Below are positions 1 through 64,000 of a DNA stretch of 64,000 bases, in pieces (position 1 is the first letter of the stretch; each line of letters starts with the position of its first letter). The DNA comes from Dietzia sp. B32 (lineage in GTDB: Bacteria; Actinomycetota; Actinomycetes; Mycobacteriales; Mycobacteriaceae). Made by a program: the position numbers and the translations under genes. The notes beneath the pieces were generated by a model. The model ran no database searches. It saw only the letters and a program-made list of their open reading frames with translations, and had not been told where the DNA came from. The DNA is taken from assembly GCF_024732245.1 (NCBI RefSeq), contig NZ_CP093845.1:868001-932000 (forward strand), read 5' to 3'.

Positions 1-40
1 CAAGGCCACGACCAGGCGCAAAACGAGTTCCTCGCGGTCG

Positions 41-1768
41 ATGGCAGCAAAGAAGGCGGGCTCCACGCGGGAGAAGGCGACCAAGAAGATCAGCGCGACG
101 CCTGCGGTTCCGTCGATCCCTCCCGGCCAGCGGGTGTGGCTGCTGGAGCTCCCCTGGGGAGGGCTCGACGGCGGGATACCGGCCGGGGTGACCTACTACA
201 AGTCACTCACCGCGCACGCCTACGTCGGAACTACCCTGCCGAGCGCACTTGAGGCCTACGCCAGCAAGCCGTACTCCTACCTGCGGTGGCTGGAGGACGA
301 ACTCAACGGCAGCGAGGGCCCGGGCGCAACCGCCGCACCGATGACGCTGCGCCCGGAGCAACGCACGGACGTGGACGCGATCGTCGCGGCTGCCGAGCAG
401 CAGTTTCGGCAGGTCCACCTGGCCAACGATGTGGGCACCGGAAAGACCCTGGTGGCGGTGGCCGCGGCGAAAGCCATCGCCAAGATGCGCGGCGCACACA
501 CGGTCCTCGTGACTGTGGACCGGCCGGCCCGCATCACCATCCCGTCGTGGCGTCGCACCATCGCCGCGCTGGGCGATGACGGCCTCCGGTGGATCATCAT
601 GTCCTCCGACAGCCTCGGCAAACTCATGGCGCGAAACGGGCGCCCGCGGCTCAAGGTCGACGTCGCGGTGATCGACGAGGCCCACCAGTTCCGGCACGCC
701 AGCAAGCGCACCAGCTACATGCGACGTCTGACCCGCATGGACGGCCCGCACGAGAAGGCGCCGTTCGTGCTGTCGATCACCGCCACCCCGGGCCATCACC
801 CGGGCGAATGGGGATACCTGTCGTCGCTGTATGCGCAGGTCCACGGCGATTCCCCGGCCGCGTGGACGGACTTCGGGCGGGCCCTGTCCGAGCGGGGCGT
901 GCCCCTGGAGACCTCGTACGGCAAGTGGACGTGGACCGCGGAGGCCAAGGACTCGCTACCGACGCAGCAGGCCGCGATCAGCGACGTGCGCGACATCCTG
1001 CTGCGGCACGAGCCGCCGCTGATGCTCACCCGGTCAGCGCCGTGGGGCCCGCCTCCGTTTGATGTGGACCTGGTGGAGCTGACCCCGGACCAGTGGCGGG
1101 CCTACGAGCTGGAGTGGGGCGACTTCCAACGCGAGATGCAGCTGGCCCGGACGGGCAACAACGTCGCCCGCGGGCTGGCCGCACTGGTGAGGCTGCGTCA
1201 GAAGGCGTCGATGATCCGGGTCGAGCACACGGTCGCGGCGGCGAAGGCCGAATTCGAGCGCGGCTACCAGGTTCTGATTGCCACCGAGATGGTGTCCACC
1301 GCCGCTCACCCTGTGGCCGAGATGCTCGAGGCCGACGGGATCCCGGTCGCACGGATCTATGGCTCGAACCCGCAGGCCGAGTCCGAGCGGATGCGGTTCC
1401 AGCGGGGCGAGGCGCCGGTGGTGGTGTTCAACACGCCCACCGCGATCAACCTGCAGGCCCGAGAGCAGTTCGCCGACGGCTCGTTCGCGACCGCCACCCC
1501 GCGCAGGGGCTTCTTCCATCAGGCCCGCTACTCGGGGCTGCTGGCGGAGCAGACGATGGGCCGCGCACACCGGAACCATCAGGTCTGCGCCTGGTCGCTT
1601 CTGGCGGCGGCCGGCACGATCGAGGAGCGGGCCGGGACGGTGATGCTGTCCCGTCTCATCGCCTCGGCGACCAGCACCGATGCGGACGCCTCCACCTTCT
1701 CCGAGGTGGCCCGGGCGTTCGGTATCGACTGGATCCCCGCCGTCCGACTGGCGGACGAGCTCGGCTAA
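41..1768 (+). CDS. SNF2/DEAH-type DNA helicase of phage or plasmid type
   Basis: A 575-residue superfamily 2 helicase. Motifs seen: Walker A N-D-V-G-T-G-K-T (about residues 129-136), DEAH box I-D-E-A-H (211-215), motif III S-I-T-A-T-P (245-250) and motif VI Q-T-M-G-R-A-H-R (504-511). ATP-driven remodelling or unwinding of DNA is the expected role. I see no nuclease or target-recognition domain. Stand-alone helicases of this layout are typical of actinobacterial phages and plasmids, which fits the lower-GC neighbours downstream. The frame is open upstream to base 2 and encodes a Lys/Arg/Ser-rich stretch continuous with the basic N-terminus, so the true start may lie outside the window. After the TAA stop the same frame stays open for 41 more codons, to 1894. 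Confidence 0.75.
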   Translation: MAAKKAGSTREKATKKISATPAVPSIPPGQRVWLLELPWGGLDGGIPAGVTYYKSLTAHAYVGTTLPSALEAYASKPYSYLRWLEDELNGSEGPGATAAPMTLRPEQRTDVDAIVAAAEQQFRQVHLANDVGTGKTLVAVAAAKAIAKMRGAHTVLVTVDRPARITIPSWRRTIAALGDDGLRWIIMSSDSLGKLMARNGRPRLKVDVAVIDEAHQFRHASKRTSYMRRLTRMDGPHEKAPFVLSITATPGHHPGEWGYLSSLYAQVHGDSPAAWTDFGRALSERGVPLETSYGKWTWTAEAKDSLPTQQAAISDVRDILLRHEPPLMLTRSAPWGPPPFDVDLVELTPDQWRAYELEWGDFQREMQLARTGNNVARGLAALVRLRQKASMIRVEHTVAAAKAEFERGYQVLIATEMVSTAAHPVAEMLEADGIPVARIYGSNPQAESERMRFQRGEAPVVVFNTPTAINLQAREQFADGSFATATPRRGFFHQARYSGLLAEQTMGRAHRNHQVCAWSLLAAAGTIEERAGTVMLSRLIASATSTDADASTFSEVARAFGIDWIPAVRLADELG

Positions 1769-1963
1769 GACGCCGCTTCCGATTCGATCGCGCTGCACCG
1801 AGCTGCCTCGGTGCGCCTCACCGATGCCGAACTCGTTTCCGTCATGGCCCGCTCCGAGAGAGCTCAGCTCACCCGGTCTGAGGCGATCCTGTGAAGTGGC
1901 TTGAAAGTACTCGGAAACCTGATAGTCACCGGCCCATTACGCTGGGAACGCTACTGTCCATAG

Positions 1964-2254
1964 ATGCCCTTGTCGGATATTACCCGCCCCGCAGTAGACG
2001 CCGCGCTCGGCGAATTCGACCGATTGGGGCGTGAGTCGTTCTTGCACAAGTATGGCTTCGGGAAGGCACGAGACTATTACTTAGTTCGAGATGGAAAGCA
2101 CTACGACTCGAAGGCTATAGCGGGTGCCGCGCATGGGTTTCTCGCGGGACGCTCCGCACTATTGGCGAGCGAATTCTCTGGTGGCGCCGCGACGGTTGCT
2201 GCGCAGCTGGAATCACTCGGCTATGTGATGACGTCTGATCGACCGCGAGATTAA
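1964..2254 (+). CDS. ScoMcrA-like N-terminal head domain, stand-alone or truncated
   Basis: A 96-residue protein resembling the extreme N-terminus of the ScoMcrA type IV restriction family. It has the pattern LSDITRPAVDAALGEFDRLG, then a Y-G-F-G-K-A-R-x-Y-Y-L-V segment and Y-D-S-K-A-I-A-G-A-A-H-G. Full ScoMcrA proteins continue into sulfur-binding, SRA-like and HNH domains and recognise phosphorothioated or methylated DNA. Here the frame closes after the head domain, and I find no HNH or SRA sequence downstream. It is therefore a decayed restriction gene or a genuine single-domain protein. The local base composition is lower in GC than the flanking chromosome, which suggests transfer. Family assignment is from memory of the motif, not a search. 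Confidence 0.55.
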   Translation: MPLSDITRPAVDAALGEFDRLGRESFLHKYGFGKARDYYLVRDGKHYDSKAIAGAAHGFLAGRSALLASEFSGGAATVAAQLESLGYVMTSDRPRD

Positions 2255-2358
2255 AAGGAGTACGTCTCCGTTCGGATCCGCGCAGGGCTGCCCGGTGACA
2301 CGCTTGGGGAATCCGGCGCACTTTTAACACCGCGACAATTATTCCCGAGGAGACCCTG

Positions 2359-2736
2359 ATGGCATACGGACTGCACAGCGACATCGACGGGGACCTGCAC
2401 CTGCACTCAAACGACCCCGACAGCGACTCGTGGCTTGTAGAGGCGATCTGGCCTCCCTCCACGGAATTCGAAGTGTGTGAGCACACAAAGAACTGGTCCA
2501 CCTACGGGATCACGCATGCGCGTAATGCGTGGTACGTCCACCTCTGCTCTACGATTCGCATCACCGACGGGGCCGGGAACACCACCGAGCACACCGTGCA
2601 TTCGTACCCAGCCATCCGTTCTGGCAACTGGGACTGGCCCCAGCCCTCTGTATCCGAAGACAGGCCGATCAAGCTCAATCGAGCGCCATGGGGCGTCAGA
2701 ATCCGTCGGGCGGTCCGTCGAACTCGCGGACAATGA
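2359..2736 (+). CDS. hypothetical protein, 125 aa
   Basis: I do not recognise this protein. It begins with an His/Asp-rich stretch (H-S-D-I-D-G-D-L-H-L-H-S-N-D), is rich in Trp, Thr and His through the middle, and ends with a strongly basic tail (R-I-R-R-A-V-R-R-T-R). No signal peptide or membrane segment is visible. A purine-rich GAGGAG site at about 2347-2352 lies just ahead of the ATG and supports this start. It sits in the same lower-GC stretch as the ScoMcrA-like gene and probably belongs to the same accessory segment. The basic tail could bind nucleic acid, but that is a guess. Confidence 0.5.
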   Translation: MAYGLHSDIDGDLHLHSNDPDSDSWLVEAIWPPSTEFEVCEHTKNWSTYGITHARNAWYVHLCSTIRITDGAGNTTEHTVHSYPAIRSGNWDWPQPSVSEDRPIKLNRAPWGVRIRRAVRRTRGQ

Positions 2737-3001
2737 CCAACTGAGCGCTCACCGTCCTCGGGTGCCAGTCACGACACGCAGACAGGTTCAGCGAACGCCC
2801 TCTTCGTCGTCACCTACGTGGTCCTTCCCACAACCGGCGTGATCGGACCCCGGCGGCACTCGTCCGCCTCTCCGATATCGGCCCCGCTTGGGGTGGACGC
2901 ATTTCCGCGGCCGATAGTTGCACCTCGACCTGCTGGCCGGCACCAGACTTTCGCCCCAATATCGCTGAACCACCCGACGGCACGGCCGATAGACTCCCAG
3001 A

Positions 3002-3397
3002 GTGCGGCTTCGTCCCATCGACCTCGTGGATGTCCTCGCCTATCTCGTCGTCCTGGGCGTGTTCATCCAGCTCTTCCCCGCGGTCCTGTCGGAGACGTTC
3101 CTGCTGGCGCTTCTCACAGCGGTCCTGCTCAAGGTCGTCCTGGAGATCGTGCTGCGGGTCAAGAAAGGGCTTGTGGGTCGCATCCGCTCGGACAGGACGC
3201 TCCCGGTTCGCGTCGTGAACGTGGCCGCGCTGGTGTTGGTGCTGCCGGGCAGTAAGTTCCTGGTTCTGGAGCTGGTCGCCCTCGCCTTCGGCGACGCCGT
3301 CCAACTGGGTGGCTTCGTCGCGGTGACCGCCCTCATCGTGGCACTAATGCTCGCTCGCGGTGGCATGCGGCGGCTGCTTGCGAAAGGTGAACAGTGA
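3002..3397 (+). CDS. small integral membrane protein
   Basis: A 131-residue hydrophobic protein with a GTG start. Two long hydrophobic segments near the N-terminus (about residues 9-50) are followed by a basic loop (V-K-K-G-L-V-G-R-I-R-S-D-R) and then two more hydrophobic segments (about 70-117), giving roughly four membrane passes. The C-terminus is basic (R-R-L-L-A-K-G-E-Q). No enzyme motif is visible. Its stop overlaps the GTG of the following hydrolase by 4 bases, so the two genes are probably co-translated. Function unknown. Confidence 0.65.
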   Translation: MRLRPIDLVDVLAYLVVLGVFIQLFPAVLSETFLLALLTAVLLKVVLEIVLRVKKGLVGRIRSDRTLPVRVVNVAALVLVLPGSKFLVLELVALAFGDAVQLGGFVAVTALIVALMLARGGMRRLLAKGEQ

Positions 3398-4293
3398 CCC
3401 ATCACGAGATTGTTCGAACAAAGGACGGCCGCGACCTCGATGTGCGCGACACGGGTCCGGTCGAGGGATTCCCGCTCGTCTATCACCACGGCACGCCGCA
3501 GGGCGCGGTGCCGTTCCCGACCCTGGAACGCGCGGCAGCAGACCTCGGGCTCCGGGTCATCTCCTACTCGCGGCCCGGGTACGGGTCGTCGTCCCCGCGC
3601 GGGGACGGGCCGACAACAGCGCAGGTCGCCGACGATGCCGCCGACACCGCCACAGTCCTCGACAGCCTGGGCGTCGGCGAGTTTCTGACGATCGGCTGGT
3701 CCGGAGGAGGACCGCGGGCGCTCGCCTGCGCAGCGCTTCTGCCCGGGCGATGTCTGGCGGCCGCCTGTTGCGTCGGCATCGCCCCGGCAGACCAGTACAA
3801 CGGCGACATCCGCGACGGCATGGCCGAGGAGAACGTCGCGGAGTACACGGCCGCCCTCACCGGCGTCGAGGCGCTCGAGGAGTTCCTGGAGACCCAGACC
3901 GGGTTCTTCACCGTGAGCGCCGAGGACGTCGCCGCGGGGCTCGGCGCGCTCGCCCCGCCGGTGGACCGCGCCGCGCTCGACGGGGAGCTCGCCGGGTACC
4001 TGGCCGCCTCGGTCAACGCCGCAGGCCATCAGGGCATCGTGGGATGGCGCGACGACGACCTCACCCACACCCGCCCCTGGGGCTTCGACCTGCCGGAGAT
4101 CACCGTTCCGGTCTCGATCTGGCAGGGCCGGCTGGACGCGATGGTGCCGTTCGCCCACGCACAATGGCTGGCGGCGAACGTCGCCGGCGCCCAGGCTCAT
4201 CTGGTCGAGGGCGAGGGGCACCTCTCCCTCATCCAGAAGGCCCCGGAGATCCTCGACGATCTCCTGCGGCTCGGTGGCGTGGGTCAGGTCTGA
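3394..4293 (+). CDS. alpha/beta hydrolase
   Basis: A 299-residue alpha/beta-hydrolase-fold enzyme. The oxyanion region reads Y-H-H-G-T-P-Q-G. The nucleophile elbow is G-W-S-G-G with Ser103. The acid is Asp248 in Q-G-R-L-D-A-M-V-P and the catalytic base is His276 in G-E-G-H-L-S. The full catalytic triad is therefore present. There is no signal peptide, so it should act in the cytoplasm on an ester, lactone or epoxide. The sequence does not say which substrate. It is translationally coupled to the membrane gene upstream through a GTGA overlap, and its 3' end overlaps the convergent membrane gene by 10 bases. Confidence 0.85.
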   Translation: MTHHEIVRTKDGRDLDVRDTGPVEGFPLVYHHGTPQGAVPFPTLERAAADLGLRVISYSRPGYGSSSPRGDGPTTAQVADDAADTATVLDSLGVGEFLTIGWSGGGPRALACAALLPGRCLAAACCVGIAPADQYNGDIRDGMAEENVAEYTAALTGVEALEEFLETQTGFFTVSAEDVAAGLGALAPPVDRAALDGELAGYLAASVNAAGHQGIVGWRDDDLTHTRPWGFDLPEITVPVSIWQGRLDAMVPFAHAQWLAANVAGAQAHLVEGEGHLSLIQKAPEILDDLLRLGGVGQV

Positions 4294-4796
4294 CGTCCCC
4301 GTCCGCCAGGGCCTCCGAGGATGCGGCGAGTGGGCCGCGCGACCACCAACCCGAGGTTCGCGACGCTCAGCAGGCCGAACACCCACCAAAACCCGTAGAA
4401 GAACGTCTTCTGCTCCGACGAGAGCGCTGCGACGGGGGTCCACATGAGGGCGATCTCGCCGACCATCCACCCGAGCTGGGCGAGTGTCACGGCAACAGCG
4501 AAGTACCACTGCCAGCTCGAGGGGCCGCCCCGACGCCTCCCCCGCCGCGACGACGCACGCAGGCCTCGGACCAGGAGCGCGGTGAGCATGGCTCCACCCA
4601 GGCCGAGGAGACCGAGGACCACGCCCGGGAGGAAGTAGTCGCCGAAGGGCGTGTTCTTTAGCCACGCGGTATCGAAGCCCATGGCGGACCCGTCCGGCGA
4701 GAAGCTCAGGCCGACGCTGCCCCCGAACGCCATCACCGTCCAGATCGCGATCCCGGCGGTGAGCGAATACGCGGCCCATGGGCGCTTGGAGGTCAC
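4284..4796 (-). CDS. membrane protein, about 170 aa
   Basis: A hydrophobic protein with about four membrane segments and a very basic cytoplasmic loop (A-S-S-R-R-G-R-R-R-G-G). I chose GTG at 4796 because it follows AGGAG at 7 bases. An in-frame ATG at 4850 with a GGGAG site is the alternative and would add 18 residues. No recognised domain. It is convergent with the alpha/beta hydrolase and overlaps its 3' end by 10 bases. Confidence 0.6.
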   Translation of the reverse strand: MTSKRPWAAYSLTAGIAIWTVMAFGGSVGLSFSPDGSAMGFDTAWLKNTPFGDYFLPGVVLGLLGLGGAMLTALLVRGLRASSRRGRRRGGPSSWQWYFAVAVTLAQLGWMVGEIALMWTPVAALSSEQKTFFYGFWWVFGLLSVANLGLVVARPTRRILGGPGGRGRQT

Positions 4797-4956
4797 AGCG
4801 GCGCTCCTTCCGAATTGCCTGCACGAGCGGGTCGGCTGACTGGACCTCATTGTGCTCCCGGCAGGCGCGGTGAATGATGAGGATCGAGTGAGAAACAGCC
4901 GCGACGAGCTGGACTGACGTCACCGGACCCCGCACGATCATCGGAAGGGTCTGCCC

Positions 4957-5805
4957 ATGAACCAGCCGCTTCGGCTACCGGCACTGTGGACCTGGCTCGC
5001 GGTGTCGGCAGCGGTCCTGTCCGCAGTGGGCAGCATTCTCGGCTTCCTCATGCCGGAGCGTCTCTACGGGGACGAGACCACCGAGCTCGTCGTCGCCGTC
5101 CTCGCCCAGGATCTGGTGAACCTGGTCGTCGTCGCCCCGCTCACGGTCGTCCTCGCCGCGGCGGCCCGGAGGGGCGCGGTCACGTCGGGACTCTGCCTCG
5201 TCGGCTTCCTGGCCTTCACCGCCTACAACTACGCGATCTACGCGTTCTCCATCCACTTCGGTCCGCTGTTCCTCCTCTGGGTGGCGGTGCTCGGGATGGC
5301 CGTCTTCGCCCTCGCCGGGAGTCTGGCCTCCCTCGCCGGTTCGGCTTCTGCGACTCGTCCCCGCGGCACCGCGGTGCGGGTGTCGGGGTGGTTCCTCGTC
5401 GTCGTCCCGCTGGCGTTCGCTCTGCTGTGGCTGAGCGAGATCGTGCCCGACCTGCTCAGCGGGAGGGGTTCGACCAGCGCGACCGCCTGGGAGGTCCCCA
5501 CCAATCCGGTCCACGTCCTGGACCTGGCGTTCTTCCTCCCGGCAGTCTGCGTGGTGGGCGTGCTCCTGCTCCGAGGTCGCCGGATGGGTGTCGTCGCTGC
5601 CCCGGGGTCGCTGGTCTGGCTGCTCCTGACCAGCCTGCCGATCCTGGTCACGCCCTTCGTGGCGCAGGCTCGAGGGGAAGACCCCGGGTGGCCCGTTGTC
5701 GTTCCTATCGGCACCGTCGCCCTCGCGTCGGCGGTGGTCCTCTGGAGGTTGGTGCACTCGATGGGCAAGCCTTCGACCGCTCCCCCGAGCCGCGTAAAGG
5801 CGTGA
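4957..5805 (+). CDS. multi-pass membrane protein, 282 aa
   Basis: A hydrophobic protein with about eight predicted membrane segments spread over its whole length and an N-terminal Trp/Leu-rich first segment. The fourth segment contains aromatic residues (F-T-A-Y-N-Y-A-I-Y-A-F-S). A basic tail follows the last segment. I recognise no family motif and cannot assign a substrate. It is the second of several small unassigned membrane proteins in the 3-8 kb interval, and it is convergent with the next hydrolase. Confidence 0.65.
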   Translation: MNQPLRLPALWTWLAVSAAVLSAVGSILGFLMPERLYGDETTELVVAVLAQDLVNLVVVAPLTVVLAAAARRGAVTSGLCLVGFLAFTAYNYAIYAFSIHFGPLFLLWVAVLGMAVFALAGSLASLAGSASATRPRGTAVRVSGWFLVVVPLAFALLWLSEIVPDLLSGRGSTSATAWEVPTNPVHVLDLAFFLPAVCVVGVLLLRGRRMGVVAAPGSLVWLLLTSLPILVTPFVAQARGEDPGWPVVVPIGTVALASAVVLWRLVHSMGKPSTAPPSRVKA

Positions 5806-5827
5806 CGCCCGGACCCGCTTGAGCCGC

Positions 5828-7081
5828 CTACTGCGCCAGCGGCCGCACCCGCTCGAGCATCACGTCGACGAACACGTCCTTGTTCGCCGCGCTGCCGAGC
5901 CCGTGCGCACCCTCGAGCCAGATCAGTTCCTTCTCCGGCGTCTCGAGCACGTCGACGTACTCCTCCACCAGGCTCGGCATCGCGTTGACGTCGTGACGGC
6001 CGACGAAGAAGAACACCGGCACCTCGAGCACCGGAGCCTGTTCGACGAAGTCCAGGTTCTCCAGCTGCGGATAGACGGCGTTGAACGAATTGATCAGACC
6101 GCGGGTGTGGTTGACCGTGTCGACGTAGCCGTACTCGGGCACGAGGAACCCGAGCAGCGGCACGACCAGCGTGTAGCGGGGAACCCCCATGATTTCGTTG
6201 AGGACGTCGAGAAAGTCCACGTACGGCCACACCACCGCGTCGCCGCGGTACGGGGGCGGCCCGTTCTCACGGAGTTTCTCCGCTCGCCCGGTCTCCCCCT
6301 GTTCCTCGAGGTGTGCCAGAGCGAGCTCGTAGCCCATCCGATCGTTCTCGCCTGTGTTGACCATCTGACCGCTGCTGATGAACGCATGGAAGAGCTCGGG
6401 ATGCTCCTGCACCAGCCAGATGCCGATGATGCTCGACCACGACACCCCGTAGAGGTAGATCTTGTCCTGCCCGAACCGCTCACGGAGGTGGTTGGTGAGG
6501 GCGGTGGCGTCGTCCACGAACCGCTCCCGGTCGAGCTCGTCGAACGGCACGGCGCCGTAGGACCTGCCGGTTCCGGGCTCATCCCAGTTCACCACCGTGA
6601 AGTGCTCCTCCAGCGGCCGGAACTCGCTCGAGTTGAAGAACCCACCGCCCCCGGGCCCGCCCATCCCCAGGTTGAGCAGTACCGGATTGGACTCGTCGTG
6701 GCCGCGGATGGTGATCCATTGCTCGCTGCCGTTCAGCTCCACCTTCTCCATCGAGGCGATGCTGCCGGGCACCCGCTCGCCGTCCGGCCCGGTGATCGGC
6801 GGCGTCACCGCCAGCGTCTGCGAGGCGACGACCGCCCCGATCGCGGCAAGGGCCACCACTGCTACCGCGGCCGGCCTGACCCATCGGCGTCGGCGCCCGA
6901 CGACGAGCCAGACCAGCGCGGCCACGGCGAGCACGAGCAGAGGAAGCCACGCCCAGATCGGGACCGAGGTGGTCAGGGGCAACAGGAGGACGGGGAGGAA
7001 GACGACGACGGCGACGACCACAGCGGCCGCGGTGACCCACGCGTGGGCCCGGCCTTTCGGTTCCCGCGTGCGACTGGTCAC
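5828..7081 (-). CDS. membrane-anchored alpha/beta hydrolase, proline iminopeptidase-like
   Basis: A 417-residue protein. Three hydrophobic segments at the N-terminus (about 14-37, 43-62 and 71-88) anchor an alpha/beta-hydrolase domain placed outside the cytoplasm. The oxyanion stretch is L-G-M-G-G-P-G-G-G-G. The nucleophile motif is G212-V-S214-W-S216, where the usual final Gly of GxSxG is Ser. The acid is in V-G-R-H-D-V-N and the base in E-G-A-H-G-L-G. The N-W-D-E-P-G-T-G-R-S block is typical of the proline iminopeptidase/tricorn-interacting peptidase group. Translation starts at GTG 7081, preceded by GGAGGAG at 5 bases. It is divergent from the DUF4386-like gene 48 bases away. A peptidase role is possible but unproven. 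Confidence 0.8.
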   Translation of the reverse strand: MTSRTREPKGRAHAWVTAAAVVVAVVVFLPVLLLPLTTSVPIWAWLPLLVLAVAALVWLVVGRRRRWVRPAAVAVVALAAIGAVVASQTLAVTPPITGPDGERVPGSIASMEKVELNGSEQWITIRGHDESNPVLLNLGMGGPGGGGFFNSSEFRPLEEHFTVVNWDEPGTGRSYGAVPFDELDRERFVDDATALTNHLRERFGQDKIYLYGVSWSSIIGIWLVQEHPELFHAFISSGQMVNTGENDRMGYELALAHLEEQGETGRAEKLRENGPPPYRGDAVVWPYVDFLDVLNEIMGVPRYTLVVPLLGFLVPEYGYVDTVNHTRGLINSFNAVYPQLENLDFVEQAPVLEVPVFFFVGRHDVNAMPSLVEEYVDVLETPEKELIWLEGAHGLGSAANKDVFVDVMLERVRPLAQ

Positions 7082-7129
7082 GATGACTCCTCCGCCTACA
7101 CTTCACACAATACGAGTCCGACAGAGTGG

Positions 7130-7840
7130 ATGTCCGCGATGACGCCGATCGACGATGCCGCAGTCCGCGCGGACGTCCGGAGCTGGCGTGGTCTCGTCCG
7201 GACCGGTGCGTGGGCGGCGTTGGCCAGCGTGGGGCTCATCGCGGTGCAGATCATCGTCTACCTCCTCTGGCCTCCCCCGGACACCGTCGAGGGCTTCTTC
7301 CTCGTGCTCGCCGACAATCCCGTCGCGGGGCTGCTCATGCTGGACCTGCTCTACCCGGTGAGCAATCTGCTGACCCTCCTGCTCTACGCCGCTCTGGCGG
7401 TCGTGCTGTGGCGGGACAGCCGGTCCGCGGTCGTGATCGCGCTGGGGCTGGGCGGGATCGGGATGGCGGCCTACATGTCCTCTCCCCGCCCGATCGAGAT
7501 GCTCCACCTGGCCCGCGCCTACGCGGAGGCCGGCCCCGCCGGTGAGGCGGCGCTGCTGGCGACCGGGGAGGGCATGCTCGCCACGTGGACGGGCACCGCC
7601 TTCGACGTCTACTACGTCCTCAACTTCGCCGCCCTGCTCATCTTCGGCATTCTCATCTACCGCAGCGCCGTGTTCAGTCGCGCCACCGCGGTGTGGGGTC
7701 TCGCGGCCGCGGTCCTCATGGCGGTGCCGTCGAATGTCGGCGCGGTCGGGCTCGCCTTCGCCCTTGCCTCGCTGCTGCCCTGGTCGGTGTTCGCCGTCCT
7801 CACCGCCCGGCGGCTCCTCGCGCTGTGCCGCGGGCTCTGA
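7130..7840 (+). CDS. DUF4386-like membrane protein
   Basis: A protein of about 236 residues with six hydrophobic segments. The central P-R-P-I-E-M-L-H-L-A-R-A-Y followed by G-E-G-M-L-A-T-W-T-G-T-A-F-D-V-Y-Y-V-L-N resembles the DUF4386 family of bacterial six-helix membrane proteins, whose function is not known. The ATG at 7130 is used here and ATG 7139 is an alternative. The open frame runs far upstream on the same strand, but that part is antisense to the hydrolase and is not coding. Divergently transcribed from the membrane-anchored hydrolase. Confidence 0.65.
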   Translation: MSAMTPIDDAAVRADVRSWRGLVRTGAWAALASVGLIAVQIIVYLLWPPPDTVEGFFLVLADNPVAGLLMLDLLYPVSNLLTLLLYAALAVVLWRDSRSAVVIALGLGGIGMAAYMSSPRPIEMLHLARAYAEAGPAGEAALLATGEGMLATWTGTAFDVYYVLNFAALLIFGILIYRSAVFSRATAVWGLAAAVLMAVPSNVGAVGLAFALASLLPWSVFAVLTARRLLALCRGL

Positions 7841-7870
7841 GGACGCCGACCGGTTCGAACGATCGCCCTC

Positions 7871-7902
7871 GTCGTCGTCGTTGTCGTTGTCGTCGTTGTC
7901 GC
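7871..7902. repeat. GTC/GTT trinucleotide-type microsatellite
   Basis: A run of GTCGTCGTC and GTTGTC units lies in the short gap between two convergent genes. The same trinucleotide theme recurs inside coding sequence at 20321-20349, 28130-28219 and about 29117-29138. Confidence 0.7.
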
Positions 7903-7926
7903 TGACGCCACCGACGCACGCCTACG

Positions 7927-9765
7927 TCACGCGCCCCCGAACCACGCCCGACTGAGTTCGGCGTACCGCCCGTTCGCCCGGAGCAGCTCGTCGTGCGTGC
8001 CGGATTCGACGATCCGGCCGTGGTCCATCACCAGGATCCTGTCGGCGGCCGCCGCCTGGCTCAGCCGATGCGCCACCACCAGACCGGCCCGGTCGCGGAG
8101 TACCGCTGCGGCGGCCGCGTCGAGACGGCGGGCTCCGGCGGACCCGGCCTCGGCCGTGGCCTCGTCGAGGATCACCACGTCCGGGTCGGCCAGCTCGACG
8201 CGGGCCAGCGCGATCATCTGGCTCTGCATGGGGTCGAGCGCATGTCCGCCTTCACCGATGAGGGTGTCGACGCCGTCGGGCAGGTCGTCGACCCAGTCCG
8301 CGCCGACGGTCTCCAGCGCGGCGCGCACCTCGGCGAGGCCGGCCTCGGGCCGGGGCGCGCGGACGTTCTCGACCACGGTGGTCGCGAAGGTGTGCACTTC
8401 TTGCGAGACCATCGTGACGTGCTGCCGCAGCTCCACCGGGTCGACGTCGGTCAGCGGGACCCCACCCAGTCGCGCACTCCCCCGCGTCGGAACCACCGAG
8501 CCGGCGGCGACCAACGCCAGCGTGCTCTTGCCGGCGCCCGTGGATCCGACCACCGCGACCACCTCGCCCGGCGCGACCGTGAGGTCCACATCGATGAGCG
8601 CCGGGGCACCCTCTCCATAGGTGTGGGTGACGCCGGTGAGCTCGAGCGGGCCGGGCCCGGCGGCGGCGGAGTGCAGCGTGGCGGTGCGCTCGGGCACGGG
8701 CATGGTGATGACTCCGACCATCCGCACCAGCGAGGCCCCGGCGGACTGGACTTGATCGACCATGCCGACCAGCGCACCGATCGGGTTGAACAGGCGATGG
8801 AACAGCAACGCCGCCGTGGTCACGGCACCGGCGGTGATGGCGCCGGAGTCCACGAGGAAGAACCCCACGACCAGCAGCAGCCCGAGGACGGTGACCTCGG
8901 CGCGGTTGTTGCGGCTGAAGGCGCGGGTGACGAAGTGGAACACCTGGATGGACAGGTCCCGGGCGCGGGCGGAGGCGGCGGTGATCCGCTCCAGCTCGGA
9001 GTCCTGGGCGTCGTAGGCGTGCAGGGTCCGAGATCCGGAGATCCCGCCGAGGAGACGGCTGGCCCGGGTGCCGAAGGCGGCGCGCTCGGCGGCATAGATG
9101 GGGCCGGACCGGGGCAGGTACCAGCGCAGGGTCGTCCAGTACATCGGCAGCGCGAGCAGCCCCACCAGCCCGAGCCGCCAGTCGACCGTCGCGAGCCCGA
9201 CCCCGGAGACGATCACCGTGAACGCCGACTGCACGACCAGCGGGATCACGGCGGTCGCGGCCTGGCTGATCTCGCGGGCGTCCTCGGCGACGCGCGAGAC
9301 GAGGTCGCCGGTCTCGGTCGTCTCCATCTGCGCCGCGCCCAGGCGCAGGGAGCGGTCCATCACCATCTCGCGCAGACGGGCGACGGTCGGTTCGGTGAGC
9401 CGGGCGAGCCAGGCCTGGCCGGCCCAGGTGCAGCCGGCGCCCACGATGCCGGCCATGGCGATCGCGCCCGCGCCGATCCACACGGCGGTGTAGTCCTCGC
9501 TGCCGGGCAGGTCGTCGACGAGCCGGCCGATCACCCACGGCGCGACGAGTCCCGCCACGGATCCGATCAGCCCGGCCAGGCACACCAGCGCCAGGTATCC
9601 GCGCCGCTGCCGGAGCAGCGGCCACAGGACGGCCAGGGACTCGCGGCCCGTCGCCAGCGGCAGCGCGCCGGAGGATCCTGCCGCGTCCGGGCCGTCCGCG
9701 GCAGTGGCGGTGGCGGTGGTGGTGTTCGTCATCTCGCGGGTCGCCCCCGTCTCGGTGGTGCTCAT
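7927..9765 (-). CDS. ABC exporter half-transporter with normal Walker motifs and degenerate signature
   Basis: About 612 residues: an N-terminal six-helix exporter membrane domain, then a nucleotide-binding domain. The Walker A (G-S-T-G-A-G-K-S-T), Walker B (V-V-I-L-D-E-A-T) and H-loop (V-V-A-H-R-L-S) are normal. The ABC signature, normally L-S-G-G-Q, reads A-L-D-P-M-Q-S-Q. The start is the ATG at 9765, whose first bases overlap the stop of the partner gene upstream (ATGA). The pair therefore makes a heterodimeric type IV exporter of the MsbA/TmrAB type. In such dimers the Walker site of one half works with the signature of the other, and this subunit supplies the catalytic Walker motifs. The substrate is not evident. 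Confidence 0.85.
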   Translation of the reverse strand: MSTTETGATREMTNTTTATATAADGPDAAGSSGALPLATGRESLAVLWPLLRQRRGYLALVCLAGLIGSVAGLVAPWVIGRLVDDLPGSEDYTAVWIGAGAIAMAGIVGAGCTWAGQAWLARLTEPTVARLREMVMDRSLRLGAAQMETTETGDLVSRVAEDAREISQAATAVIPLVVQSAFTVIVSGVGLATVDWRLGLVGLLALPMYWTTLRWYLPRSGPIYAAERAAFGTRASRLLGGISGSRTLHAYDAQDSELERITAASARARDLSIQVFHFVTRAFSRNNRAEVTVLGLLLVVGFFLVDSGAITAGAVTTAALLFHRLFNPIGALVGMVDQVQSAGASLVRMVGVITMPVPERTATLHSAAAGPGPLELTGVTHTYGEGAPALIDVDLTVAPGEVVAVVGSTGAGKSTLALVAAGSVVPTRGSARLGGVPLTDVDPVELRQHVTMVSQEVHTFATTVVENVRAPRPEAGLAEVRAALETVGADWVDDLPDGVDTLIGEGGHALDPMQSQMIALARVELADPDVVILDEATAEAGSAGARRLDAAAAAVLRDRAGLVVAHRLSQAAAADRILVMDHGRIVESGTHDELLRANGRYAELSRAWFGGA

Positions 9766-11603
9766 CGGTCGACCGCCGTCCGGTAGGAGGCTGACGCCTC
9801 GCGCAGCTCGAGGTGGGTGCCCGTGCGCGTCTCGCCACTGCGGGGCAGGTGGACGACCCGGTCGGCGGTCGCGAGGAACGGCGGCGACGACGTGACGATC
9901 AGCGTGGCCTGCCGCGGCCGACTCGTCCGCAGTCGGCGGACGGCCTGGGCGATCTCCCACTCGGTGACGGCGTCGACAGCACTGGTCGGTTCGTGGAGAA
10001 CGAGGACGTCCGGGTCGGCGTGGAGGGCGCGGGCGAGCGCGATCCGCTGGCGCTGACCGCCGGAGAGGTTCCGCCCGCCTTCCTGCACCGCGTGGTCGAG
10101 CCCGTCGGGCAGGTGCTCGATGATCTCCGCGACGGCCGAGGCGCGCAGGACCTCATGAGAGATCGGCGTGGCGGCCTCGCCACTGGCACCGGACTCACCG
10201 AGCTCGTCGTCGTCCCCCGGGCCGCCATGTCCCGAACCGCCGCCCCCCGGGCCACCGAGCTCGTCGTCGTCCCCCGCGCCGACGTGCTTCATCGCGATGT
10301 TGGAACGGATGGTGCCGACGAACAGGTCCACTCGGTGCGGCGCGGCGACGAGATGCTCGGCGATGGCGGGTGCCAGGTGACTGCGTCGGTGCCCGCCCAC
10401 CAGGACGGCGTCGGCCCCGTCGCCGTGCCCGGCGATCGCCAGGGTGACAGCGTTCGCGGCGGCGGGCTGATCGGCCACGAGCGCGACGACCTCACCTTCG
10501 GCCACCTCCAGGTCGAGCGGGCGGCCGTCGGGCAGCGCCAGCCCCCGCACCTCCAACCGCGCCCCCGCGGGGACCTCGTCGCCCGAGTCGTCGACCGGCG
10601 CCGACCCCAGCAGGTCGACCAGCCGCTGCGCCGCGCCGTGGGACCGGGCGGAGATCGACACCATCTGGGTGATCATCCGGACCGGCTCCTCAAAGAACAC
10701 GGCCACGCCCACCACGGAGACGAGCGTGCCGATCTCCATCTCCCCCGCCAGGACCCGGTAACCGGCGGCCAGCAGGACCAGCGCCAGGACCACGGCCATC
10801 CCGAGCGAGCCGATCCCCTGGACCCGCCCCGTCCGCTCGGCGGTGACGATCCCCGCCGCGGCCGCCTCCTCGGACGCCGTGCGGTACTGCTCCGCGGCCC
10901 AGCGCTCCCCGCCGCCGGCCTTGAGCACGCGCAGGCCCGCCATGATGTCGGTCGCGCGGCTGCTCGCCCGCCCGATCGCGGCCTGCTGGGCGGTGCTGTG
11001 CCGGGAGATGGCGCGGCTGGGCAGGGCCACCAGCACCAGGCTGAGCGGGACGCCGATGAGCACGATGAGCCCGACCAGCCAGTCGGTCCACAACAGGTAG
11101 ACCGAGATCCCCACGATGCTGATCACCGCCGACCCGCCGAGCGCGATCTGCCGGAAGACCAACGCGGCCACGTCGGCGTCGGCCGAGCACACCGAGAGCA
11201 CGTCTCCGGAGCTCGCACCGTCCATCGCGCGCCGCCGGGTCAGCGGCACCCGCGTCACCTCGACCCGCAGATCGTGCGCCTCCTCCTGCAGCGCCCGGTT
11301 GCTCATCCGGGCGCCGAACCGGTAGCCGAGGCTGAGCACGGTGAACAGCGCGATGAGCCCGACGACCGACCACAGCAGGGCCCACCGGTCGAGCGGGATG
11401 ATCGCGACGTCGACGATCACACCGATCGCGATGGGCACCAGCGCCTCGCACAGCTGCCACAGGGTCATGAGCACCAGGCCGGGGACCACCAGGTGCCGGC
11501 GGCGCCGGACCGCGCGGAGCAGGAGCCCGTTGGCGGTGGTCGGCGCATCCGCCGGGGTCGGGGCGCCCGCGGACTGCCGGCGCGTCGACATCGGTGCTGA
11601 CAT
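9762..11603 (-). CDS. ABC exporter half-transporter with normal signature but lost Walker A and H-loop
   Basis: About 613 residues, the exporter membrane domain followed by a nucleotide-binding domain. The signature N-L-S-G-G-Q-R-Q-R is perfect. The P-loop is replaced by A-D-Q-P-A-A-A-N-A-V, with no Gly-Lys-Ser/Thr. Walker B reads V-L-V-L-H-E-P-T, with His for Asp, and the H-loop reads V-T-S-S-P-P, with Ser for His. It also carries a Gly/Asp-rich insertion (D-D-D-E-L-G repeated twice) just before the signature region. It cannot bind ATP normally alone and is the partner of the next gene, with which it overlaps by 4 bases. ATG 11603 is preferred (GGGAG upstream). ATG 11591 is possible. Confidence 0.85.
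   Translation of the reverse strand: MSAPMSTRRQSAGAPTPADAPTTANGLLLRAVRRRRHLVVPGLVLMTLWQLCEALVPIAIGVIVDVAIIPLDRWALLWSVVGLIALFTVLSLGYRFGARMSNRALQEEAHDLRVEVTRVPLTRRRAMDGASSGDVLSVCSADADVAALVFRQIALGGSAVISIVGISVYLLWTDWLVGLIVLIGVPLSLVLVALPSRAISRHSTAQQAAIGRASSRATDIMAGLRVLKAGGGERWAAEQYRTASEEAAAAGIVTAERTGRVQGIGSLGMAVVLALVLLAAGYRVLAGEMEIGTLVSVVGVAVFFEEPVRMITQMVSISARSHGAAQRLVDLLGSAPVDDSGDEVPAGARLEVRGLALPDGRPLDLEVAEGEVVALVADQPAAANAVTLAIAGHGDGADAVLVGGHRRSHLAPAIAEHLVAAPHRVDLFVGTIRSNIAMKHVGAGDDDELGGPGGGGSGHGGPGDDDELGESGASGEAATPISHEVLRASAVAEIIEHLPDGLDHAVQEGGRNLSGGQRQRIALARALHADPDVLVLHEPTSAVDAVTEWEIAQAVRRLRTSRPRQATLIVTSSPPFLATADRVVHLPRSGETRTGTHLELREASASYRTAVDR
10196..10276. repeat. 24-bp direct repeat inside the ABC gene
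   Basis: A 24-base unit occurs at 10196-10219 and again, identical, at 10253-10276. It encodes the doubled D-D-D-E-L-G insertion in the ABC nucleotide-binding domain. The 33 bases between the copies encode a Gly/Ser/His-rich linker. Confidence 0.85.
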
Positions 11604-11693
11604 GGGTGTGGGACTCCCGCCGTTGGTGATCTCGCCTGCAAACTCGGCCGACTCAGCAGCGTAGTTCGCGGGGCCCGCGCAGCGGCGCCCACA

Positions 11694-11760
11694 CCTCACC
11701 TGTCGGATTGCGCCTCACCTGCGGGGCCCCGTAGGTCAGTCGCATCCCGATGGGTGAGGC
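11694..11760. promoter_or_regulatory. three CCTCACC boxes upstream of the ABC exporter
   Basis: CCTCACCTG occurs at 11694-11702 and 11713-11721, 19 bases apart. The inverted copy GGTGAGGC is at 11753-11760 and forms an 8-base inverted repeat with 11712-11719. The cluster lies 90-160 bases upstream of the exporter start on the minus strand, and the spacing of about two helical turns suits an operator. No regulator gene is adjacent. Inference only. Confidence 0.35.
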
Positions 11761-11794
11761 AGTCCCCAGCGTGGCGTCCCCCTACTGCGCCCGC

Positions 11795-12544
11795 CTACGG
11801 CGCCGTGGTCCCCACCGAGTAGGCGGCCGCCGCGTCGCGCACGTCCATGACGTATTCGCGCGACGCGTTGTAGGCGAGCACGGCCCGCTGCCAGTTCTCG
11901 GCCTGCGAGAGGTCTCCCCCGTTGGTGCACAGCAGGCGCGCGGCGGACACGGCGGCGTCGTCGATCTGGTTCGGATCGGCGCGCCCGTCGCCGTCGGCGT
12001 CGACGCCGTACTTGCGCCACGATTCGGGGATGAACTGCATCGGCCCGACGGCCCGGTCGTTCTCGGTGTCGCCGTCCAGCTCGCCGCCGTCGGTGTCGGG
12101 AATGTCGGCGAAGCCGGGCGAGCCGTCGAGTTTGATGCCGATGATCGGCGGGAGCGCGTAGCCGTCGTCACTCAATGACGCCCCGCGGTACCGGCCGTGC
12201 CGCGTCTCCACGTGCCCGATCCCGGCGAGCGTCGTCCAGGCGAGATTGCACTCGGGCCGAGTCTGCCGCATGGTCTCGGCGGCGTTCCCGTAGGCGGCGA
12301 GCGCGGCGACAGGGATATTCATCGGCTCGTTAAGGCCCGCCGCCCACTCGCGCAGCTGGTCGGAGGTGCGGCCGGGCGCGTTGATGTCGATCGTCGGTAC
12401 CGGGGCACCGGCGGCGGGCGGGATGCCCGGGGGGATGGGCGTCGGCGCCTCGCGGGTGGGCCCGTAGGAACACGACGACGACAACACGGCAACGGCGACC
12501 AGGCCCGCGAGACTCGCGGTGGCGCGGGGGGTCAGGGTGGGCAT
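11795..12544 (-). CDS. lytic murein transglycosylase lipoprotein
   Basis: A 249-residue exported protein. The N-terminus has a hydrophobic core ending in V-L-S-S-S-C-S, a lipobox-like site, followed by a Pro-rich linker. The catalytic domain is of the SLT type: I-G-H-V-E-T-R-H-G supplies the catalytic Glu, and A-V-G-P-M-Q-F-I-P-E-S-W is the conserved core. D-A-D-G-D-G-R-A-D-P-N is the calcium-loop-like segment common in actinobacterial members. A-V-L-A-Y-N-A-S closes the domain. It should cleave glycan strands of peptidoglycan between MurNAc and GlcNAc outside the membrane. The ATG at 12544 was chosen because it gives a signal peptide directly. Confidence 0.88.
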   Translation of the reverse strand: MPTLTPRATASLAGLVAVAVLSSSCSYGPTREAPTPIPPGIPPAAGAPVPTIDINAPGRTSDQLREWAAGLNEPMNIPVAALAAYGNAAETMRQTRPECNLAWTTLAGIGHVETRHGRYRGASLSDDGYALPPIIGIKLDGSPGFADIPDTDGGELDGDTENDRAVGPMQFIPESWRKYGVDADGDGRADPNQIDDAAVSAARLLCTNGGDLSQAENWQRAVLAYNASREYVMDVRDAAAAYSVGTTAP

Positions 12545-12636
12545 CGCGCTCAAGTCTGCCCGAGCGGGGCCCGGCAGCGCGTCGGGGTATCCCCCGATTC
12601 CCGGCGGGCCGGCGCCTCGCGCGTCCGGTGCCGGGG

Positions 12637-13230
12637 TCAGCCGCGCCCGCCGAATCCCCCGGCCAGCGCGGTGAGCTCGTCGAGCAGTGCGTCCCGGCTG
12701 ATGGCGGGGCGGTCCAGCACCCAGCGCACGGCGATGTTCTCCACCGCCATGACGATCACCCAGGCCCGGGCCGCGGGATCCCCGGTCGTGGCCCCGGCGG
12801 CGGCGAGGTAGACCGCCAGGAGTTCGCGGACCCGCTGTTCGAGGGCGTGCTGGGCCGCCCGGTGCCGCACCGCGGGCAGCTCCTCCCACATGATGCGCAG
12901 CAGTCCGGCGTCGGCCTCGAGCGCGGTGAGCAGCGCGTCGGCGATCGACCGGGCCGTCGCCGGGTTGTTCACGTCGACCGGGCCCGTGGCCGAGAGCGAC
13001 GCCGCGACCCGGTCCGAGATCTCCGCCGACCACCGGTCCATCACCACCGCGACCAGCGCGGACTTGTCCGGGAAGTACTGGTACAGCGAGCCGGGGCTGA
13101 CCTCCGCCTCGTCCGCGACGCGGTTGGTGGTGAACGACTCGTAGCCGTCGCGCACGAGCACAACGCGAGCAGCCTCCACGATCCGCTCCACCATCGCGCG
13201 GGATCTCGCCTGCTTGGGCACCCTTCTCAT
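12637..13230 (-). CDS. TetR-family transcriptional regulator
   Basis: A 197-residue regulator. Residues from about 10 to 55 form the TetR helix-turn-helix: A-M-V-E-R-I-V-E-A-A-R then F-T-T-N-R-V-A-D-E-A-E-V-S-P-G-S-L-Y-Q-Y-F. The C-terminal ligand domain is of the usual length. It is divergent from the MpaB-family gene with only 45 bases between the starts. A perfect inverted repeat (GCGAGT, 4 bases, ACTCGC) sits in that gap, so it most likely represses the neighbour and itself. The inducer is unknown. Confidence 0.85.
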   Translation of the reverse strand: MRRVPKQARSRAMVERIVEAARVVLVRDGYESFTTNRVADEAEVSPGSLYQYFPDKSALVAVVMDRWSAEISDRVAASLSATGPVDVNNPATARSIADALLTALEADAGLLRIMWEELPAVRHRAAQHALEQRVRELLAVYLAAAGATTGDPAARAWVIVMAVENIAVRWVLDRPAISRDALLDELTALAGGFGGRG

Positions 13231-13245
13231 GAACGCGAATTGTAT

Positions 13246-13261
13246 GCGAGTAAAAACTCGC
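13246..13261. promoter_or_regulatory. probable TetR operator
   Basis: A perfect 6-base inverted repeat, GCGAGT / ACTCGC, with an AAAA spacer, lies between the divergent TetR gene (start 13230) and the MpaB-family gene (start 13276). Its position would let one bound dimer block both promoters. Confidence 0.55.
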
Positions 13262-13275
13262 GTCATAGTCATGGC

Positions 13276-14505
13276 ATGACTGTTACGTCCGAGAAGACAG
13301 CCGCCGTGATGCCGTACCCCCAGCGCTTTCGCGAGGGTGAGGAGCGTGGCCGTCGCCTCGGCCGCGCCCTCAAGCCCATCGCCGGCGTGGGCCACCTCGA
13401 CGAGAAGCTCATGGACAGGATCGGTCGCGACTACTTCGAGCGCGACGATCTGGGCGATCAGCTCGCCCGCGCCATGCGGCTGCGGTCCGGCGAGCCCGGC
13501 GCGGTGACCCGCCGCCAACTCGACGAGGCGCTGCACTCCGGCTCGGCCGGCCTGCCCGACGACGCGCCTCAGATCCTGCGGGACTACATCGCGCACCTCG
13601 AGAACACCCCGGACTGGGTCGACTGGGAGAAGATCGAGCGGGGGCAGAAGGCCTACCTGCGCTTCGGCCAGAACGCCGCCGACATCCTGCTGCAGCTGTC
13701 CCTCATCGGCGGCTACCGGTTCGGCGGCCCCACCGATCTACTGGTGGCCACCGGCGGCCTGACCGGTGAGACCACGCTGCGCCGGCTGGCCGAGACCAGC
13801 CACTGGACCATGTCCCTGTCCATCCCGGACGGGCTGCGGCCGGGCGGCGAGGCGTGGCGACTGACCGGTCACGTTCGGGCCATGCACGCGGTGGTCAACA
13901 ACGCCATGGAGCCGCGCTGGGACAGCCAGCGGTGGGGCCTGCCCATCAACCAGAGCGACCTGGCCTCGACCCTCGGCCTGTTCGACGCCGTGGTCCTGCT
14001 CGGGGTGCGCACCCTGGGCGTGGCGGTGAGCCGCAAGGACTCGGACGCGGTGATGCACATGTGGCGCTACGTCGGCTGGCTGATGGGCGTGGCCGACCAC
14101 TACCTGGTCGAGGGCGAGCGCGAACGCCATCGCGTCAACTACCACATCCTGCTGTCGCAGGCCGGCATCTCCGAGGCCGGACCGAAGCTCACGCAGGCCC
14201 TGGTGGAGTCGCAGCGACGCCGCCACCGCAGCGGGCCGCTGCCCCGCCTGCGGGCCCGGATCGGCCATGAACGGCTGCTGAGCATGCTCACCGTCCTGCT
14301 CGGCCGCGAATCGATGCACGAGTTCGGCCTACCGGTCCGCCCGCCGTGGGCGCACGCCTACCTGGTCCCGCTCAACACCCTGCGCTACCGCACGCCGTGG
14401 GGCCGAGCCCGGCTCGAGTCGTGGGGCGAGAAGGTCCGCGCCCGGGAGCGCAAGGAGACCTTCGGCGACTCCCGGCCCGACATCGGCCGTCCCGCCACCG
14501 CCTGA
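13276..14505 (+). CDS. MpaB-family (DUF2236) oxygenase-like heme protein
   Basis: A 409-residue all-alpha protein of the DUF2236 group, which includes fungal MpaB and is related to rubber-cleaving latex-clearing protein. The block L-T-G-H-V-R-A-M-H204-A aligns with the R-x-x-H motif in which the His is the heme ligand of latex-clearing protein. Conserved downstream blocks include M-W-R-Y-V-G-W-L-M-G and V-N-Y-H-I-L-L. Members are thought to be heme-b dioxygenases or oxygenases, but the substrate here is unknown. The ATG at 13276 opens 15 bases after the putative operator, and the divergent TetR probably controls it. No signal peptide is seen. Confidence 0.8.
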   Translation: MTVTSEKTAAVMPYPQRFREGEERGRRLGRALKPIAGVGHLDEKLMDRIGRDYFERDDLGDQLARAMRLRSGEPGAVTRRQLDEALHSGSAGLPDDAPQILRDYIAHLENTPDWVDWEKIERGQKAYLRFGQNAADILLQLSLIGGYRFGGPTDLLVATGGLTGETTLRRLAETSHWTMSLSIPDGLRPGGEAWRLTGHVRAMHAVVNNAMEPRWDSQRWGLPINQSDLASTLGLFDAVVLLGVRTLGVAVSRKDSDAVMHMWRYVGWLMGVADHYLVEGERERHRVNYHILLSQAGISEAGPKLTQALVESQRRRHRSGPLPRLRARIGHERLLSMLTVLLGRESMHEFGLPVRPPWAHAYLVPLNTLRYRTPWGRARLESWGEKVRARERKETFGDSRPDIGRPATA

Positions 14506-14583
14506 CGCCGGCCCGAGACGGGCCCGCTCGTCCCCCGCCGTCGAGGCGGGCCCCAGCCGTCGATGCCGCCCCCCGCCGCCGCG

Positions 14584-14643
14584 TCCAGAAGACGGTTCGG
14601 CACACATCGCCCGAGAAGGGGGTGTGCCGAACTGTCTTGTCGA
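14584..14643. repeat. palindromic repeat element, copy 1
   Basis: A 60-base inverted repeat: 14584-14605 pairs with 14622-14643 in a 22-bp stem with two mismatches and one G-T pair, around a 16-base loop. It is similar in arms, loop (CATC...CCGAG) and right flank (TCGATGG) to the element at 23288-23346, in the same orientation. It lies between the MpaB-family gene and the truncated ATPase. Confidence 0.8.
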
Positions 14644-14734
14644 TGGCAAGGCCGGGCAGATAGTTCAGCGCCGCGGCCGTCGAGCGCCACAGCACCCACC
14701 CGCTGGCCTCCGCCATCACCTCCGCCGCCCTGCG

Positions 14735-15468
14735 GCACCGTCGGCGGCCACCTCATCACCGTGGGATCACCGCGCCGGCTCGCCACCGGGGAGCTCACCG
14801 AGCAGATCACGGCCCTCGAGCACGAGGGCATGACCGTGGTGGTGGTCCACCGCGACGGCCGCCCGATCGGCGCCATCGGCATCCGCGACGAGTTGCGGCC
14901 CGAGGCCCTCGTCGTCGTCGCCACCCTGGCCGACCACCGCATCGGCGTGAGCATGCTGACCGGAGACAACCCGCGCACCGCGGCCGCTCTCGGCGCGCAG
15001 GCCGGCATCGGCGACATCCGCGCCGACCTCTCGCCCGCGGGCAAGGCCGACGCGGTCGCCGGACTGGCCCGGTCCCGGCCCACGGCGATGATCGGCGACG
15101 GCATCAACGACGCCCCGGCGCTCGCGACCGCAGACGTCGGGATCGCCATGGGCGCGGCCGGATCCGACGCCGCCATCGAGTCCGCCGACGTGGCCTTCAC
15201 CGGCACCGACCTGCGGCTCCTGCCCCGCGCACTCGCACACGCCCGGCGGGGCCGCCGGATCATCAACCAGAACATCGTCCTCTCTCTGGTCCTCATCACG
15301 GCCCTGGTCCCGCTGGCCGTCACCGGCGTCCTCGGTCTCGCCGCGGTGGTGCTCATCCACGAGGTCGCCGAGGTCGTCGTGATCCTCAACGGGCTGCGGG
15401 CGGCGCGCACGCCCCCCGCCACCCGCGGTGGCGGGGGCAGGGGCAGGGGCAGGGACGCCGGCACGTGA
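14735..15468 (+). pseudogene. truncated heavy-metal P1B-type ATPase (C-terminal third)
   Basis: The frame encodes only the end of a metal-transporting P-type ATPase. Present are the nucleotide-domain and hinge motifs M-L-T-G-D-N-P-R-T, G-D-G-I-N-D-A-P-A-L-A and A-D-V-G-I-A-M-G, then two final membrane helices. Missing are the metal-binding N-terminus, six membrane helices with the CPx motif, the actuator domain and the D-K-T-G-T phosphorylation loop. Similarity begins near 14735, and a nearby GTG at 14761 could serve as a start, but the product could not pump. The hairpin repeat copy lies about 90 bases before the break. A copper-type gene pair follows at 16.7-18.1 kb, so the ancestral pump may have belonged to it. 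Confidence 0.8.
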
Positions 15469-15488
15469 GGCCTCTCCGCCTCAATCAG

Positions 15489-15516
15489 ACAAATGAGGCA
15501 ATAACGGCTTATTTGT
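15489..15516. promoter_or_regulatory. inverted repeat upstream of the SatD-like gene
   Basis: ACAAATGAG (15489-15497) faces CTTATTTGT (15508-15516), giving an 8 of 9 base inverted match in an AT-rich island of otherwise GC-rich DNA, about 50 bases before the gene start. It is a candidate binding site for the SatD-like protein or a promoter element. Confidence 0.4.
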
Positions 15517-15567
15517 AAGTTTGAGGTGTTTTGACCTTATGTCCGCGCGGTGTGGCACGATCGCGCT

Positions 15568-16266
15568 ATGTACGTGGTGACCATCGACCAGCGCCGCAGC
15601 CGCACCAGCGCCGACCGGGTACCCGCCCTGCTCGACGCCCTGGCGGACGTCCCGACCGCGGCCGCGTTCGAGCGCACGGCCGGCGACGAGGTCCAGGGCC
15701 TGCTCGAGGATCCGGCCGCGGTACGGTCCGCGCTGCTCGTCGCACTGCGCGAGGGTGACTGGCACTGCGGCGTCGGGGCGGGAGAGGTCGACGACGAGTC
15801 CTACTCCTCCGGGACCAGGGCCGGTCGCGGGGACGCCTATCTCGCGGCCCGCGTCGCGGTCGATGCCGCGAAGGGCCTCCCCGGCTCGGTGGCGATACGG
15901 GTGACGGGCGACCCCGGATCACGTGACGACGGCACCTCGGCGACGGCCTGGGCCGCCGACTGCGAGGCGGTGTGGGCCCTCGTCGCGCCGCTCGTGCTCG
16001 GCCGCACCGAGGCGCAGTGGCGGGTGGTGGACGCCGTCGACCGCTCCCCCACGCAGGTCGCGGCCGCCGAGGAACTGGGCATCACCCCCGCCTCGGTCAC
16101 CGGGGCGCTGCGGCTGTCGCGGATCCGGGAGGAGCGCGCCGCCTATCCGGTGCTCGATCGCCTGCTGGCGGGCACGCACGACGCCGCCGTCGGCAGGACC
16201 GGCGACGCGGCCGTGGGCAGGACCGGCAGCCCTGCGAGAAGCCAGCACGGGAAGGCCAGCCGATGA
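15568..16266 (+). CDS. SatD-family-like regulatory protein
   Basis: About 232 residues. The opening M-Y-V-V-T-I-D-Q-R-R-S-R is the hallmark of actinobacterial SatD-like proteins. The C-terminal part contains a sigma-region-4-like helix-turn-helix (V-D-A-V-D-R-S-P-T-Q-V-A-A-A-E-E-L-G-I-T), which suggests DNA binding. The tail contains a short duplicated D-A-A-V-G-R-T-G. ATG 15568 was chosen over an upstream ATG at 15550 because it starts directly at the conserved block. It overlaps the following membrane-protein gene by 4 bases. Biological role not known to me. Confidence 0.65.
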   Translation: MYVVTIDQRRSRTSADRVPALLDALADVPTAAAFERTAGDEVQGLLEDPAAVRSALLVALREGDWHCGVGAGEVDDESYSSGTRAGRGDAYLAARVAVDAAKGLPGSVAIRVTGDPGSRDDGTSATAWAADCEAVWALVAPLVLGRTEAQWRVVDAVDRSPTQVAAAEELGITPASVTGALRLSRIREERAAYPVLDRLLAGTHDAAVGRTGDAAVGRTGSPARSQHGKASR

Positions 16267-16703
16267 GCACCTGGCCCGACTGGATCCTCGTCGCGATCGT
16301 GGTGACGCTGAGTCTGATCGCCTCCGCGGCGCTCGGTTCGCCGATCGCGTCGCTCGTCCTGCGCTCGGCGCGGGTGCCCGAACCCCCGACCGTCGAGGTG
16401 AGTGGTGACTCGCGCCGGCCCGTGGTGCGCCGACGGGACGACCCCACCCCGGTCGTCCGCGAGGTGCTGCGCGGCGGGATGTGGATCGGGATCCTCGAAC
16501 GCATCGGGCTCACGGCCGCCATCCTCGCCGGCCGCTTCGAGCTCGCCGCGGTGGTGGTGGCGATCAAGGCGCTCGGTCGCTATCCCGAGATCCGGGAGAA
16601 TCCCGCGGTCAGCGAGCGGTTCATCATCGGCACGCTCGCCTCACTTCTCGTCGCCGCCGCGTGCGGGGCGCTCGGTCTCGCGATTCTGCATACCCTGGGC
16701 TGA
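16263..16703 (+). CDS. small membrane protein coupled to the SatD-like gene
   Basis: A 146-residue protein with one hydrophobic segment at the N-terminus (about 7-34), a basic linker (V-R-R-R-D-D-P-T), then three hydrophobic segments including G-M-W-I-G-I-L-E-R-I-G-L-T-A-A-I-L-A-G-R. The stretch K-A-L-G-R-Y-P-E-I is conserved in SatD-associated membrane proteins as I recall them. Its ATG overlaps the SatD stop (ATGA), so the two proteins are made together and probably work together. Confidence 0.65.
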   Translation: MSTWPDWILVAIVVTLSLIASAALGSPIASLVLRSARVPEPPTVEVSGDSRRPVVRRRDDPTPVVREVLRGGMWIGILERIGLTAAILAGRFELAAVVVAIKALGRYPEIRENPAVSERFIIGTLASLLVAAACGALGLAILHTLG

Positions 16704-16738
16704 GCACGGTACCGATCCCCGAGGAGAGGACACCCGCC

Positions 16739-17443
16739 ATGACCCGCACGAGGATTCTGATCTCCGCCGCAGTGGCCGCCTCCGCGCTGGCCCTGACCGC
16801 CTGCGCCGACAGCGGTGACGACCCGGCGGCCGCACCCACCAGCTCCGCCGGCGCAGGCGCAGAGTCCGGCACCAGCGCGGAGTCCGGCGCGCCCGCCGAG
16901 TCCGACTCCGACGCCCCCGCCGAGGCCGGGGAACCCACCGCCGCCGACGTGATGTTCTCCCGGATGATGATCCCGCACCACGAGCAGGCGATCGAGATGA
17001 GCGACATCATCCTGGCCAAGCCCGACATCCCCGCAGACGTCACCGCCCTCGCCGAGAAGATCAAGGCCGAGCAGGGCCCGGAGATCGAGCAGATGGAGGC
17101 GTGGCTGGACGAGTGGGATCAGCCGACCGGACCGCGGGACGGCCACGGTGGTCACGGTGGCGGCAGCCAGGGCGACGGCGGCATGAACATGGGTGAGGAC
17201 ATGTCGATGATGGGCGGCATGCTCTCCGCCGACGAGCTCCAACAGTTGTCCGATAGCGAGGGCACCGACGCCGTACGACTGTTCCTCGAGCAGATGATCG
17301 CCCACCACGAGGGAGCCATAGACATGGCCCGGGGCGAGGTGGCGGACGGCGGGTATCAGCCGACCATCGACCTGGCCCGGTCGATCATCGACACCCAGCA
17401 GCGGGAGATCGCCACCATGCGTGACATGCTCTCCGCGATGTGA
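16739..17443 (+). CDS. DUF305 lipoprotein, probable copper-binding
   Basis: A 234-residue exported lipoprotein. The lipobox A-L-T-A-C follows a short signal sequence, and a Ser/Ala/Glu/Gly-rich linker follows. Two DUF305 halves each carry the metal-type motif: M-M-I-P-H-H-E-Q-A-I-E-M and M-I-A-H-H-E-G-A-I-D-M. Between them is a Gly/His/Met-rich stretch (D-G-H-G-G-H-G-G-G; M-N-M-G-E-D-M-S-M-M-G-G-M) that suits copper or silver. DUF305 proteins are often found with copper resistance genes. A strong GAGGAGAGGA ribosome site precedes the ATG. It lies directly before the CueP-like gene, forming a likely periplasmic copper-handling operon. Confidence 0.85.
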   Translation: MTRTRILISAAVAASALALTACADSGDDPAAAPTSSAGAGAESGTSAESGAPAESDSDAPAEAGEPTAADVMFSRMMIPHHEQAIEMSDIILAKPDIPADVTALAEKIKAEQGPEIEQMEAWLDEWDQPTGPRDGHGGHGGGSQGDGGMNMGEDMSMMGGMLSADELQQLSDSEGTDAVRLFLEQMIAHHEGAIDMARGEVADGGYQPTIDLARSIIDTQQREIATMRDMLSAM

Positions 17444-17487
17444 GACCTCACCGTTACCGCGAGACCGGACAAGGAGCCCACCCGGAA

Positions 17488-18105
17488 ATGCCCCCCACCC
17501 CTCGCCCGCGGCGCCGCGCCCTGGCCGCAGCCCTCACCGCGAGCTGCCTCACCCTCGCAGCCTGCGGCACCACGCAGTCGAACCCGGGAGAACCGGGCCG
17601 GACCGCGGCGGGCCAGACCGCGGCGGCCGAGGTCCTCGACCAGTACGGCCTGGCCGACATGGATGCCCGCGGGGTGATCGAACACCTCGACACGATGCCC
17701 GTCGCCGAGCGCCCCACCACGCTCGTGGCCTCGGTCCAGCCGACCGAACTCGTCCTCACCGACAACGCCGGCGGCTCCATCGCGACCCTGCCGATGCCGG
17801 ACGACGAGTTCTACCTTTCCGTCGCGCCGTACCGGGACCGGACCCATGACTGCCTCTTCCACAGCCTGACCACCTGTCTCGGTGAGTTGGGCGGCGAGAC
17901 CGTCGACATCACAGTGACCGACGACGCGGGACAGTCGATCCTCGAGGAGACGCGCACGGTCTACGACAACGGCTTCGTCGGACTGTGGCTCCCCCGCGAT
18001 CTCACCGGCACCCTCACCATCGAGCACGACGGCGCGACCTCGGAGGTACCGATCTCCACCGGTGACGACGACCTCACCTGTCTAACCACCGCGCACCTGA
18101 CCTAG
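17488..18105 (+). CDS. cueP: CueP-family periplasmic copper-binding lipoprotein
   Basis: A 205-residue lipoprotein with lipobox L-A-A-C. The mature part matches CueP: L-D-Q-Y-G-L-A-D-M-D-A-R-G-V-I-E, then T-H-D-C-L-F-H-S-L-T-T-C and F-V-G-L-W-L-P-R-D. The three family cysteines are C122, C130 and C198. Their spacing (8 and 76) equals the C96/C104/C172 pattern I recall for Salmonella CueP, which binds copper and helps supply or detoxify it in the periplasm. ATG 17488 with AGGAG upstream is preferred, because a GTG at 17440 would place 16 odd residues before the signal peptide. It follows the DUF305 gene closely. Confidence 0.85.
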   Translation: MPPTPRPRRRALAAALTASCLTLAACGTTQSNPGEPGRTAAGQTAAAEVLDQYGLADMDARGVIEHLDTMPVAERPTTLVASVQPTELVLTDNAGGSIATLPMPDDEFYLSVAPYRDRTHDCLFHSLTTCLGELGGETVDITVTDDAGQSILEETRTVYDNGFVGLWLPRDLTGTLTIEHDGATSEVPISTGDDDLTCLTTAHLT

Positions 18106-18172
18106 AGTCCGCCCCGCACCAGCTCCCAGCACCAGCTCCCCGCTCCCCGCTCCCAGCCCCAGGAGACCGCCC

Positions 18173-18769
18173 ATGGTCACAGTCCGTACGGCCACGCGCG
18201 CCGATGCCCCCGCGATCGCCCGCATCCTCACCGAGGCCTTCCGCGACGACCCTGCGTGGTCGGTCACCCTGCCCAATGACGAGACCCGAGCCGCCAAGCT
18301 GACCGCGTACTACCTCCGCCGCGTGCGGCGACACCCCCAGTGGATCGACGTCGCGATGGACGACGGACGCCTCGTCGGCGCGATCATGTGGGCGCCCCCG
18401 GCCGACACCGGTGCCCTCGCCACCGCCGCGCGCGGAATCTCCGGCGCTGCGCGCTGGACCCTGGGCCGGCTGCCCCTCGGACGCGGCACCCGCCACACCC
18501 ACCAGATCGAGGCCTACCGGCCCACCACACCGCACTGGTACATCCGCGACATCGGCACCGGACCCGAAGCCCGCGGCAAGGGCGTCGGATCTGCACTGCT
18601 CGAGCACCGCCTGCGGGTCGTCGACCAATCGCAGACCCCGCTCGCGTTCCTCGAGTCCACCACCCCGGCGAGCCGTCGGCTCTACGAGCGTTTCGGATTC
18701 GAGGCGGTGGGCTCCGTGCCGACCCTGCCCGGCCAGTCCTCGACCGCCATGGTGCGCGGGCGCTCTTGA
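18173..18769 (+). CDS. GNAT-family N-acetyltransferase
   Basis: A 198-residue GNAT enzyme. The acetyl-CoA pyrophosphate loop is G-P-E-A-R-G-K-G-V-G-S-A-L-L, preceded by the beta-strand W-Y-I-R-D-I-G-T. The C-terminal L-Y-E-R-F-G-F-E-A-V-G is the usual GNAT closing motif. It transfers an acetyl group from acetyl-CoA to an amine, but the acceptor is not evident. AGGAG precedes the ATG by 7 bases. The 60 bases upstream contain short CAGCTCCC repeats. Confidence 0.85.
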   Translation: MVTVRTATRADAPAIARILTEAFRDDPAWSVTLPNDETRAAKLTAYYLRRVRRHPQWIDVAMDDGRLVGAIMWAPPADTGALATAARGISGAARWTLGRLPLGRGTRHTHQIEAYRPTTPHWYIRDIGTGPEARGKGVGSALLEHRLRVVDQSQTPLAFLESTTPASRRLYERFGFEAVGSVPTLPGQSSTAMVRGRS

Positions 18770-18812
18770 GCCCACTGGCCGGTATTCTGCCCCATCCGGA
18801 GGAAGTTCTAGC

Positions 18813-19199
18813 TCAGCCCCCAGCGCCCGGCTTGAGAGTTCCATCTGGGTTTAGGGCGTTCGGAGCGACTTCCACCCAACGTGCAGGGTTGGGAGTACCC
18901 ATGAAGGTGCAGCGGAGCTTATTGGGCGACAGTTCGCCGATCCTCGACTGCGGGCAGATATCTCCTGGTCGCGGGTTGGGCGCTGCCGGCGGGGGCGGCA
19001 GCGGCGGGAGATGGAACTCCCATTCAAACGGGTATGGCAGCGGGGGAAGCTGCCAGATCGGAATATCGAACGGACGCGGAACAACGATTGCGTCGACTAC
19101 CGACCCGATGGCTGGCTGCGCGCTGGCGGTGGGCGCCAGCGCTAAAGCCATTCCGACAACAACTGGCGCGAGAACCAAGGTGGTGGCATGGCGCTTCAC
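18813..19199 (-). CDS. small secreted proline-rich protein A
   Basis: A 128-residue protein with a clear signal peptide (basic M-K-R-H, hydrophobic core, cleavage near A-S-A-Q). The mature part is rich in Pro, Leu and Trp and contains W-Q-L-P-P-L-P-Y-P-F-E-W, P-P-L-P-P-P-P, and a C-x20-C pair (the Cys in G-D-I-C-P and L-R-C-T-F). It is divergent from secreted protein B at 19372, with which it shares the Q-L-P-x-L-P-Y-P-x-x-W motif. The two look like distant paralogues. Function unknown; cell-surface or secreted. Confidence 0.65.
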   Translation of the reverse strand: MKRHATTLVLAPVVVGMALALAPTASAQPAIGSVVDAIVVPRPFDIPIWQLPPLPYPFEWEFHLPPLPPPPAAPNPRPGDICPQSRIGELSPNKLRCTFMGTPNPARWVEVAPNALNPDGTLKPGAGG

Positions 19200-19231
19200 T
19201 GGGACCCCTCTTCATAAGCTCAGGACAGTCC

Positions 19232-19344
19232 GGATAAGTACCCTTATGAATCGGGTTATCTTATCCACGGCGGATATTAGCAACCCTGAGTAGTGGGAAT
19301 TCTAGAACTCCGCCAATTGCTAGGGGCTCGCTGTTCTAATTGGC
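19232..19344. promoter_or_regulatory. cluster of inverted repeats between two secreted-protein genes
   Basis: GGATAAG (19232-19238) faces CTTATCC (19260-19266), and ATAAG/CTTAT (19234-19247) forms a nested hairpin. A second inverted repeat, GCCAATT (19312-19318) / AATTGGC (19338-19344), lies nearer the plus-strand gene. The density of symmetrical AT-rich motifs suggests shared regulation of the divergent pair. No cognate regulator is adjacent. Confidence 0.4.
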
Positions 19345-19371
19345 AGCACCCTTAAGGAAAGTGGACTTGCA

Positions 19372-19935
19372 ATGTCACGTACTCGCACATTGTTCGCCGG
19401 GTTTGCTGGCGCGATCGCCATCACCGCCACCCTCACACCGACCGCCGGCGGCCAGGTCCTGCCCGGCGGCTCGGTCGAGCTGCCCCCGATGGCGTCGGTA
19501 CCTGTTCCAGTACCTGCCGGGTCTACAAGCGCCCAGCTGCCGACACTCCCCTACCCGCTCGTCTGGCACGACCTCGTCGCACCGGCACCCCGGGTTCCTC
19601 AGTACGTGGCATCGAATTGGGTGGTCCCGTTCAGCTACTGTCCCGCTCCAAACCAGCGAGCATTCGCACAAGATGGCACCCAGCTCTGGTGCGCTCAGTT
19701 GAGCCGCACGGATGCCCGCCTCTGGGCGCCGTATCCGACCCCGGTTCCGTACCCGGCTCCCGCCCTCGCTCCTGGCCTGCCGAACTTCACCGAGGTCGCA
19801 AATTCGCTCGGTGCTAAACCGTGCCCCAACGTTGGAACCAGGGCAATCGACCCGTCCAACGGGCAAGAGGCATTCTGCGACTACCGGCGCCTCACCCACG
19901 TCGGAACCATCTGGCAGTACGAGCCGGGCTCCTAG
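19372..19935 (+). CDS. small secreted proline-rich protein B
   Basis: A 187-residue protein with a signal peptide ending near T-A-G-G-Q. The mature sequence is Pro-, Val- and Tyr-rich and contains A-Q-L-P-T-L-P-Y-P-L-V-W, a second P-Y-P-T-P-V-P-Y-P-A-P-A stretch and four Cys (Y-C-P-A, W-C-A-Q, P-C-P-N, F-C-D-Y) that may form two disulfides. It shares the L-P-Y-P motif and general layout with protein A, which is divergently transcribed. No enzyme motif. Likely an envelope or secreted structural protein. Confidence 0.65.
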   Translation: MSRTRTLFAGFAGAIAITATLTPTAGGQVLPGGSVELPPMASVPVPVPAGSTSAQLPTLPYPLVWHDLVAPAPRVPQYVASNWVVPFSYCPAPNQRAFAQDGTQLWCAQLSRTDARLWAPYPTPVPYPAPALAPGLPNFTEVANSLGAKPCPNVGTRAIDPSNGQEAFCDYRRLTHVGTIWQYEPGS

Positions 19936-20152
19936 GAGACGGCCCTGAGCACGCCGATCGGTCCGACCGAACGGTTGCTTAAACGTCTGAGGGGACGACC
20001 TGTCAAAGGATCGGGACCGACAAAGTGCGCAGTCGATTTCGACCGAACATGGCGGCTAGGACTGCCTCGAAAGTGGCAGGAGCCGGGCAGCGATCGCATG
20101 CTCATGGAGAGCGCGCCGCCAGCCGGCCCCTGCCGGAGGTGATGACGGGCGA

Positions 20153-20284
20153 CTAGATGATCGCCTCGCCGTCGCGCCTGGACTCCGCGACCTCCTTGAC
20201 GAAGCCACGCACGAGCACGGCCAGGACGCCGGCCACGATCACCGGCCATATGAGCACATAGATGGTGAGAAGAATCGGTGTCAT
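20153..20284 (-). CDS. 43-residue small subunit of the sodium:solute symporter
   Basis: A short gene that begins 20 bases after the symporter stop. The product M-T-P-I-L-L-T-I-Y-V-L-I-W-P-V-I is a single membrane helix followed by R-G-F-V-K-E-V-A-E-S-R-R-D-G-E and ends in A-I-I. This matches the 40-50 residue 'putative transporter small subunit' proteins encoded after SSS-family transporters in actinobacteria, analogous to the small subunit MetS of NSS transporters. It probably stabilises or regulates the large subunit. Confidence 0.75.
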   Translation of the reverse strand: MTPILLTIYVLIWPVIVAGVLAVLVRGFVKEVAESRRDGEAII

Positions 20285-20304
20285 GAGTATCTGACCTGCC
20301 TTTC

Positions 20305-22056
20305 CTAGACCCGAACCAGGTCGTCGTCGTCGTTGTCGTCGTCATCGCGTCGGCGCCGATCACTCCCGGCGGCGACCACGGCTGCGTCACCCTCGGCCTC
20401 GGCCTCGAGCTCCTCCGCGACCTCCTCCGTGTCGTAGTCGGCGGTGTCACCGGCGATCGTGGCGAAGTCGAACTCCATCGAGCTACGGAACGACATGCCG
20501 GCACAGACGAGCGTGCTCACCGCGTACGCCACGAGCGAGGCGGTCAGCGTGTCGTAGTCGCGCAGGAAGCCGAAGATGAACGGCGAACTGGCCACCGCGG
20601 CGATCACCGCGACCACCAGCGCCGGACGGAGCCCGATGAAGCCGAACACCATCAGGCCCAGCACCACGCCTACACCGACCACGGCCAGGGCCTCGATCGC
20701 GATGGGCAGCACACCCGTGTCCGGGACGAGCCCGAAACGGGTCGGGATGAACACGGCCAGCGCCACCAGCACGGAGACGGTGAACGCGGAGTTGGTGACC
20801 TTCTTCCAGTAGAAGCTCGCGATCACCGGGAACACGAGCGCACCCCACAGGGCGCCCACGAACACCAGCAGGTCCAGGATGTTGAACCGGATGTTCGCGA
20901 AGATCAACGCCGCCACCGTCGCCAGGATCATGGTGACGCGGCCGATGATGAGCATCGTGCGCGGGTTGGGAATCCTGCCCCGGCTGCGCAGGCTCTGGCC
21001 GTACATGTCGGTCATCGCGATCGAGGACATGGCCGCCAGATCCGAGTCCGCCGTCGAGGACAGCGAGCCGATGATCATGATGAAGAAGACGGCGACGAGC
21101 ACGCCCGGCAGGTACTCGGCGGCGACCTGCGGGAGCAGGTTGTTCGGGTCGCCGTCGGAGGGATCGATGCCCGCGTACAGCGCCAGCACCCCCACCATGC
21201 CGATACCGATGATCGTGGCGCCGTAGCCGATGGTCGCCGTGATGAACGTCGGCTTGATCAGGTCCTCACGCACCGCGAACAGTCGCTGGGCGATGGTCTG
21301 GTTACCGATGGCGTAGGCCAGCACGGCCGCGATGTACGGGGCGCCCTGGTTGAGGAACGCATCGGAGGAGAAGAACGACTGCTGCTGCGGCGTGAGGTTC
21401 TGGGCGCCGGACTCGAACAACTCGATGCCGCCGAGGAAGAAGAACATCGCCGGCACGATGATGATCACCGCGCCGAGCATCGCCAGCACCTGGCCGAAGT
21501 CCGTCAGCACCGAGGCACGGAAACCCGACCACAGGGTGTAGAGCAGGACGCCGCCGGCGATCACGATCACGCCCTGGATGAAGCTGAACGGGCTGAGCAT
21601 GGAGATCAGCGCGCCGCCGGCGATGAAGTTCGACGTCAGCGAGATGACGGAACCGAGGATGTTGGATCCGGCCAGCATGAGCTGGGAGGACCGGCCGTGG
21701 CGGGCGAACATGACCTCCGCGAGGGTGTGCGCCTGGGGCGCGACCTTCCGGATGCGTCGCCCGAAGGGGTAGATGAACAGGATCATCAGGGCACCCCAGA
21801 GCCCGTAGTGGATCGGCCCCGAGATGCCGTAGAGGTAGCCCGAGTTGACCGAGGCGTACATGGATGACGCCCAGATCCACGTAGCGGTCATCGATGCCGC
21901 CGACATGCCGAACCCGATCTTGTGACCGGCGGTCATGAAGTCGTCGGCGTTCTCGTCCTTCTGCGCGATCCGCATGGAACCGAACATGGTTCCGCCGTAG
22001 AACAACAGTAGAAGTAACACGACAGCGGTCGCGCTCAATGCTGTGGTTTCAAGCAA
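20305..22056 (-). CDS. sodium:solute symporter (SSS family)
   Basis: About 583 residues and 13-14 membrane helices. The early block D-F-M-T-A-G-H-K-I-G-F-G-M-S-A-A-S-M-T-A-T-W-I-W-A and the motif G-S-L-S-S-T-A-D-S-D-L-A-A are typical of the SSS fold, where they contribute to sodium binding. The substrate is not deducible, though the closest subfamily feel is urea/short-chain acid/amino acid uptake. I choose the TTG at 22056 because AGGGG lies 8 bases upstream and the first helix follows directly. Longer frames include non-hydrophobic leader sequence. The C-terminal tail is acidic and ends with Asp runs (D-D-D-D-N-D-D-D-D). It is followed by the 43-residue partner gene. Confidence 0.8.
   Translation of the reverse strand: MLETTALSATAVVLLLLLFYGGTMFGSMRIAQKDENADDFMTAGHKIGFGMSAASMTATWIWASSMYASVNSGYLYGISGPIHYGLWGALMILFIYPFGRRIRKVAPQAHTLAEVMFARHGRSSQLMLAGSNILGSVISLTSNFIAGGALISMLSPFSFIQGVIVIAGGVLLYTLWSGFRASVLTDFGQVLAMLGAVIIIVPAMFFFLGGIELFESGAQNLTPQQQSFFSSDAFLNQGAPYIAAVLAYAIGNQTIAQRLFAVREDLIKPTFITATIGYGATIIGIGMVGVLALYAGIDPSDGDPNNLLPQVAAEYLPGVLVAVFFIMIIGSLSSTADSDLAAMSSIAMTDMYGQSLRSRGRIPNPRTMLIIGRVTMILATVAALIFANIRFNILDLLVFVGALWGALVFPVIASFYWKKVTNSAFTVSVLVALAVFIPTRFGLVPDTGVLPIAIEALAVVGVGVVLGLMVFGFIGLRPALVVAVIAAVASSPFIFGFLRDYDTLTASLVAYAVSTLVCAGMSFRSSMEFDFATIAGDTADYDTEEVAEELEAEAEGDAAVVAAGSDRRRRDDDDNDDDDLVRV
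20321..20349. repeat. GTC microsatellite encoding the Asp-rich symporter tail
   Basis: A run of GTC/GTT units which, on the minus strand, encodes D-D-D-D-N-D-D-D-D at the C-terminus of the symporter. It lies at the very end of the gene, where length variation would be tolerated. Confidence 0.7.
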
Positions 22057-22451
22057 CCTTTCTGCCCCTTTCCCTCTTCTTTTGTTAGACCAACGTTCCC
22101 ACCATAGAGAAGTCTGGGCGGAAACTGAGAATCCTCCCGGGGAGGGCGGTTGTCGGAGAGCTCCAAAGACGGCAACCGATGTGCCGAGATCTCGCCCGGA
22201 TTTCTGGGGTGCCGATGGAGGGAAGCGCCAAATCCCGTCCCGCACTCAGGCTGCGTTGTAGAAATCTCCCGGCCACCCGCACACACCCAACAATTCTCAC
22301 CCGAGTGCAACAAATACCGTCTCTGGGCAGGCGAGATGCCCGGTCGGGAAACTCCGGTCCGCGGCCTCGGAACGTCGGCTCACCGGGACGCAGAGACGCG
22401 TCAACTTAAGGAAGAGGTCACCGATGGGGCAGGAGGAGCTGAGCGCCCGGC
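22057..22451. other. 395-base leader region between mazG and the symporter
   Basis: This gap is upstream of the symporter and downstream of mazG, both on the minus strand. It has several short self-complementary stretches: CGGTTG/CAACCG arms around 22148-22180 and a 13-base CCTCCC-G-GGGAGG near 22134-22146. I recognise no known riboswitch in it. It is long enough for a structured leader or a small RNA. I see no convincing open frame with a ribosome site. Confidence 0.4.
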
Positions 22452-23407
22452 CTAGCTGACGTCGTGCCCGGACTCGGCGGTGTCGTGAACGGCCTGGGCG
22501 GAGTGGGCCGAACGCCATGCCTCGCGCCAGTCATCGGCGGTCGCGGCGTCCACGGGCCCCGATAGACGCGATTCGGCTGCACTGACGGCGCTCGCGAACC
22601 GCCGGACCACTTTCCGGTACTCGACCTCCGCGGAACCCGAATCGTCCGCGTCGTCCCCGCGAGCGCGGAACAACCCCGTGGGGTCCACGTGGACGACCCG
22701 CATCCCGGCGGGAACGAGATCGTCGGGGATCCCGGCCGAGCGGACACGCTCCAGCACCTTCTGCCCCAGCGCCAGGGCGGGCATGTCCCAGGAGATGCCC
22801 TCGACCACACCGCGCGGCGGGCGGCCTGCGCGCTCGGCGGCCTTGGCCTGCTGCCACAGACGGTCCTGCTCCGCCGCATTGAGGGACCCGGACCCGTTGC
22901 CGGGCGCACTGCCGGGCGCAGCCCCGGGCCCACGACCGGGCTCACTGCCGGGCTCGTCGGTGAACCAGTACGGAGCCCGGCGGCGGAGCTTGTCGAGCAG
23001 CGCCCCGGCCACGTCGTGCACGTCGAACGGCTCGGAGTCCCGCTCCGCCCCGATCGCCGCGTGGAACAGCACCTGCAGCAGCAGGTCGCCCAGCTCGGAG
23101 ACCAGCTCGTCGCGGTCACCGTCGGCCACCGCGTCGACCAGCTCCCACGACTCCTCGAGCAGGTACCGCAGGAGGGAGGCGTGGGTCTGGGCGGACTCCC
23201 ACTCGCCGTCGCGGCGGATGCGGGCCATCACCTCGACGGCCTCGGCCAGGCGATCGCCGGCGGCGCCCCCCCGAGCGCCCGACGCCGTCGAGAAGACAGT
23301 TTCGCGCGCATCTGCCGAGTGGCCTTGTGCGGAACCGTCTTCTCGATGGGGAAGGTGGGCGTCGCGGTGGGGGTCGGGGTGGGCGTCGCGGGCCGAAGCG
23401 CCGGAGC

Positions 23408-23411
<4 letters not shown>
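22452..23411 (-). CDS. mazG: nucleoside triphosphate pyrophosphohydrolase MazG
   Basis: A 319-residue MazG enzyme, which hydrolyses (d)NTPs to the monophosphate and clears abnormal nucleotides. The metal-binding blocks are [12 protein letters not shown] and [12 protein letters not shown], and the C-terminal region is of normal length. The ATG overlaps the mfd stop (ATGA), so translation is coupled. Two insertions are odd. The N-terminal extension (about residues 22-42) is encoded by a palindromic repeat element, and a Gly/Pro/Ser-rich stretch ([13 protein letters not shown]) encoded by degenerate GCCGGGC repeats splits the protein near residues 155-180. Both preserve the frame. Confidence 0.9.
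23288..23346. repeat. palindromic repeat element, copy 2, inside mazG
   Basis: A 59-base inverted repeat: the ten bases TCGAGAAGAC (23288-23297) pair perfectly with GTCTTCTCGA (23337-23346), and pairing continues inward for about ten more positions with one mismatch and a few G-T pairs. The central CATCTGCCGAG matches the loop of the copy at 14584-14643. It lies in frame in the 5' part of mazG and is translated. Confidence 0.85.
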
Positions 23412-27100
<3,689 letters not shown>

Positions 27101-27229
27101 GCGTGTGGATCCTCCGGGTAGGGGGTTCGTCGAGCCGGGGTGTGCGGAGCGCACGGGTGGTGGGACGCACACCTGAAGGGCCGCAGATCCTCCACTCTAA
27201 CCGCGCACCCGCCCCGGTAGCCTGTGCCT

Positions 27230-27877
27230 ATGCGCGAGACCACAGACGCCGAGCACGTCGAGACCGACACCGCCCACGACACGATCGGCGCAAGGGTCTT
27301 CACCGACCGGTGGATCGGCGTGCTCCTGGCGATCGGTTCGGCGATCGCGCTGGTCGCCTCGTTCCAGCTCAGCCTGGACAAGATCCGGCTGCTGGAGAAC
27401 CCGGAGTACACGCCGGCGTGCAACTTCTCCATCCTCATGAGCTGCAAGAGCGTCATCAACTCCGCCCAGGGCGAGGCGTTCGGGTTCCCCAACCCCTTCA
27501 TCGGGCTCGTCGGGTACGGCATCGTCATCGCGATCGGCGTCGCCGCCGCCTCCGGGGTGCGGTTCCCCCGCTGGTACTGGGTGGGCGCGCTGCTCGGACT
27601 GACGTTCGCCGCGGTCTTCGTTCACTGGCTCGCGTTCCAGTCGATCTTCTCCATCCAGGTGCTGTGCCCGTGGTGCATGGTCGTGTGGGCCGTGACCATC
27701 CCCATGTTCTGGTACACGCTGCTGCACGTGCTGGCGAAGGTCACGCGCGCGGGCTGGGTGCGCGCGCTGCAGCGATGGCACCTGGTGCCCGTGGTGGTCT
27801 GGTACCTGGCGGTGGCGGGTGTGATCCTGTGGGCCTTTTGGGACTTCTACTGGGCCGACTTCTTCGCCAACCTCTGA
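27230..27877 (+). CDS. vitamin K epoxide reductase (VKOR) family protein
   Basis: A 215-residue membrane protein with four to five helices. The family redox cysteines are all present: C64 and C72 in the first loop (A-C-N-F-S-I-L-M-S-C) and the C146-P-W-C149 active site. Bacterial VKOR reoxidises the disulfide-forming partner (DsbA-like) using quinone, so this protein should support disulfide bond formation in exported proteins. An upstream GTG at 27224 is a possible alternative start. It is followed after 6 bases by the glycosyltransferase of the next cluster and may share its transcript. Confidence 0.9.
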   Translation: MRETTDAEHVETDTAHDTIGARVFTDRWIGVLLAIGSAIALVASFQLSLDKIRLLENPEYTPACNFSILMSCKSVINSAQGEAFGFPNPFIGLVGYGIVIAIGVAAASGVRFPRWYWVGALLGLTFAAVFVHWLAFQSIFSIQVLCPWCMVVWAVTIPMFWYTLLHVLAKVTRAGWVRALQRWHLVPVVVWYLAVAGVILWAFWDFYWADFFANL

Positions 27878-27883
27878 CCGGCC

Positions 27884-28657
27884 GTGGAGTACACCGGGAT
27901 CGACGTGGTGATCCCCGCCCACGATGAGCAGGACCTGCTCGCGGGCTGTCTCGACGCGCTCGCGGACTGCATCGCCGCCACCCCGGTCCCGGTGACCGTC
28001 ACGGTCGTGCTGGACTCCTGCAGCGACGCCACCGAGGAGATCGCGCGGGGGCGGGCCCGTCTCGTGCGGACGAGCGCCCGCAACGTCGGCATCGCCCGGG
28101 CGCGCGGGTTCGACTCGCTGCGGTGTTCCTCGCCGTCGTCGCCCTCATCGTCGTCGCCCTCATCGTCGTCGCCCTCATCGTCGTCGCCCTCATCGTCGTC
28201 GCCCTCGTCGTCGTTGCCAGCGGCGCCCCGCACGCGGCGCTGGTACGCGACCACCGACGCCGACTCGCGTGTGCCCCGCTCGTGGCTCACCGACCAGCTG
28301 GCATTGGCCCGCGCCGGCGCCGACGTCGTGGCCGGTCTGGTCGAGGTCGACGCCTGGTCGGACTGGGCCCCCGCCACCCGGTTGCGCTACCTCGAGGGCT
28401 ACCACCCGGGCCCCGGCCACCGGCACATCCACGGCGCCAACATAGGCCTCTCCAGCGAGGCCTACCGTCGGCTGGGCGGCTTCGACCCGCTTCCCGTCCA
28501 CGAGGACGTCCGCCTGGTCGGGCGTGCGCAGGACGCCGGTCTGACGGTGGTGTGGTCGACCGCCGCGCCCGTGACGACCTCGTCCCGCCGGTCCGGGCGA
28601 GCCCCCGACGGATTCGCCGCCCACCTCGCCGCCATCGAAGGGACCCTTGCGCCATGA
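27884..28657 (+). CDS. family 2 glycosyltransferase with internal tandem-repeat insertion
   Basis: A 257-residue GT-A glycosyltransferase. The N-terminal I-D-V-V-I-P-A-H-D-E-Q is the nucleotide-sugar fold start, T-D-A-D-S-R-V-P is the metal-binding DxD, and H-I-H-G-A-N-I-G-L-S and F-D-P-L-P-V-H-E-D-V-R are conserved acceptor-side blocks. Between R-G-F-D-S-L and T-R-R-W-Y-A-T-T-D-A-D a run of S-S-P-S-S units is inserted, encoded by six 15-base repeats (28130-28219). It would be a surface loop just before the DxD strand. The start is GTG. It overlaps the next gene by 4 bases (ATGA), opening a four-gene coupled operon. Confidence 0.85.
   Translation: MEYTGIDVVIPAHDEQDLLAGCLDALADCIAATPVPVTVTVVLDSCSDATEEIARGRARLVRTSARNVGIARARGFDSLRCSSPSSPSSSSPSSSSPSSSSPSSSSPSSSLPAAPRTRRWYATTDADSRVPRSWLTDQLALARAGADVVAGLVEVDAWSDWAPATRLRYLEGYHPGPGHRHIHGANIGLSSEAYRRLGGFDPLPVHEDVRLVGRAQDAGLTVVWSTAAPVTTSSRRSGRAPDGFAAHLAAIEGTLAP
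28130..28219. repeat. 15-bp minisatellite inside the glycosyltransferase gene
   Basis: Six 15-base units lie head to tail. Four are identical (TCATCGTCGTCGCCC, 28145-28204), with a variant at each end. The unit is a multiple of three, so gain or loss would change the protein by five residues without shifting the frame. The opposite strand would read Asp/Glu/Gly repeats. Confidence 0.9.
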
Positions 28658-29739
28658 GCTCGACCGACGGCTCCACCACGTCCTCCGCGCCCACCGCCTC
28701 CCCCGCGCCCACCGGCACCATGGGATCCGCCGACCTCGCCCGCGCGTGGATTCGCGAGGGTCGTGCCGACCTGCCCCTGCCCGCCCGTGGCGACACCCGC
28801 ACGCGGTGGGCCGAGCTCACCGCGATGTGCACCCACGACATCGCCGCCGGACGCCTCGTCGAAGCCCACGCGGACGCCGACGCGATCCTCGCCGAGATCG
28901 AGGGCACCCGCGTGGGGCGCGACGAACTGTGGGGCGTGTGGGCCGCCGAGCCGCCGATGCCGGTGCTCACCGCCCGACGCCCGGGCGACGGCTCGGGCCG
29001 CGCCCCGGGTGACGGCTCGGGCCGCGCCCCGGGTGACGGGTGGGTGCTCGACGGGGTGAAGAGCTGGTGCTCCGGCGGCGACGTGTGCACGCACGCCCTG
29101 GTCACCGCCCTCGACCGCGACGACGATGACGACGACGAGCCCCGCTTGTTCGCCGTGGATCTGCGTCACCCCGGTGTCGCCCCCCGGGCGGACGGCTGGG
29201 CGAACCCGGGGATGGCGGGCAGCCGCACCACCGCCGTCGAGTTCACCGACGTGCCGGCCCGCGCCGTCGGCGACCGTCGCTCCTACCTCGACCGGCCCGG
29301 GTTCTGGCACGGCGGCGTCGGGGTGGCCGCCTGCTGGCTGGGCGCCGGGATCGCCGTGGCGCGGCCGCTGCTCGCGAGGGCGACCCGGCCCGACGTCGAC
29401 CCCCACACCCTGGCCCACCTCGGAGGCGTGGACGTGGCCCTGGGCGGGGCCTCGTGGGCGCTGGACGCGGCCGCCGCGGAGATCGATCGCGACGGACCCG
29501 ACGCCGACCTCACCGCCGCGCGCCACCGGGCCGTGCGGGTCCGCGCGATGGTCGAGGCCGCGGTCGACGAGACCATCCGGCGCGTCGGCCGGGCACTCGG
29601 CCCGGCGCCCCTCGCGATGGACCCCCGTCACGCGCAGAACGTGTCCGACGCCCAGGTGTACATCCGGCAGTTCCACGCCGAGCACGACCTCGCCGGGCTG
29701 GGCGCCACCGCCCGTACCCACGGCGGGTGGGCGTGGTGA
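28654..29739 (+). CDS. acyl-CoA dehydrogenase-like protein of the glycolipid-type cluster
   Basis: A 361-residue protein of the acyl-CoA dehydrogenase fold. The mid-domain W-V-L-D-G-V-K-S-W-C-S-G-G-D-V-C-T-H matches the 'G x K x W x S' flavin-binding beta region, and the C-terminal four-helix part ends in V-Y-I-R-Q-F-H-A-E-H-D-L. It is shorter than typical members (about 380-400) and its catalytic Glu is not obvious. It also carries two 24-base tandem repeats encoding D-G-S-G-R-A-P-G and an Asp run, both just beside the flavin domain. It overlaps both neighbours by 4 bases. Oxidation of an acyl chain, or of an amine, is possible; the partner enzymes suggest a modified glycoconjugate. Confidence 0.75.
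   Translation: MSSTDGSTTSSAPTASPAPTGTMGSADLARAWIREGRADLPLPARGDTRTRWAELTAMCTHDIAAGRLVEAHADADAILAEIEGTRVGRDELWGVWAAEPPMPVLTARRPGDGSGRAPGDGSGRAPGDGWVLDGVKSWCSGGDVCTHALVTALDRDDDDDDEPRLFAVDLRHPGVAPRADGWANPGMAGSRTTAVEFTDVPARAVGDRRSYLDRPGFWHGGVGVAACWLGAGIAVARPLLARATRPDVDPHTLAHLGGVDVALGGASWALDAAAAEIDRDGPDADLTAARHRAVRVRAMVEAAVDETIRRVGRALGPAPLAMDPRHAQNVSDAQVYIRQFHAEHDLAGLGATARTHGGWAW
28987..29034. repeat. two 24-bp tandem repeats inside the acyl-CoA dehydrogenase-like gene
   Basis: Identical 24-base units at 28987-29010 and 29011-29034, each encoding D-G-S-G-R-A-P-G, followed by a partial third copy. In frame; a length change would leave the reading frame intact. Confidence 0.9.
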
Positions 29740-30524
29740 CGGGTCCCGCGGCGGCCGGTTCCACTCAGTGGGCCGGCATCGGACCCGGCGACCGGGGCAC
29801 TCCCCACGCGAGCTGGGACGCCTGGCTCGGCGCGCGGGCCCCGGATCCGGAGCTGACCGTTCCCGCCGGGACGCGGCGGCTGGTCGTGGTCGCGCCCCAC
29901 CCCGACGACGAGGTCCTCGGCGTCGGTGTCACCGCCACCCGGTTCGCCGCGGCCGGGGTGGAGGTGGCGATCGTGGCCGTCACCGACGGCGACGCCTCGC
30001 ACCCCGACTCCCCCACCGTGACGCCCGCGCAGCTCGCCGCGCTGCGGGTCTCCGAGAGCCGCCGCGCCTGTGCCGTACTGGGCCTGCCCGAGCCTGTGCG
30101 GGTCGGCCTCCCGGACGGGGGCGTCCATGCGCACGAGGCTCGGCTGGCGGAGGCGATCGTGGAGGCCGTCGGTGGGGTCCCCGGACCGGACTGCGTCGTA
30201 CTGAGCACCTGGCGCGGCGACGGCCACCCGGACCACGAGGCCTCCGGTCGCGCGGCCGCCGAGGCCTGCGCCGCCACCGGGGCGCGGTTGCTCGAGTACC
30301 CGGTGTGGACCTGGCACTGGGCCGAGCCGGGAGATCCGCGGGTGCCCTGGGACCGGAGACGCCGCGTCGTCCTGACGGAGTCCGAGTTCGCCGCCAAGCA
30401 GGCGGCCGTCGGCGAGTTCGTCACCCAGATCGCCCCGCTCTCGGATCAGCCGGGGGACGAGGCCATCCTTCCCGACTGGATCCTCGATCGCCTGGTTACC
30501 CGCGAGGAGACGGTGTTCTGGTGA
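29736..30524 (+). CDS. PIG-L family de-N-acetylase
   Basis: A 262-residue zinc deacetylase of the LmbE/PIG-L fold. The N-terminal A-P-H55-P-D57-D58-E motif binds zinc and supplies the catalytic Asp, and a second site D-G-H-P-D-H lies in the middle. These enzymes remove the N-acetyl group from GlcNAc-type residues in glycolipids, mycothiol precursors or antibiotics. The start is GTG overlapping the stop of the preceding gene (GTGA), and its own stop overlaps the next start. In this operon it should act on the sugar placed by the family 2 glycosyltransferase. Confidence 0.9.
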   Translation: MTGPAAAGSTQWAGIGPGDRGTPHASWDAWLGARAPDPELTVPAGTRRLVVVAPHPDDEVLGVGVTATRFAAAGVEVAIVAVTDGDASHPDSPTVTPAQLAALRVSESRRACAVLGLPEPVRVGLPDGGVHAHEARLAEAIVEAVGGVPGPDCVVLSTWRGDGHPDHEASGRAAAEACAATGARLLEYPVWTWHWAEPGDPRVPWDRRRRVVLTESEFAAKQAAVGEFVTQIAPLSDQPGDEAILPDWILDRLVTREETVFW

Positions 30525-31093
30525 GCACCCCCGGCCGTTACTTCGAGGAGATGTACTCCGGGTCGGCAGACCCCTGGGACTTCGCCGGCTCCTGGTACGA
30601 ACTGCGGCGCTACCGACTGCTCGTCGCCTCGCTTCCCGAGCAGCGGTACCGCGTGGGCTTCGAACCCGCGTGCTCGGTGGGCGTGCTCACCGAGATGCTC
30701 GCCGGGCGGTGCGACGAGGTTCACGCGGTGGACGTCGTCGACACCGCTGCCGAGAACGCCCGCCGACGGGTTGAACGTGCGGGGCTGGACCACGTCCACG
30801 TCCGCACCGCCGACGCGCTGGATCCGTGGCCGCGAAGGTCCTGCGACCTTCTCGTCCTCTCGGAGTTCCTCTACTACACACCGGTCGACGGGCTCGACGA
30901 CCTGCTCACGTCCATGCTGCGGCTGGCCGAACCCGGCGGGACCGTCGTGGCCTGCCACTGGCTGGGGCATTCCGACGACCACGCCTGCCACGGCGAGGAC
31001 GTCCACGCCGCGCTCGCGCGCCGCACCGACCTCACCCGGATCGTCCACCACCGCGAGGAGGGATTCCTCCTGGAGGTCTTCCGCCGCGCCTGA
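30521..31093 (+). CDS. NodS-like SAM-dependent methyltransferase
   Basis: A 190-residue class I methyltransferase. The opening Y-F-E-E-M-Y-S-G-S-A-D-P-W-D-F and Y-E-L-R-R-Y-R resemble the NodS family, and F-E-P-A-C-S-V-G-V-L-T is the SAM-binding glycine loop. V-D-V-V-D-T-A is motif II, and L-L-V-L-S-E-F-L-Y-Y supplies the active-site strand. In rhizobia NodS N-methylates the deacetylated amino sugar made by NodB. The PIG-L gene upstream, with which it overlaps by 4 bases, would create just such an amine. It ends the coupled four-gene operon. Confidence 0.85.
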   Translation: MSTPGRYFEEMYSGSADPWDFAGSWYELRRYRLLVASLPEQRYRVGFEPACSVGVLTEMLAGRCDEVHAVDVVDTAAENARRRVERAGLDHVHVRTADALDPWPRRSCDLLVLSEFLYYTPVDGLDDLLTSMLRLAEPGGTVVACHWLGHSDDHACHGEDVHAALARRTDLTRIVHHREEGFLLEVFRRA

Positions 31094-31106
31094 TTGCCGG
31101 CTGCAG

Positions 31107-31772
31107 CTAGTCCGGCTCCAGCTGCGGCTCCGGAGCCAACGCCTCAGCCTTGGCCTCGGCCTCCGCTCGAGTGACGAGATGCACTATCGCCTCGGTGTGC
31201 AGCCGGAACAACTCCCGGACGTCCGCGTCCCCGGTCAGGGATGCGAGGAAGATTCCGTCCCCGCCGGCGAGGGCGTACGTCGCGAGCACCCGGGCGTCCC
31301 CCTCCGGCAGCCCCGGCCGGACCCGGCACAGTTCCGCCGCGATGCGGTCGAGAGCCTCCCGGCGCAGGCGGAGGTAGATGCCGCGGGCGGCCGGCTCCAC
31401 GGGCCTGCGCTCCAGCGCCAGCATCAGACACAGGCGGAGGAAGTCGGGCGAGTCGCGGAACGTCCTGGCCACCCCCAGGCAGAAGGCGGTCACGCGCTCC
31501 CGCAGGTCCTCGCCTTCCCCGCGGGTCACCTGACCCAGCCAGAGTTCGACGCTCTCCTCCACCACGGCCGCCAGCAGTGCGTCCTTGTCCGCGAAGTGCC
31601 AGTAGATCGAGCTCGCGGGGAGCCCGCTCTCCTTGCTCACCTGTGCGATCGAGGTTCCCTCGTACCCGCGTTCACCGGCGACAGCGGCAGCGGCGTCGAT
31701 GATCCTGCGCCGGGACTCCCTCCCTTTGGCCCGGGTGCGCCTGCCCGTGGTCCCGGTCGATTTCTCAGCCAT
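31107..31772 (-). CDS. TetR-family transcriptional regulator
   Basis: A 221-residue regulator with the TetR DNA-binding helices (R-R-I-I-D-A-A-A-A-V-A-G then T-S-I-A-Q-V-S-K-E-S-G-L-P-A-S-S-I-Y-W-H-F) and an unusual long acidic-alanine tail (A-E-A-E-A-K-A-E-A-L-A-P-E-P). It is divergent from the HdeD-like membrane protein, and a perfect 22-base palindrome lies between them. That makes autoregulation and control of the neighbour the simplest hypothesis. It is convergent with the four-gene cluster, so any role there would be indirect. Confidence 0.85.
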   Translation of the reverse strand: MAEKSTGTTGRRTRAKGRESRRRIIDAAAAVAGERGYEGTSIAQVSKESGLPASSIYWHFADKDALLAAVVEESVELWLGQVTRGEGEDLRERVTAFCLGVARTFRDSPDFLRLCLMLALERRPVEPAARGIYLRLRREALDRIAAELCRVRPGLPEGDARVLATYALAGGDGIFLASLTGDADVRELFRLHTEAIVHLVTRAEAEAKAEALAPEPQLEPD

Positions 31773-31826
31773 CCGATCCCTCGTTCCTGTGTCCGGCGAC
31801 TCATTGCGAACTCCCCGCCCCAGACT

Positions 31827-31848
31827 TACTGTAGTGATCACTACAGTA
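31827..31848. promoter_or_regulatory. perfect 22-bp palindrome, probable TetR operator
   Basis: The half-site TACTGTAGTGA is followed directly by its exact reverse complement, 11+11 bases with no spacer. It is 55 bases from the TetR start and 40 bases from the divergent membrane-protein start. This length and symmetry are classic for a TetR dimer or dimer-of-dimers site. Confidence 0.7.
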
Positions 31849-31887
31849 CCGTGCGGCGACCGCCGCCAGCACAGGAAGAGTGGAGAA

Positions 31888-32454
31888 ATGATCGAATCGT
31901 TGACCCGGAACTGGTGGGTCCAACTCGTCCGCGGAGCTCTGGCGATAAGCCTCGGCGCGACCGCGCTGGTCTCGCCTGCCACGACCATGACGCTCGCGGT
32001 GTTCCTCGTCGCCGCGTTCGCCATCGGCGACGGCGCGATGACCATGACCACCGGCCTCGCGCTGCCGGACCGCGCCCCCGGCCGCGGCGGGATCGTCCTC
32101 GCCGGCGCTGGCTTCGTGATCCTCGGGCTGGTCGTGCTGTTCTGGCCCGGCATCTCGGCGACCGCGCTGACCCTGCTCTTCGCCGCCTGGCTGGTCGCCT
32201 CCGGCGCCCTCGTCGCCTTCGGCGCGCACACGCTGCGCTCGGCGATCCCCGACCCGTGGGTCATGGTGGCCCTCGGCATCGTCCTGACCGTGGTCGGGCT
32301 CGGAGTGGGCGTCGTGGGCCCCGCGGCGATCGGCACGTTCGTCACCTTCGCCGGCTGGTTCGGTCTCGCCGTGGGCGTGGTCATGGTCGCGGTGGCGTTC
32401 CGACTCCGTGCCGACTCCGACCGGCTCGAGCGCCGGGTGGCCGTCGCAGCCTGA
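31888..32454 (+). CDS. HdeD/DUF308-like membrane protein
   Basis: A 188-residue protein with six hydrophobic segments arranged as three repeats of a short two-helix unit, each with small residues and Gly (V-L-A-G-A-G-F-V-I-L-G; F-W-P-G-I-S-A-T). The start N-W-W-V-Q-L-V-R-G-A-L-A-I and the internal L-F-W-P-G are characteristic of HdeD-type (DUF308) membrane proteins, associated in E. coli with acid resistance. GGAG lies 5 bases before the ATG. Its promoter region contains the 22-base palindrome. A strong hairpin terminator follows. Confidence 0.75.
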   Translation: MIESLTRNWWVQLVRGALAISLGATALVSPATTMTLAVFLVAAFAIGDGAMTMTTGLALPDRAPGRGGIVLAGAGFVILGLVVLFWPGISATALTLLFAAWLVASGALVAFGAHTLRSAIPDPWVMVALGIVLTVVGLGVGVVGPAAIGTFVTFAGWFGLAVGVVMVAVAFRLRADSDRLERRVAVAA

Positions 32455-32478
32455 ACCGCGCCGCCCTCATCCACCGGC

Positions 32479-32516
32479 AAGGGCCGGGTGTCCCAAGTGC
32501 GACGCCCGGCCCTTTT
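32479..32516. terminator. rho-independent terminator, probably bidirectional
   Basis: A 14-bp stem (32479-32492 with 32501-32514, one G-U pair) with an 8-base loop. It is followed by TTTT, and preceded on the other strand by a matching AA start. It lies between convergent genes: the HdeD-like gene and the next TetR gene. Confidence 0.8.
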
Positions 32517-32537
32517 GCCATGTGACCGTGCGACCTA

Positions 32538-33245
32538 CTACGGGCTTCCGGGCCCCGGGCGCATGTCGCGACCCTGCGGCGAGCCACCGGGGTGGCTCGG
32601 CTCGCCGTACTTCTCGAGGACGTCGACCCCCAGCGTCGGCGAGGGATCGAGATGCGAGAGCCCGTTGAAACAGAGGTTGACTATGTGCGCGGCGACCTCT
32701 TCCTTGGGCGGCGTGCGGGCGTCGAGCCACCACTGGGCGGTACCGGAGACCATCCCGACCAGGGCCTGCGCGTACACGCTGGTGGTGATGGGGTCGAACC
32801 CACGGGCGACGAACTCCTCCTCGAGGATGTAGGTCACGCTCGCGGTGGCGTCGTTGAGCAGGGTCGAATACGAGCCCCCGCCCACCGGGGACGATTCGCG
32901 CACCAGGATGCGGAAGCCGTCCGTGCGTTCCTCGACGTAGCGCAGCAGCGCCATCGCCGCGCGCTCGATGCGCCGCCGCGACCCCTCACCCTGCAGCGCC
33001 TCGGTGATCTCCGCACCGAGGTAGGCGAGCTCTCGGTCACACACGACCGCGTAGAGACCCTCCTTGCCGCCGAAGTGCTCGTAGACCACCGGCTTGGACA
33101 CGCCCGCCGCCGCGGCGATGTCCTCGACGGTCGCGGCGTCGTACCCGTTCTCCGCGAAGATCCGCCGACCGACCTCCACCAGCTGCTGCCGCCGCTTGGC
33201 AGCAGACATCCTGGTCCTCGGTGCCGGTACGCCCACGCCCGTCAT
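32538..33245 (-). CDS. TetR-family transcriptional regulator
   Basis: A 235-residue regulator. The helix-turn-helix is in Q-Q-L-V-E-V-G-R-R-I-F-A-E-N-G-Y and V-E-D-I-A-A-A-A-G-V-S-K-P-V-V-Y-E-H-F-G-G-K-E-G-L-Y. The ligand domain follows and the tail is Gly/Pro-rich. ATG 33245 follows GGTGGGAC; a second ATG 12 codons in is possible. It is divergent from the FAD-dependent steroid-type oxidoreductase, 141 bases away, and probably regulates it. Confidence 0.85.
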   Translation of the reverse strand: MTGVGVPAPRTRMSAAKRRQQLVEVGRRIFAENGYDAATVEDIAAAAGVSKPVVYEHFGGKEGLYAVVCDRELAYLGAEITEALQGEGSRRRIERAAMALLRYVEERTDGFRILVRESSPVGGGSYSTLLNDATASVTYILEEEFVARGFDPITTSVYAQALVGMVSGTAQWWLDARTPPKEEVAAHIVNLCFNGLSHLDPSPTLGVDVLEKYGEPSHPGGSPQGRDMRPGPGSP

Positions 33246-33340
33246 GTCCCACCCCTTTTTCCGATGACCCGAGAATAACCACCTCTCGATCACGCTCCCC
33301 CCGTTCGGCGGCTCACCGACCCCGTCGGCACCCGAACGCA

Positions 33341-33358
33341 TGTATCATTGTTGACGCA
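33341..33358. promoter_or_regulatory. imperfect inverted repeat between TetR and FAD oxidoreductase
   Basis: TGTATCA is followed four bases later by TGACGCA, matching its reverse complement at 5 of 7 positions. It lies 29-46 bases before the oxidoreductase start and could be the TetR binding site. Weak evidence. Confidence 0.3.
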
Positions 33359-33386
33359 TCACCAACTTGAGGCGAAGGAGCGAACA

Positions 33387-35249
33387 ATGGCAATTCGACA
33401 GCCCGGACATCGCGGCACCATCGGCACCGTGACCGAGCACGGAGTCCCCTCGACCGTGGACATCGTGGTGATCGGCTCCGGCGGCGCCGGCCTCACCGCG
33501 GCGTTGACCGCCGCCAGGGACGGCGCGAGCGTGCTGGTCGTGGAGTCCCTCGAGATCGTCGGCGGCGCGACCGGCGTCTCGGCCGGCGCCGCCTGGATCC
33601 CCGCCCACGGATATTCGACCAAGGCACTCGGGGTGGACGACTCCCTCGATGACGCCCGCACCTACATCTACGGTGACGGTCGCGGCGAGACGCTCGACCA
33701 CGAGGTCATCGAGACCTTCCTCCAAGAGGGCCCCAAGGTCGCCCGCTACATCGAGGCCAACACCAAGTTCGGCTGGATCCCCGTGATCTGGCCCGACTAC
33801 CACTCGGACATCCCCGGTGCCTCCGTCGGCCGCGCCCTGTTCCCCGGGCCGTACAACGCCGAGGGCCTCGGCGAGGCCGCGCAGTACGTCCGCCCGGCGC
33901 TGACCTCGGGTATGGCCAAGAACCCGATGCCGTTCTGGGCGCTGGCCGGTCTCACGACCGACGCCTCCTGGATGGCCGGCCCCGCGCTCGTGGGTGCGCT
34001 GCTCGAGGCCGGGCTGGTCGCCGGTGTCGAGGTGCGCGTCCAGGCCCCGGCCGAGCGACTGTTGATCGAGAACGGCGCGGTCACCGGCCTGGTCATCTCG
34101 GCTGACGGCACCGAGCACACGGTGCGCGCCAACAACGGCGTGATCATCGCCTCGGGCGGCTTCGAGACCTCCGACGAGCTCGCCACCGAGTATCTGGACG
34201 GGCCACTGGGCACGCACGTCTCCCCCAAGGGCCACAACGGCATCGCCGTGCAGCTGGCCAAGGAGGTCGGCGCCGAGCTCACCACGATGGACGCCGCCTG
34301 GTGGATGCCCGGTGTGCAGATCCCGGGCGAGACCCTGGACGGCGTGCCGTTCGCGCGGCTCCTGCTGGGTGAGCGTTCGCTGCCCCACTCGATCATCGTG
34401 AACTCCGCCGGCAAGCGTTTCGCCAACGAGGCCCTGTCCTACGACCAGTTCGGCGGCGCCATGCGCGCGACCAACGACGAGACAGGCGGCAGTAACGACC
34501 CGGCGTACTTCGTCTTCGACCAGAACTTCTGGGACAAGTACGGCCTCTTCGGCTCGGTGCCCGGCGGCGAGGTCCCCGAGTACATCCACCAGGCGGCCTC
34601 GCTGTCCGCGCTGGCGAAGAAGATCGGCGTGGACGAGGTCGGCCTGCTCAAGACGGTCGACGAGTTCAACCCCGAGGCCGCCGCGGGTCGCGATCCGTGG
34701 TTCGGCCGCGGCGAGGCGCTGTTCGACCGGTACTTCGGTGACTACAAGCCGTTCCTCGGTCGCTTCTCCTCCGGGTCGTTCGCCCCGGCCGCGACCATGA
34801 AGGCCCAGATCGCGCTCGCCCTGGGAGTCGCGCCGATCGTCAACCGCGCCGCGAAAAAGGTCGCACAGCGCAACGACGCCGAGGCGGTCCGTAAGGCACT
34901 CGTCGGGCCGCTGGCCAAGTTCATGAAGCCGGTGCTCTCCTCGCCCCGCTCGTCGACGCTCGGCCCGCTGGAGAAGGGCCCGTTCTACGCGGTGAAGGTG
35001 CACGCCTCGGCACTGGGCACGGTCGGCGGTCCCGTCACCGATGCCTCCGGTCGCGTGATCACCACGTCCGGTGCTGTTGTTCCGGGCCTGTACTCGGCCG
35101 GTAACGCCGGTGGCGCTCCCACGAAGGGCTTCTACGCCGGAGCCGGCGGCACCATCTCGCTCGGCCTGGTGTTCGGGCACCTCGCCGGCAAGATCGCGGC
35201 AGCGACGCCGACGACCCCCGGAGCCGCTTCCGACCCGCAGACCGCGTAA
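33387..35249 (+). CDS. FAD-binding dehydrogenase, 3-ketosteroid-delta-1-dehydrogenase-like
   Basis: A 620-residue flavoprotein of the FAD_binding_2 family. The Rossmann motif is V-I-G30-S-G-G-A-G35-L-T-A, followed by V-V-E-S-L-E-I-V-G-G-A-T-G-V-S-A-G. The C-terminal G-L-Y-S-A-G-N-A-G-G-A-P-T-K-G-F-Y-A-G-A-G-G-T-I closes the FAD site as in 3-ketosteroid dehydrogenases and fumarate-reductase-like enzymes. A steroid or similar ring substrate is likely but unproven. GAAGGAG precedes the ATG by 6 bases. The divergent TetR gene is its probable regulator, and a strong hairpin follows the gene. Confidence 0.8.
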   Translation: MAIRQPGHRGTIGTVTEHGVPSTVDIVVIGSGGAGLTAALTAARDGASVLVVESLEIVGGATGVSAGAAWIPAHGYSTKALGVDDSLDDARTYIYGDGRGETLDHEVIETFLQEGPKVARYIEANTKFGWIPVIWPDYHSDIPGASVGRALFPGPYNAEGLGEAAQYVRPALTSGMAKNPMPFWALAGLTTDASWMAGPALVGALLEAGLVAGVEVRVQAPAERLLIENGAVTGLVISADGTEHTVRANNGVIIASGGFETSDELATEYLDGPLGTHVSPKGHNGIAVQLAKEVGAELTTMDAAWWMPGVQIPGETLDGVPFARLLLGERSLPHSIIVNSAGKRFANEALSYDQFGGAMRATNDETGGSNDPAYFVFDQNFWDKYGLFGSVPGGEVPEYIHQAASLSALAKKIGVDEVGLLKTVDEFNPEAAAGRDPWFGRGEALFDRYFGDYKPFLGRFSSGSFAPAATMKAQIALALGVAPIVNRAAKKVAQRNDAEAVRKALVGPLAKFMKPVLSSPRSSTLGPLEKGPFYAVKVHASALGTVGGPVTDASGRVITTSGAVVPGLYSAGNAGGAPTKGFYAGAGGTISLGLVFGHLAGKIAAATPTTPGAASDPQTA

Positions 35250-35283
35250 CCCCGCGCGGCGGCGATTGTCGCTGCTCGCAGAA

Positions 35284-35327
35284 GGTTGGGCCCATCGGTG
35301 CGCAGGTACGCATCGGTGGGCCCGACC
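35284..35327. terminator. strong terminator-like hairpin
   Basis: A 19-bp stem (35284-35302 with 35309-35327, including three G-U pairs) and a 6-base loop follow the FAD oxidoreductase, 35-78 bases after its stop. It lacks a long T-run, as is common in high-GC actinobacteria. It would separate the oxidoreductase transcript from tRNA-Gln. Confidence 0.6.
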
Positions 35328-35365
35328 TCATGTGCCAGACTGGTGACGGCCCGTTCGCGGGCCGT

Positions 35366-35437
35366 TCCCCCGTGGTGTAATCGGCAACACTCCTGATTTT
35401 GGTTCAGGCATTTCAGGTTCGAGTCCTGGCGGGGGAG
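35366..35437 (+). tRNA. tRNA-Gln (anticodon UUG)
   Basis: A 72-base cloverleaf. The acceptor TCCCCCG (35366-35372) pairs with CGGGGGA (35430-35436), with a G discriminator. The anticodon stem CCTGA/TCAGG encloses a 7-base loop with anticodon TTG at 35399-35401. The T arm is CAGG-TTCGAGT-CCTG. CCA is not encoded. The stop codon of the convergent 53-residue gene begins at the next base (35438). Confidence 0.93.
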
Positions 35438-35599
35438 CTAGAAGATCCCGCCGAAGATCCCCAGCGCCAACACCAGCAGCAGGATCGCAATGAGCGCGAA
35501 CGCCGTCAATGCCGGCTGCCGAGCGCGCCGCGGCGAGCGCTTCACCTCGTCGTCGGGCGGGAAGGTCGGGTCCTGCTCCGGTCGACCGGGTCCGTTCAT
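35438..35599 (-). CDS. 53-residue single-pass membrane protein
   Basis: A small gene between the pyruvate-oxidase-like gene and tRNA-Gln. The product has an acidic/Pro-rich N-terminus (P-E-Q-D-P-T-F-P-P-D-D-E), a basic boundary (R-S-P-R-R-A-R-Q), then one membrane helix (T-A-F-A-L-I-A-I-L-L-L-V-L-A-L) and a Gly-Ile tail, so the N-terminus is likely cytoplasmic. It begins 5 bases after the stop of the gene upstream, so it is in its operon. Its stop abuts the tRNA 3' end on the other strand. Function unknown. Confidence 0.65.
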   Translation of the reverse strand: MNGPGRPEQDPTFPPDDEVKRSPRRARQPALTAFALIAILLLVLALGIFGGIF

Positions 35600-35604
35600 C
35601 CCCG

Positions 35605-37410
35605 TCACGAGTACCGCTCCTCCTCCATCCGGGCATAGGTCTCCAACAGTTCGAGTGCGTGCTCACCATCGGCACCCTCCGCGCGCAGACCCGTACGCAT
35701 CGACTCCAGCATCTCCCGGCCGTGCGGGAACGGCGGCAGCAGCGGGACGTCCGGGTCGGTGATCACGTCGATCACGGTCGGTCGATCCGCGAGGAACCCC
35801 GCCTCGAGGGCGGGCACGAGCTGGTCGGGCTCCTCCACCCGCACCCCACGCAACCCCAGCAGTTCCGCGTAGCCGGCCATGTCGAACGGCGGCACGTCCT
35901 GCGACCGCGCGAACCGGGGCTGCGACTCGCTCTCGCGTTGTTCCCAGCTCACCTCCGCAAGGTCCCGGTTGCTGAGCACCACGATCACCATCGTGGGGTC
36001 CTCCCAGCTCGGCCACGCCTCGGACACGGTGATGAGCTCGTTGATCCCCAGCATCTGGATCGCCCCGTCCCCGGCCAGGACCGCGACCGGCTTGGCGGGC
36101 GCGGTGGCCTTGGCGGCGATCGCGTACGGGATCCCGCACCCCATCGACGCCAACGTCGACGACAGGTGGGCGGGCACGGACGTCGGCAGGTCCATCTGCC
36201 GTACGTAGTGGTAGACGCTGCTGCCCACGTCCACCGCGAGGCGCGCGTCGCGGGGCAGGTGGTCGGCCAGCCGCCGCGCGACCAGCTCGGGGTTCACCCC
36301 CCGGGCGGGCAGTTCGGCGCGCTCGCGGGAGATCTCCCGCCACTGTCCCACCCACTTCTCCACCTCGCCGCGCCAGCCGGAGCGGTCCCGCTCGGAGACG
36401 CGCGCGGCGAGCTCACGCAGCGCCGCCGCGGCGTCGCCCACCATGCCGACCTCGATCGGATACCGGTTCGCCAGGTGCACCGGGTCCAGGTCGATCTGCA
36501 CCGCCCGCGCCCGCCCGGGCTCCGGGTAGAACTCGGTCCACGGGTCGTTCGACCCGACGATCAGCAGGGTGTCGCAGTTCTGGAGGATGCGCGCGCTCGC
36601 CGTCGTCCCCAGATGGCCCATGGTCCCGCCCACCAACGGCGAGGACTCGTCCACGTAGGGCTTCCCCAACAGGCTCATCGTCACGCCGGCGTCCAGGCGC
36701 TCGGCGAGTTCCATCAGCTCGGCCTGCGCACCGGCCACTCCGCGTCCGGCGAGGATCGCGATCCGCTCCCCCGCGTCGAGCACCTCCACGGCGCGCGCCA
36801 CGTCGTCGTCGCGGGGCACGGTGACCCCGTGGGTCCACTCGGGCGCGGTGACCACCACCCCGTGTTCCTGGTCGAGGTCCTCGCCCAGTTCCGGCGCCTC
36901 CGCGTTCTGCACGTCGTGGGGAAGGATGACGACGACGGGCGTCCGGTGCGTCAGCGCGGAGCGGAACGCCCGGTCGATCACCATGGGCGCCTGCTCGGCC
37001 GACGCGACCGTCTGCAGATACGGGCCCGCGACATCCGCGAAGACGTTGCCGAGGTTGATCTCCTGCTGGTAGCCCGACCCGAGCACGCTGGTGTGCTGCT
37101 GCGCGACGAGAGCCACGACGGGCACGCTGTCGAGTTTGGCGTCGTAGAGGCCGTTGAGCAGGTGGATCGCGCCCGGGCCCTGCGTCGAGGTCATCACCCC
37201 GACCGCGCCCGAGTACTTGGCGTCGGCGACCGCCATGAACGCCGCCGATTCCTCGTGGCGCGCCCGCCCGAAGACCGGGGCGATCTCGGAGCGCTGCAGC
37301 GCCCCGAGCAGCGGGTTGTTGCCGTCCCCGGCGTAGCCGTAGATCCGTTCGACGTCCCACGCCACCAATCGTTCGACGACGAGGTCGGCCACCGTCCTGT
37401 CCGTGGTCAT
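35605..37410 (-). CDS. thiamine-diphosphate enzyme, pyruvate oxidase/dehydrogenase (PoxB) type
   Basis: A 601-residue ThDP enzyme. The N-terminal domain has the cofactor-activating Glu in A-R-H-E-E-S-A-A-F-M and T-S-T-Q-G-P-G-A-I-H-L-L-N-G. The C-terminal ThDP motif is A-G-D-G-A-I-Q-M-L-G-I-N-E-L-I-T. Length and order (PYR, central, PP domain) match pyruvate dehydrogenase (quinone)/pyruvate oxidase. It would convert pyruvate to acetate or acetyl-phosphate with FAD; the sequence alone does not fix the substrate. It is followed by the 53-residue membrane gene and divergent from the flavodoxin-like reductase, 135 bases away. Confidence 0.85.
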   Translation of the reverse strand: MTTDRTVADLVVERLVAWDVERIYGYAGDGNNPLLGALQRSEIAPVFGRARHEESAAFMAVADAKYSGAVGVMTSTQGPGAIHLLNGLYDAKLDSVPVVALVAQQHTSVLGSGYQQEINLGNVFADVAGPYLQTVASAEQAPMVIDRAFRSALTHRTPVVVILPHDVQNAEAPELGEDLDQEHGVVVTAPEWTHGVTVPRDDDVARAVEVLDAGERIAILAGRGVAGAQAELMELAERLDAGVTMSLLGKPYVDESSPLVGGTMGHLGTTASARILQNCDTLLIVGSNDPWTEFYPEPGRARAVQIDLDPVHLANRYPIEVGMVGDAAAALRELAARVSERDRSGWRGEVEKWVGQWREISRERAELPARGVNPELVARRLADHLPRDARLAVDVGSSVYHYVRQMDLPTSVPAHLSSTLASMGCGIPYAIAAKATAPAKPVAVLAGDGAIQMLGINELITVSEAWPSWEDPTMVIVVLSNRDLAEVSWEQRESESQPRFARSQDVPPFDMAGYAELLGLRGVRVEEPDQLVPALEAGFLADRPTVIDVITDPDVPLLPPFPHGREMLESMRTGLRAEGADGEHALELLETYARMEEERYS

Positions 37411-37545
37411 ACGCGTGCCCCTTCCGCTCGTCAGCCGTAGTGGCCCTCACCGTAGGGGCCGCACCCGCGGGTCTCCACCGGTCACGGCGGCGCGGGCCCG
37501 CGCCAGCGGTTGTCCGGCGGACGGGGCGGATCTATCGTCCGCGGC

Positions 37546-38157
37546 ATGGAGACCGATCTGAAGGCGCTCGCGCTCGTGTGCTCGCTCAAGGCCTCGCCGG
37601 CCGAGTCGAGCAGCGACCTCATCGCCCGCCAGGTCCTCGACGAGCTCGCCGGTCACGGCGTGGGCGGGGAAACCGTCCGGGTCGCGGATCACGACGTCCG
37701 TCCGGGGGTCGACGACGACATGGGCGACGGCGACGAGTGGCCCGCCATCCTCGACAAGGTCCGAACCGCCGACATCCTCGTGCTGTCCACGCCGACCTGG
37801 CTCGGCAATCCGTCCAGCATCGCGCAGCGGGTGCTGGAGCGTCTCGACGCGCAGCTGTCGGCGACCGACGACGAGGGCCGTCCGGCGATGTTCGGCAAAG
37901 TCGCCGTGGTCGCAGTGGTGGGTAACGAGGACGGCGCGCACAAGATCGTCGCCGACATGTTCCAGGGCCTGAACGACATCGGGTTCACCATCCCGGCGCA
38001 GGGCTGCACCTACTGGAACAACGAGGCCATGAACCCGGTGGACTACAAGGATCTCGCGGAGACGCCGTCGGCCGTGGCCTCGACCATCACCACGCTGTCG
38101 TCCAACGCGGTGCACCTGGCGCGGCTCCTGCGGGGCGAGCAGTACCCGGCGGTCTAA
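37546..38157 (+). CDS. NAD(P)H-dependent flavodoxin-like oxidoreductase
   Basis: A 203-residue flavodoxin-fold protein. The N-terminal strand A-L-V-C-S-L-K-A-S-P-A-E-S-S-S-D is the FMN phosphate loop, T-P-T-W-L-G-N-P-S-S-I-A is the isoalloxazine loop, and G-C-T-Y-W-N-N-E-A-M-N is near the C-terminus. This matches NAD(P)H:quinone/FMN reductases of the WrbA/YwqN group. The ATG at 37546 was chosen because it begins directly at the first strand. It converges with the MFS transporter, with a 4-base overlap of the two stop ends. Confidence 0.8.
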   Translation: METDLKALALVCSLKASPAESSSDLIARQVLDELAGHGVGGETVRVADHDVRPGVDDDMGDGDEWPAILDKVRTADILVLSTPTWLGNPSSIAQRVLERLDAQLSATDDEGRPAMFGKVAVVAVVGNEDGAHKIVADMFQGLNDIGFTIPAQGCTYWNNEAMNPVDYKDLAETPSAVASTITTLSSNAVHLARLLRGEQYPAV

Positions 38158-39494
38158 CCCTTCGTGCCGCGCTCGACCGCGCTGCGGACGGTGTAGCGCA
38201 GGAACGCCGGGAAGGCGACCGCGCAGATCACCACGCCGATCACCACCAGTACGCCACCGCCGGACGCGGCGACCGCCGTACCGACAGACGCCGCGGCCAC
38301 GCCGTGGGCCACGTCGCCGATCCGCGGACCGCCCGCCACCACCACGATGAACACGCCCTGCAGCCGGCCGCGCATCTCATCGGTGGCCGAGTCCAGCAGG
38401 ATGGCCTGCCGGAATGCCGCCGAGACCATGTCGACCGCTCCGCCGAACGCGAGCGCGGCGAGGGCGAGCCACAGCCACCAGGCCGAGCCGCCGGGCGAGG
38501 CCGCCGCCACGAACACGCCGAACGCCACCATCGCCAGGCCCCACAGCGCCACGCACACCAGCACCGCCAGGCCCTGCCTGCGCACGCGCGGGATCCAGCC
38601 GGAGAACACCCCGCCGGCCACGGCGCCCACGCTCATCGCGGCGAACAGCAGCCCGAGGGCGGTGCCGCCCGTCGCGGGGTCGCCGAACGACTCGGTGGCG
38701 ATCTGTGGGAACAGCGCCCTCGGCATGCCGAAGACCATCGCGATGACGTCCACGAGGAACGAGGCCAGCAGGATGCGGCGGGTGGCCAGGTAGGCGAACC
38801 CGTCGATCACCGACCTCAGCCCCACCGACCCCCGCTCCCCCTCGACCGGCTGCGGGGGGAGCCGGAACACCGCGTACAGGGTGGCGAGCAGCGCGACCGC
38901 GGTGAACAGGTACATCGTCGACAGGCCCAGGACCGGGATGAGGATGCCCGCGGACAGGGGCCCGACGATCGCCCCGAACTGCATCACCGTCATGTTCAGG
39001 GCCGAGGCGGAGGCCAGCTGATCGGAGGGGACGATCCTCGGGATGATCGCCGAACGGGTGGGCTGGTTGACGGCGAAGAACGCCTGCTGGACCGACAACA
39101 GCGCCATCACCACCCACACGTTCCGGTTGCCCGCCGCGGCCTGCGCCCAGAACAGCAGCGAGGTGGCGATCAGCCCGGTGGTGGTGACCATCAGCAGGCG
39201 ACGCCGGTCGAGTGCGTCGGCCAGCGCGCCGCCCCACAGGCCGAACACGACGAGGGGCACCAGCGCGAACACGCCGGTGAGCCCCACATACGCCGAGCTG
39301 CGGGTGATCTCGAAGACCTGCTGGGGCACCGCGACGATCGACAGCTGCGCCCCGATTACCGTGACGATGTTCGCGAGCCACAGTCTGCGGAAATCCGGCG
39401 ACCGGAGGGGACGGGTATCCGCCAGCTGGCGCCTCAGAACTGACACGCCGGGCACGCTACCCCGGTCCGGGACGGTTCGATTCGTCGGAGTCAC
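38154..39494 (-). CDS. MFS transporter
   Basis: A 446-residue major facilitator with 12 membrane segments. The motif-A-like G-G-A-L-A-D-A-L-D-R-R-R in the first cytoplasmic loop and F-F-A-V-N-Q-P-T-R-S-A-I-I-P fit the DHA3/EntS-like group that exports drugs or siderophores. The GTG at 39494 is preceded by GAGG at 7 bases; GTG 39443 is a shorter alternative. It is divergent from glmU with 86 bases between, which include a 10-base TGCAATTGCA palindrome (39519-39528). The substrate is unknown. Confidence 0.85.
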   Translation of the reverse strand: MTPTNRTVPDRGSVPGVSVLRRQLADTRPLRSPDFRRLWLANIVTVIGAQLSIVAVPQQVFEITRSSAYVGLTGVFALVPLVVFGLWGGALADALDRRRLLMVTTTGLIATSLLFWAQAAAGNRNVWVVMALLSVQQAFFAVNQPTRSAIIPRIVPSDQLASASALNMTVMQFGAIVGPLSAGILIPVLGLSTMYLFTAVALLATLYAVFRLPPQPVEGERGSVGLRSVIDGFAYLATRRILLASFLVDVIAMVFGMPRALFPQIATESFGDPATGGTALGLLFAAMSVGAVAGGVFSGWIPRVRRQGLAVLVCVALWGLAMVAFGVFVAAASPGGSAWWLWLALAALAFGGAVDMVSAAFRQAILLDSATDEMRGRLQGVFIVVVAGGPRIGDVAHGVAAASVGTAVAASGGGVLVVIGVVICAVAFPAFLRYTVRSAVERGTKG

Positions 39495-39518
39495 CCTCTA
39501 TCCTCGGACAGACAGTGC

Positions 39519-39528
39519 TGCAATTGCA
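39519..39528. promoter_or_regulatory. palindrome in the MFS/glmU intergenic region
   Basis: TGCAATTGCA, a perfect 10-base palindrome, lies midway between the divergent starts at 39494 and 39581. It is a candidate operator or part of a promoter. Low weight, because short palindromes occur by chance. Confidence 0.25.
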
Positions 39529-39580
39529 CAGACGTTGACCCCCATCCCCCACACGGCGCTGCCACGCCCGAGGAGATTTG

Positions 39581-41077
39581 ATGACCACACCCGAGACCGA
39601 CCGTTCAGCGCCCGAACATGCACAGACCGCGGTCATCGTCCTGGCCGCCGGATCCGGCACCCGGATGAAGAGCGCGACCCCCAAGATGCTGCACCGGGTA
39701 TGCGGGCGGACGATGCTCGGCCACGCACTCCACGCCGCGGCGGGGCTCGAGCCGGACGCGATAGTCGTGGTCGTCGGTCATCAGCGCGAGCAGGTCTCGG
39801 CCGCGGTCGACGAGTTGTCGGCCGAGCTCGGTGTGCCGGTCTCCACCGCCGTGCAGGAGGAGCAGAACGGCACGGGCGACGCGGTTGCGGCCGGGATGTC
39901 GGCACTGCCCGACGGATTCTCCGGAACCGTCCTGGTGACCACCTCGGACATCCCCCTGCTCGACGCCGACACCCTGCGCGAGGTGGTGACGCGCCACGAC
40001 ATGCGCCCCCGCGCCGCGGTCACCGTGTTGACGTCGACGGCACCGGACCCCACGGGGTACGGCCGCATCGTGAGGAACGACGACGGCGAGGTGCTCAGGA
40101 TCGTCGAGCACAAGGACGCCTCGGAGGACGAGCGGGCGATCGACGAGGTCAACTCCGGCATCTACGCCTTCGACGCCCGCGTCCTGCGGGACAAGCTCGG
40201 GCAGCTGGGCACCGACAACTCGCAGGGCGAGCTGTACCTGACCGACGTCATCCAGCTCGCCCGGCGGGACAACGGTCTCATCCGCGGTCACCGCGTCGAG
40301 GACCCCGATCTGGTCGCGGGTGTCAACGATCGCGTGCAGCTGGCGGCACTGGCCGGCGAGATGAATCGTCGCCTCTGTGAGTCGGCGATGCGGGCGGGGG
40401 CGACGATCGTCGACCCGTCCGGCACGTGGCTCGACGTGGGCGTCCGGACGGGCCGTGACGTCACGATCCTGCCGGGCACCCACCTGGAGGGCGCCACCGA
40501 ACTCGGCGACGGTGTGACCGTGGGACCGGACACCACGCTCCGGGACACGGTGGTCGGCGAGGGCGCGACGGTCGTGCGTTCACATGCGGTGAGCGCCACA
40601 ATCGGGGCTGGCGCGGAAGTCGGCCCGTTCGCGTACCTGCGGCCCGAGGCGGACCTGGGCGAGCACAGCAAGATCGGGACGTTCGTCGAGGTCAAGAAGT
40701 CGACGATCGGTGCCCACACCAAGGTTCCGCACCTCACCTATGTTGGCGACGCACAGATCGGCGAGCACACCAACATCGGGGCATCGAGCGTGTTCGTCAA
40801 TTACGACGGCGTGACCAAGAACCGTACAGTGATCGGCGATCACTGCCGCACCGGTTCGGACACCATGTTCGTCGCGCCGGTGACCGTCGGAGACGGGGCC
40901 TACTCGGGCGCGGGTACCGTGATCAAGGATGACGTCCCTCCCGGCGCCCTCGCGGTCTCGGGTGGACGGCAGAGGAACATCGACGACTGGGTGATCGAGA
41001 ACCGGCCGGATTCCGGTTCGGCGGAGGCCGCCCGTCGTGCCCGGAACGACTCCCAGAAGGACGGACTCACGACGTGA
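39581..41077 (+). CDS. glmU: bifunctional GlcNAc-1-phosphate uridyltransferase / GlcN-1-P acetyltransferase GlmU
   Basis: A 498-residue bifunctional enzyme that makes UDP-GlcNAc, the precursor of peptidoglycan and mycothiol. The N-terminal pyrophosphorylase motif is [11 protein letters not shown]. The C-terminal half is a left-handed beta-helix with hexapeptide repeats and the acetyl-CoA-site block [12 protein letters not shown] 39581 follows AGGAG at 5 bases; an in-frame TTG lies one codon earlier. The last codons overlap the prs start (GTGA). The glmU-prs order is standard in actinobacteria. Confidence 0.95.
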
Positions 41078-42051
41078 GCGACTGGATCGACAACCAGAAG
41101 AACCTGATGTTTTTCGCGGGGCGTGCACACCCCGAGCTCTCCGAGCAGGTCGCCGCCGAACTGGGCGTCGAGGTCACCCCGCAGACCGCGCGCGACTTCG
41201 CCAACGGCGAGATCTTCGTCCGCTTCGAGCAGTCCGTCCGTGGCTGCGACGCGTTCGTGCTGCAGAGCGCCCCGGCGCCGCTGAACAAGTGGATCATGGA
41301 GCAGCTCATCATGATCGACGCGCTCAAGCGGGGAAGCGCCAAGCGGATCACCGCCGTCCTGCCGTTCTACCCGTACGCGCGGCAGGACAAGAAGCACCGG
41401 GGCCGTGAGCCCATCTCCGCCCGTCTCATCGCGGACCTGCTCAAGGCCGCCGGCGCCGACCGCATCATCACGGTCGACCTGCACACCGATCAGATCCAGG
41501 GCTTCTTCGACGGCCCGGTCGACCACATGCACGCCCAGGGGCAGCTGTCGGACTACGTCCGTCAGCACTACGGGACGGACAACATCGTCGTGGTCTCCCC
41601 CGACGCCGGCCGCGTCAAGGTGGGCGAGAAGTGGGCCGACGCCCTCGACGGCGCCCCGCTCGCGTTCGTCCACAAGACCCGCGATCCCAACGTGCCCAAC
41701 CAGGTCAAGTCCAACCGCGTGGTCGGTGACGTCGAGGGCAAGACCTGCGTCCTCATGGACGACATGATCGACACCGGTGGCACCATCGCCGGCGCCGTCA
41801 AGGTGCTCAAGGACGCCGGTGCCGGTGACGTCATCATCGCCACCACCCACGGCATCTTCTCCGATCCGGCCGCCGAGCGTCTCGCCACCTGCGGGGCCAA
41901 GGAGGTCATCACCACCGACACGCTGCCCATCCCGCCGGAGAAGCGGTTCGAGAACCTCACCGTGCTGTCCATCGCGCCGCTGCTGGCCCGGACCATCCAC
42001 GAGGTGTTCGAGAACGGCTCGGTGACCAGCCTCTTCAACGGCTCCGCCTAG
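41074..42051 (+). CDS. prs: ribose-phosphate pyrophosphokinase
   Basis: A 325-residue enzyme that makes phosphoribosyl pyrophosphate from ribose-5-phosphate and ATP, feeding purine, pyrimidine, His and Trp synthesis. The PRPP-binding loop V-L-M-D-D-M-I-D-T-G-G-T-I and the ATP-binding R-Q-D-K-K-H-R-G-R-E-P are intact. The GTG start overlaps the glmU stop by 4 bases. It is followed after one base by arsC. Highly conserved family; the length is normal. Confidence 0.96.
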   Translation: MSDWIDNQKNLMFFAGRAHPELSEQVAAELGVEVTPQTARDFANGEIFVRFEQSVRGCDAFVLQSAPAPLNKWIMEQLIMIDALKRGSAKRITAVLPFYPYARQDKKHRGREPISARLIADLLKAAGADRIITVDLHTDQIQGFFDGPVDHMHAQGQLSDYVRQHYGTDNIVVVSPDAGRVKVGEKWADALDGAPLAFVHKTRDPNVPNQVKSNRVVGDVEGKTCVLMDDMIDTGGTIAGAVKVLKDAGAGDVIIATTHGIFSDPAAERLATCGAKEVITTDTLPIPPEKRFENLTVLSIAPLLARTIHEVFENGSVTSLFNGSA

Positions 42052-42052
42052 C

Positions 42053-42412
42053 ATGTCCGCGGACCGGGCGGTGGGCGCCACCATCTACCACAATCCCCGC
42101 TGCTCCAAGTCCCGGCAGGCGCTGGAACTACTGCGCGAGCGGGGCGTGGAGCCGACGATCATCAAGTACCTCGACACTCCCCCGGACGTCGAGCAGCTGC
42201 GCACCCTCATCGCCGACGCCGGCCTGACGGTGCGGGAGGCGGTGCGCGTCAAGGAGGCCGAGTTCACCGAACTCGGACTCATCGACGCCTCCGATGATGA
42301 ACTGCTCGCCGCGATGGTGGCCCACCCCCGCCTGATCGAGCGGCCTTTCGTCGTCACCGACAAGGGCACCCGCCTCGCGCGCCCCACGGCGGCGGTCGAG
42401 GAGATCCTCTGA
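42053..42412 (+). CDS. arsC: ArsC-family arsenate reductase (glutaredoxin type)
   Basis: A 119-residue protein of the ArsC fold. The active Cys17 is in H-N-P-R-C-S-K-S-R-Q, with I-K-Y-L-D-T-P-P and the conserved R-P-F-V-V-T-D-K-G-T-R-L later. Glutaredoxin-linked reduction of arsenate to arsenite is the family role, although many chromosomal ArsC/Spx-like proteins in actinobacteria are not tied to an ars operon. No arsenic genes are adjacent. It starts one base after the prs stop. Confidence 0.85.
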   Translation: MSADRAVGATIYHNPRCSKSRQALELLRERGVEPTIIKYLDTPPDVEQLRTLIADAGLTVREAVRVKEAEFTELGLIDASDDELLAAMVAHPRLIERPFVVTDKGTRLARPTAAVEEIL

Positions 42413-42554
42413 CCCGCCGCTCCACACCCGGGGCGGCGGGTCGGGCGATTTTGGGCGCCGCACCCCGCACCGCTAGGCTGGTCGGGTCATCTCGGCGAGG
42501 GAGGACCCGCATCAACCCGGGCCACTCCGTTATCGACGCGATCATTGTCGGCGT

Positions 42555-42597
42555 GGTCCCGGTGGACCGGCCTCGGCGATCGTCTCGATCGCCGAGG
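42555..42597 (+). promoter_or_regulatory. two-hairpin leader of rplY
   Basis: GGTCC-CGGT-GGACC (42555-42568) is followed by a perfect 12-bp stem, CCTCGGCGATCG (42571-42582) with its exact complement (42586-42597) around a TCT loop. The pair ends about 50 bases before the L25 start. Ribosomal-protein leaders often bind their own product, and the structure is a candidate for that or for an attenuator. Confidence 0.5.
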
Positions 42598-42648
42598 AGG
42601 TACCACTCGTAGAGCGGCACGCTCTCCCACTCCGACGAAAAGGCAGTC

Positions 42649-43281
42649 ATGGCCAAGGAAATCAACAACCTCAAGACCTCCACCCGCACCGAGTTCGGCA
42701 AGGGCTCCGCCCGCCGCGCCCGTCGTGAGGGCCAGGTGCCGGCAGTGCTGTACGGCCACCACACCGAGCCCCGCCACCTCCTGCTCGACGCGCTCGAGTT
42801 CGCCGCCGTGCTCCGTGCGCACGGCACCAACTCCCTGCTCACCCTCGACATCGAGGGCGAGGAGCAGCTCGCGCTGCCCAAGCAGATCGACGTGCACCCG
42901 CTGACCCGCATCATCGAGCACACCGACCTGCTCGTGGTGAAGAAGGGCGAGAAGGTCGTCGTCGAGGTCTACGTCGTCCTCACCGGTGAGGCCGCCCCCG
43001 GCACCCTGGTCACGACGGACGCCGACTACATCGAGATCGAGGTCGAGGCGACCGACATCCCCGAGGAGTTCGAGCTCTCGCTCTCCGGTGTCGAGGCCGG
43101 CACCCAGTTCACCGCCGCGGACATCACGCTGCCCTCCGGCGCGACCCTGGTCTCCGATCCGGAGACCCTGCTGGTCAACGTCATCGAGGCGCCGTCCGAG
43201 TCCGACCTCGAGTCCGACGAGGAGTCCGCGCCCCAGGGCGAGGCTGCCGAGGACGCCGCGAAGGCCGCCGAGGAGGCCTGA
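42649..43281 (+). CDS. rplY: 50S ribosomal protein L25/Ctc
   Basis: A 210-residue protein of the long L25 (Ctc) form. The N-terminal L25 domain binds 5S rRNA ([20 protein letters not shown]). A beta-rich C-terminal domain follows, and the last about 25 residues are acidic/Ala-rich ([16 protein letters not shown]). The tail is longer than in most species. The conserved glmU-prs-rplY-pth neighbourhood supports the call. A perfect 12-bp hairpin lies in its leader. Confidence 0.95.
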
Positions 43282-43332
43282 TCCTCCCGCGCGTACAGCA
43301 CGCGCATGCCGCCTGAACGGCGGCGACCGGCC

Positions 43333-43370
43333 ACGGGCCCGGGACGACCACAGTGTCATCCCGGGCCCGT
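43333..43370. terminator. terminator-like hairpin between rplY and lysE
   Basis: A perfect 12-bp GC stem, ACGGGCCCGGGA (43333-43344) with its complement (43359-43370), with a 14-base loop that can add two further pairs. There is no long T-run. It sits between convergent genes, consistent with shared termination. Confidence 0.6.
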
Positions 43371-43436
43371 CCCGTACTTCCTAAAAGACCATGCCCCCGT
43401 GGCCGCTCGCGCATCAGGATCACGCGCGTATCGGGG

Positions 43437-44054
43437 TCAGCCGCGGATGAGACCCAGCGCCAGCACCAGCATCATCACGGCGATTCCACCGTCGAGCACC
43501 CGCCATGCTCCCGGCTTGGCGAACAGACCCCTCAACGCCTTCCCCCCGAAGCCGATGAGCGAGAACCACATCACGCCCGCGATGAAGGCCCCCGCCGCGA
43601 ACACCCAGCGCAGGTCGGCCCCCTGCTGGTTGGCGAGCGTGCCGAGGAACACCACGCAGTCGAGGTAGGCGTGCGGGTTGAGCCACGTGAAGGCCGCGCA
43701 GGCCGCCACCGCACCGAGCGTGGACGGCACGCGGGCGCTGCCGTTGACCTGTAATCCGTCACCGGGGCGGATCGCGCGGGAGGCGGCGAACGCCCCGTAC
43801 GCCAGCAGGAACACGACGCCGACCCACTTCATCACGGTGATCGCCGCGGGCGCGGACTCGATGAGCACGCCCACCCCGGCCACCCCGAGCAGGATGAGCG
43901 CCGCCTCGGACACCACGCAGAACGCGACGATCGGCACCATCGCCACATCTCCGCGGATCGATCGCTGGAGGACGTAGGCGTTCTGCGCGCCGACGGCGGC
44001 GATGAGCCCGAGGCCCATCCCGACGCCCATGAGAAGAGTCGAGGTAGTGGTCAC
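43437..44054 (-). CDS. lysE: LysE-family amino acid exporter
   Basis: A 205-residue LysE transporter with six membrane segments. The family motif is A-V-G-A-Q-N-A-Y-V-L-Q-R-S near the first helix, and N-P-H-A-Y-L-D follows in the middle. It exports lysine or arginine. The start is GTG. It is divergent from the LysR regulator lysG, the classic arrangement in Corynebacterium and relatives, in which lysG with lysine or arginine induces lysE. Confidence 0.9.
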   Translation of the reverse strand: MTTTSTLLMGVGMGLGLIAAVGAQNAYVLQRSIRGDVAMVPIVAFCVVSEAALILLGVAGVGVLIESAPAAITVMKWVGVVFLLAYGAFAASRAIRPGDGLQVNGSARVPSTLGAVAACAAFTWLNPHAYLDCVVFLGTLANQQGADLRWVFAAGAFIAGVMWFSLIGFGGKALRGLFAKPGAWRVLDGGIAVMMLVLALGLIRG

Positions 44055-44080
44055 CTGTTCAGATTAGGTCGCCCGATCCA

Positions 44081-44093
44081 GTAGTGCGACTAC
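44081..44093. promoter_or_regulatory. probable LysG binding site
   Basis: GTAGT-GCG-ACTAC, a perfect 5+3+5 inverted repeat with a T-N-A pattern, lies in the 67-base gap between divergent lysE and lysG. LysR-family regulators bind this type of site. Confidence 0.5.
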
Positions 44094-44121
44094 ACTTTCT
44101 GCTCTAGCATTAGTTGCACTT

Positions 44122-45018
44122 ATGAACACTCTCCAGCTCGAGCACCTCCGGACCCTCGCCGCCGTCGTGGACCTCGGGTCCTTCGAGGCTGCCGCAGCCC
44201 ACCTGCACATCACCCAGTCCGCGGTGTCCCAGCGGATCCGCGCCCTCGAGGAGTCGGCGGGACGGATCCTCGTCCGTCGCGAGCGCCCGATCTCGGCCAC
44301 CGACTCCGGCGAGATAGTCCTGCGCACCGCACGGCAGATGCTCCACCTGGAGGAGTCACTCGCCGGTGAACTCGACGTCTCCGCGTCCACCCAGGAACAC
44401 GTGGTGCTGGCTGTGGCGTGCAACTCCGATTCCCTGGCGACGTGGTTCCTCGATGCCATGACCGAGGTCCACGCGGCCGGCCGGGTGGTCTTCGACATCC
44501 GCCGTGAGGACGAGTCACTGTCCAGCGAGTTGCTGCGCCGCGGAGAGGTGATGGCCGCAGTGACCAGCCAGTCCCGCCCGGTGCAGGGATGCCGGTCGCA
44601 GCCCCTGGGCTCCATGCGCTACCTGGCCTGCGCCAGCCCGGGCTTCGTCTCCCGGCATCTGAGGGGCGGCTCGACCACCGCCGCGCTCGGGCGGGCCCCC
44701 ATCGTCGACTTCGACCGCAGCGACGGCCACCAGAACCACCATTACCGTCGCCTGGCCCGCCGCGAGCCCACCGGGCCACGGCACTTCATCCCCAGCTCAC
44801 ACGATCACGTCCGCGCGATCGTCGCGGGGCTGGGGTGGGGCCTGATCCCCGAGCAGCTGGCGACCCCGTGGCTCGTCTCCGGTGAGATCGTCGACGTCTC
44901 CCCCGATCACCACCTCGACGTCCCCCTGTTCTGGCAACACTGGAAGCTGCAGTCACCGGACCTCGACGCCCTCACCGCCGCGGTCCTCGACACGGCCCGC
45001 ACCGAACTGCGGGCCTGA
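44122..45018 (+). CDS. lysG: LysR-family regulator LysG/ArgP
   Basis: A 298-residue LysR regulator. The N-terminal winged helix is L-E-H-L-R-T-L-A-A-V-V-D-L-G-S-F-E-A-A-A followed by I-T-Q-S-A-V-S-Q-R-I-R-A-L-E. The C-terminal effector domain contains R-Y-L-A-C-A-S-P-G-F and G-W-G-L-I-P-E-Q. Divergent from lysE, so it activates export when lysine or arginine accumulates. A short inverted repeat lies between the two starts. Confidence 0.9.
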   Translation: MNTLQLEHLRTLAAVVDLGSFEAAAAHLHITQSAVSQRIRALEESAGRILVRRERPISATDSGEIVLRTARQMLHLEESLAGELDVSASTQEHVVLAVACNSDSLATWFLDAMTEVHAAGRVVFDIRREDESLSSELLRRGEVMAAVTSQSRPVQGCRSQPLGSMRYLACASPGFVSRHLRGGSTTAALGRAPIVDFDRSDGHQNHHYRRLARREPTGPRHFIPSSHDHVRAIVAGLGWGLIPEQLATPWLVSGEIVDVSPDHHLDVPLFWQHWKLQSPDLDALTAAVLDTARTELRA

Positions 45019-45035
45019 TCGCGCCGTCTGGGATC

Positions 45036-45644
45036 ATGGGCGCCGTGACTACCGCTGAGACGCCCGGCCCCACCCTCATCGTGGGCCTGGCCAACCCCGG
45101 CCCCGACTACGAGGGAACCCGCCACAACATCGGCTGGGACGTCCTGCAGGAGTTGGCCTCCCGCGCACTTCCGATGCCGGCGACTTTCTCCAGCCACAAG
45201 CGGACCAACTGCGAGATCGCCCAGACCCGACTCGCCGACACTCCGGTCGTCCTGGCCCGACCCCGCAGCTACATGAACCTCTCGGGGGGTCCGGTCGCCG
45301 CGGTCGCCAAGTACTTCTCGGTCAAACCCACCGACATCATCGTGATCCACGACGAGATCGACATCGACTTCGGTCAGGTCCGCCTCAAGCGCGACGGCGG
45401 CGAGGGCGGGCACAACGGCCTGCGCTCGATGTCCGGCTCGCTGGGCACCCGCGACTACATCCGCGTGCGCACCGGGGTGGGCCGCCCGCCCGGCCGGATG
45501 GCGGTGGCCGACTTCGTCCTCAAACGCTTCTCCAAGCTCGAACAGCCCGACGTGCCGTTCCTCATCCAGGACGCCGCCGACGCCGTCGAACTCCTCCTCA
45601 AGCACGGGCTGGAGACGGCACAGAACCAGGTCCACTCGGCGTGA
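45036..45644 (+). CDS. pth: peptidyl-tRNA hydrolase
   Basis: A 202-residue enzyme that releases peptides from peptidyl-tRNA dropped by ribosomes. The key residues are in G-L-A-N-P-G-P-x-Y-x-x-T-R-H-N-I-G (the catalytic His is in R-H-N-I-G), then P-R-S-Y-M-N-L-S-G and H-D-E-I-D, and G-G-H-N-G-L-R. A start at ATG 45036 is used; a GTG at 45045 is possible. Its stop overlaps the next gene by 4 bases. Confidence 0.94.
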   Translation: MGAVTTAETPGPTLIVGLANPGPDYEGTRHNIGWDVLQELASRALPMPATFSSHKRTNCEIAQTRLADTPVVLARPRSYMNLSGGPVAAVAKYFSVKPTDIIVIHDEIDIDFGQVRLKRDGGEGGHNGLRSMSGSLGTRDYIRVRTGVGRPPGRMAVADFVLKRFSKLEQPDVPFLIQDAADAVELLLKHGLETAQNQVHSA

Positions 45645-46099
45645 CGCGCTCCCGGCGGTTCGAGCGCGAGGCCCACCTGGGTACCGGAGCCGAGCTCTTC
45701 CGCCGCGCGAGTGCAGCACTGATCAACTGGGACATGCATCGACGGGCCGGCCTCGTCGTCGTCGCCACCGGACCCGCCACCCCCGGCCGCACCGTCACCC
45801 TCCGTCCGCGGACCGGCCCCGGCGCGTGGTTACGCCTGGCCGCCCCCTGCGAGGTCACGGAGGTCATCGACCGACCCGACGCACGTGGTTTCACCTACCG
45901 CGCCCTCCCGGGCCACCCCGAGCGTGGGTGGGAGACCTTCCTCGTCCGTCACGATCCCGTCTCCGACGCCGTCGCGCTGACCGTCACCGGCGAATCCGCG
46001 CACGCGACCCTGCTCGCGCGGCTGGGCGCACCCCTCGCCCGCGTCGAGCAGGAGCGGATCACCCGCCGCTACCTCGCCGCCCTCCGTGAGCAGCCCTGA
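45641..46099 (+). CDS. DUF1990 domain protein
   Basis: A 152-residue protein. N-W-D-M-H-R-R-A-G-L-V-V-V-A, then P-G-R-T-V-T-L-R, G-F-T-Y-R-A-L-P-G-H-P-E-R-G-W-E and a C-terminal helix pair reproduce the DUF1990 pattern, a ligand-binding beta fold of unknown function found in actinobacteria and plants. The GTG overlaps the pth stop by 4 bases, so it is co-translated with pth. Confidence 0.8.
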   Translation: MTRSRRFEREAHLGTGAELFRRASAALINWDMHRRAGLVVVATGPATPGRTVTLRPRTGPGAWLRLAAPCEVTEVIDRPDARGFTYRALPGHPERGWETFLVRHDPVSDAVALTVTGESAHATLLARLGAPLARVEQERITRRYLAALREQP

Positions 46100-46120
46100 C
46101 CCGTCGCACCGGCCCGCACG

Positions 46121-46552
46121 TCACAGGTCGTACAGCTCCCGGAGCCGGTCGAGAAGTGCCACCAACGCGCCCTCCCTCAGGGCCTCCGCGACCGAGCCGT
46201 CGACGAACCGCTCCGTCCGGACCACCCAGGTGAGCAGCGCGCGGGTCAGATCCTCGTCCGAACATTCCGCCAGCCCGGTGAGATCGGTCAGCGCGCCGTC
46301 CGACATCCCGCGCCGCTCCAACTCGTCCAGATACCCGTGCCGGGTGAGCACTCCCCCCCCGAACGCCTCCATCACGGCCAGCGTGTCCTCGCCGTAGGTC
46401 GGATACCGCACCAGGTAGGTTCCGTCCCTGTCCCGCCGGCCGCCCGCCCAGGTCACCCCGTCGGCCGCCCGCAGTCGATCGACCACGGGGAGCAGGTGCA
46501 GGAACGCAGCCCTGCGTTCCTCGACGCCGTGCGTGGTACTGCTCTCGTCCAT
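46121..46552 (-). CDS. DUF6508-like protein
   Basis: A 143-residue protein. The middle (T-Y-L-V-R-Y-P-T-Y) and the ending L-T-R-A-L-L-T-W-V-V-R-T-E-R-F-V-D-G-S-V-A-E-A resemble the DUF6508 family as I recall it, where a conserved 'R-x-x-R-F-x-E-G' segment recurs. No signal peptide or membrane helix. Function unknown. It is convergent with the DUF1990 gene. Confidence 0.6.
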   Translation of the reverse strand: MDESSTTHGVEERRAAFLHLLPVVDRLRAADGVTWAGGRRDRDGTYLVRYPTYGEDTLAVMEAFGGGVLTRHGYLDELERRGMSDGALTDLTGLAECSDEDLTRALLTWVVRTERFVDGSVAEALREGALVALLDRLRELYDL

Positions 46553-46887
46553 ACCGGTCCCTGCCTCCGCGCGTCAGGCGACGCCGCTCGTCCGCACCGT
46601 ATCGAGCAGGTCCGACACCGAACGGCGGGAACCTCTCCTTGCCTGACCATCGGCTGCCACGGGGCGGATCGTTACGGCACCTACCGATCTCCGGCCGGAC
46701 CGGGGCCGCGTCCCCGCCACCCCGACCGCGCCCCCTCGGCGTCCACCGCGTCCCTCGCCGCCCCTGACCTCGACTTTCACGCCCCCGCCTCCCCCGGTCA
46801 CCCTGCCTCCGGATTGGGTGCTCGGACGTGCGCGGACGTACCCTGGGTGACGACGACGAGGGCCGTCGACTGCCGTGAGGAGTGCGT
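46553..46887. other. 335-base intergenic region upstream of prfC
   Basis: A pyrimidine-rich gap between the divergent DUF6508-like gene and prfC, so it should contain both promoters. The plus-strand half is C-rich (CCCC, CCTC runs). The prfC ribosome site GAGGAG is at 46877-46882. I see no open reading frame, RNA gene or repeat in it. Confidence 0.5.
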
Positions 46888-48561
46888 GTGACCGAGACCG
46901 CCGAGGACACCGGAACGGGCGGGCACGCCACGAGTGCGTATGCCGGCGCGGACGTCAGCTCCGAAGTCGCGCGCCGCCGGACGTTCGCGGTGATCGCGCA
47001 TCCGGACGCCGGCAAGTCCACGCTCACGGAGGCGCTCGCGCTGCACGCCCGGGTGATCACCGAGGCCGGCGCGGTCCACGGCAAGTCGGGCCGCCGCTCC
47101 ACCGTGTCGGACTGGATGGAGATGGAGAAGGCCCGCGGTATCTCCGTCAGCTCCACGGCACTGCAGTTCACCTACGCACCGGAGGGATCGGACCCGGGCG
47201 ACGACCCGTACGTCATCAACCTGGTCGACACCCCCGGCCACGCCGACTTCTCCGAGGACACCTACCGCGTCCTCACCGCCGTCGACGCGGCGGTCATGCT
47301 CATCGACGCCGCCAAGGGCCTCGAGCCGCAGACCCTCAAACTGTTCCAGGTGTGCAAGCACAACGGCCTGCCGATCATCACGGTGATCAACAAGTGGGAC
47401 CGGCCCGGCCAGGCCCCGCTCGAGCTGCTCGACGAAATCACGGAGCAGATCGGCCTCGTCCCCACCCCGCTGTTCATGCCCGTGGGAATCGCGGGCGACT
47501 ACCGGGGCCTGCTGCGTCGCGGACCGGACGGTGCTCCCGAGGAGTACGTGCACTTCACCCGCACCGCCGGCGGCTCGACCATCGCACCGGAGGAGCTCTA
47601 CGACCCCGCCACCGCCGCCGAGCGCGAGGGCGAGGTCTGGGAGACCGCCGTCGAGGAGTCCGAGCTGCTCTCGGCGATGGGTCAGGACCACGACCAGGAG
47701 CTGTACCTGGCCGGAGAGACCAGCCCGGTCATCTTCGCCTCCGCGATGCTCAACTTCGGTGTGCACCAGATCCTCGACGCGCTCGTCGAGTTGGCGCCGC
47801 CGCCGCGCGAGTGGCCGACCGTCTCGGGCGAGCCCCGCACGACCTCGGAACCGTTCTCCGCCATGGTGTTCAAGGTGCAGGCCGGCATGGACGCCGCACA
47901 CCGCGACCGTCTGGCGTTCATGCGTGTCGTCTCCGGCGAGTTCGAGCGCGGCATGGTGGTCCAGCACGCTCAGACGGGCAAGCCGTTCACCACCAAGTAC
48001 GCGCTGACGGTGTTCGGCCGCGACCGCACGACCGTCGAGACCGCCTACCCCGGCGACGTGGTGGGCCTGGTCAACGCCACCGCCCTCGCCCCCGGCGACA
48101 CTCTCTACAGCGGCAAAAAGGTGCAGTTCCCGCCGATCCCGCAGTTCGCACCCGAGCACTTCGCCGTGGTCCGCGCGCAGTCGCTGGGCAAGTACAAGCA
48201 GTTCCGCAAAGCCATCGACCAGCTGGCCGCCGAGGGCGTGGTGCAGATCCTGCGCAACGACACCCGTGGCGACGCGAACCCGGTCATGGCCGCGGTCGGG
48301 CCCATGCAGTTCGAGGTGGTCACGGCCCGGATGAAGGCCGAGTTCAACGTCGAGGTCGTGGTGGACAACCTGCCGTACACGATCGCCCGCCGCACGGACG
48401 CCGAATCCGCCGACGAGCTCGGCCGCCAGCGCGGGGTCGAGGTCTTCCAGCGCACCGACGGTGAGCTCCTGGCCCTGTTCGGGGACAAGTGGCGGCTGCA
48501 GTACATCTCCAAGGAGATGGAGCACCTCACGATCGAGCCGCTGGTCGCCGACACCAACTGA
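46888..48561 (+). CDS. prfC: peptide chain release factor 3
   Basis: A 557-residue translational GTPase that recycles RF1/RF2 after termination. The G1 motif is A-H-P-D-A-G-K-S-T, then the R-G-I-S-V-S-S-T switch I, D-T-P-G-H-A-D (G3) and N-K-W-D (G4). Domain II and the RF3-specific C-terminal domain (F-P-P-I-P-Q-F-A-P-E-H-F) follow. GTG 46888 is chosen because GAGGAG lies 5 bases before it; an in-frame GTG at 46882 would overlap that site. The N-terminus is about 25 residues longer than in many RF3. Confidence 0.93.
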   Translation: MTETAEDTGTGGHATSAYAGADVSSEVARRRTFAVIAHPDAGKSTLTEALALHARVITEAGAVHGKSGRRSTVSDWMEMEKARGISVSSTALQFTYAPEGSDPGDDPYVINLVDTPGHADFSEDTYRVLTAVDAAVMLIDAAKGLEPQTLKLFQVCKHNGLPIITVINKWDRPGQAPLELLDEITEQIGLVPTPLFMPVGIAGDYRGLLRRGPDGAPEEYVHFTRTAGGSTIAPEELYDPATAAEREGEVWETAVEESELLSAMGQDHDQELYLAGETSPVIFASAMLNFGVHQILDALVELAPPPREWPTVSGEPRTTSEPFSAMVFKVQAGMDAAHRDRLAFMRVVSGEFERGMVVQHAQTGKPFTTKYALTVFGRDRTTVETAYPGDVVGLVNATALAPGDTLYSGKKVQFPPIPQFAPEHFAVVRAQSLGKYKQFRKAIDQLAAEGVVQILRNDTRGDANPVMAAVGPMQFEVVTARMKAEFNVEVVVDNLPYTIARRTDAESADELGRQRGVEVFQRTDGELLALFGDKWRLQYISKEMEHLTIEPLVADTN

Positions 48562-48581
48562 GGACTGGCATCCTGGACGTC

Positions 48582-49550
48582 ATGCCAGCAGACAATCCGG
48601 CCTCGCCCGACCCCGCCTCCTCCGTCAGCCTCCGCGTCTTCGTCGAGCCCCAGCAGGGCGCGACGTACGCCGATCAGCTCGCCGTCGCCCGCGCGGCCGA
48701 GGACCTCGGCTACGAGGCCTTCTTCCGGTCGGACCACTACCTCAAGATGGGCGACATCAGTGGGCTGCCCGGCCCCACCGACGCATGGTTGACCCTCGCC
48801 GCCCTGGCCCGGGAGACCTCGACCATCCGGCTCGGCACGCTGCTCACGTCGGTGACGTTCCGCCACCCGGGCCCGCTGGCGATCTCGATGGCCCAGGTCG
48901 ACGAGATGTCCGGCGGCCGCCTCGACGTGGGACTCGGCGCCGGCTGGTACGCCGACGAGCACACCGCCTACGGCATCCCCTTCCCACCGCTGGGCGAGCG
49001 GTTCGACCTGCTGGAGGACACCCTCGGGGCACTGGAGACCTTCTGGTCCACGCCCGCCGGCGAGACGGTCTCCGTCCGCGGGAAGCGCATGGAGATGCTG
49101 GACTCCCCCGGCCTTCCCAAGCCCGTGCAGCAGCGCCCGCCGGTGATCGTCGGTGGTCACGGCAAGAAGCGGACCCCGGCGCTGGCCGCCCGGTTCGCCG
49201 ACGAGTTCAACGTGCCGTTCGCCGACCTCGACACCGTGGCGACGCAGTACCGTCGCGTCGACGAGGCGTGCGCCGAGCGCGGCCGGGCCCCCGGGGAGAT
49301 CATCCGTTCCGCCGCCCTCGTGCTGTGCTGTGGACGCGACGAGGCGCAGATCGCCCGGCGCGCGGACGCCATCGGCCGCGAGGTGGAAGAGCTGCGGGCC
49401 AACGGCGCCGCCGGAACTCCTGCGGAGGTCGTGGACACGATCGGCCGGTACGCGGAGGTCGGGGCGCGGCGCATCTACCTGCAGGTGCTCGACATGTCCG
49501 ACCTCGACCACCTCGATCTGGTCGCCTCCGAGGTGGCGCGCCAGCTCTGA
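48582..49550 (+). CDS. LLM-class F420-dependent oxidoreductase
   Basis: A 322-residue luciferase-like monooxygenase-fold protein. The motifs R-S-D-H-Y, L-G-T-L-L-T-S-V-T-F-R-H-P, G-R-L-D-V-G-L-G-A-G-W and P-P-V-I-V-G-G-H-G-K-K fit the F420-type group common in mycobacteria and relatives. Oxidation or reduction of an unknown small molecule with F420 or FMN is expected. ATG 48582 lies 20 bases past the prfC stop. Confidence 0.85.
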   Translation: MPADNPASPDPASSVSLRVFVEPQQGATYADQLAVARAAEDLGYEAFFRSDHYLKMGDISGLPGPTDAWLTLAALARETSTIRLGTLLTSVTFRHPGPLAISMAQVDEMSGGRLDVGLGAGWYADEHTAYGIPFPPLGERFDLLEDTLGALETFWSTPAGETVSVRGKRMEMLDSPGLPKPVQQRPPVIVGGHGKKRTPALAARFADEFNVPFADLDTVATQYRRVDEACAERGRAPGEIIRSAALVLCCGRDEAQIARRADAIGREVEELRANGAAGTPAEVVDTIGRYAEVGARRIYLQVLDMSDLDHLDLVASEVARQL

Positions 49551-49560
49551 CGCGAGCCCC

Positions 49561-49598
49561 TCGCCCGGCCGGGCGAAACCGCCTCCCCTGCCGGAGGG
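49561..49598. terminator. two adjacent hairpins after the LLM gene
   Basis: TCGCCCGG-CCGGGCGA (49561-49576) is a perfect 16-base palindrome. CCCCT-GCCGG-AGGGG (49584-49598) follows. They lie between the LLM gene and the next start and could end transcription. Confidence 0.4.
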
Positions 49599-49617
49599 GT
49601 GGGATTAGTGTCACGCC

Positions 49618-51273
49618 ATGGGGGCAGGAGAAGCGACGACGACGAGGGCAGCACATCCCGGAGGCCGTGCGTGGGCCGCGATGGTACTCCTCGTCGTCGT
49701 CGCTCTTCTCTTTCCCCTGATCGCCGCACCGACCCGGGCGGCCACCACGCCCGGCGAGTCCCCCATCAGCGGCATGGTCGACGCCCACGCGCACCTGGCG
49801 GCCTCCCAGGCGTTCGGCGGGGCACTACGCTGCGGCGAGCCGTTCTCCCCCGGCGGCCTCGCGGCGGCGATGTCGGACTGCCCGAGCCACTCGGGCACCG
49901 GGCACTTCGCGCTGCTCGAATCGGTCCTCGGAGGGACCGCCGTGCCCGGCGGGACCCAGGGGTTCCCCACCTTCGCCCAGTGGCCGTCGCATGACTCCCA
50001 ACTGCACGAGCAGGCCTACTACACCGGTATAGAGCGGGCATGGCGCGGTGGACTGCGGGTGCTCAACAACCATCTGGTGGCCAACCGGGTCCTCTGCGAG
50101 GCCCTCGCCGGGATCGGGGTGCCCGCGCGCTCGTCATGCGATGAGATGGATCAACTCCGACGCCAGGTGGACTACCTCGAGCGGATTGAGGCCCACATCG
50201 ACGCCGAGCACGGCGGCCCCGGGCAGGGGTGGTTCCGGATCGCCCGGTCGCCGGAGGAGGTGCGGGCGATCGCCGCGGACGGCAAGCTCGCGGTCACCCT
50301 GGGCGTGGAGGCGTCCGAACCGTTCGGCTGCCGGGTGGCGGGCGACGCGCCGATGTGCACGATCGAGGACATCGACCGCGGGCTCGACGAGTTCGCCTCA
50401 TGGGGCGTGTCGACCGTGTTCCCGGTACACAAATTCGACAACGCCCTGGGCGGCGCCCGCATGGACGAGGAGCTGGCGGGCCTCGCGGTCAACATCGGCA
50501 ACAAGCTTGCCCGCGCCCGCTTCTGGGAGACCGAACCGTGCACCGGTCCCGACGCCGACCACGCCCAGCCCCTGGCCAGCACGCCCGTCGCCGACGGGCT
50601 CGCGGCGGCGTCCTCCGACGCACCCGCGGGCGCGGCACTGCCCGTCTATCCCGAGGCCCCGCTGTGCAACGTCCGCGGCCTGACCCCGCTGGGTGAGCAC
50701 GCGATCCGCGGGCTGATGGCGCGCGGCATGGTGATCAACATCGACCACATGGGCGTGAAGACCGCCCACCGCACGCTCGACCTCGCCGCCGAGGCGGGAT
50801 ACACCGGACTCGTCGTGGACCACGACTGGGCGACCCGGGGCAACACCCGCCGCGTGCACGAGCAGGGCGGGTTCGTCGCCGGGTTCGCCTGGCCCGCCGA
50901 GGCCACCGAGACCTTCGAGACCGGTTTCCTCGAGCAGTGGCGGACCACCACCGCGGGCGCCACCCGGCCGTTCACCGGCTACGGATTCGGCTCGGACGTC
51001 AACGGTCTGGCCCCGCTCGCCGATCCCCGGCCGAGCGCTGCGGAGGACCCGCTCGTGTACCCGTTCACCGCGCCCAACGGCGAGCTGATGGACCGGTGGC
51101 GGTTCGGTGAACGCACGTACGACCTCAACACCGACGGCGTCGCGCAGTACGGCCTCTACGCCGACTGGGCCGCCGATCTCCTGCACCGCGCCGGGCCCGA
51201 CCGCGACGAGCTCGAGCGTCAGCTCATGGGCGGCGCCGAGGCGTGGACCTCCAACTGGGAGCGGGCGCGCTGA
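49618..51273 (+). CDS. secreted amidohydrolase-like metal hydrolase (membrane dipeptidase-like)
   Basis: A 551-residue protein with an N-terminal signal (hydrophobic V-L-L-V-V-V-A-L-L-F-P-L followed by A-P-T-R-A). The mature part opens with M-V-D-A-H-A-H-L, the H-x-H metal site of the amidohydrolase fold, and later has H-K-F-D-N, I-N-I-D-H-M-G-V and V-V-D-H-D-W, which look like further metal His/Asp. This suggests an extracellular zinc peptidase or hydrolase of the membrane-dipeptidase (renal dipeptidase) branch. The substrate is unknown, and six Cys suggest disulfides. Confidence 0.7.
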   Translation: MGAGEATTTRAAHPGGRAWAAMVLLVVVALLFPLIAAPTRAATTPGESPISGMVDAHAHLAASQAFGGALRCGEPFSPGGLAAAMSDCPSHSGTGHFALLESVLGGTAVPGGTQGFPTFAQWPSHDSQLHEQAYYTGIERAWRGGLRVLNNHLVANRVLCEALAGIGVPARSSCDEMDQLRRQVDYLERIEAHIDAEHGGPGQGWFRIARSPEEVRAIAADGKLAVTLGVEASEPFGCRVAGDAPMCTIEDIDRGLDEFASWGVSTVFPVHKFDNALGGARMDEELAGLAVNIGNKLARARFWETEPCTGPDADHAQPLASTPVADGLAAASSDAPAGAALPVYPEAPLCNVRGLTPLGEHAIRGLMARGMVINIDHMGVKTAHRTLDLAAEAGYTGLVVDHDWATRGNTRRVHEQGGFVAGFAWPAEATETFETGFLEQWRTTTAGATRPFTGYGFGSDVNGLAPLADPRPSAAEDPLVYPFTAPNGELMDRWRFGERTYDLNTDGVAQYGLYADWAADLLHRAGPDRDELERQLMGGAEAWTSNWERAR

Positions 51274-51333
51274 CCACCCCGTCGACCTGCGCCGCTACCG
51301 TCCGTCGCCCGCCCGGGCGACTACCCTGAGGCA

Positions 51334-53040
51334 ATGACCCCGGACCCGGCCCCCTCCAGTCGTACGCGCCGCCGGCGGACCGCCGGAGCTGCGGCGCTCG
51401 GGCTCACAGTCGCCCTCACCGCCTCCGCGTGCGGCAGCCCGCTGCCCAAGCCCGAACCCGGCCAGAGCCCCGCGGCGTACTCCGGACTGGAGGTCTCGGA
51501 GGACCGGGTCGAGTACGCCATCGGCAAGGTGACCGACATCGTCGAGGAGGAACTCGAGGCCTCTGGCATCCCCGGAGCCGCCGTGGCGGTGGTCCATGGT
51601 GGTGAGGTGGTGGTGGCCGAAGGGTTCGGCGTGCGCAGCACCGAGACCGACGAGGCGGTCGACGAGCGCACGGTCTTCCCCCTGGCGTCGATCTCCAAGT
51701 CGGTCAGCGCCACCGTGGTGGCCGCGGAGTCCGCCGCGGGCGAGGTCGACTGGTCGACGCCCGTGCGCGAGCACCTGCCGTGGTTCGAGCTGTCCGACCC
51801 CGGGGTGACGGCCCGGGTCACGGTGGGCGACCTGTTCGCACACCGGTCGGGACTTCCCGAGCACGCGGGCGATGACCTCGAGGATCTCGGGTACGAACGA
51901 CCCGCGATCCTGCACGGCCTGCGCCGTCTGCCACTGGACGACTTCCGCACCTCGTACGCGTACACCAACTTCGGGCTGACCGCCGGGGCCGAGGCGGTGG
52001 CGGTCGCGGCGGGCACCCCGTGGGCAGACCTGGGCGGTCAGCGCATCTTCGACCCGCTCGGGATGTCGGACACCTCCTACTCCTACGAGGACCTGCTCGA
52101 CCGCGACAACCGCGTCGTCGGCCACGTCCGCGCCGCCGCCGACGAATCGGGCGAATCGTCCGGCGACTGGGTCCCGGCCGACCCCGCGCGCGATCCGGAC
52201 GCCCAGGCCCCCGCGGGTGGCCTGAGCTCCTCGGTGTCGGACATGGCGCGGTGGATGTCCATGGTGCTCGACGACGGCAAGGGGCCCGGTGGCTCGCAGG
52301 TGGTCCCCTCCGACGCACTCCGACAGGCCCTGACCCCGCAGGCGGTGTCCTCGCCCCCGCAGTCCGCGGCGGACCGCACCGGGAGCTACGGCTACGGGTT
52401 CAACATCTCCACCAGTTCCTCCGGCCGGGTCGAGTGGAGCCACTCCGGGGCGTTCGCACTCGGCGCCGGGACGGCGATGCTGATGATGCCGGCCCTGGAC
52501 GTCGGCATCATCACCCTGACCAACGCCTCGCCCGTCGGGGTGGCGGAGACGATCAACTCCCGCTTCGCCGACTACGCACAGTTCGGCGACCCGACGCTGC
52601 AGTGGCGTGAGCTGTACGGCGAGGCGTTCGGTCCCCTGCTCGCCCCGGTGGGTGACCTCGTCTCGACGCGCCAGCCCTCCGCTCCGGCGCCGCCGCGACC
52701 GGCCGACGAGCTGGTGGGCGTCTACCGCAACGACTACTACGGCGAGATCGAGATCCGCCGCGTCGCCGCACCCGCCGACCGGGGATCGGACGAGCGGGAT
52801 ACCGACGGCGCCTCGACGCCGGGGCCCTCCCTCGCGCTCGCCGTGGGCCCGGGCCCGCTGGTCTGGCCGCTCGAACACTGGGACGGCGACACCTTCGCCG
52901 CGAGTCCGGTGGGCGAGAACTGGCCGCCCGGGTCCCGCGGCAGCGTCACCCTCGACGGCGACACGGTGACCGTGGAGTTCCTCGACGGAAACGGCCTGGG
53001 CACCTTCACCCGCATCGGAGAGGACGAGACGGGCGACTGA
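51334..53040 (+). CDS. secreted serine hydrolase, beta-lactamase/DD-peptidase family
   Basis: A 568-residue class-C-type serine hydrolase. After a lipoprotein-like signal (T-A-S-A-C-G-S), the catalytic tetrad motif is S119-I-S-K122, with Y210-T-N212 and H370-S-G, equivalent to SxxK, YxN and HxG. It may be a lipoprotein anchored outside the membrane. A C-terminal beta domain follows (D-E-L-V-G-V-Y-R-N-D-Y-Y). Members act as esterases, D-aminopeptidases or peptidoglycan enzymes, so its activity is not fixed. Confidence 0.85.
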   Translation: MTPDPAPSSRTRRRRTAGAAALGLTVALTASACGSPLPKPEPGQSPAAYSGLEVSEDRVEYAIGKVTDIVEEELEASGIPGAAVAVVHGGEVVVAEGFGVRSTETDEAVDERTVFPLASISKSVSATVVAAESAAGEVDWSTPVREHLPWFELSDPGVTARVTVGDLFAHRSGLPEHAGDDLEDLGYERPAILHGLRRLPLDDFRTSYAYTNFGLTAGAEAVAVAAGTPWADLGGQRIFDPLGMSDTSYSYEDLLDRDNRVVGHVRAAADESGESSGDWVPADPARDPDAQAPAGGLSSSVSDMARWMSMVLDDGKGPGGSQVVPSDALRQALTPQAVSSPPQSAADRTGSYGYGFNISTSSSGRVEWSHSGAFALGAGTAMLMMPALDVGIITLTNASPVGVAETINSRFADYAQFGDPTLQWRELYGEAFGPLLAPVGDLVSTRQPSAPAPPRPADELVGVYRNDYYGEIEIRRVAAPADRGSDERDTDGASTPGPSLALAVGPGPLVWPLEHWDGDTFAASPVGENWPPGSRGSVTLDGDTVTVEFLDGNGLGTFTRIGEDETGD

Positions 53041-53049
53041 CCGCGGGAC

Positions 53050-54297
53050 CTACCCCTCGTGGGTCGCCTGCAGCCGCTCCGCTCGTCGCCTGTCGCGCTT
53101 CGCGTCCGCGTCGGGCGTGGTGAGGAACGTGGAGAACCAGGCCATCCGGGGATCAGCGTCCACGAGGAACGCCTTGACCGCCAACGTCAGCGGGACGGCG
53201 AGGATGGCGCCCAGCGCTCCGGCGATCGCCGACCAGAACACCAGTGACAGGAACGTCACCGTGGGGGTCAGCCCCACCGCGTCGCCTGTGAACTTGGGCT
53301 GGATGAAGCTCTGCATGACCAGGTTGATGACGCTGTAGATCACCACCACCCAGATCGCGTCGACCGGCCCGCCGGTGAGCAGGGCGAACAGCGCGGGCGG
53401 CACCAGGCCCAGCACGAAACCGATGTTGGGGATGTAGTTGGTGACAAAGGCGAGCACGCCCCACACCAGCGCCAGCGGCACCCCGAGGATCATCAGCGCC
53501 ACCGTGTCGATCACCGCCACGATGAGGCCGAAGACCGTGGAGACGATCCAGTACGACTTCACGCCGTCGGTGAACGAACCCAGCGCATCGGCCAACCGCG
53601 GCCGCTGCCGGGCGATCACCGCGCGACGCCTCGTGATGCCGGGGATGTCGAAGACGAGGAAGGTCAGCGCGATCACCAGGACGGTGAGCTGGCCACCGGC
53701 CGAGGACAACTGACCGGCGACGTTCTGAACGGTGCCGACGATGGTGTTGGGGTCCACGCCCTGCAGGCTCGAGGTGACCTGGTCCTCGCTCACCCCGAAG
53801 GTGCCGAGGAACGCGATCGTCTGCTCGTACAGCTCGATGAACTTGTCCTGGTACTGCGGGATCTCCTCGGCCGCCACCCACAACGCCCACACCAGCATCC
53901 CGACCAGCGCCGCCAGCAAAAGGTAGAGGACCACCAGGACGATGATCATCGCGCCCCACCGTGGCAGCCCGGCCCGCTGCAGCACCCGCTGCAGGGGCTG
54001 GGCGGCGATCACCAGGTTCAGCGCGAGGAACGCCGGCATCAGCAGACTCGCGTGCTCGGACAGTCCCCACACCACCACGAACAGGGCCGCGAGGGACACC
54101 GCCGTGACACCGGCGATGCCCCAGCCCTTGGGTTCCTCGTGGGGGGCGAGAGCCTCCGGCGTCGGTGCCTCCGAAGGTCGACCGGATGCGATGGAGACGT
54201 CTGTACCGGTCGCGGTCGTCCCAGCGGTCAACGTGGGGCCTCGATCGGACGGTTCCGGTTCCGAGGTGTTGTCGCCGGACAAGTCAATGCGGGACAT
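53050..54297 (-). CDS. AI-2E/PerM-family transporter
   Basis: A 415-residue membrane protein with about eight helices, a cytoplasmic N-terminus of about 55 residues and the family pattern F-V-T-N-Y-I-P-N-I-G-F-V-L-G-L-V-P-P in the middle. The AI-2E family includes AI-2 exporters and sodium antiporters, so the substrate is open. It is convergent with the serine hydrolase and its start faces the exopolysaccharide operon across a 372-base gap. Confidence 0.88.
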   Translation of the reverse strand: MSRIDLSGDNTSEPEPSDRGPTLTAGTTATGTDVSIASGRPSEAPTPEALAPHEEPKGWGIAGVTAVSLAALFVVVWGLSEHASLLMPAFLALNLVIAAQPLQRVLQRAGLPRWGAMIIVLVVLYLLLAALVGMLVWALWVAAEEIPQYQDKFIELYEQTIAFLGTFGVSEDQVTSSLQGVDPNTIVGTVQNVAGQLSSAGGQLTVLVIALTFLVFDIPGITRRRAVIARQRPRLADALGSFTDGVKSYWIVSTVFGLIVAVIDTVALMILGVPLALVWGVLAFVTNYIPNIGFVLGLVPPALFALLTGGPVDAIWVVVIYSVINLVMQSFIQPKFTGDAVGLTPTVTFLSLVFWSAIAGALGAILAVPLTLAVKAFLVDADPRMAWFSTFLTTPDADAKRDRRRAERLQATHEG

Positions 54298-54669
54298 CGC
54301 CGCCTCCTGTTGACACCGTCCCCCGAGTAGGACTGCTCCGAGAGTACGTGGATCGGCTGGGCCTCACCACGCCGCCGTTCCCATCCCCGGACGAAATCTG
54401 AGGGCAGGGAGCAGACACTTCACGCCTTACCGTTGTCCAGTTCGCCCCGAATCCGAACACAGCATTCTCTCAGAATGCGCCCGCAGGATTTGATTAAATT
54501 ACCCGAAAGTCCACTTCAAGCGAGTTTAAGTTCCCGGCGAATTTACTGCTCCTCGCGTTGACTTATCTCGTATAAGTAACTGTTCATAGACCCCCTTGAC
54601 GTTGAGGCCCGATGGGAAGACGCTTATCTCGGCTCGGTTGAGCCATCGCCTCACCTAAGGGCCCATCTC
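54298..54669. other. AT-richer promoter region of the exopolysaccharide operon
   Basis: 372 bases between divergent genes. The right half has visibly lower GC (TTGATTAAATTACCC; TATAAGTAACTG). A TTGACT at 54558-54563 could be a -35 box, but no good -10 sits at 17 bases. CTTATCTCG occurs twice (about 54562-54570 and 54621-54629). No open frame or RNA gene seen. Confidence 0.45.
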
Positions 54670-56232
54670 ATGACATCGACACCTCTCCGACGAACGGAAG
54701 CCCCTCAACCGGGGCCCGTGCTCCTCCCGAATGGATTGTGCGCGCCGTCCGCCGCGGAGAAGTCGAACACGACGAGAGCTGGATTGTTCCGCCGTCACGA
54801 AGGCGGATGGTCCTCCCCCTACAGCCACAAGCTGTGGTGTTCGGACGTGATCGTCGTGGGCGTGGCGCTGATCGTCGCGCACTTCCTGCGGTTCGGTATC
54901 GCGCCCCGGGAGATCGCGGTGATGCATCAGAGGGTGCCCTACGTGCTGGTCGCAGTCGCTCTCGCCGCGGTCTGGGTGGGATGTCTCCGTCTGACCAACA
55001 GCTATGACCCACGAGTGTTCGGCGCGGGGGCGGACGAATACAGTCGGGTCGTCAGGGCGTCGTTCTGGCTCTTCGGCGGGCTGGCCATCTTCGAGGTGGT
55101 ATTCCAGCCGGACGTCGCCCGAGGGTTCGAGGCGATCGCACTACCTCTCGGCAGTGCTGGCCTGCTGGCAACCCGGTGGTACTGGCGCCATCGCCTCTCG
55201 GCTCGACGCTCGAGGGGCGAAGCTCTCGAACGCCTCCTCATAGTGGGATCGGTCGAGTCATCCTCGGCGCTGGCTGAACGTCTGTCGGCGACCCCTGCAT
55301 TCGGCTACGCGGTGGTGGGTCTCTGCGCGCGCCCGGAGCGAGCTCTCGGCCAGGCTGAGAGTGACCCAACCAACAAGCTGGGCGTACCGATCGTCGGGGA
55401 CTGGGATTCTGTCGGCGAAGCCGTGACGCTGTCCGGCGCGACCACCGTGGCGGTCACGGCCGCGAACATGTTGGGTCCCAGCATTATGCAGTCCCTGTGC
55501 TGGGAGCTCGACGAGTTGGATGTCCGTCTCTTCGTCGCTCCGGGCCTGGTCGATGTCTCCGGTCCACGCGTACTCATGCGACCGCTGGCGGGTCTGCCGT
55601 TGCTGCACATCAGCCGGCCTCAGTACAAGAGCGCAGTTCGGCTCTGGAAAGGCATTTCGGACAAGCTGGGAGCAGCAGCGCTCCTTCTCGCTCTGTCGCC
55701 GGTACTTCTGACGGTCGCCGTCGCCATCAAGTTCGACTCCCGTGGCCCGGTCTTCTATCGCGCGGCTCGGGTGGGATATCAGAATGAGCCGTTCCGCATG
55801 TGGAAATTCCGGTCGATGGTGATCGACGCCGATGCCCGACGTGCAGCTCTGACCGGTACGGACGACGGTAACGGCGTCCTGTTCAAGATGAAGGACGATC
55901 CCCGTGTAACCCGCGTCGGGAAGTGGATCCGGCGGTACAGCCTTGACGAGATTCCGCAGTTGTTCAACGTCCTGGCAGGCGACATGAGCATCGTCGGCCC
56001 GCGGCCACCGCTGACGGAAGAGGTCGAGAAGTACGACGGACGCATCTCCCGGCGAATGCTGGTCAAGCCCGGGATGACAGGTCTGTGGCAGGTATCGGGA
56101 CGATCAGACCTCACATGGGAGGAGTCCGTCCGCCTGGATCTCTACTACGTGGAGAACTGGTCACTGATGCAGGACCTCGTGATCCTGTGGCGGACGGCTC
56201 GGGCGGTTCTTTCCAGCGACGGAGCCTACTGA
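54670..56232 (+). CDS. polyprenyl-phosphate sugar phosphotransferase (initiating exopolysaccharide transferase)
   Basis: A 520-residue enzyme. The N-terminal half has about four membrane helices and a CoA-binding-like domain. A fifth helix leads into the bacterial sugar transferase domain with [41 protein letters not shown] and [12 protein letters not shown]. It transfers a sugar-1-phosphate to undecaprenyl phosphate and starts the repeat unit. This is the first gene of a long same-strand operon. Confidence 0.93.
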
Positions 56233-56323
56233 TGCCTCACTGCCGGTGGGCATGTCGGCCACGCGACGGGGCAGCAACGTGAATCCGATCACCACCACTC
56301 AAGTCAACGTGAAGAGGGACGAG

Positions 56324-57388
56324 ATGCCTGCTGAAAGACTTCGGATCGCTGTAATCGGCGCCGGGTACTGGGGACCGAACTTGGCCCGGAACTTCGCCCA
56401 GAGCCCCGACTGGGATCTTGCTGCCGTATGCGACCTCGATGTGGAGCGAGCGCGAGCAGTGGCTGACCGGGTCGGGGCCCCTTTCGCATCGTCGCTGGAC
56501 GAGGTACTGGATGATCCCACGATCCACGCCATCGCGATCGCGACGCCCGCCCGAGCTCACGGGGAGATCGCCACCGCCGCCCTCGGGAAGGGCAAACACG
56601 TCGTGGTCGAGAAGCCGCTGGCCGACTCACGCGGTATCGGCGTGGAGATGTGTGACGCCGCCGAACGCAACGGGTTGGTGCTGATGGCTGATCACACCTA
56701 CTGCTACACGCCGGCCGTACTGAAGATTCGCGAACTCATCGAGTTGGGTGAAATCGGCGAAATCCTTTATATCGATAGCGTCCGGATCAATCTTGGCCTG
56801 ATCCAGCCGGACGTGGATGTCCTGTGGGATCTTGCGCCACACGATCTGTCGATCCTCGACTTCATCCTGCCCGACGGGCTCGATATGTCCGAGGTCTGCG
56901 CAGTGGGTTCAGACCCCCTGAATACCGGCAAGGCCTGCGTGGGCTACCTGACGTTGCCTCTAGGAAGCGGCGGGATCGCTCACGTCCACGTGAACTGGCT
57001 GAGCCCCACCAAGATCCGGAGGATGGTGATCGCTGGCTCCCTGCGAACCATCGTCTGGGATGATCTCAATCCCCAACAGCGCATCAGCATCTACGACCGT
57101 GGCATCGACCTCGACACGCAATCGCGCACCGAGGCGAACGTGACGCCGGCGACCGTCTCGTACCGGCTCGGCAGCATGTGGGCGCCCGCGCTGGCCGAGC
57201 AAGAAGCTCTAGCCAACATGGCCACGGAGTTCGCGTCCGCTATCCGGGGTAGGCGCGCTGCTCGCACGAGCGGCGGGTCAGGTCTCCGGGTCCTCTCCGT
57301 TCTGGAAGCAGCCGCTCAAAGCCTTGCCAGGGGTGGGATGCCGGTGGCCGTCGAGCACGAAGTTCCCGAGTTGGAGACGGTCCTATGA
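56324..57388 (+). CDS. Gfo/Idh/MocA-family sugar dehydrogenase
   Basis: A 354-residue NAD-dependent oxidoreductase. The Rossmann fold is I-A-V-I-G-A-G-Y-W-G-P-N-L, with V-V-E-K-P-L-A and the D-L-A-P-H-D-L-S-I-L catalytic region. It resembles WlbA/WbpB-type UDP-sugar 3-dehydrogenases of acetamido sugar pathways. ATG 56324 is chosen for the AGAGGGACGAG upstream; several earlier in-frame ATG/GTG exist. Its end overlaps the next start by 4 bases. Confidence 0.85.
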   Translation: MPAERLRIAVIGAGYWGPNLARNFAQSPDWDLAAVCDLDVERARAVADRVGAPFASSLDEVLDDPTIHAIAIATPARAHGEIATAALGKGKHVVVEKPLADSRGIGVEMCDAAERNGLVLMADHTYCYTPAVLKIRELIELGEIGEILYIDSVRINLGLIQPDVDVLWDLAPHDLSILDFILPDGLDMSEVCAVGSDPLNTGKACVGYLTLPLGSGGIAHVHVNWLSPTKIRRMVIAGSLRTIVWDDLNPQQRISIYDRGIDLDTQSRTEANVTPATVSYRLGSMWAPALAEQEALANMATEFASAIRGRRAARTSGGSGLRVLSVLEAAAQSLARGGMPVAVEHEVPELETVL

Positions 57389-58380
57389 CAAAGCTCCAAG
57401 GTGCGGAAGTCCTGGTCACGGGTGGCGCGGGGACTATCGGATCAACACTCGTCGATCAGCTTCTCGAAGCCGGGGTCACCCGGGTCGATGTTCTCGACAA
57501 TCTGGTGCGTGGGCGGCTCGCCAATCTCGAGGCCGCCCTCGAGAGCGGGCGGGTCCACTTCACCGAGGGTGATATCCGCGACGCCGAACTCGTGGACGAG
57601 GTGACTGCGGGGAAGGACGTCGTATTCCACCAAGCGGCTATCCGCATCACGCAATGTGCGGAAGAGCCACGCCTGGCCCTGGAGGTCATGGTCGACGGAA
57701 CGTTCAATGTGGTCGAGGCCGCAGCCAGGCACCACGTCGGCAAAGTAGTGGCCGCATCCAGCGCGTCCGTCTATGGAATGGCGGAAATCTTCCCGACCGA
57801 TGAGCGACATCATCATGGGAACAACGACACCCTGTACGGTGCGGCGAAGACATTCAACGAGGGTCTGCTCAAGAGCTTTCGAGCGATGAGCGGATTGGAC
57901 TATGTGGCGCTCCGGTACTTCAACGTCTACGGACCTCGCATGGACGTGCACGGCGTCTACACAGAGGTGCTGGTGCGGTGGATGGAACGGATCGCAGACG
58001 GCGAACCGCCGCTGATCTTTGGCGACGGCCACCAGACCATGGACTTCGTCTGCGTCCCGGATATCGCACGAGCCAATATTCTCGCTGCTACGAGTGGAAT
58101 AGCGGCCGGAACCTACAATGTCGCGAGCGGAACCGAGACGAGTCTCCGCGAACTCGCGAGCATGCTCCTCAGGGTCATGGAATCCGATCTGGACATCGAG
58201 TTCGGTCCGGAGCGCGCCGTGAACGGGGTCGCACGACGGCTGGCCGACACCGCCGCCGCCCGGCGTGACCTGGGGTTCGAGGCCGCGATCGGGTTGGAGG
58301 ACGGCCTACGCCGGCTTGTGGAGTGGTGGACTCCGTTGCGAGACGAAGTCGCCGCGGGCCGGAAGACAGGTGCGCTGTGA
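57385..58380 (+). CDS. NAD-dependent sugar epimerase/dehydratase (SDR)
   Basis: A 331-residue extended SDR. The cofactor motif is V-T-G-G-A-G-T-I-G-S, the catalytic segment is S-S-A-S-V-Y-G with Y-G-A-A-K (YxxxK), and L-R-Y-F-N-V-Y-G-P-R follows. It is close to UDP-GlcNAc/glucose 4-epimerases of polysaccharide clusters. It is coupled on both sides by 4-base overlaps. Confidence 0.9.
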   Translation: MTKLQGAEVLVTGGAGTIGSTLVDQLLEAGVTRVDVLDNLVRGRLANLEAALESGRVHFTEGDIRDAELVDEVTAGKDVVFHQAAIRITQCAEEPRLALEVMVDGTFNVVEAAARHHVGKVVAASSASVYGMAEIFPTDERHHHGNNDTLYGAAKTFNEGLLKSFRAMSGLDYVALRYFNVYGPRMDVHGVYTEVLVRWMERIADGEPPLIFGDGHQTMDFVCVPDIARANILAATSGIAAGTYNVASGTETSLRELASMLLRVMESDLDIEFGPERAVNGVARRLADTAAARRDLGFEAAIGLEDGLRRLVEWWTPLRDEVAAGRKTGAL

Positions 58381-59516
58381 GAGAGCGCATCAACGTCATG
58401 AAGCCCTGGCTCGGCCGGGAGGAAATCGACGCGGTCGCAGAGGCGATCGATAGCGGCTGGATTGCGCAAGGCCCGCGCGTCATCGCCTTCGAGAACGAGT
58501 TCGCGAGCGCGATGCAGGCGGATTTCGCGGTCGCCACCTCAAGTTGCACCACCGCCCTGCATCTGGCGTTGGTGGTTGCAGGGATAGGTCCTGGCGACGA
58601 CGTCGTGGTTCCGTCGCTCTCATTCATCGCCACAACTAACGCAGTCCGCTATGTCGGCGCGGAACCGGTCTTCGCTGACGTCGAACCGGAAGGCGGCAAC
58701 GTCACCGCCGCAACCGTCACGAAGGCGCTGACGCCGCGGACTCGCGCGGTGATCGTGGTCGACCAGGGCGGAGTTCCCGTCGATCTCGATGCCATTCGAG
58801 CGGTTACTGATCCTCTGGACATCGTGGTGGTGGAGGATGCCGCGTGCGGTGCTGGCTCCACCTACAAGGGCTCGCCTGTGGGTGCCCGCGCGGCTCTGAC
58901 GACATGGTCGTTCCACCCTCGCAAGTTATTGACCACCGGCGAAGGCGGAATGCTCACCACCAACAACCGGGAGTGGGCGGAACGAGCGCGCCGGTTGCGC
59001 GAGCATTCCATGTCGGTGTCGGCAGCCGAGCGTCACAACTCGACATTGCCGGCAGCCGAGTCGTACCCCGAGGTCGGGTTCAACTTTCGTATGACAGACG
59101 TGCAGGCGGCCATCGGGCGAGTTCAGCTCGGGAGGTTGCCCGCTATCGTGGCCCGGCGTCGGGAAGTCGCCGCCCGCTACTCCGCGGCGATCTCCGACAT
59201 CCGCGGGCTGCGCGCCGTCTCCGATCCGGAACACGGGACGACAAACTTCCAGTCTTTCTGGGTGGAGGTCTCCGACCCCTACCCCACCGATCGCGAGGGG
59301 CTGCTCGGCGCGTTGGCGGCGGAGGACATCTCGGCGCGCCGCGGAATCATGGCGGCCCATCGCGAAGAGCCGTATCGCGATCTCATCCCGGATGGCGGCC
59401 TGCCAGCGACAGAACGACTTCACGACAGAACGCTGATTCTGCCGGTGTATCACCAGATGACCGACACCGAACAGGATCGTGTCATAGACGTCCTCCACTC
59501 TCCGGCAGCGACATGA
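58377..59516 (+). CDS. DegT/DnrJ/EryC1 sugar aminotransferase, first copy
   Basis: A 379-residue PLP aminotransferase. The PLP lysine is K183 in S-F-H-P-R-K-L-L-T-T-G-E-G-G. The cofactor pocket is in T-S-S-C-T-T-A-L-H-L-A-L and V-V-V-E-D-A-A. It moves an amino group from glutamate to a keto sugar nucleotide. Here the usual H-L-x-G-x segment reads V-D-Q-G-G-V-P. It starts with GTG and overlaps both neighbours by 4 bases. Confidence 0.92.
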   Translation: MRERINVMKPWLGREEIDAVAEAIDSGWIAQGPRVIAFENEFASAMQADFAVATSSCTTALHLALVVAGIGPGDDVVVPSLSFIATTNAVRYVGAEPVFADVEPEGGNVTAATVTKALTPRTRAVIVVDQGGVPVDLDAIRAVTDPLDIVVVEDAACGAGSTYKGSPVGARAALTTWSFHPRKLLTTGEGGMLTTNNREWAERARRLREHSMSVSAAERHNSTLPAAESYPEVGFNFRMTDVQAAIGRVQLGRLPAIVARRREVAARYSAAISDIRGLRAVSDPEHGTTNFQSFWVEVSDPYPTDREGLLGALAAEDISARRGIMAAHREEPYRDLIPDGGLPATERLHDRTLILPVYHQMTDTEQDRVIDVLHSPAAT

Positions 59517-60136
59517 CAGGGGGACTGCTACTGGTCGGTGCCAGCGGCCTCGCACGTGAAGTGCTCGCCGCAGGCCTCGGGGTCGTCGGGGTCCTCGATG
59601 ACGATCCGGGCCTGGCTGGGAGGAGTCTCTCGGGCACTCCCGTCCTGGGGGCGGTGGCGGCCGCGGTCGATCGACCCGAACAGCTGCTGATCACGATAGG
59701 TCCGAGTATGGCCAGGCAACGTGTCGTCAACGGGCTTGAACGCATGGGCGTCGGCCCGGACCGGTATGCCACGTTCATCGCCGGGTCGGCAGTGGTGGGA
59801 TCAACCAGCACGGTCGGCGTCGGTTCGATCCTGCTCGATGGCGTCGTCGTCACTGCAGACGTCGAGATCGGCAGCCATGTGGTGATCATGCCGAACTGCA
59901 CGATCACGCACGACGATCGTCTGGCTGATTTCGCAACCCTAGCCGCCGGCGCCTCACTCGGTGGTGGCGTTCACATCGGGGAAGCCGCGTACGTCGGGAT
60001 GAACGCGTGCGTGTATCCCCGATGCTCAATCGGGCAACACTCAACTGTCGGTATGGGGGCAGTGGTGATCGGAGATCTGCCGAGGGACCAGACCTGGGCC
60101 GGGGTACCCGCACGTCGCTTGAAAGGCGGAAGGTGA
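59513..60136 (+). CDS. NeuD/PglD-type sugar O/N-acetyltransferase
   Basis: A 207-residue hexapeptide-repeat acetyltransferase. The N-terminal L-L-L-V-G-A-S-G-L-A-R-E-V forms the small alpha/beta domain of the PglD/NeuD group. The left-handed beta helix follows, with the catalytic His in N-C-T-I-T-H-D-D. It would acetylate the amino sugar made by the neighbouring aminotransferase. It overlaps both neighbours (ATGA upstream, TGATG downstream). Confidence 0.9.
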   Translation: MTGGLLLVGASGLAREVLAAGLGVVGVLDDDPGLAGRSLSGTPVLGAVAAAVDRPEQLLITIGPSMARQRVVNGLERMGVGPDRYATFIAGSAVVGSTSTVGVGSILLDGVVVTADVEIGSHVVIMPNCTITHDDRLADFATLAAGASLGGGVHIGEAAYVGMNACVYPRCSIGQHSTVGMGAVVIGDLPRDQTWAGVPARRLKGGR

Positions 60137-61263
60137 TGGGGGACGTTCCTTTTCTGGACCTGACGGCGCAATCGGCTGAGATCGCCGATGAGGTACTGCC
60201 GGTGTGGCAGCAGCAGCTCGCCACCGGAGCCTTCATCGGCGGCGAGGAAGTCACAGCGTTCGAATTGGAGTTCGCGGCTTACATAGGGGTCCCGCATGTC
60301 GTCGGAGTCTCGAACGGCACCGACGCCCTTGAACTCGCGTTCCGCGCGTCCGGGGTTGTCCGGGGCGACGAGGTCATCATGCCGGCCAACACCTTCATCG
60401 CGACGGCGGAGGCGGTGTCTCGGATCGGTGCGGTGCCGGTATTCGTTGATGTGGATAAAGACCATCTCCTCATCGATCCGAAGCACGTCGAAGCTGCGAT
60501 CACCGAGCGAACCCGCGCGGTCGCTCCGGTCCATTTGTTCGGGCAGACCGCGCCCGTAGAAGCTCTCGTGCCTATCGCTTACAAGTACGGATTGACGATC
60601 GTCGAAGATGCAGCTCAGGCTCAGGGCGCATCAGGCCCGGCCGGTCGAGCCGGCGCCATTGCTTCGATCTCTGCTACCAGCTTCTATCCCGGGAAGAATC
60701 TCGGTGCGGCAGGCGATGCGGGCGCAGTGATGACCAAGGATCCGGAGGCCGCCGCCCTCGTCCGCAACCTGGGCGCCCATGGCAGTTCAAGGAAGTATTT
60801 GCACGACCATGTCGGGATGAACGCGCGACTGGACGCCGTTCAGGCGACTGTGTTGCGAGCCAAACTCCGCCGCCTGGAGAGATGGAACGAGGCGCGCCGC
60901 GCCGCCGCCGAGCGTTACCAGATGCTTCTCGCGGATACCGCCGGGGTCTGGCTCCCGCGGACGCGGACGGGCAATATCGACGTCTGGCACCTGTACGTGG
61001 TGCAGGTCGAGGGGCGCGAACAAGTCATGGCCGGTCTCGCCACCGCCGGTATCTCCACCGCGATCCACTACCCGACTATCGTGCCCCTCACCGAGGCGTA
61101 CGCGTCGCTGGGATACCGACCAGGCCAATTCCCGGTAGCAGAGCGCGCGGCCACGCGAATTCTGTCGCTACCGATGTTCCCGCATCTGACAGTCGAACAG
61201 CAGGAGCGCACTGCCGAGGCCTTGGCCTCAGCAGTGTGGAGCTATTGGGCCGGAGATGACTAA
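60136..61263 (+). CDS. DegT/DnrJ/EryC1 sugar aminotransferase, second copy
   Basis: A 375-residue PLP enzyme. K187 in F-Y-P-G-K-N-L-G-A-A-G-D-A-G is the PLP lysine, and V-H-L-F-G-Q-T-A-P-V-E-A-L is present, unlike in the first copy. It resembles FdtB/WbpE-type 3-keto-sugar aminotransferases (V-P-F-L-D-L-T-A-Q at the start). Two DegT enzymes in one operon suggest a sugar aminated at two positions, or two different amino sugars. The ATG shares one base with the previous stop. Confidence 0.92.
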   Translation: MGDVPFLDLTAQSAEIADEVLPVWQQQLATGAFIGGEEVTAFELEFAAYIGVPHVVGVSNGTDALELAFRASGVVRGDEVIMPANTFIATAEAVSRIGAVPVFVDVDKDHLLIDPKHVEAAITERTRAVAPVHLFGQTAPVEALVPIAYKYGLTIVEDAAQAQGASGPAGRAGAIASISATSFYPGKNLGAAGDAGAVMTKDPEAAALVRNLGAHGSSRKYLHDHVGMNARLDAVQATVLRAKLRRLERWNEARRAAAERYQMLLADTAGVWLPRTRTGNIDVWHLYVVQVEGREQVMAGLATAGISTAIHYPTIVPLTEAYASLGYRPGQFPVAERAATRILSLPMFPHLTVEQQERTAEALASAVWSYWAGDD

Positions 61264-62698
61264 CACCGGTGAGCCCGGAGCACGCCGGGCGCTGATGTGG
61301 AGTTTCACCAATACAGCCGTCGGGAAGTTCGGGACGCTCTTCATCTCTATAGTCATCGCCCGACTCCTCGGGCCGGAGGAGTTCGGCACCTACGCGGTGG
61401 CCCTTGTTGCGCTCGCCGCGGTGCTGAGCTTCAACGAGTTGGGTGTCAGTCTCGCGATCGTGCGTTGGGAGGGAGATCCGTACCGGATCGCTCCCACAGT
61501 CACGACGATATCTGTGGTCGCCAGCGTCGCAGTGTTTGGAGCCGGCTGGTTCGCGACCCCGACGTTCGCCGCAGCAATGGGCGACTCGGATGCGACAGAT
61601 GTGGTGCGCTTGATGCTCGTGTGCGTGCCCCTGAACGGCGTGGCCGCCACACCGGCGGCCCTTCTCCAGCGCGAATACCAACAGGGGCGACGCACAGCCG
61701 CCGATCAAGTCAACATCTGGCTCGGGGCGGTGATCTCCGTGACGTTGGCCGCCGCGGGCTGGGGGGCAATGAGCCTCGCAGTCGGCCGGGTGGTGGCGGC
61801 AGTCGTGTTCACCGGCATGCTCATTCGGCTGTCGCCAGCTCGACTGAATTGTGGTTGGAACCGGGAGGTGGTGCGACCGCTGTTGAATTTCGGTCTTCCG
61901 CTGGCCGGGTCCAGCCTGGTCGTCTTCGCGGTCGGGTATGCAGATCAACTCGTGGTGGGCAACCGACTCGGCGCTCAAGCGCTGGGCTTCTATCTGCTCG
62001 CGTTCAATCTCGCCAGTTGGCCCGTGAACATTTTCTCCCAGCCGATCAGGGCCGTAGCGCCGGCCGCCTTCGCCCGCATCCAGAACGATGCTGCGCGAAT
62101 GGACCAGAGTTTCAGGGCGGCGTTCCGCCTCGTACTTGTCATCGCTCTGCCCGCCTGTGCGTTCTTGGCCGGCGCAGCGGTGCCCATCGTCACTGTCGTG
62201 TACGGGGAGGTCTGGGCTCCGGCGGCGCTGGCGTTGCAGTGGCTCGCGTTACAGGCCGCAGTCCGCATCGTTTTTGAATTGTCCTACGACTTTCTCGCGG
62301 TCAAGCGCCGATCTGTCACCTTGATGATCGTTCAGGTGTGTTGGCTCGCCGCGTTGATACCCGCACTCATCATTGGCGCTCGGTATGGCATCGCCGGCGT
62401 CGGCATAGCGCAATTTGCGGTCGCGCTTCTGGTCCTGATCGGCGGATACACGTGGGCGCTGAGCCGTACAGGTATCGGATTGGTTGCTCTGATACGCACC
62501 GCCCTCGTCCCGTGCACAGGTGGAACGCTCGTGTGGGCGGTGGGATACGCGGCTACACAGGGTCTGGAACATCCGTTCGCCGCGGTGTTGGTCGCAGGCG
62601 GAGTGACCCTGGCGGTCACCGCTGCGCTGGCACGGCTGTCGCGCGACAGTCTTCACCTGCTCCGGAAGATCGATGTCCTCGAGGAGGTCGCATCATGA
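61256..62698 (+). CDS. oligosaccharide flippase (Wzx-like)
   Basis: A 480-residue protein with about 12-14 membrane helices, opening with G-K-F-G-T-L-F-I-S-I-V-I-A-R-L-L-G-P-E-E-F-G-T-Y, the MVF/Wzx-family start. It moves the undecaprenyl-linked repeat unit to the outer face of the membrane. It overlaps the aminotransferase by 8 bases and the next gene by 4. Sequence of this family diverges quickly, so the substrate cannot be read. Confidence 0.9.
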   Translation: MTNTGEPGARRALMWSFTNTAVGKFGTLFISIVIARLLGPEEFGTYAVALVALAAVLSFNELGVSLAIVRWEGDPYRIAPTVTTISVVASVAVFGAGWFATPTFAAAMGDSDATDVVRLMLVCVPLNGVAATPAALLQREYQQGRRTAADQVNIWLGAVISVTLAAAGWGAMSLAVGRVVAAVVFTGMLIRLSPARLNCGWNREVVRPLLNFGLPLAGSSLVVFAVGYADQLVVGNRLGAQALGFYLLAFNLASWPVNIFSQPIRAVAPAAFARIQNDAARMDQSFRAAFRLVLVIALPACAFLAGAAVPIVTVVYGEVWAPAALALQWLALQAAVRIVFELSYDFLAVKRRSVTLMIVQVCWLAALIPALIIGARYGIAGVGIAQFAVALLVLIGGYTWALSRTGIGLVALIRTALVPCTGGTLVWAVGYAATQGLEHPFAAVLVAGGVTLAVTAALARLSRDSLHLLRKIDVLEEVAS

Positions 62699-63942
62699 GG
62701 GTGATCGTCTACCCGCACGACCTGGGCATCGGCGGGAGTCAGCTCAACGCGATCGAACTCGCCGCAGCTGTTCGCGACCGGGGTCACGACGTACTCGTGT
62801 TCGGTCGGTCCGGTCCACTCCGCGCGCGGATCGACGAACTAGGTCTGCCATTCGTCGAGGCACCCCCGCAGGGGAAGCGCCCATCGCTTCCCACCGCGCG
62901 AGCCCTGGCCGAGTTGTCGAAGCAACGCAGTATCGACGTGATCCACGGTTACGAGTGGCCGCCGATCCTGGACGGGGTCCTCGCCGCGGCGAGGCGCCGA
63001 TCACCGACGGTGGTAGGGACGGTGATGTCGATGTCTGTGCCGCCTTTCATACCGCACAGCGTCCCCCTGGCCGTCGGGACAGCCGAGATGCGGGACTACG
63101 AAGAGGCTGCGGGTCGCCTCCGCCTTCATCTGCTCGAACCACCGGTGGATCTCGAGTTCAACGACCCGCAGAGCGTTGACGGTGTCGCGGAATTCCGACA
63201 GCAGCACGGCATAGACGAGACCAGACTGAACATCGTGAGCGTGGGCCGCCTCTCTCGCGAACTGAAGCTCGAGGGGATCTTGACCGCCATCGACGTCGTG
63301 GGCGAATTAGCGGCCACGCACGCGGTGCGGTTGGTCCTGGTGGGAGACGGTCCTGCACGCGACGAAGTCGACTGTGTGGCCGATGCCGTCAATCGGCGAT
63401 GTGGCTCCGGCACGGTGATCCAGACCGGACAGATGGACGACCCGCGGCCTGCTTACGCGGTAGCAGACATTTCACTGGGCATGGGTGGCTCGGCGCTACG
63501 GGCGCTCGCATACGGGAAACCGCTCGTGGTCCAGGGGGAGAAAGGGTTCTGGCAGACCATGACGGCAGCGTCGGTCGAGCAGTTCTTGTGGACCGGCTGG
63601 TACGGAATCGGCGAAGGCTCCGCCGTGGGAGCCGCGCGTCTGAGGAGCGAGCTCGAAAGTCTGCTCTCCGATCCGCATCAGCGGACCGAGCTCGGGCTGT
63701 TCGGTCAGCAACTCGTAAACACGCGCTTCTCGCTGACCAGAGCTGCGGCAATTCAGGACCAGATCTACCGAGAAGCGATCGCACACCCTTGCCCACGACC
63801 GCGACGTGATGAGGCCACCGCGCTCTTCCGTTATTCGTCGTACTACCTGCGAAAGCGGATCCAGCGGCTTCGCGGCACCACCACAGAGGACGACTTCAAC
63901 TCGCGGCCGGTCACCGCTATCAGGAAGGAGGCCATGTCATGA
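62695..63942 (+). CDS. family 4-type glycosyltransferase
   Basis: A 415-residue GT-B glycosyltransferase. V-I-V-Y-P-H-D-L-G-I-G-G-S-Q-L is the N-terminal acceptor-side glycine loop, V-S-V-G-R-L-S-R-E-L-K-L-E-G begins the donor domain, and L-V-G-D-G-P-A-R follows. The usual E-x7-E near the C-terminus is not clear. It likely adds a sugar to the lipid-linked unit. The start overlaps the flippase stop by 4 bases. Confidence 0.88.
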   Translation: MRVIVYPHDLGIGGSQLNAIELAAAVRDRGHDVLVFGRSGPLRARIDELGLPFVEAPPQGKRPSLPTARALAELSKQRSIDVIHGYEWPPILDGVLAAARRRSPTVVGTVMSMSVPPFIPHSVPLAVGTAEMRDYEEAAGRLRLHLLEPPVDLEFNDPQSVDGVAEFRQQHGIDETRLNIVSVGRLSRELKLEGILTAIDVVGELAATHAVRLVLVGDGPARDEVDCVADAVNRRCGSGTVIQTGQMDDPRPAYAVADISLGMGGSALRALAYGKPLVVQGEKGFWQTMTAASVEQFLWTGWYGIGEGSAVGAARLRSELESLLSDPHQRTELGLFGQQLVNTRFSLTRAAAIQDQIYREAIAHPCPRPRRDEATALFRYSSYYLRKRIQRLRGTTTEDDFNSRPVTAIRKEAMS

Positions 63943-64000
63943 CTGATTCGTCCGAGGTGGTCGTCTGGATTGCCGGTGTCGGGTGGGATGACTTGACCGG
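63939..64000 (+). CDS. start of a further exopolysaccharide gene, probably glycosyltransferase (partial)
   Basis: The ATG at 63939 overlaps the preceding stop (ATGA) and the frame runs off the window. The 20 or so visible residues (M-T-D-S-S-E-V-V-V-W-I-A-G-V-G-W-D-D) resemble the opening strand of GT-B glycosyltransferases, and the position in the operon agrees. The product cannot be confirmed from so short a piece. Confidence 0.55.
   Translation, partial: MTDSSEVVVWIAGVGWDDLT

Follow-up and report, generated by a model that had tools for sequence, protein, structure and literature searches.

Two hairpins of about 60 bases lie within the 64,000-nucleotide stretch of Dietzia sp. B32 DNA analysed here (the window), one between genes and one inside mazG, and the question is what kind of element they represent and how one of them came to be read as protein. 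As judged from sequence comparison, the element nearly always lies behind gene ends, probably acting there to stop transcription; in several related species one old copy appears to be translated within mazG. The features concerned are as follows.

13276..14505, + strand: mpaB-like oxygenase gene, whose stop precedes the copy 1 core by 83 bases
14584..14643, + strand: element copy 1, between the mpaB-like gene and an ATPase remnant, located by pattern match, fold and covariance model; core 14589-14638, arms 14589-14605 and 14622-14638, loop 14606-14621; genome positions 882577-882650, 73.9 bits with the covariance model
14761..15468, + strand: C-terminal ATPase remnant downstream of copy 1, with a Pfam Hydrolase match only
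22452..23411, - strand: mazG, 319 aa, MazG domain at residues 75-150; its ATG overlaps the mfd stop (ATGA)
23288..23346, + strand: element copy 2, inside mazG, where the - strand encodes residues 22-42 from it; core 23293-23341, arms 23293-23309 and 23325-23341; genome positions 891281-891353, 68.2 bits with the covariance model
23408..27172, - strand: mfd (transcription-repair coupling factor; TRCF, CarD_TRCF_RID, DEAD), directly upstream of mazG

The remnant is probably a P-type ATPase, a name that beyond the Pfam Hydrolase match is our own reading. The sequence-only reading had described two hairpins with the same arms, loop, right flank and orientation, the first intergenic and the second in frame within mazG without a stop, and both descriptions were borne out. 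The cores, of the form AAGACRGTT...AACYGTCTT, measure 50 bases in copy 1 and 49 in copy 2 and are identically oriented, and both copies have the CCGAG loop and the TCGATGG right flank. When folded as DNA, copies 1 and 2 gave z values of -4.0 and -4.1 on the + strand and -3.3 and -2.9 on the - strand, and for each copy none of 200 shuffles folded equally well.

Ten places in the genome match the paired pattern AAGACRGTT-N15-45-AACYGTCTT, and none match a reversed control pattern. A covariance model found 33 places at E ≤ 0.01 in the 3.73-Mb genome; 24 of these are the copies from which the model was built and match by construction, and the other nine are new. Three places with E above 0.01 (1673432, 3124896 and 394152, the last called inside a gene at E 0.44) were left out of all counts. 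Chance origin of the window hairpins was rejected on the genome pattern count, the shuffle folding and the covariance-model places; the two copies are members of one palindromic repeat family, as the sequence-only reading had supposed. The family was found in 22 of 23 Dietzia genomes, with only scattered weak matches outside the genus. A known RNA family was rejected, since among the Rfam matches listed for four loci, mostly miRNA hairpins, none reached the gathering score. A limited literature search turned up no account of such a family, or of terminators or repeats, in Dietzia, in keeping with the earlier suggestion that the family is undescribed in this group.

The placement of the copies relative to genes is biased. 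The 33 copies comprise 20 between convergent genes, 12 between codirectional genes and one between divergent genes, compared to 11 convergent pairs among 56 in the window (Fisher p 1.7e-4, with gene calls from a home-made caller and a background of one 64-kb window). Because the caller starts mazG past the element, this copy is counted as codirectional. The 11 other codirectional copies are found at distances of 16-105 bases from the stop upstream, and 10 of them are closer to that stop than to the next start, the exception being the copy at 259064 (41 bases from the start, 49 from the stop). These counts were taken from the 33-place set because a 32-locus set had duplicates and gaps. In relatives, 47 loci are convergent, 17 codirectional and two at an edge (66 classified, of which at least seven are one copy fetched twice; L147 and L148 of the original 68 were dropped because the finder saw no element). 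No copy other than that in mazG was called inside a gene among the 33 places and the 66 relatives' loci, and therefore gene entry, a habit implied by the earlier comparison with Rickettsia, is seen at mazG only. The loop has the same orientation as the codirectional genes in 20 cases and the opposite in five (binomial p 0.004); as some loci are counted more than once and orthologues do not give independent cases, we take this as no more than a hint.

Many copies recur at the same place in different species. It was found that 40 of the 66 relatives' loci lie at the same junction as a copy of our genome, the other 26 being unmatched, and the recent spread suggested earlier is therefore unsupported. 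At shared junctions, identity was 0.88 in the inner arm and 0.85 in the outer arm; the flanks reached 0.66, and a stretch of three arm bases, with freely changing columns among them, 0.69. The junction at 2051956 carries the element in eight of 16 decidable species (G014 has one arm at a contig end; G019, G020, G022, G018 and G004 were unreadable). Four of the eight element-free species have an unrelated hairpin there (z -2.4 in G013, -5.1 in G009, -4.5 in G001 and -3.0 in G012), and the other four have no clear hairpin (z -0.5 in G003, -0.3 in G021 and -0.8 in G016; the gap in G008 is 16 bases). The G013 hairpin was rejected as a second repeat family, its arm pattern occurring once, in one of the 23 genomes.

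The fold, the A- and T-rich feet, the placement behind stops and between convergent genes and the recurrence at the same junctions across species together suggest, with fair probability, that these are dispersed, near-symmetric bidirectional intrinsic terminators. RNA made from either direction would fold into a stem of about 20 bp with a CCGAG-type loop, and the A-rich stem start (GAAAAGA) would pair with the U-rich end (TCTTTTC), which would serve as the U-tract at which RNA polymerase is presumed to stop. The feet of the 33 copies average 4.4 T of 8 on the right and 4.3 A of 8 on the left (T is 15% in the window), and the T-tract is imperfect, reading TCTTCTC in many copies. The copy at 2051956 forms a stable RNA hairpin (z -7.8), hairpin energies of the mazG copies range from -35 to -52 kcal/mol across both strands, and the covariation score of the family was reached by none of 500 shuffles. 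A simple terminator scan of window positions 10000-29999, which accepts loops of 3-8 only, listed neither copy, and a hairpin test of the window gaps is insensitive because the two gaps that hold elements score only z -0.9 and -1.5. Further points stand against terminators, besides the imperfect T-tract and the four element-free species that show no clear hairpin at 2051956: tolerated insertion behind genes would yield identical placement, and the arm and loop sequences are conserved beyond pairing needs, which terminators do not require. The family would have dispersed early in Dietzia and now be mostly inherited in place.

The mazG copy is real and old. Comparison of mazG among sister species, proposed with the sequence-only reading, found the element present in nine and absent in seven of 16 decidable genomes (G001, G006 and G021 were undecidable, and G004, G014, G019 and G020 gave no match), and the element leaves the frame open. 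Translation of the stretch is very probable because the next in-frame starts after the first ATG, at codons 61 and 62, lie past both the element and residues L55, A58 and V59, which are invariant in all 15 aligned Dietzia MazG proteins. Residues 1-52 are predicted to be without structure (pLDDT 34-42 per block of ten over residues 1-50, first helix at 54). Although the element follows closely on the mfd stop, the overlapping ATGA start would cause it to be read within a disordered N-terminal tail. An open frame and the dispensability of the tail would explain why it is tolerated there. Pairing of its arms survives substitutions that change the encoded residues on either side, the matched residues at the segment ends being E-D-G/S with T-V, E-R with T-L, E-S with T-L and E-D with I-L. 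The covariation score was reached by none of 500 shuffles, and two of five covariation measures were not clearly above shuffles (33/500 and 199/500). Between mfd and mazG, some transcripts may terminate at the element, to an extent that depends on translation. We put forward, as an unlikely proposal, that the copy is dual-use, a terminator hairpin in a translated tail that would act as a translation-coupled attenuator, with the need for pairing driving the matched amino-acid changes across much of the genus. A coding subfamily is not claimed: mazG-like loops in L304, L314, L317 and L319 have intergenic or ambiguous contexts.

The matched changes had been attributed to selection for the fold or to recent spread, and the arms do covary; however, both outcomes expected of template switching between the arms, homogenised arms and inverted spacers, were observed. 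Covariation alone is therefore no proof of selection, since flipped loops and matched arm changes also fit template switching. Flips occur at five sites: loop orientation was unreadable in eight of 40 shared-junction pairs and flipped in eight of the other 32, two of which were omitted from the flip analysis (one a copy fetched twice, one from the near-identical G022). Given the flipped loops and matched multi-base arm changes, template switching between arms probably keeps them alike and occasionally flips the loop. It is possible, though we would not presume it, that all the matched arm changes, those in mazG included, arose solely by template switching or by conversion of one copy by another. 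Shared junctions show arms exchanged over several bases and inverted loops, as described for template switching in the available parts of PMC8604942 and PMC8794818. Moreover, the mazG arm variants recur in other copies of G016, G017 and partly G022, and copies at shared sites (identity 0.815) are only slightly more alike than copies at different sites (0.779). However, template switching leaves the placement behind genes unexplained, and none of nine mazG copies has a flipped loop, in contrast to the 8/32 pairs elsewhere, which is weak evidence because the nine are related. Such an origin can be true together with the terminator reading, as it concerns the mode of change.

We consider it improbable that the family is a non-autonomous mobile element, MITE-like or RPE-like, that multiplied selfishly and has persisted chiefly behind genes, where insertion harms little, the mazG copy being a tolerated in-frame insertion. 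This would account for dispersed copies at different sites that are about 77% identical, for presence or absence varying between species at the mazG and mpaB sites and for the 26 relatives' loci that have no copy of ours at the same junction by the test used; pneumococcal repeats with the same kind of convergent-gene bias are interpreted as mobile in the accessible text of PMC3049150. The 40 shared junctions argue against it, as does the absence of a Y1_Tnp (RAYT) match at E ≤ 0.001 from all 23 Dietzia genomes (the search gave matches in five of 14 control genomes). No transposon with such ends was seen in our genome, because the arm pattern (≤3 mismatches) occurs outside elements at only three places, each with three mismatches, and no arm pair within three mismatches flanks a gene. 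Spread on plasmids or phages was rejected, as neither a plasmid nor a phage collection gave a match. In a search for target-site duplications, the flanks were strongly diverged, the closest pair seen being G003/G005 at mazG. Finally, a DNA or RNA site for a putative protein (a nucleoid protein, uptake machinery or an RNA-binding protein), with the conserved loop and arms as recognition sequence, would fit the arm identities at shared junctions and the invariance of loop bases C36 and G37 in 24/24 aligned copies, but is very unlikely given that single half-sites are nearly absent from our genome, unlike uptake sequences as described in the available part of PMC1852404, and that the loop is flipped relative to genes at five sites.

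As predicted bidirectional terminators, these elements make up a set of candidate terminators for the GC-rich actinobacterium Dietzia. They also offer a natural series, the same gene junctions across the species of one genus, in which an untranslated hairpin family can be compared with one translated copy, and which permits asking directly whether selection or template switching lies behind paired stem changes, and by what route non-coding repeats turn into protein.

REP/BIME elements are likewise short palindromes dispersed outside genes; identity with the REP/RAYT system was rejected because Y1_Tnp is absent from the Dietzia genomes at the threshold given above. The paired DNA uptake sequences of Neisseria and Pasteurellaceae are also repeated inverted sequences that form terminators (PMC1852404, available part), whereas they number hundreds or more, against 33 copies of the Dietzia family, in which unpaired half-sites are virtually lacking. 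Rickettsia palindromic elements (RPEs), to which the hairpins had first been compared, are about 150 bp long and form ten families, with nearly half of the elements in ORFs as in-frame fusions (PMC10969869, in the part available). The comparison holds at mazG, where a palindromic repeat lies in frame within a housekeeping gene and species with and without the insertion exist, and fails for the family: the unit is about 60 bp, and because the mazG copy alone was found inside a gene, the likeness is limited to one locus and the full analogy was rejected. The predicted terminators are closest in kind to the pneumococcal SPRITE, which in the accessible text of PMC3049150 is a dispersed terminator-like hairpin in excess between convergent genes and near stop codons, nearly restricted to close relatives. 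In comparison to SPRITE, the Dietzia element is symmetric and rich in GC, its A- and T-rich feet form part of the stem, and its family has many junctions common to several species, one translated copy in a gene and both loop orientations.

The two hairpins noticed in the sequence-only reading, copy 1 (bases 14584-14643, intergenic) and copy 2 (bases 23288-23346, inside mazG), were found at those positions and belong to the same family. Both fold better than all of their 200 dinucleotide shuffles, whichever strand is taken. The genome searched was one contig of 3,725,606 bases, window included, in which a strict paired arm pattern occurred at 10 places and its reversed control at none. Compared by MazG, its closest named relatives belong to Dietzia, and it was treated as a member of that genus. 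A covariance model (74 positions, 25 pairs, structure drawn by hand) built from 24 aligned copies of this genome (G000) identified 33 distinct places in it (E ≤ 0.01), of which 24 fit by construction as model input and 9 were new.

The search for further copies in relatives, which the sequence-only reading had proposed, was also positive. In a first set of 61 genomes (23 Dietzia and 38 others, E ≤ 0.01), 22 of the 23 Dietzia genomes had matches; G009 had a single one (E 0.009), and G012 alone had none at this threshold. One of the 38 other genomes (G036) was matched. In a second set of 201 genomes of the family (E ≤ 1e-4), 14 of the 16 listed Dietzia genomes had 9-24 matches each when the two strands were counted together, and one or two were found in 17 of 185 non-Dietzia genomes (best E 1.2e-11). 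These figures are lower bounds because no more than 24 candidates were scored per genome under strict filters and G036 was missed. The weak non-Dietzia matches (G086, G109, G120 and 14 further genomes, E 1e-5 to 1e-11) are perhaps ordinary terminators of like form. No match to the element was found in plasmid and phage collections, nor in Rfam above the gathering threshold for the four loci scanned. These results indicate that the hairpin family is real and repeated at the level of the genus Dietzia.

Read from the outside inward, the element shows a TCGA foot and AAGA, next two to three columns that vary freely yet stay paired (e.g., ACA, AGC, ACC or GAC), then GTTCCGCACAC, an upper stem and a CCGAG loop, after which the order is reversed. 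Over the 33 copies in G000, the left foot had a mean of 4.3 A in 8 positions and the right foot 4.4 T in 8, compared to a T content of 15% in the window.

Using genes called by a codon-usage caller trained on the window, we found that 20 of the 33 places are convergent, 12 codirectional and 1 divergent, whereas the gene pairs of the window comprise 34 codirectional, 11 convergent and 11 divergent (Fisher p 1.7e-4 for the convergent excess). At convergent sites, the median distance from stop to element core was 40.5 bases (range 14-269). The mazG copy was classed as codirectional because the start that the caller chose for mazG comes after the element. For the remaining 11 codirectional copies, the distance to the upstream stop is 16-105 bases; this stop is closer than the next start in 10 of 11, the exception being the copy at 259064 (49 bases from the stop, 41 from the next start). 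Among 66 classified loci of relatives, which are top-scoring matches that include at least seven cases of one copy fetched twice as well as non-independent orthologous copies, 47 were convergent and 17 codirectional, two stood at an edge, and none was divergent or inside a gene. The repeats are terminator-like, and we infer that they function as terminators.

An element of G000 was present at the same junction for 40 of these 66 loci, judged by flank alignments that extend to within 250 bases of both elements (both sides in 25, one side in 15), and 26 failed this test. The convergent junction 2051956 was obtained from 22 genomes, in one of which (G014) a single arm stands at a contig end and five of which were unreadable. 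Variants of the element were found in eight (G000, G011, G007, G010, G002, G005, G017 and G015). Unrelated hairpins occupy the junction in G009 (z -5.1), in G001 (-4.5) and G012 (-3.0), for both of which the left gene only was found, and in G013 (z -2.4, 4 of 200 shuffles as good). The G013 hairpin was considered as a second repeat family and ruled out, as it is not a repeat. No clear hairpin was seen at this junction in G016 (z -0.8), G003 (-0.5), G021 (-0.3) or G008 (16-base gap). Some hairpin is therefore kept in 12 of 16 decidable species.

In the window, a hairpin of z < -3 was found in 3 of the 4 convergent gaps that could be used, in one of 15 codirectional gaps and in none of 10 divergent ones. 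This test is weak, since no more than 4 of the 11 convergent gaps had a usable size, one of the three contains a tRNA-Gln gene, and the two element-bearing gaps score only -0.9 and -1.5. The strong non-family hairpins lie in the convergent gaps 32449-32542, 35244-35442 (with the tRNA-Gln at 35366-35438) and 43276-43441. Hairpin retention at junction 2051956, the single junction studied, supports the terminator reading without proving it.

The mpaB junction of copy 1 is less stable, since the element was seen there in G000, G015 and G019 only. In G015 (L234, G015:C1 ~2359600), two tandem copies differ in arm sequence. Behind copy 1, 14761-15468 encodes the C-terminal part alone of a probable P-type ATPase (Pfam Hydrolase). 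In G008 and G019, the corresponding pieces lie ~1.5-1.6 kb from the mpaB end, distances that make a deletion beside copy 1 in G000 likely.

The comparison of mazG with and without the element was carried out on the gene from 19 of 23 Dietzia genomes. The element is present in nine (G000, G008, G007, G011, G003, G002, G016, G017 and G022), absent from seven (G015, G013, G005, G010, G018, G009 and G012) and undecidable in three (G001, G006 and G021). Eight of the nine keep it in frame with the MazG domain, and in G022 a run of N between the two hides the link. The in-gene copy is genuine, as had been claimed, but it is the sole one found inside a gene. Orientation, reading phase and length are the same in all of these mazG copies, which align in eight distinct gapless rows, G008 and G011 being identical. 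Pairing was seen in 89.7% of cells versus 83.6% in shuffles and both-side changes in 13 cells versus 4.3 (0 of 500 shuffles reaching either value), in 6 pairs versus 3.6 (matched by 33 of 500), with 11 pair types versus 10.1 (matched by 199 of 500); the signal was lost when the partner was shifted by 1-3 columns. On both sides of the stem, the changes replace amino acids, in these matched combinations:

E-D-G/S with T-V
E-R with T-L
E-S with T-L
E-D with I-L

The MazG domain starts at residue 75. A structure prediction of modest quality (mean pLDDT 65.1, pTM 0.39, 15 sequences) gave pLDDT values of 34-42 per block of ten for residues 1-50 and a first helix from 54. The stretch from the element to the conserved residues 55-59 contains no in-frame start. 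The tail is hypervariable even without the element; its length varies greatly, and short repeats make up part of it (L170 of G009, L171 of G017).

In a tree built from four gene segments and rooted on G012 by choice, a single early gain in mazG requires five losses, and two gains with three losses also fit. Conversion between copies may have occurred, since arm variants of the mazG copy are found elsewhere in G016, G017 and partly G022. The in-gene copy is old.

Across the family, covariation exceeded that of shuffles in score (0.141 versus 0.084, 0 of 500 as high), in both-side-changed cells (32, 0 of 500) and in pairs changed on both sides (10, 5 of 500). Over 40 shared-junction pairs, some being the same copy twice, identity was lowest in the flanks (0.66); within the arm it reached 0.85 in the outer and 0.88 in the inner part, against 0.69 in a three-base stretch containing the free columns. 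The two to three paired columns beside AAGA evolve quickly and in concert next to fixed neighbours, and the preferred triplet differs by lineage. Of the copies examined, 7 of 10 in G002 and 7 of 13 in G003 have AAGAGCGTT as both arms, and AAGACAGTT is the most frequent arm form in G000 (7 of 30). Copies at shared sites were 0.815 identical (n 27) versus 0.779 at different sites between species (n 1173, p 0.009); between sites within G000 the value was 0.766 (n 435). The loop had the same orientation in 24 of the 40 pairs, was flipped in 8, spread over five sites, and was unreadable in 8. Inverting it raised identity from 0.31-0.47 to 0.56-0.88 in the six flipped pairs tested, both pairs at site 2728984 being weak (0.56 after inversion).

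Arm homogenisation and spacer inversion are ascribed to template switching between inverted-repeat arms in PMC8604942, and PMC8794818 describes the same process as capable of maintaining stems. The arm and loop changes match template switching. Covariation alone therefore does not prove selection for the fold, which the sequence-only reading had suggested from the compensating stem changes.

Among the open-access papers listed by the literature searches, we found no description of repeats or terminators in Dietzia. The known systems for comparison are REP/BIME elements, besides RPE and SPRITE (both in PMC10969869; SPRITE also in PMC3049150) and terminators together with uptake sequences (PMC1852404).
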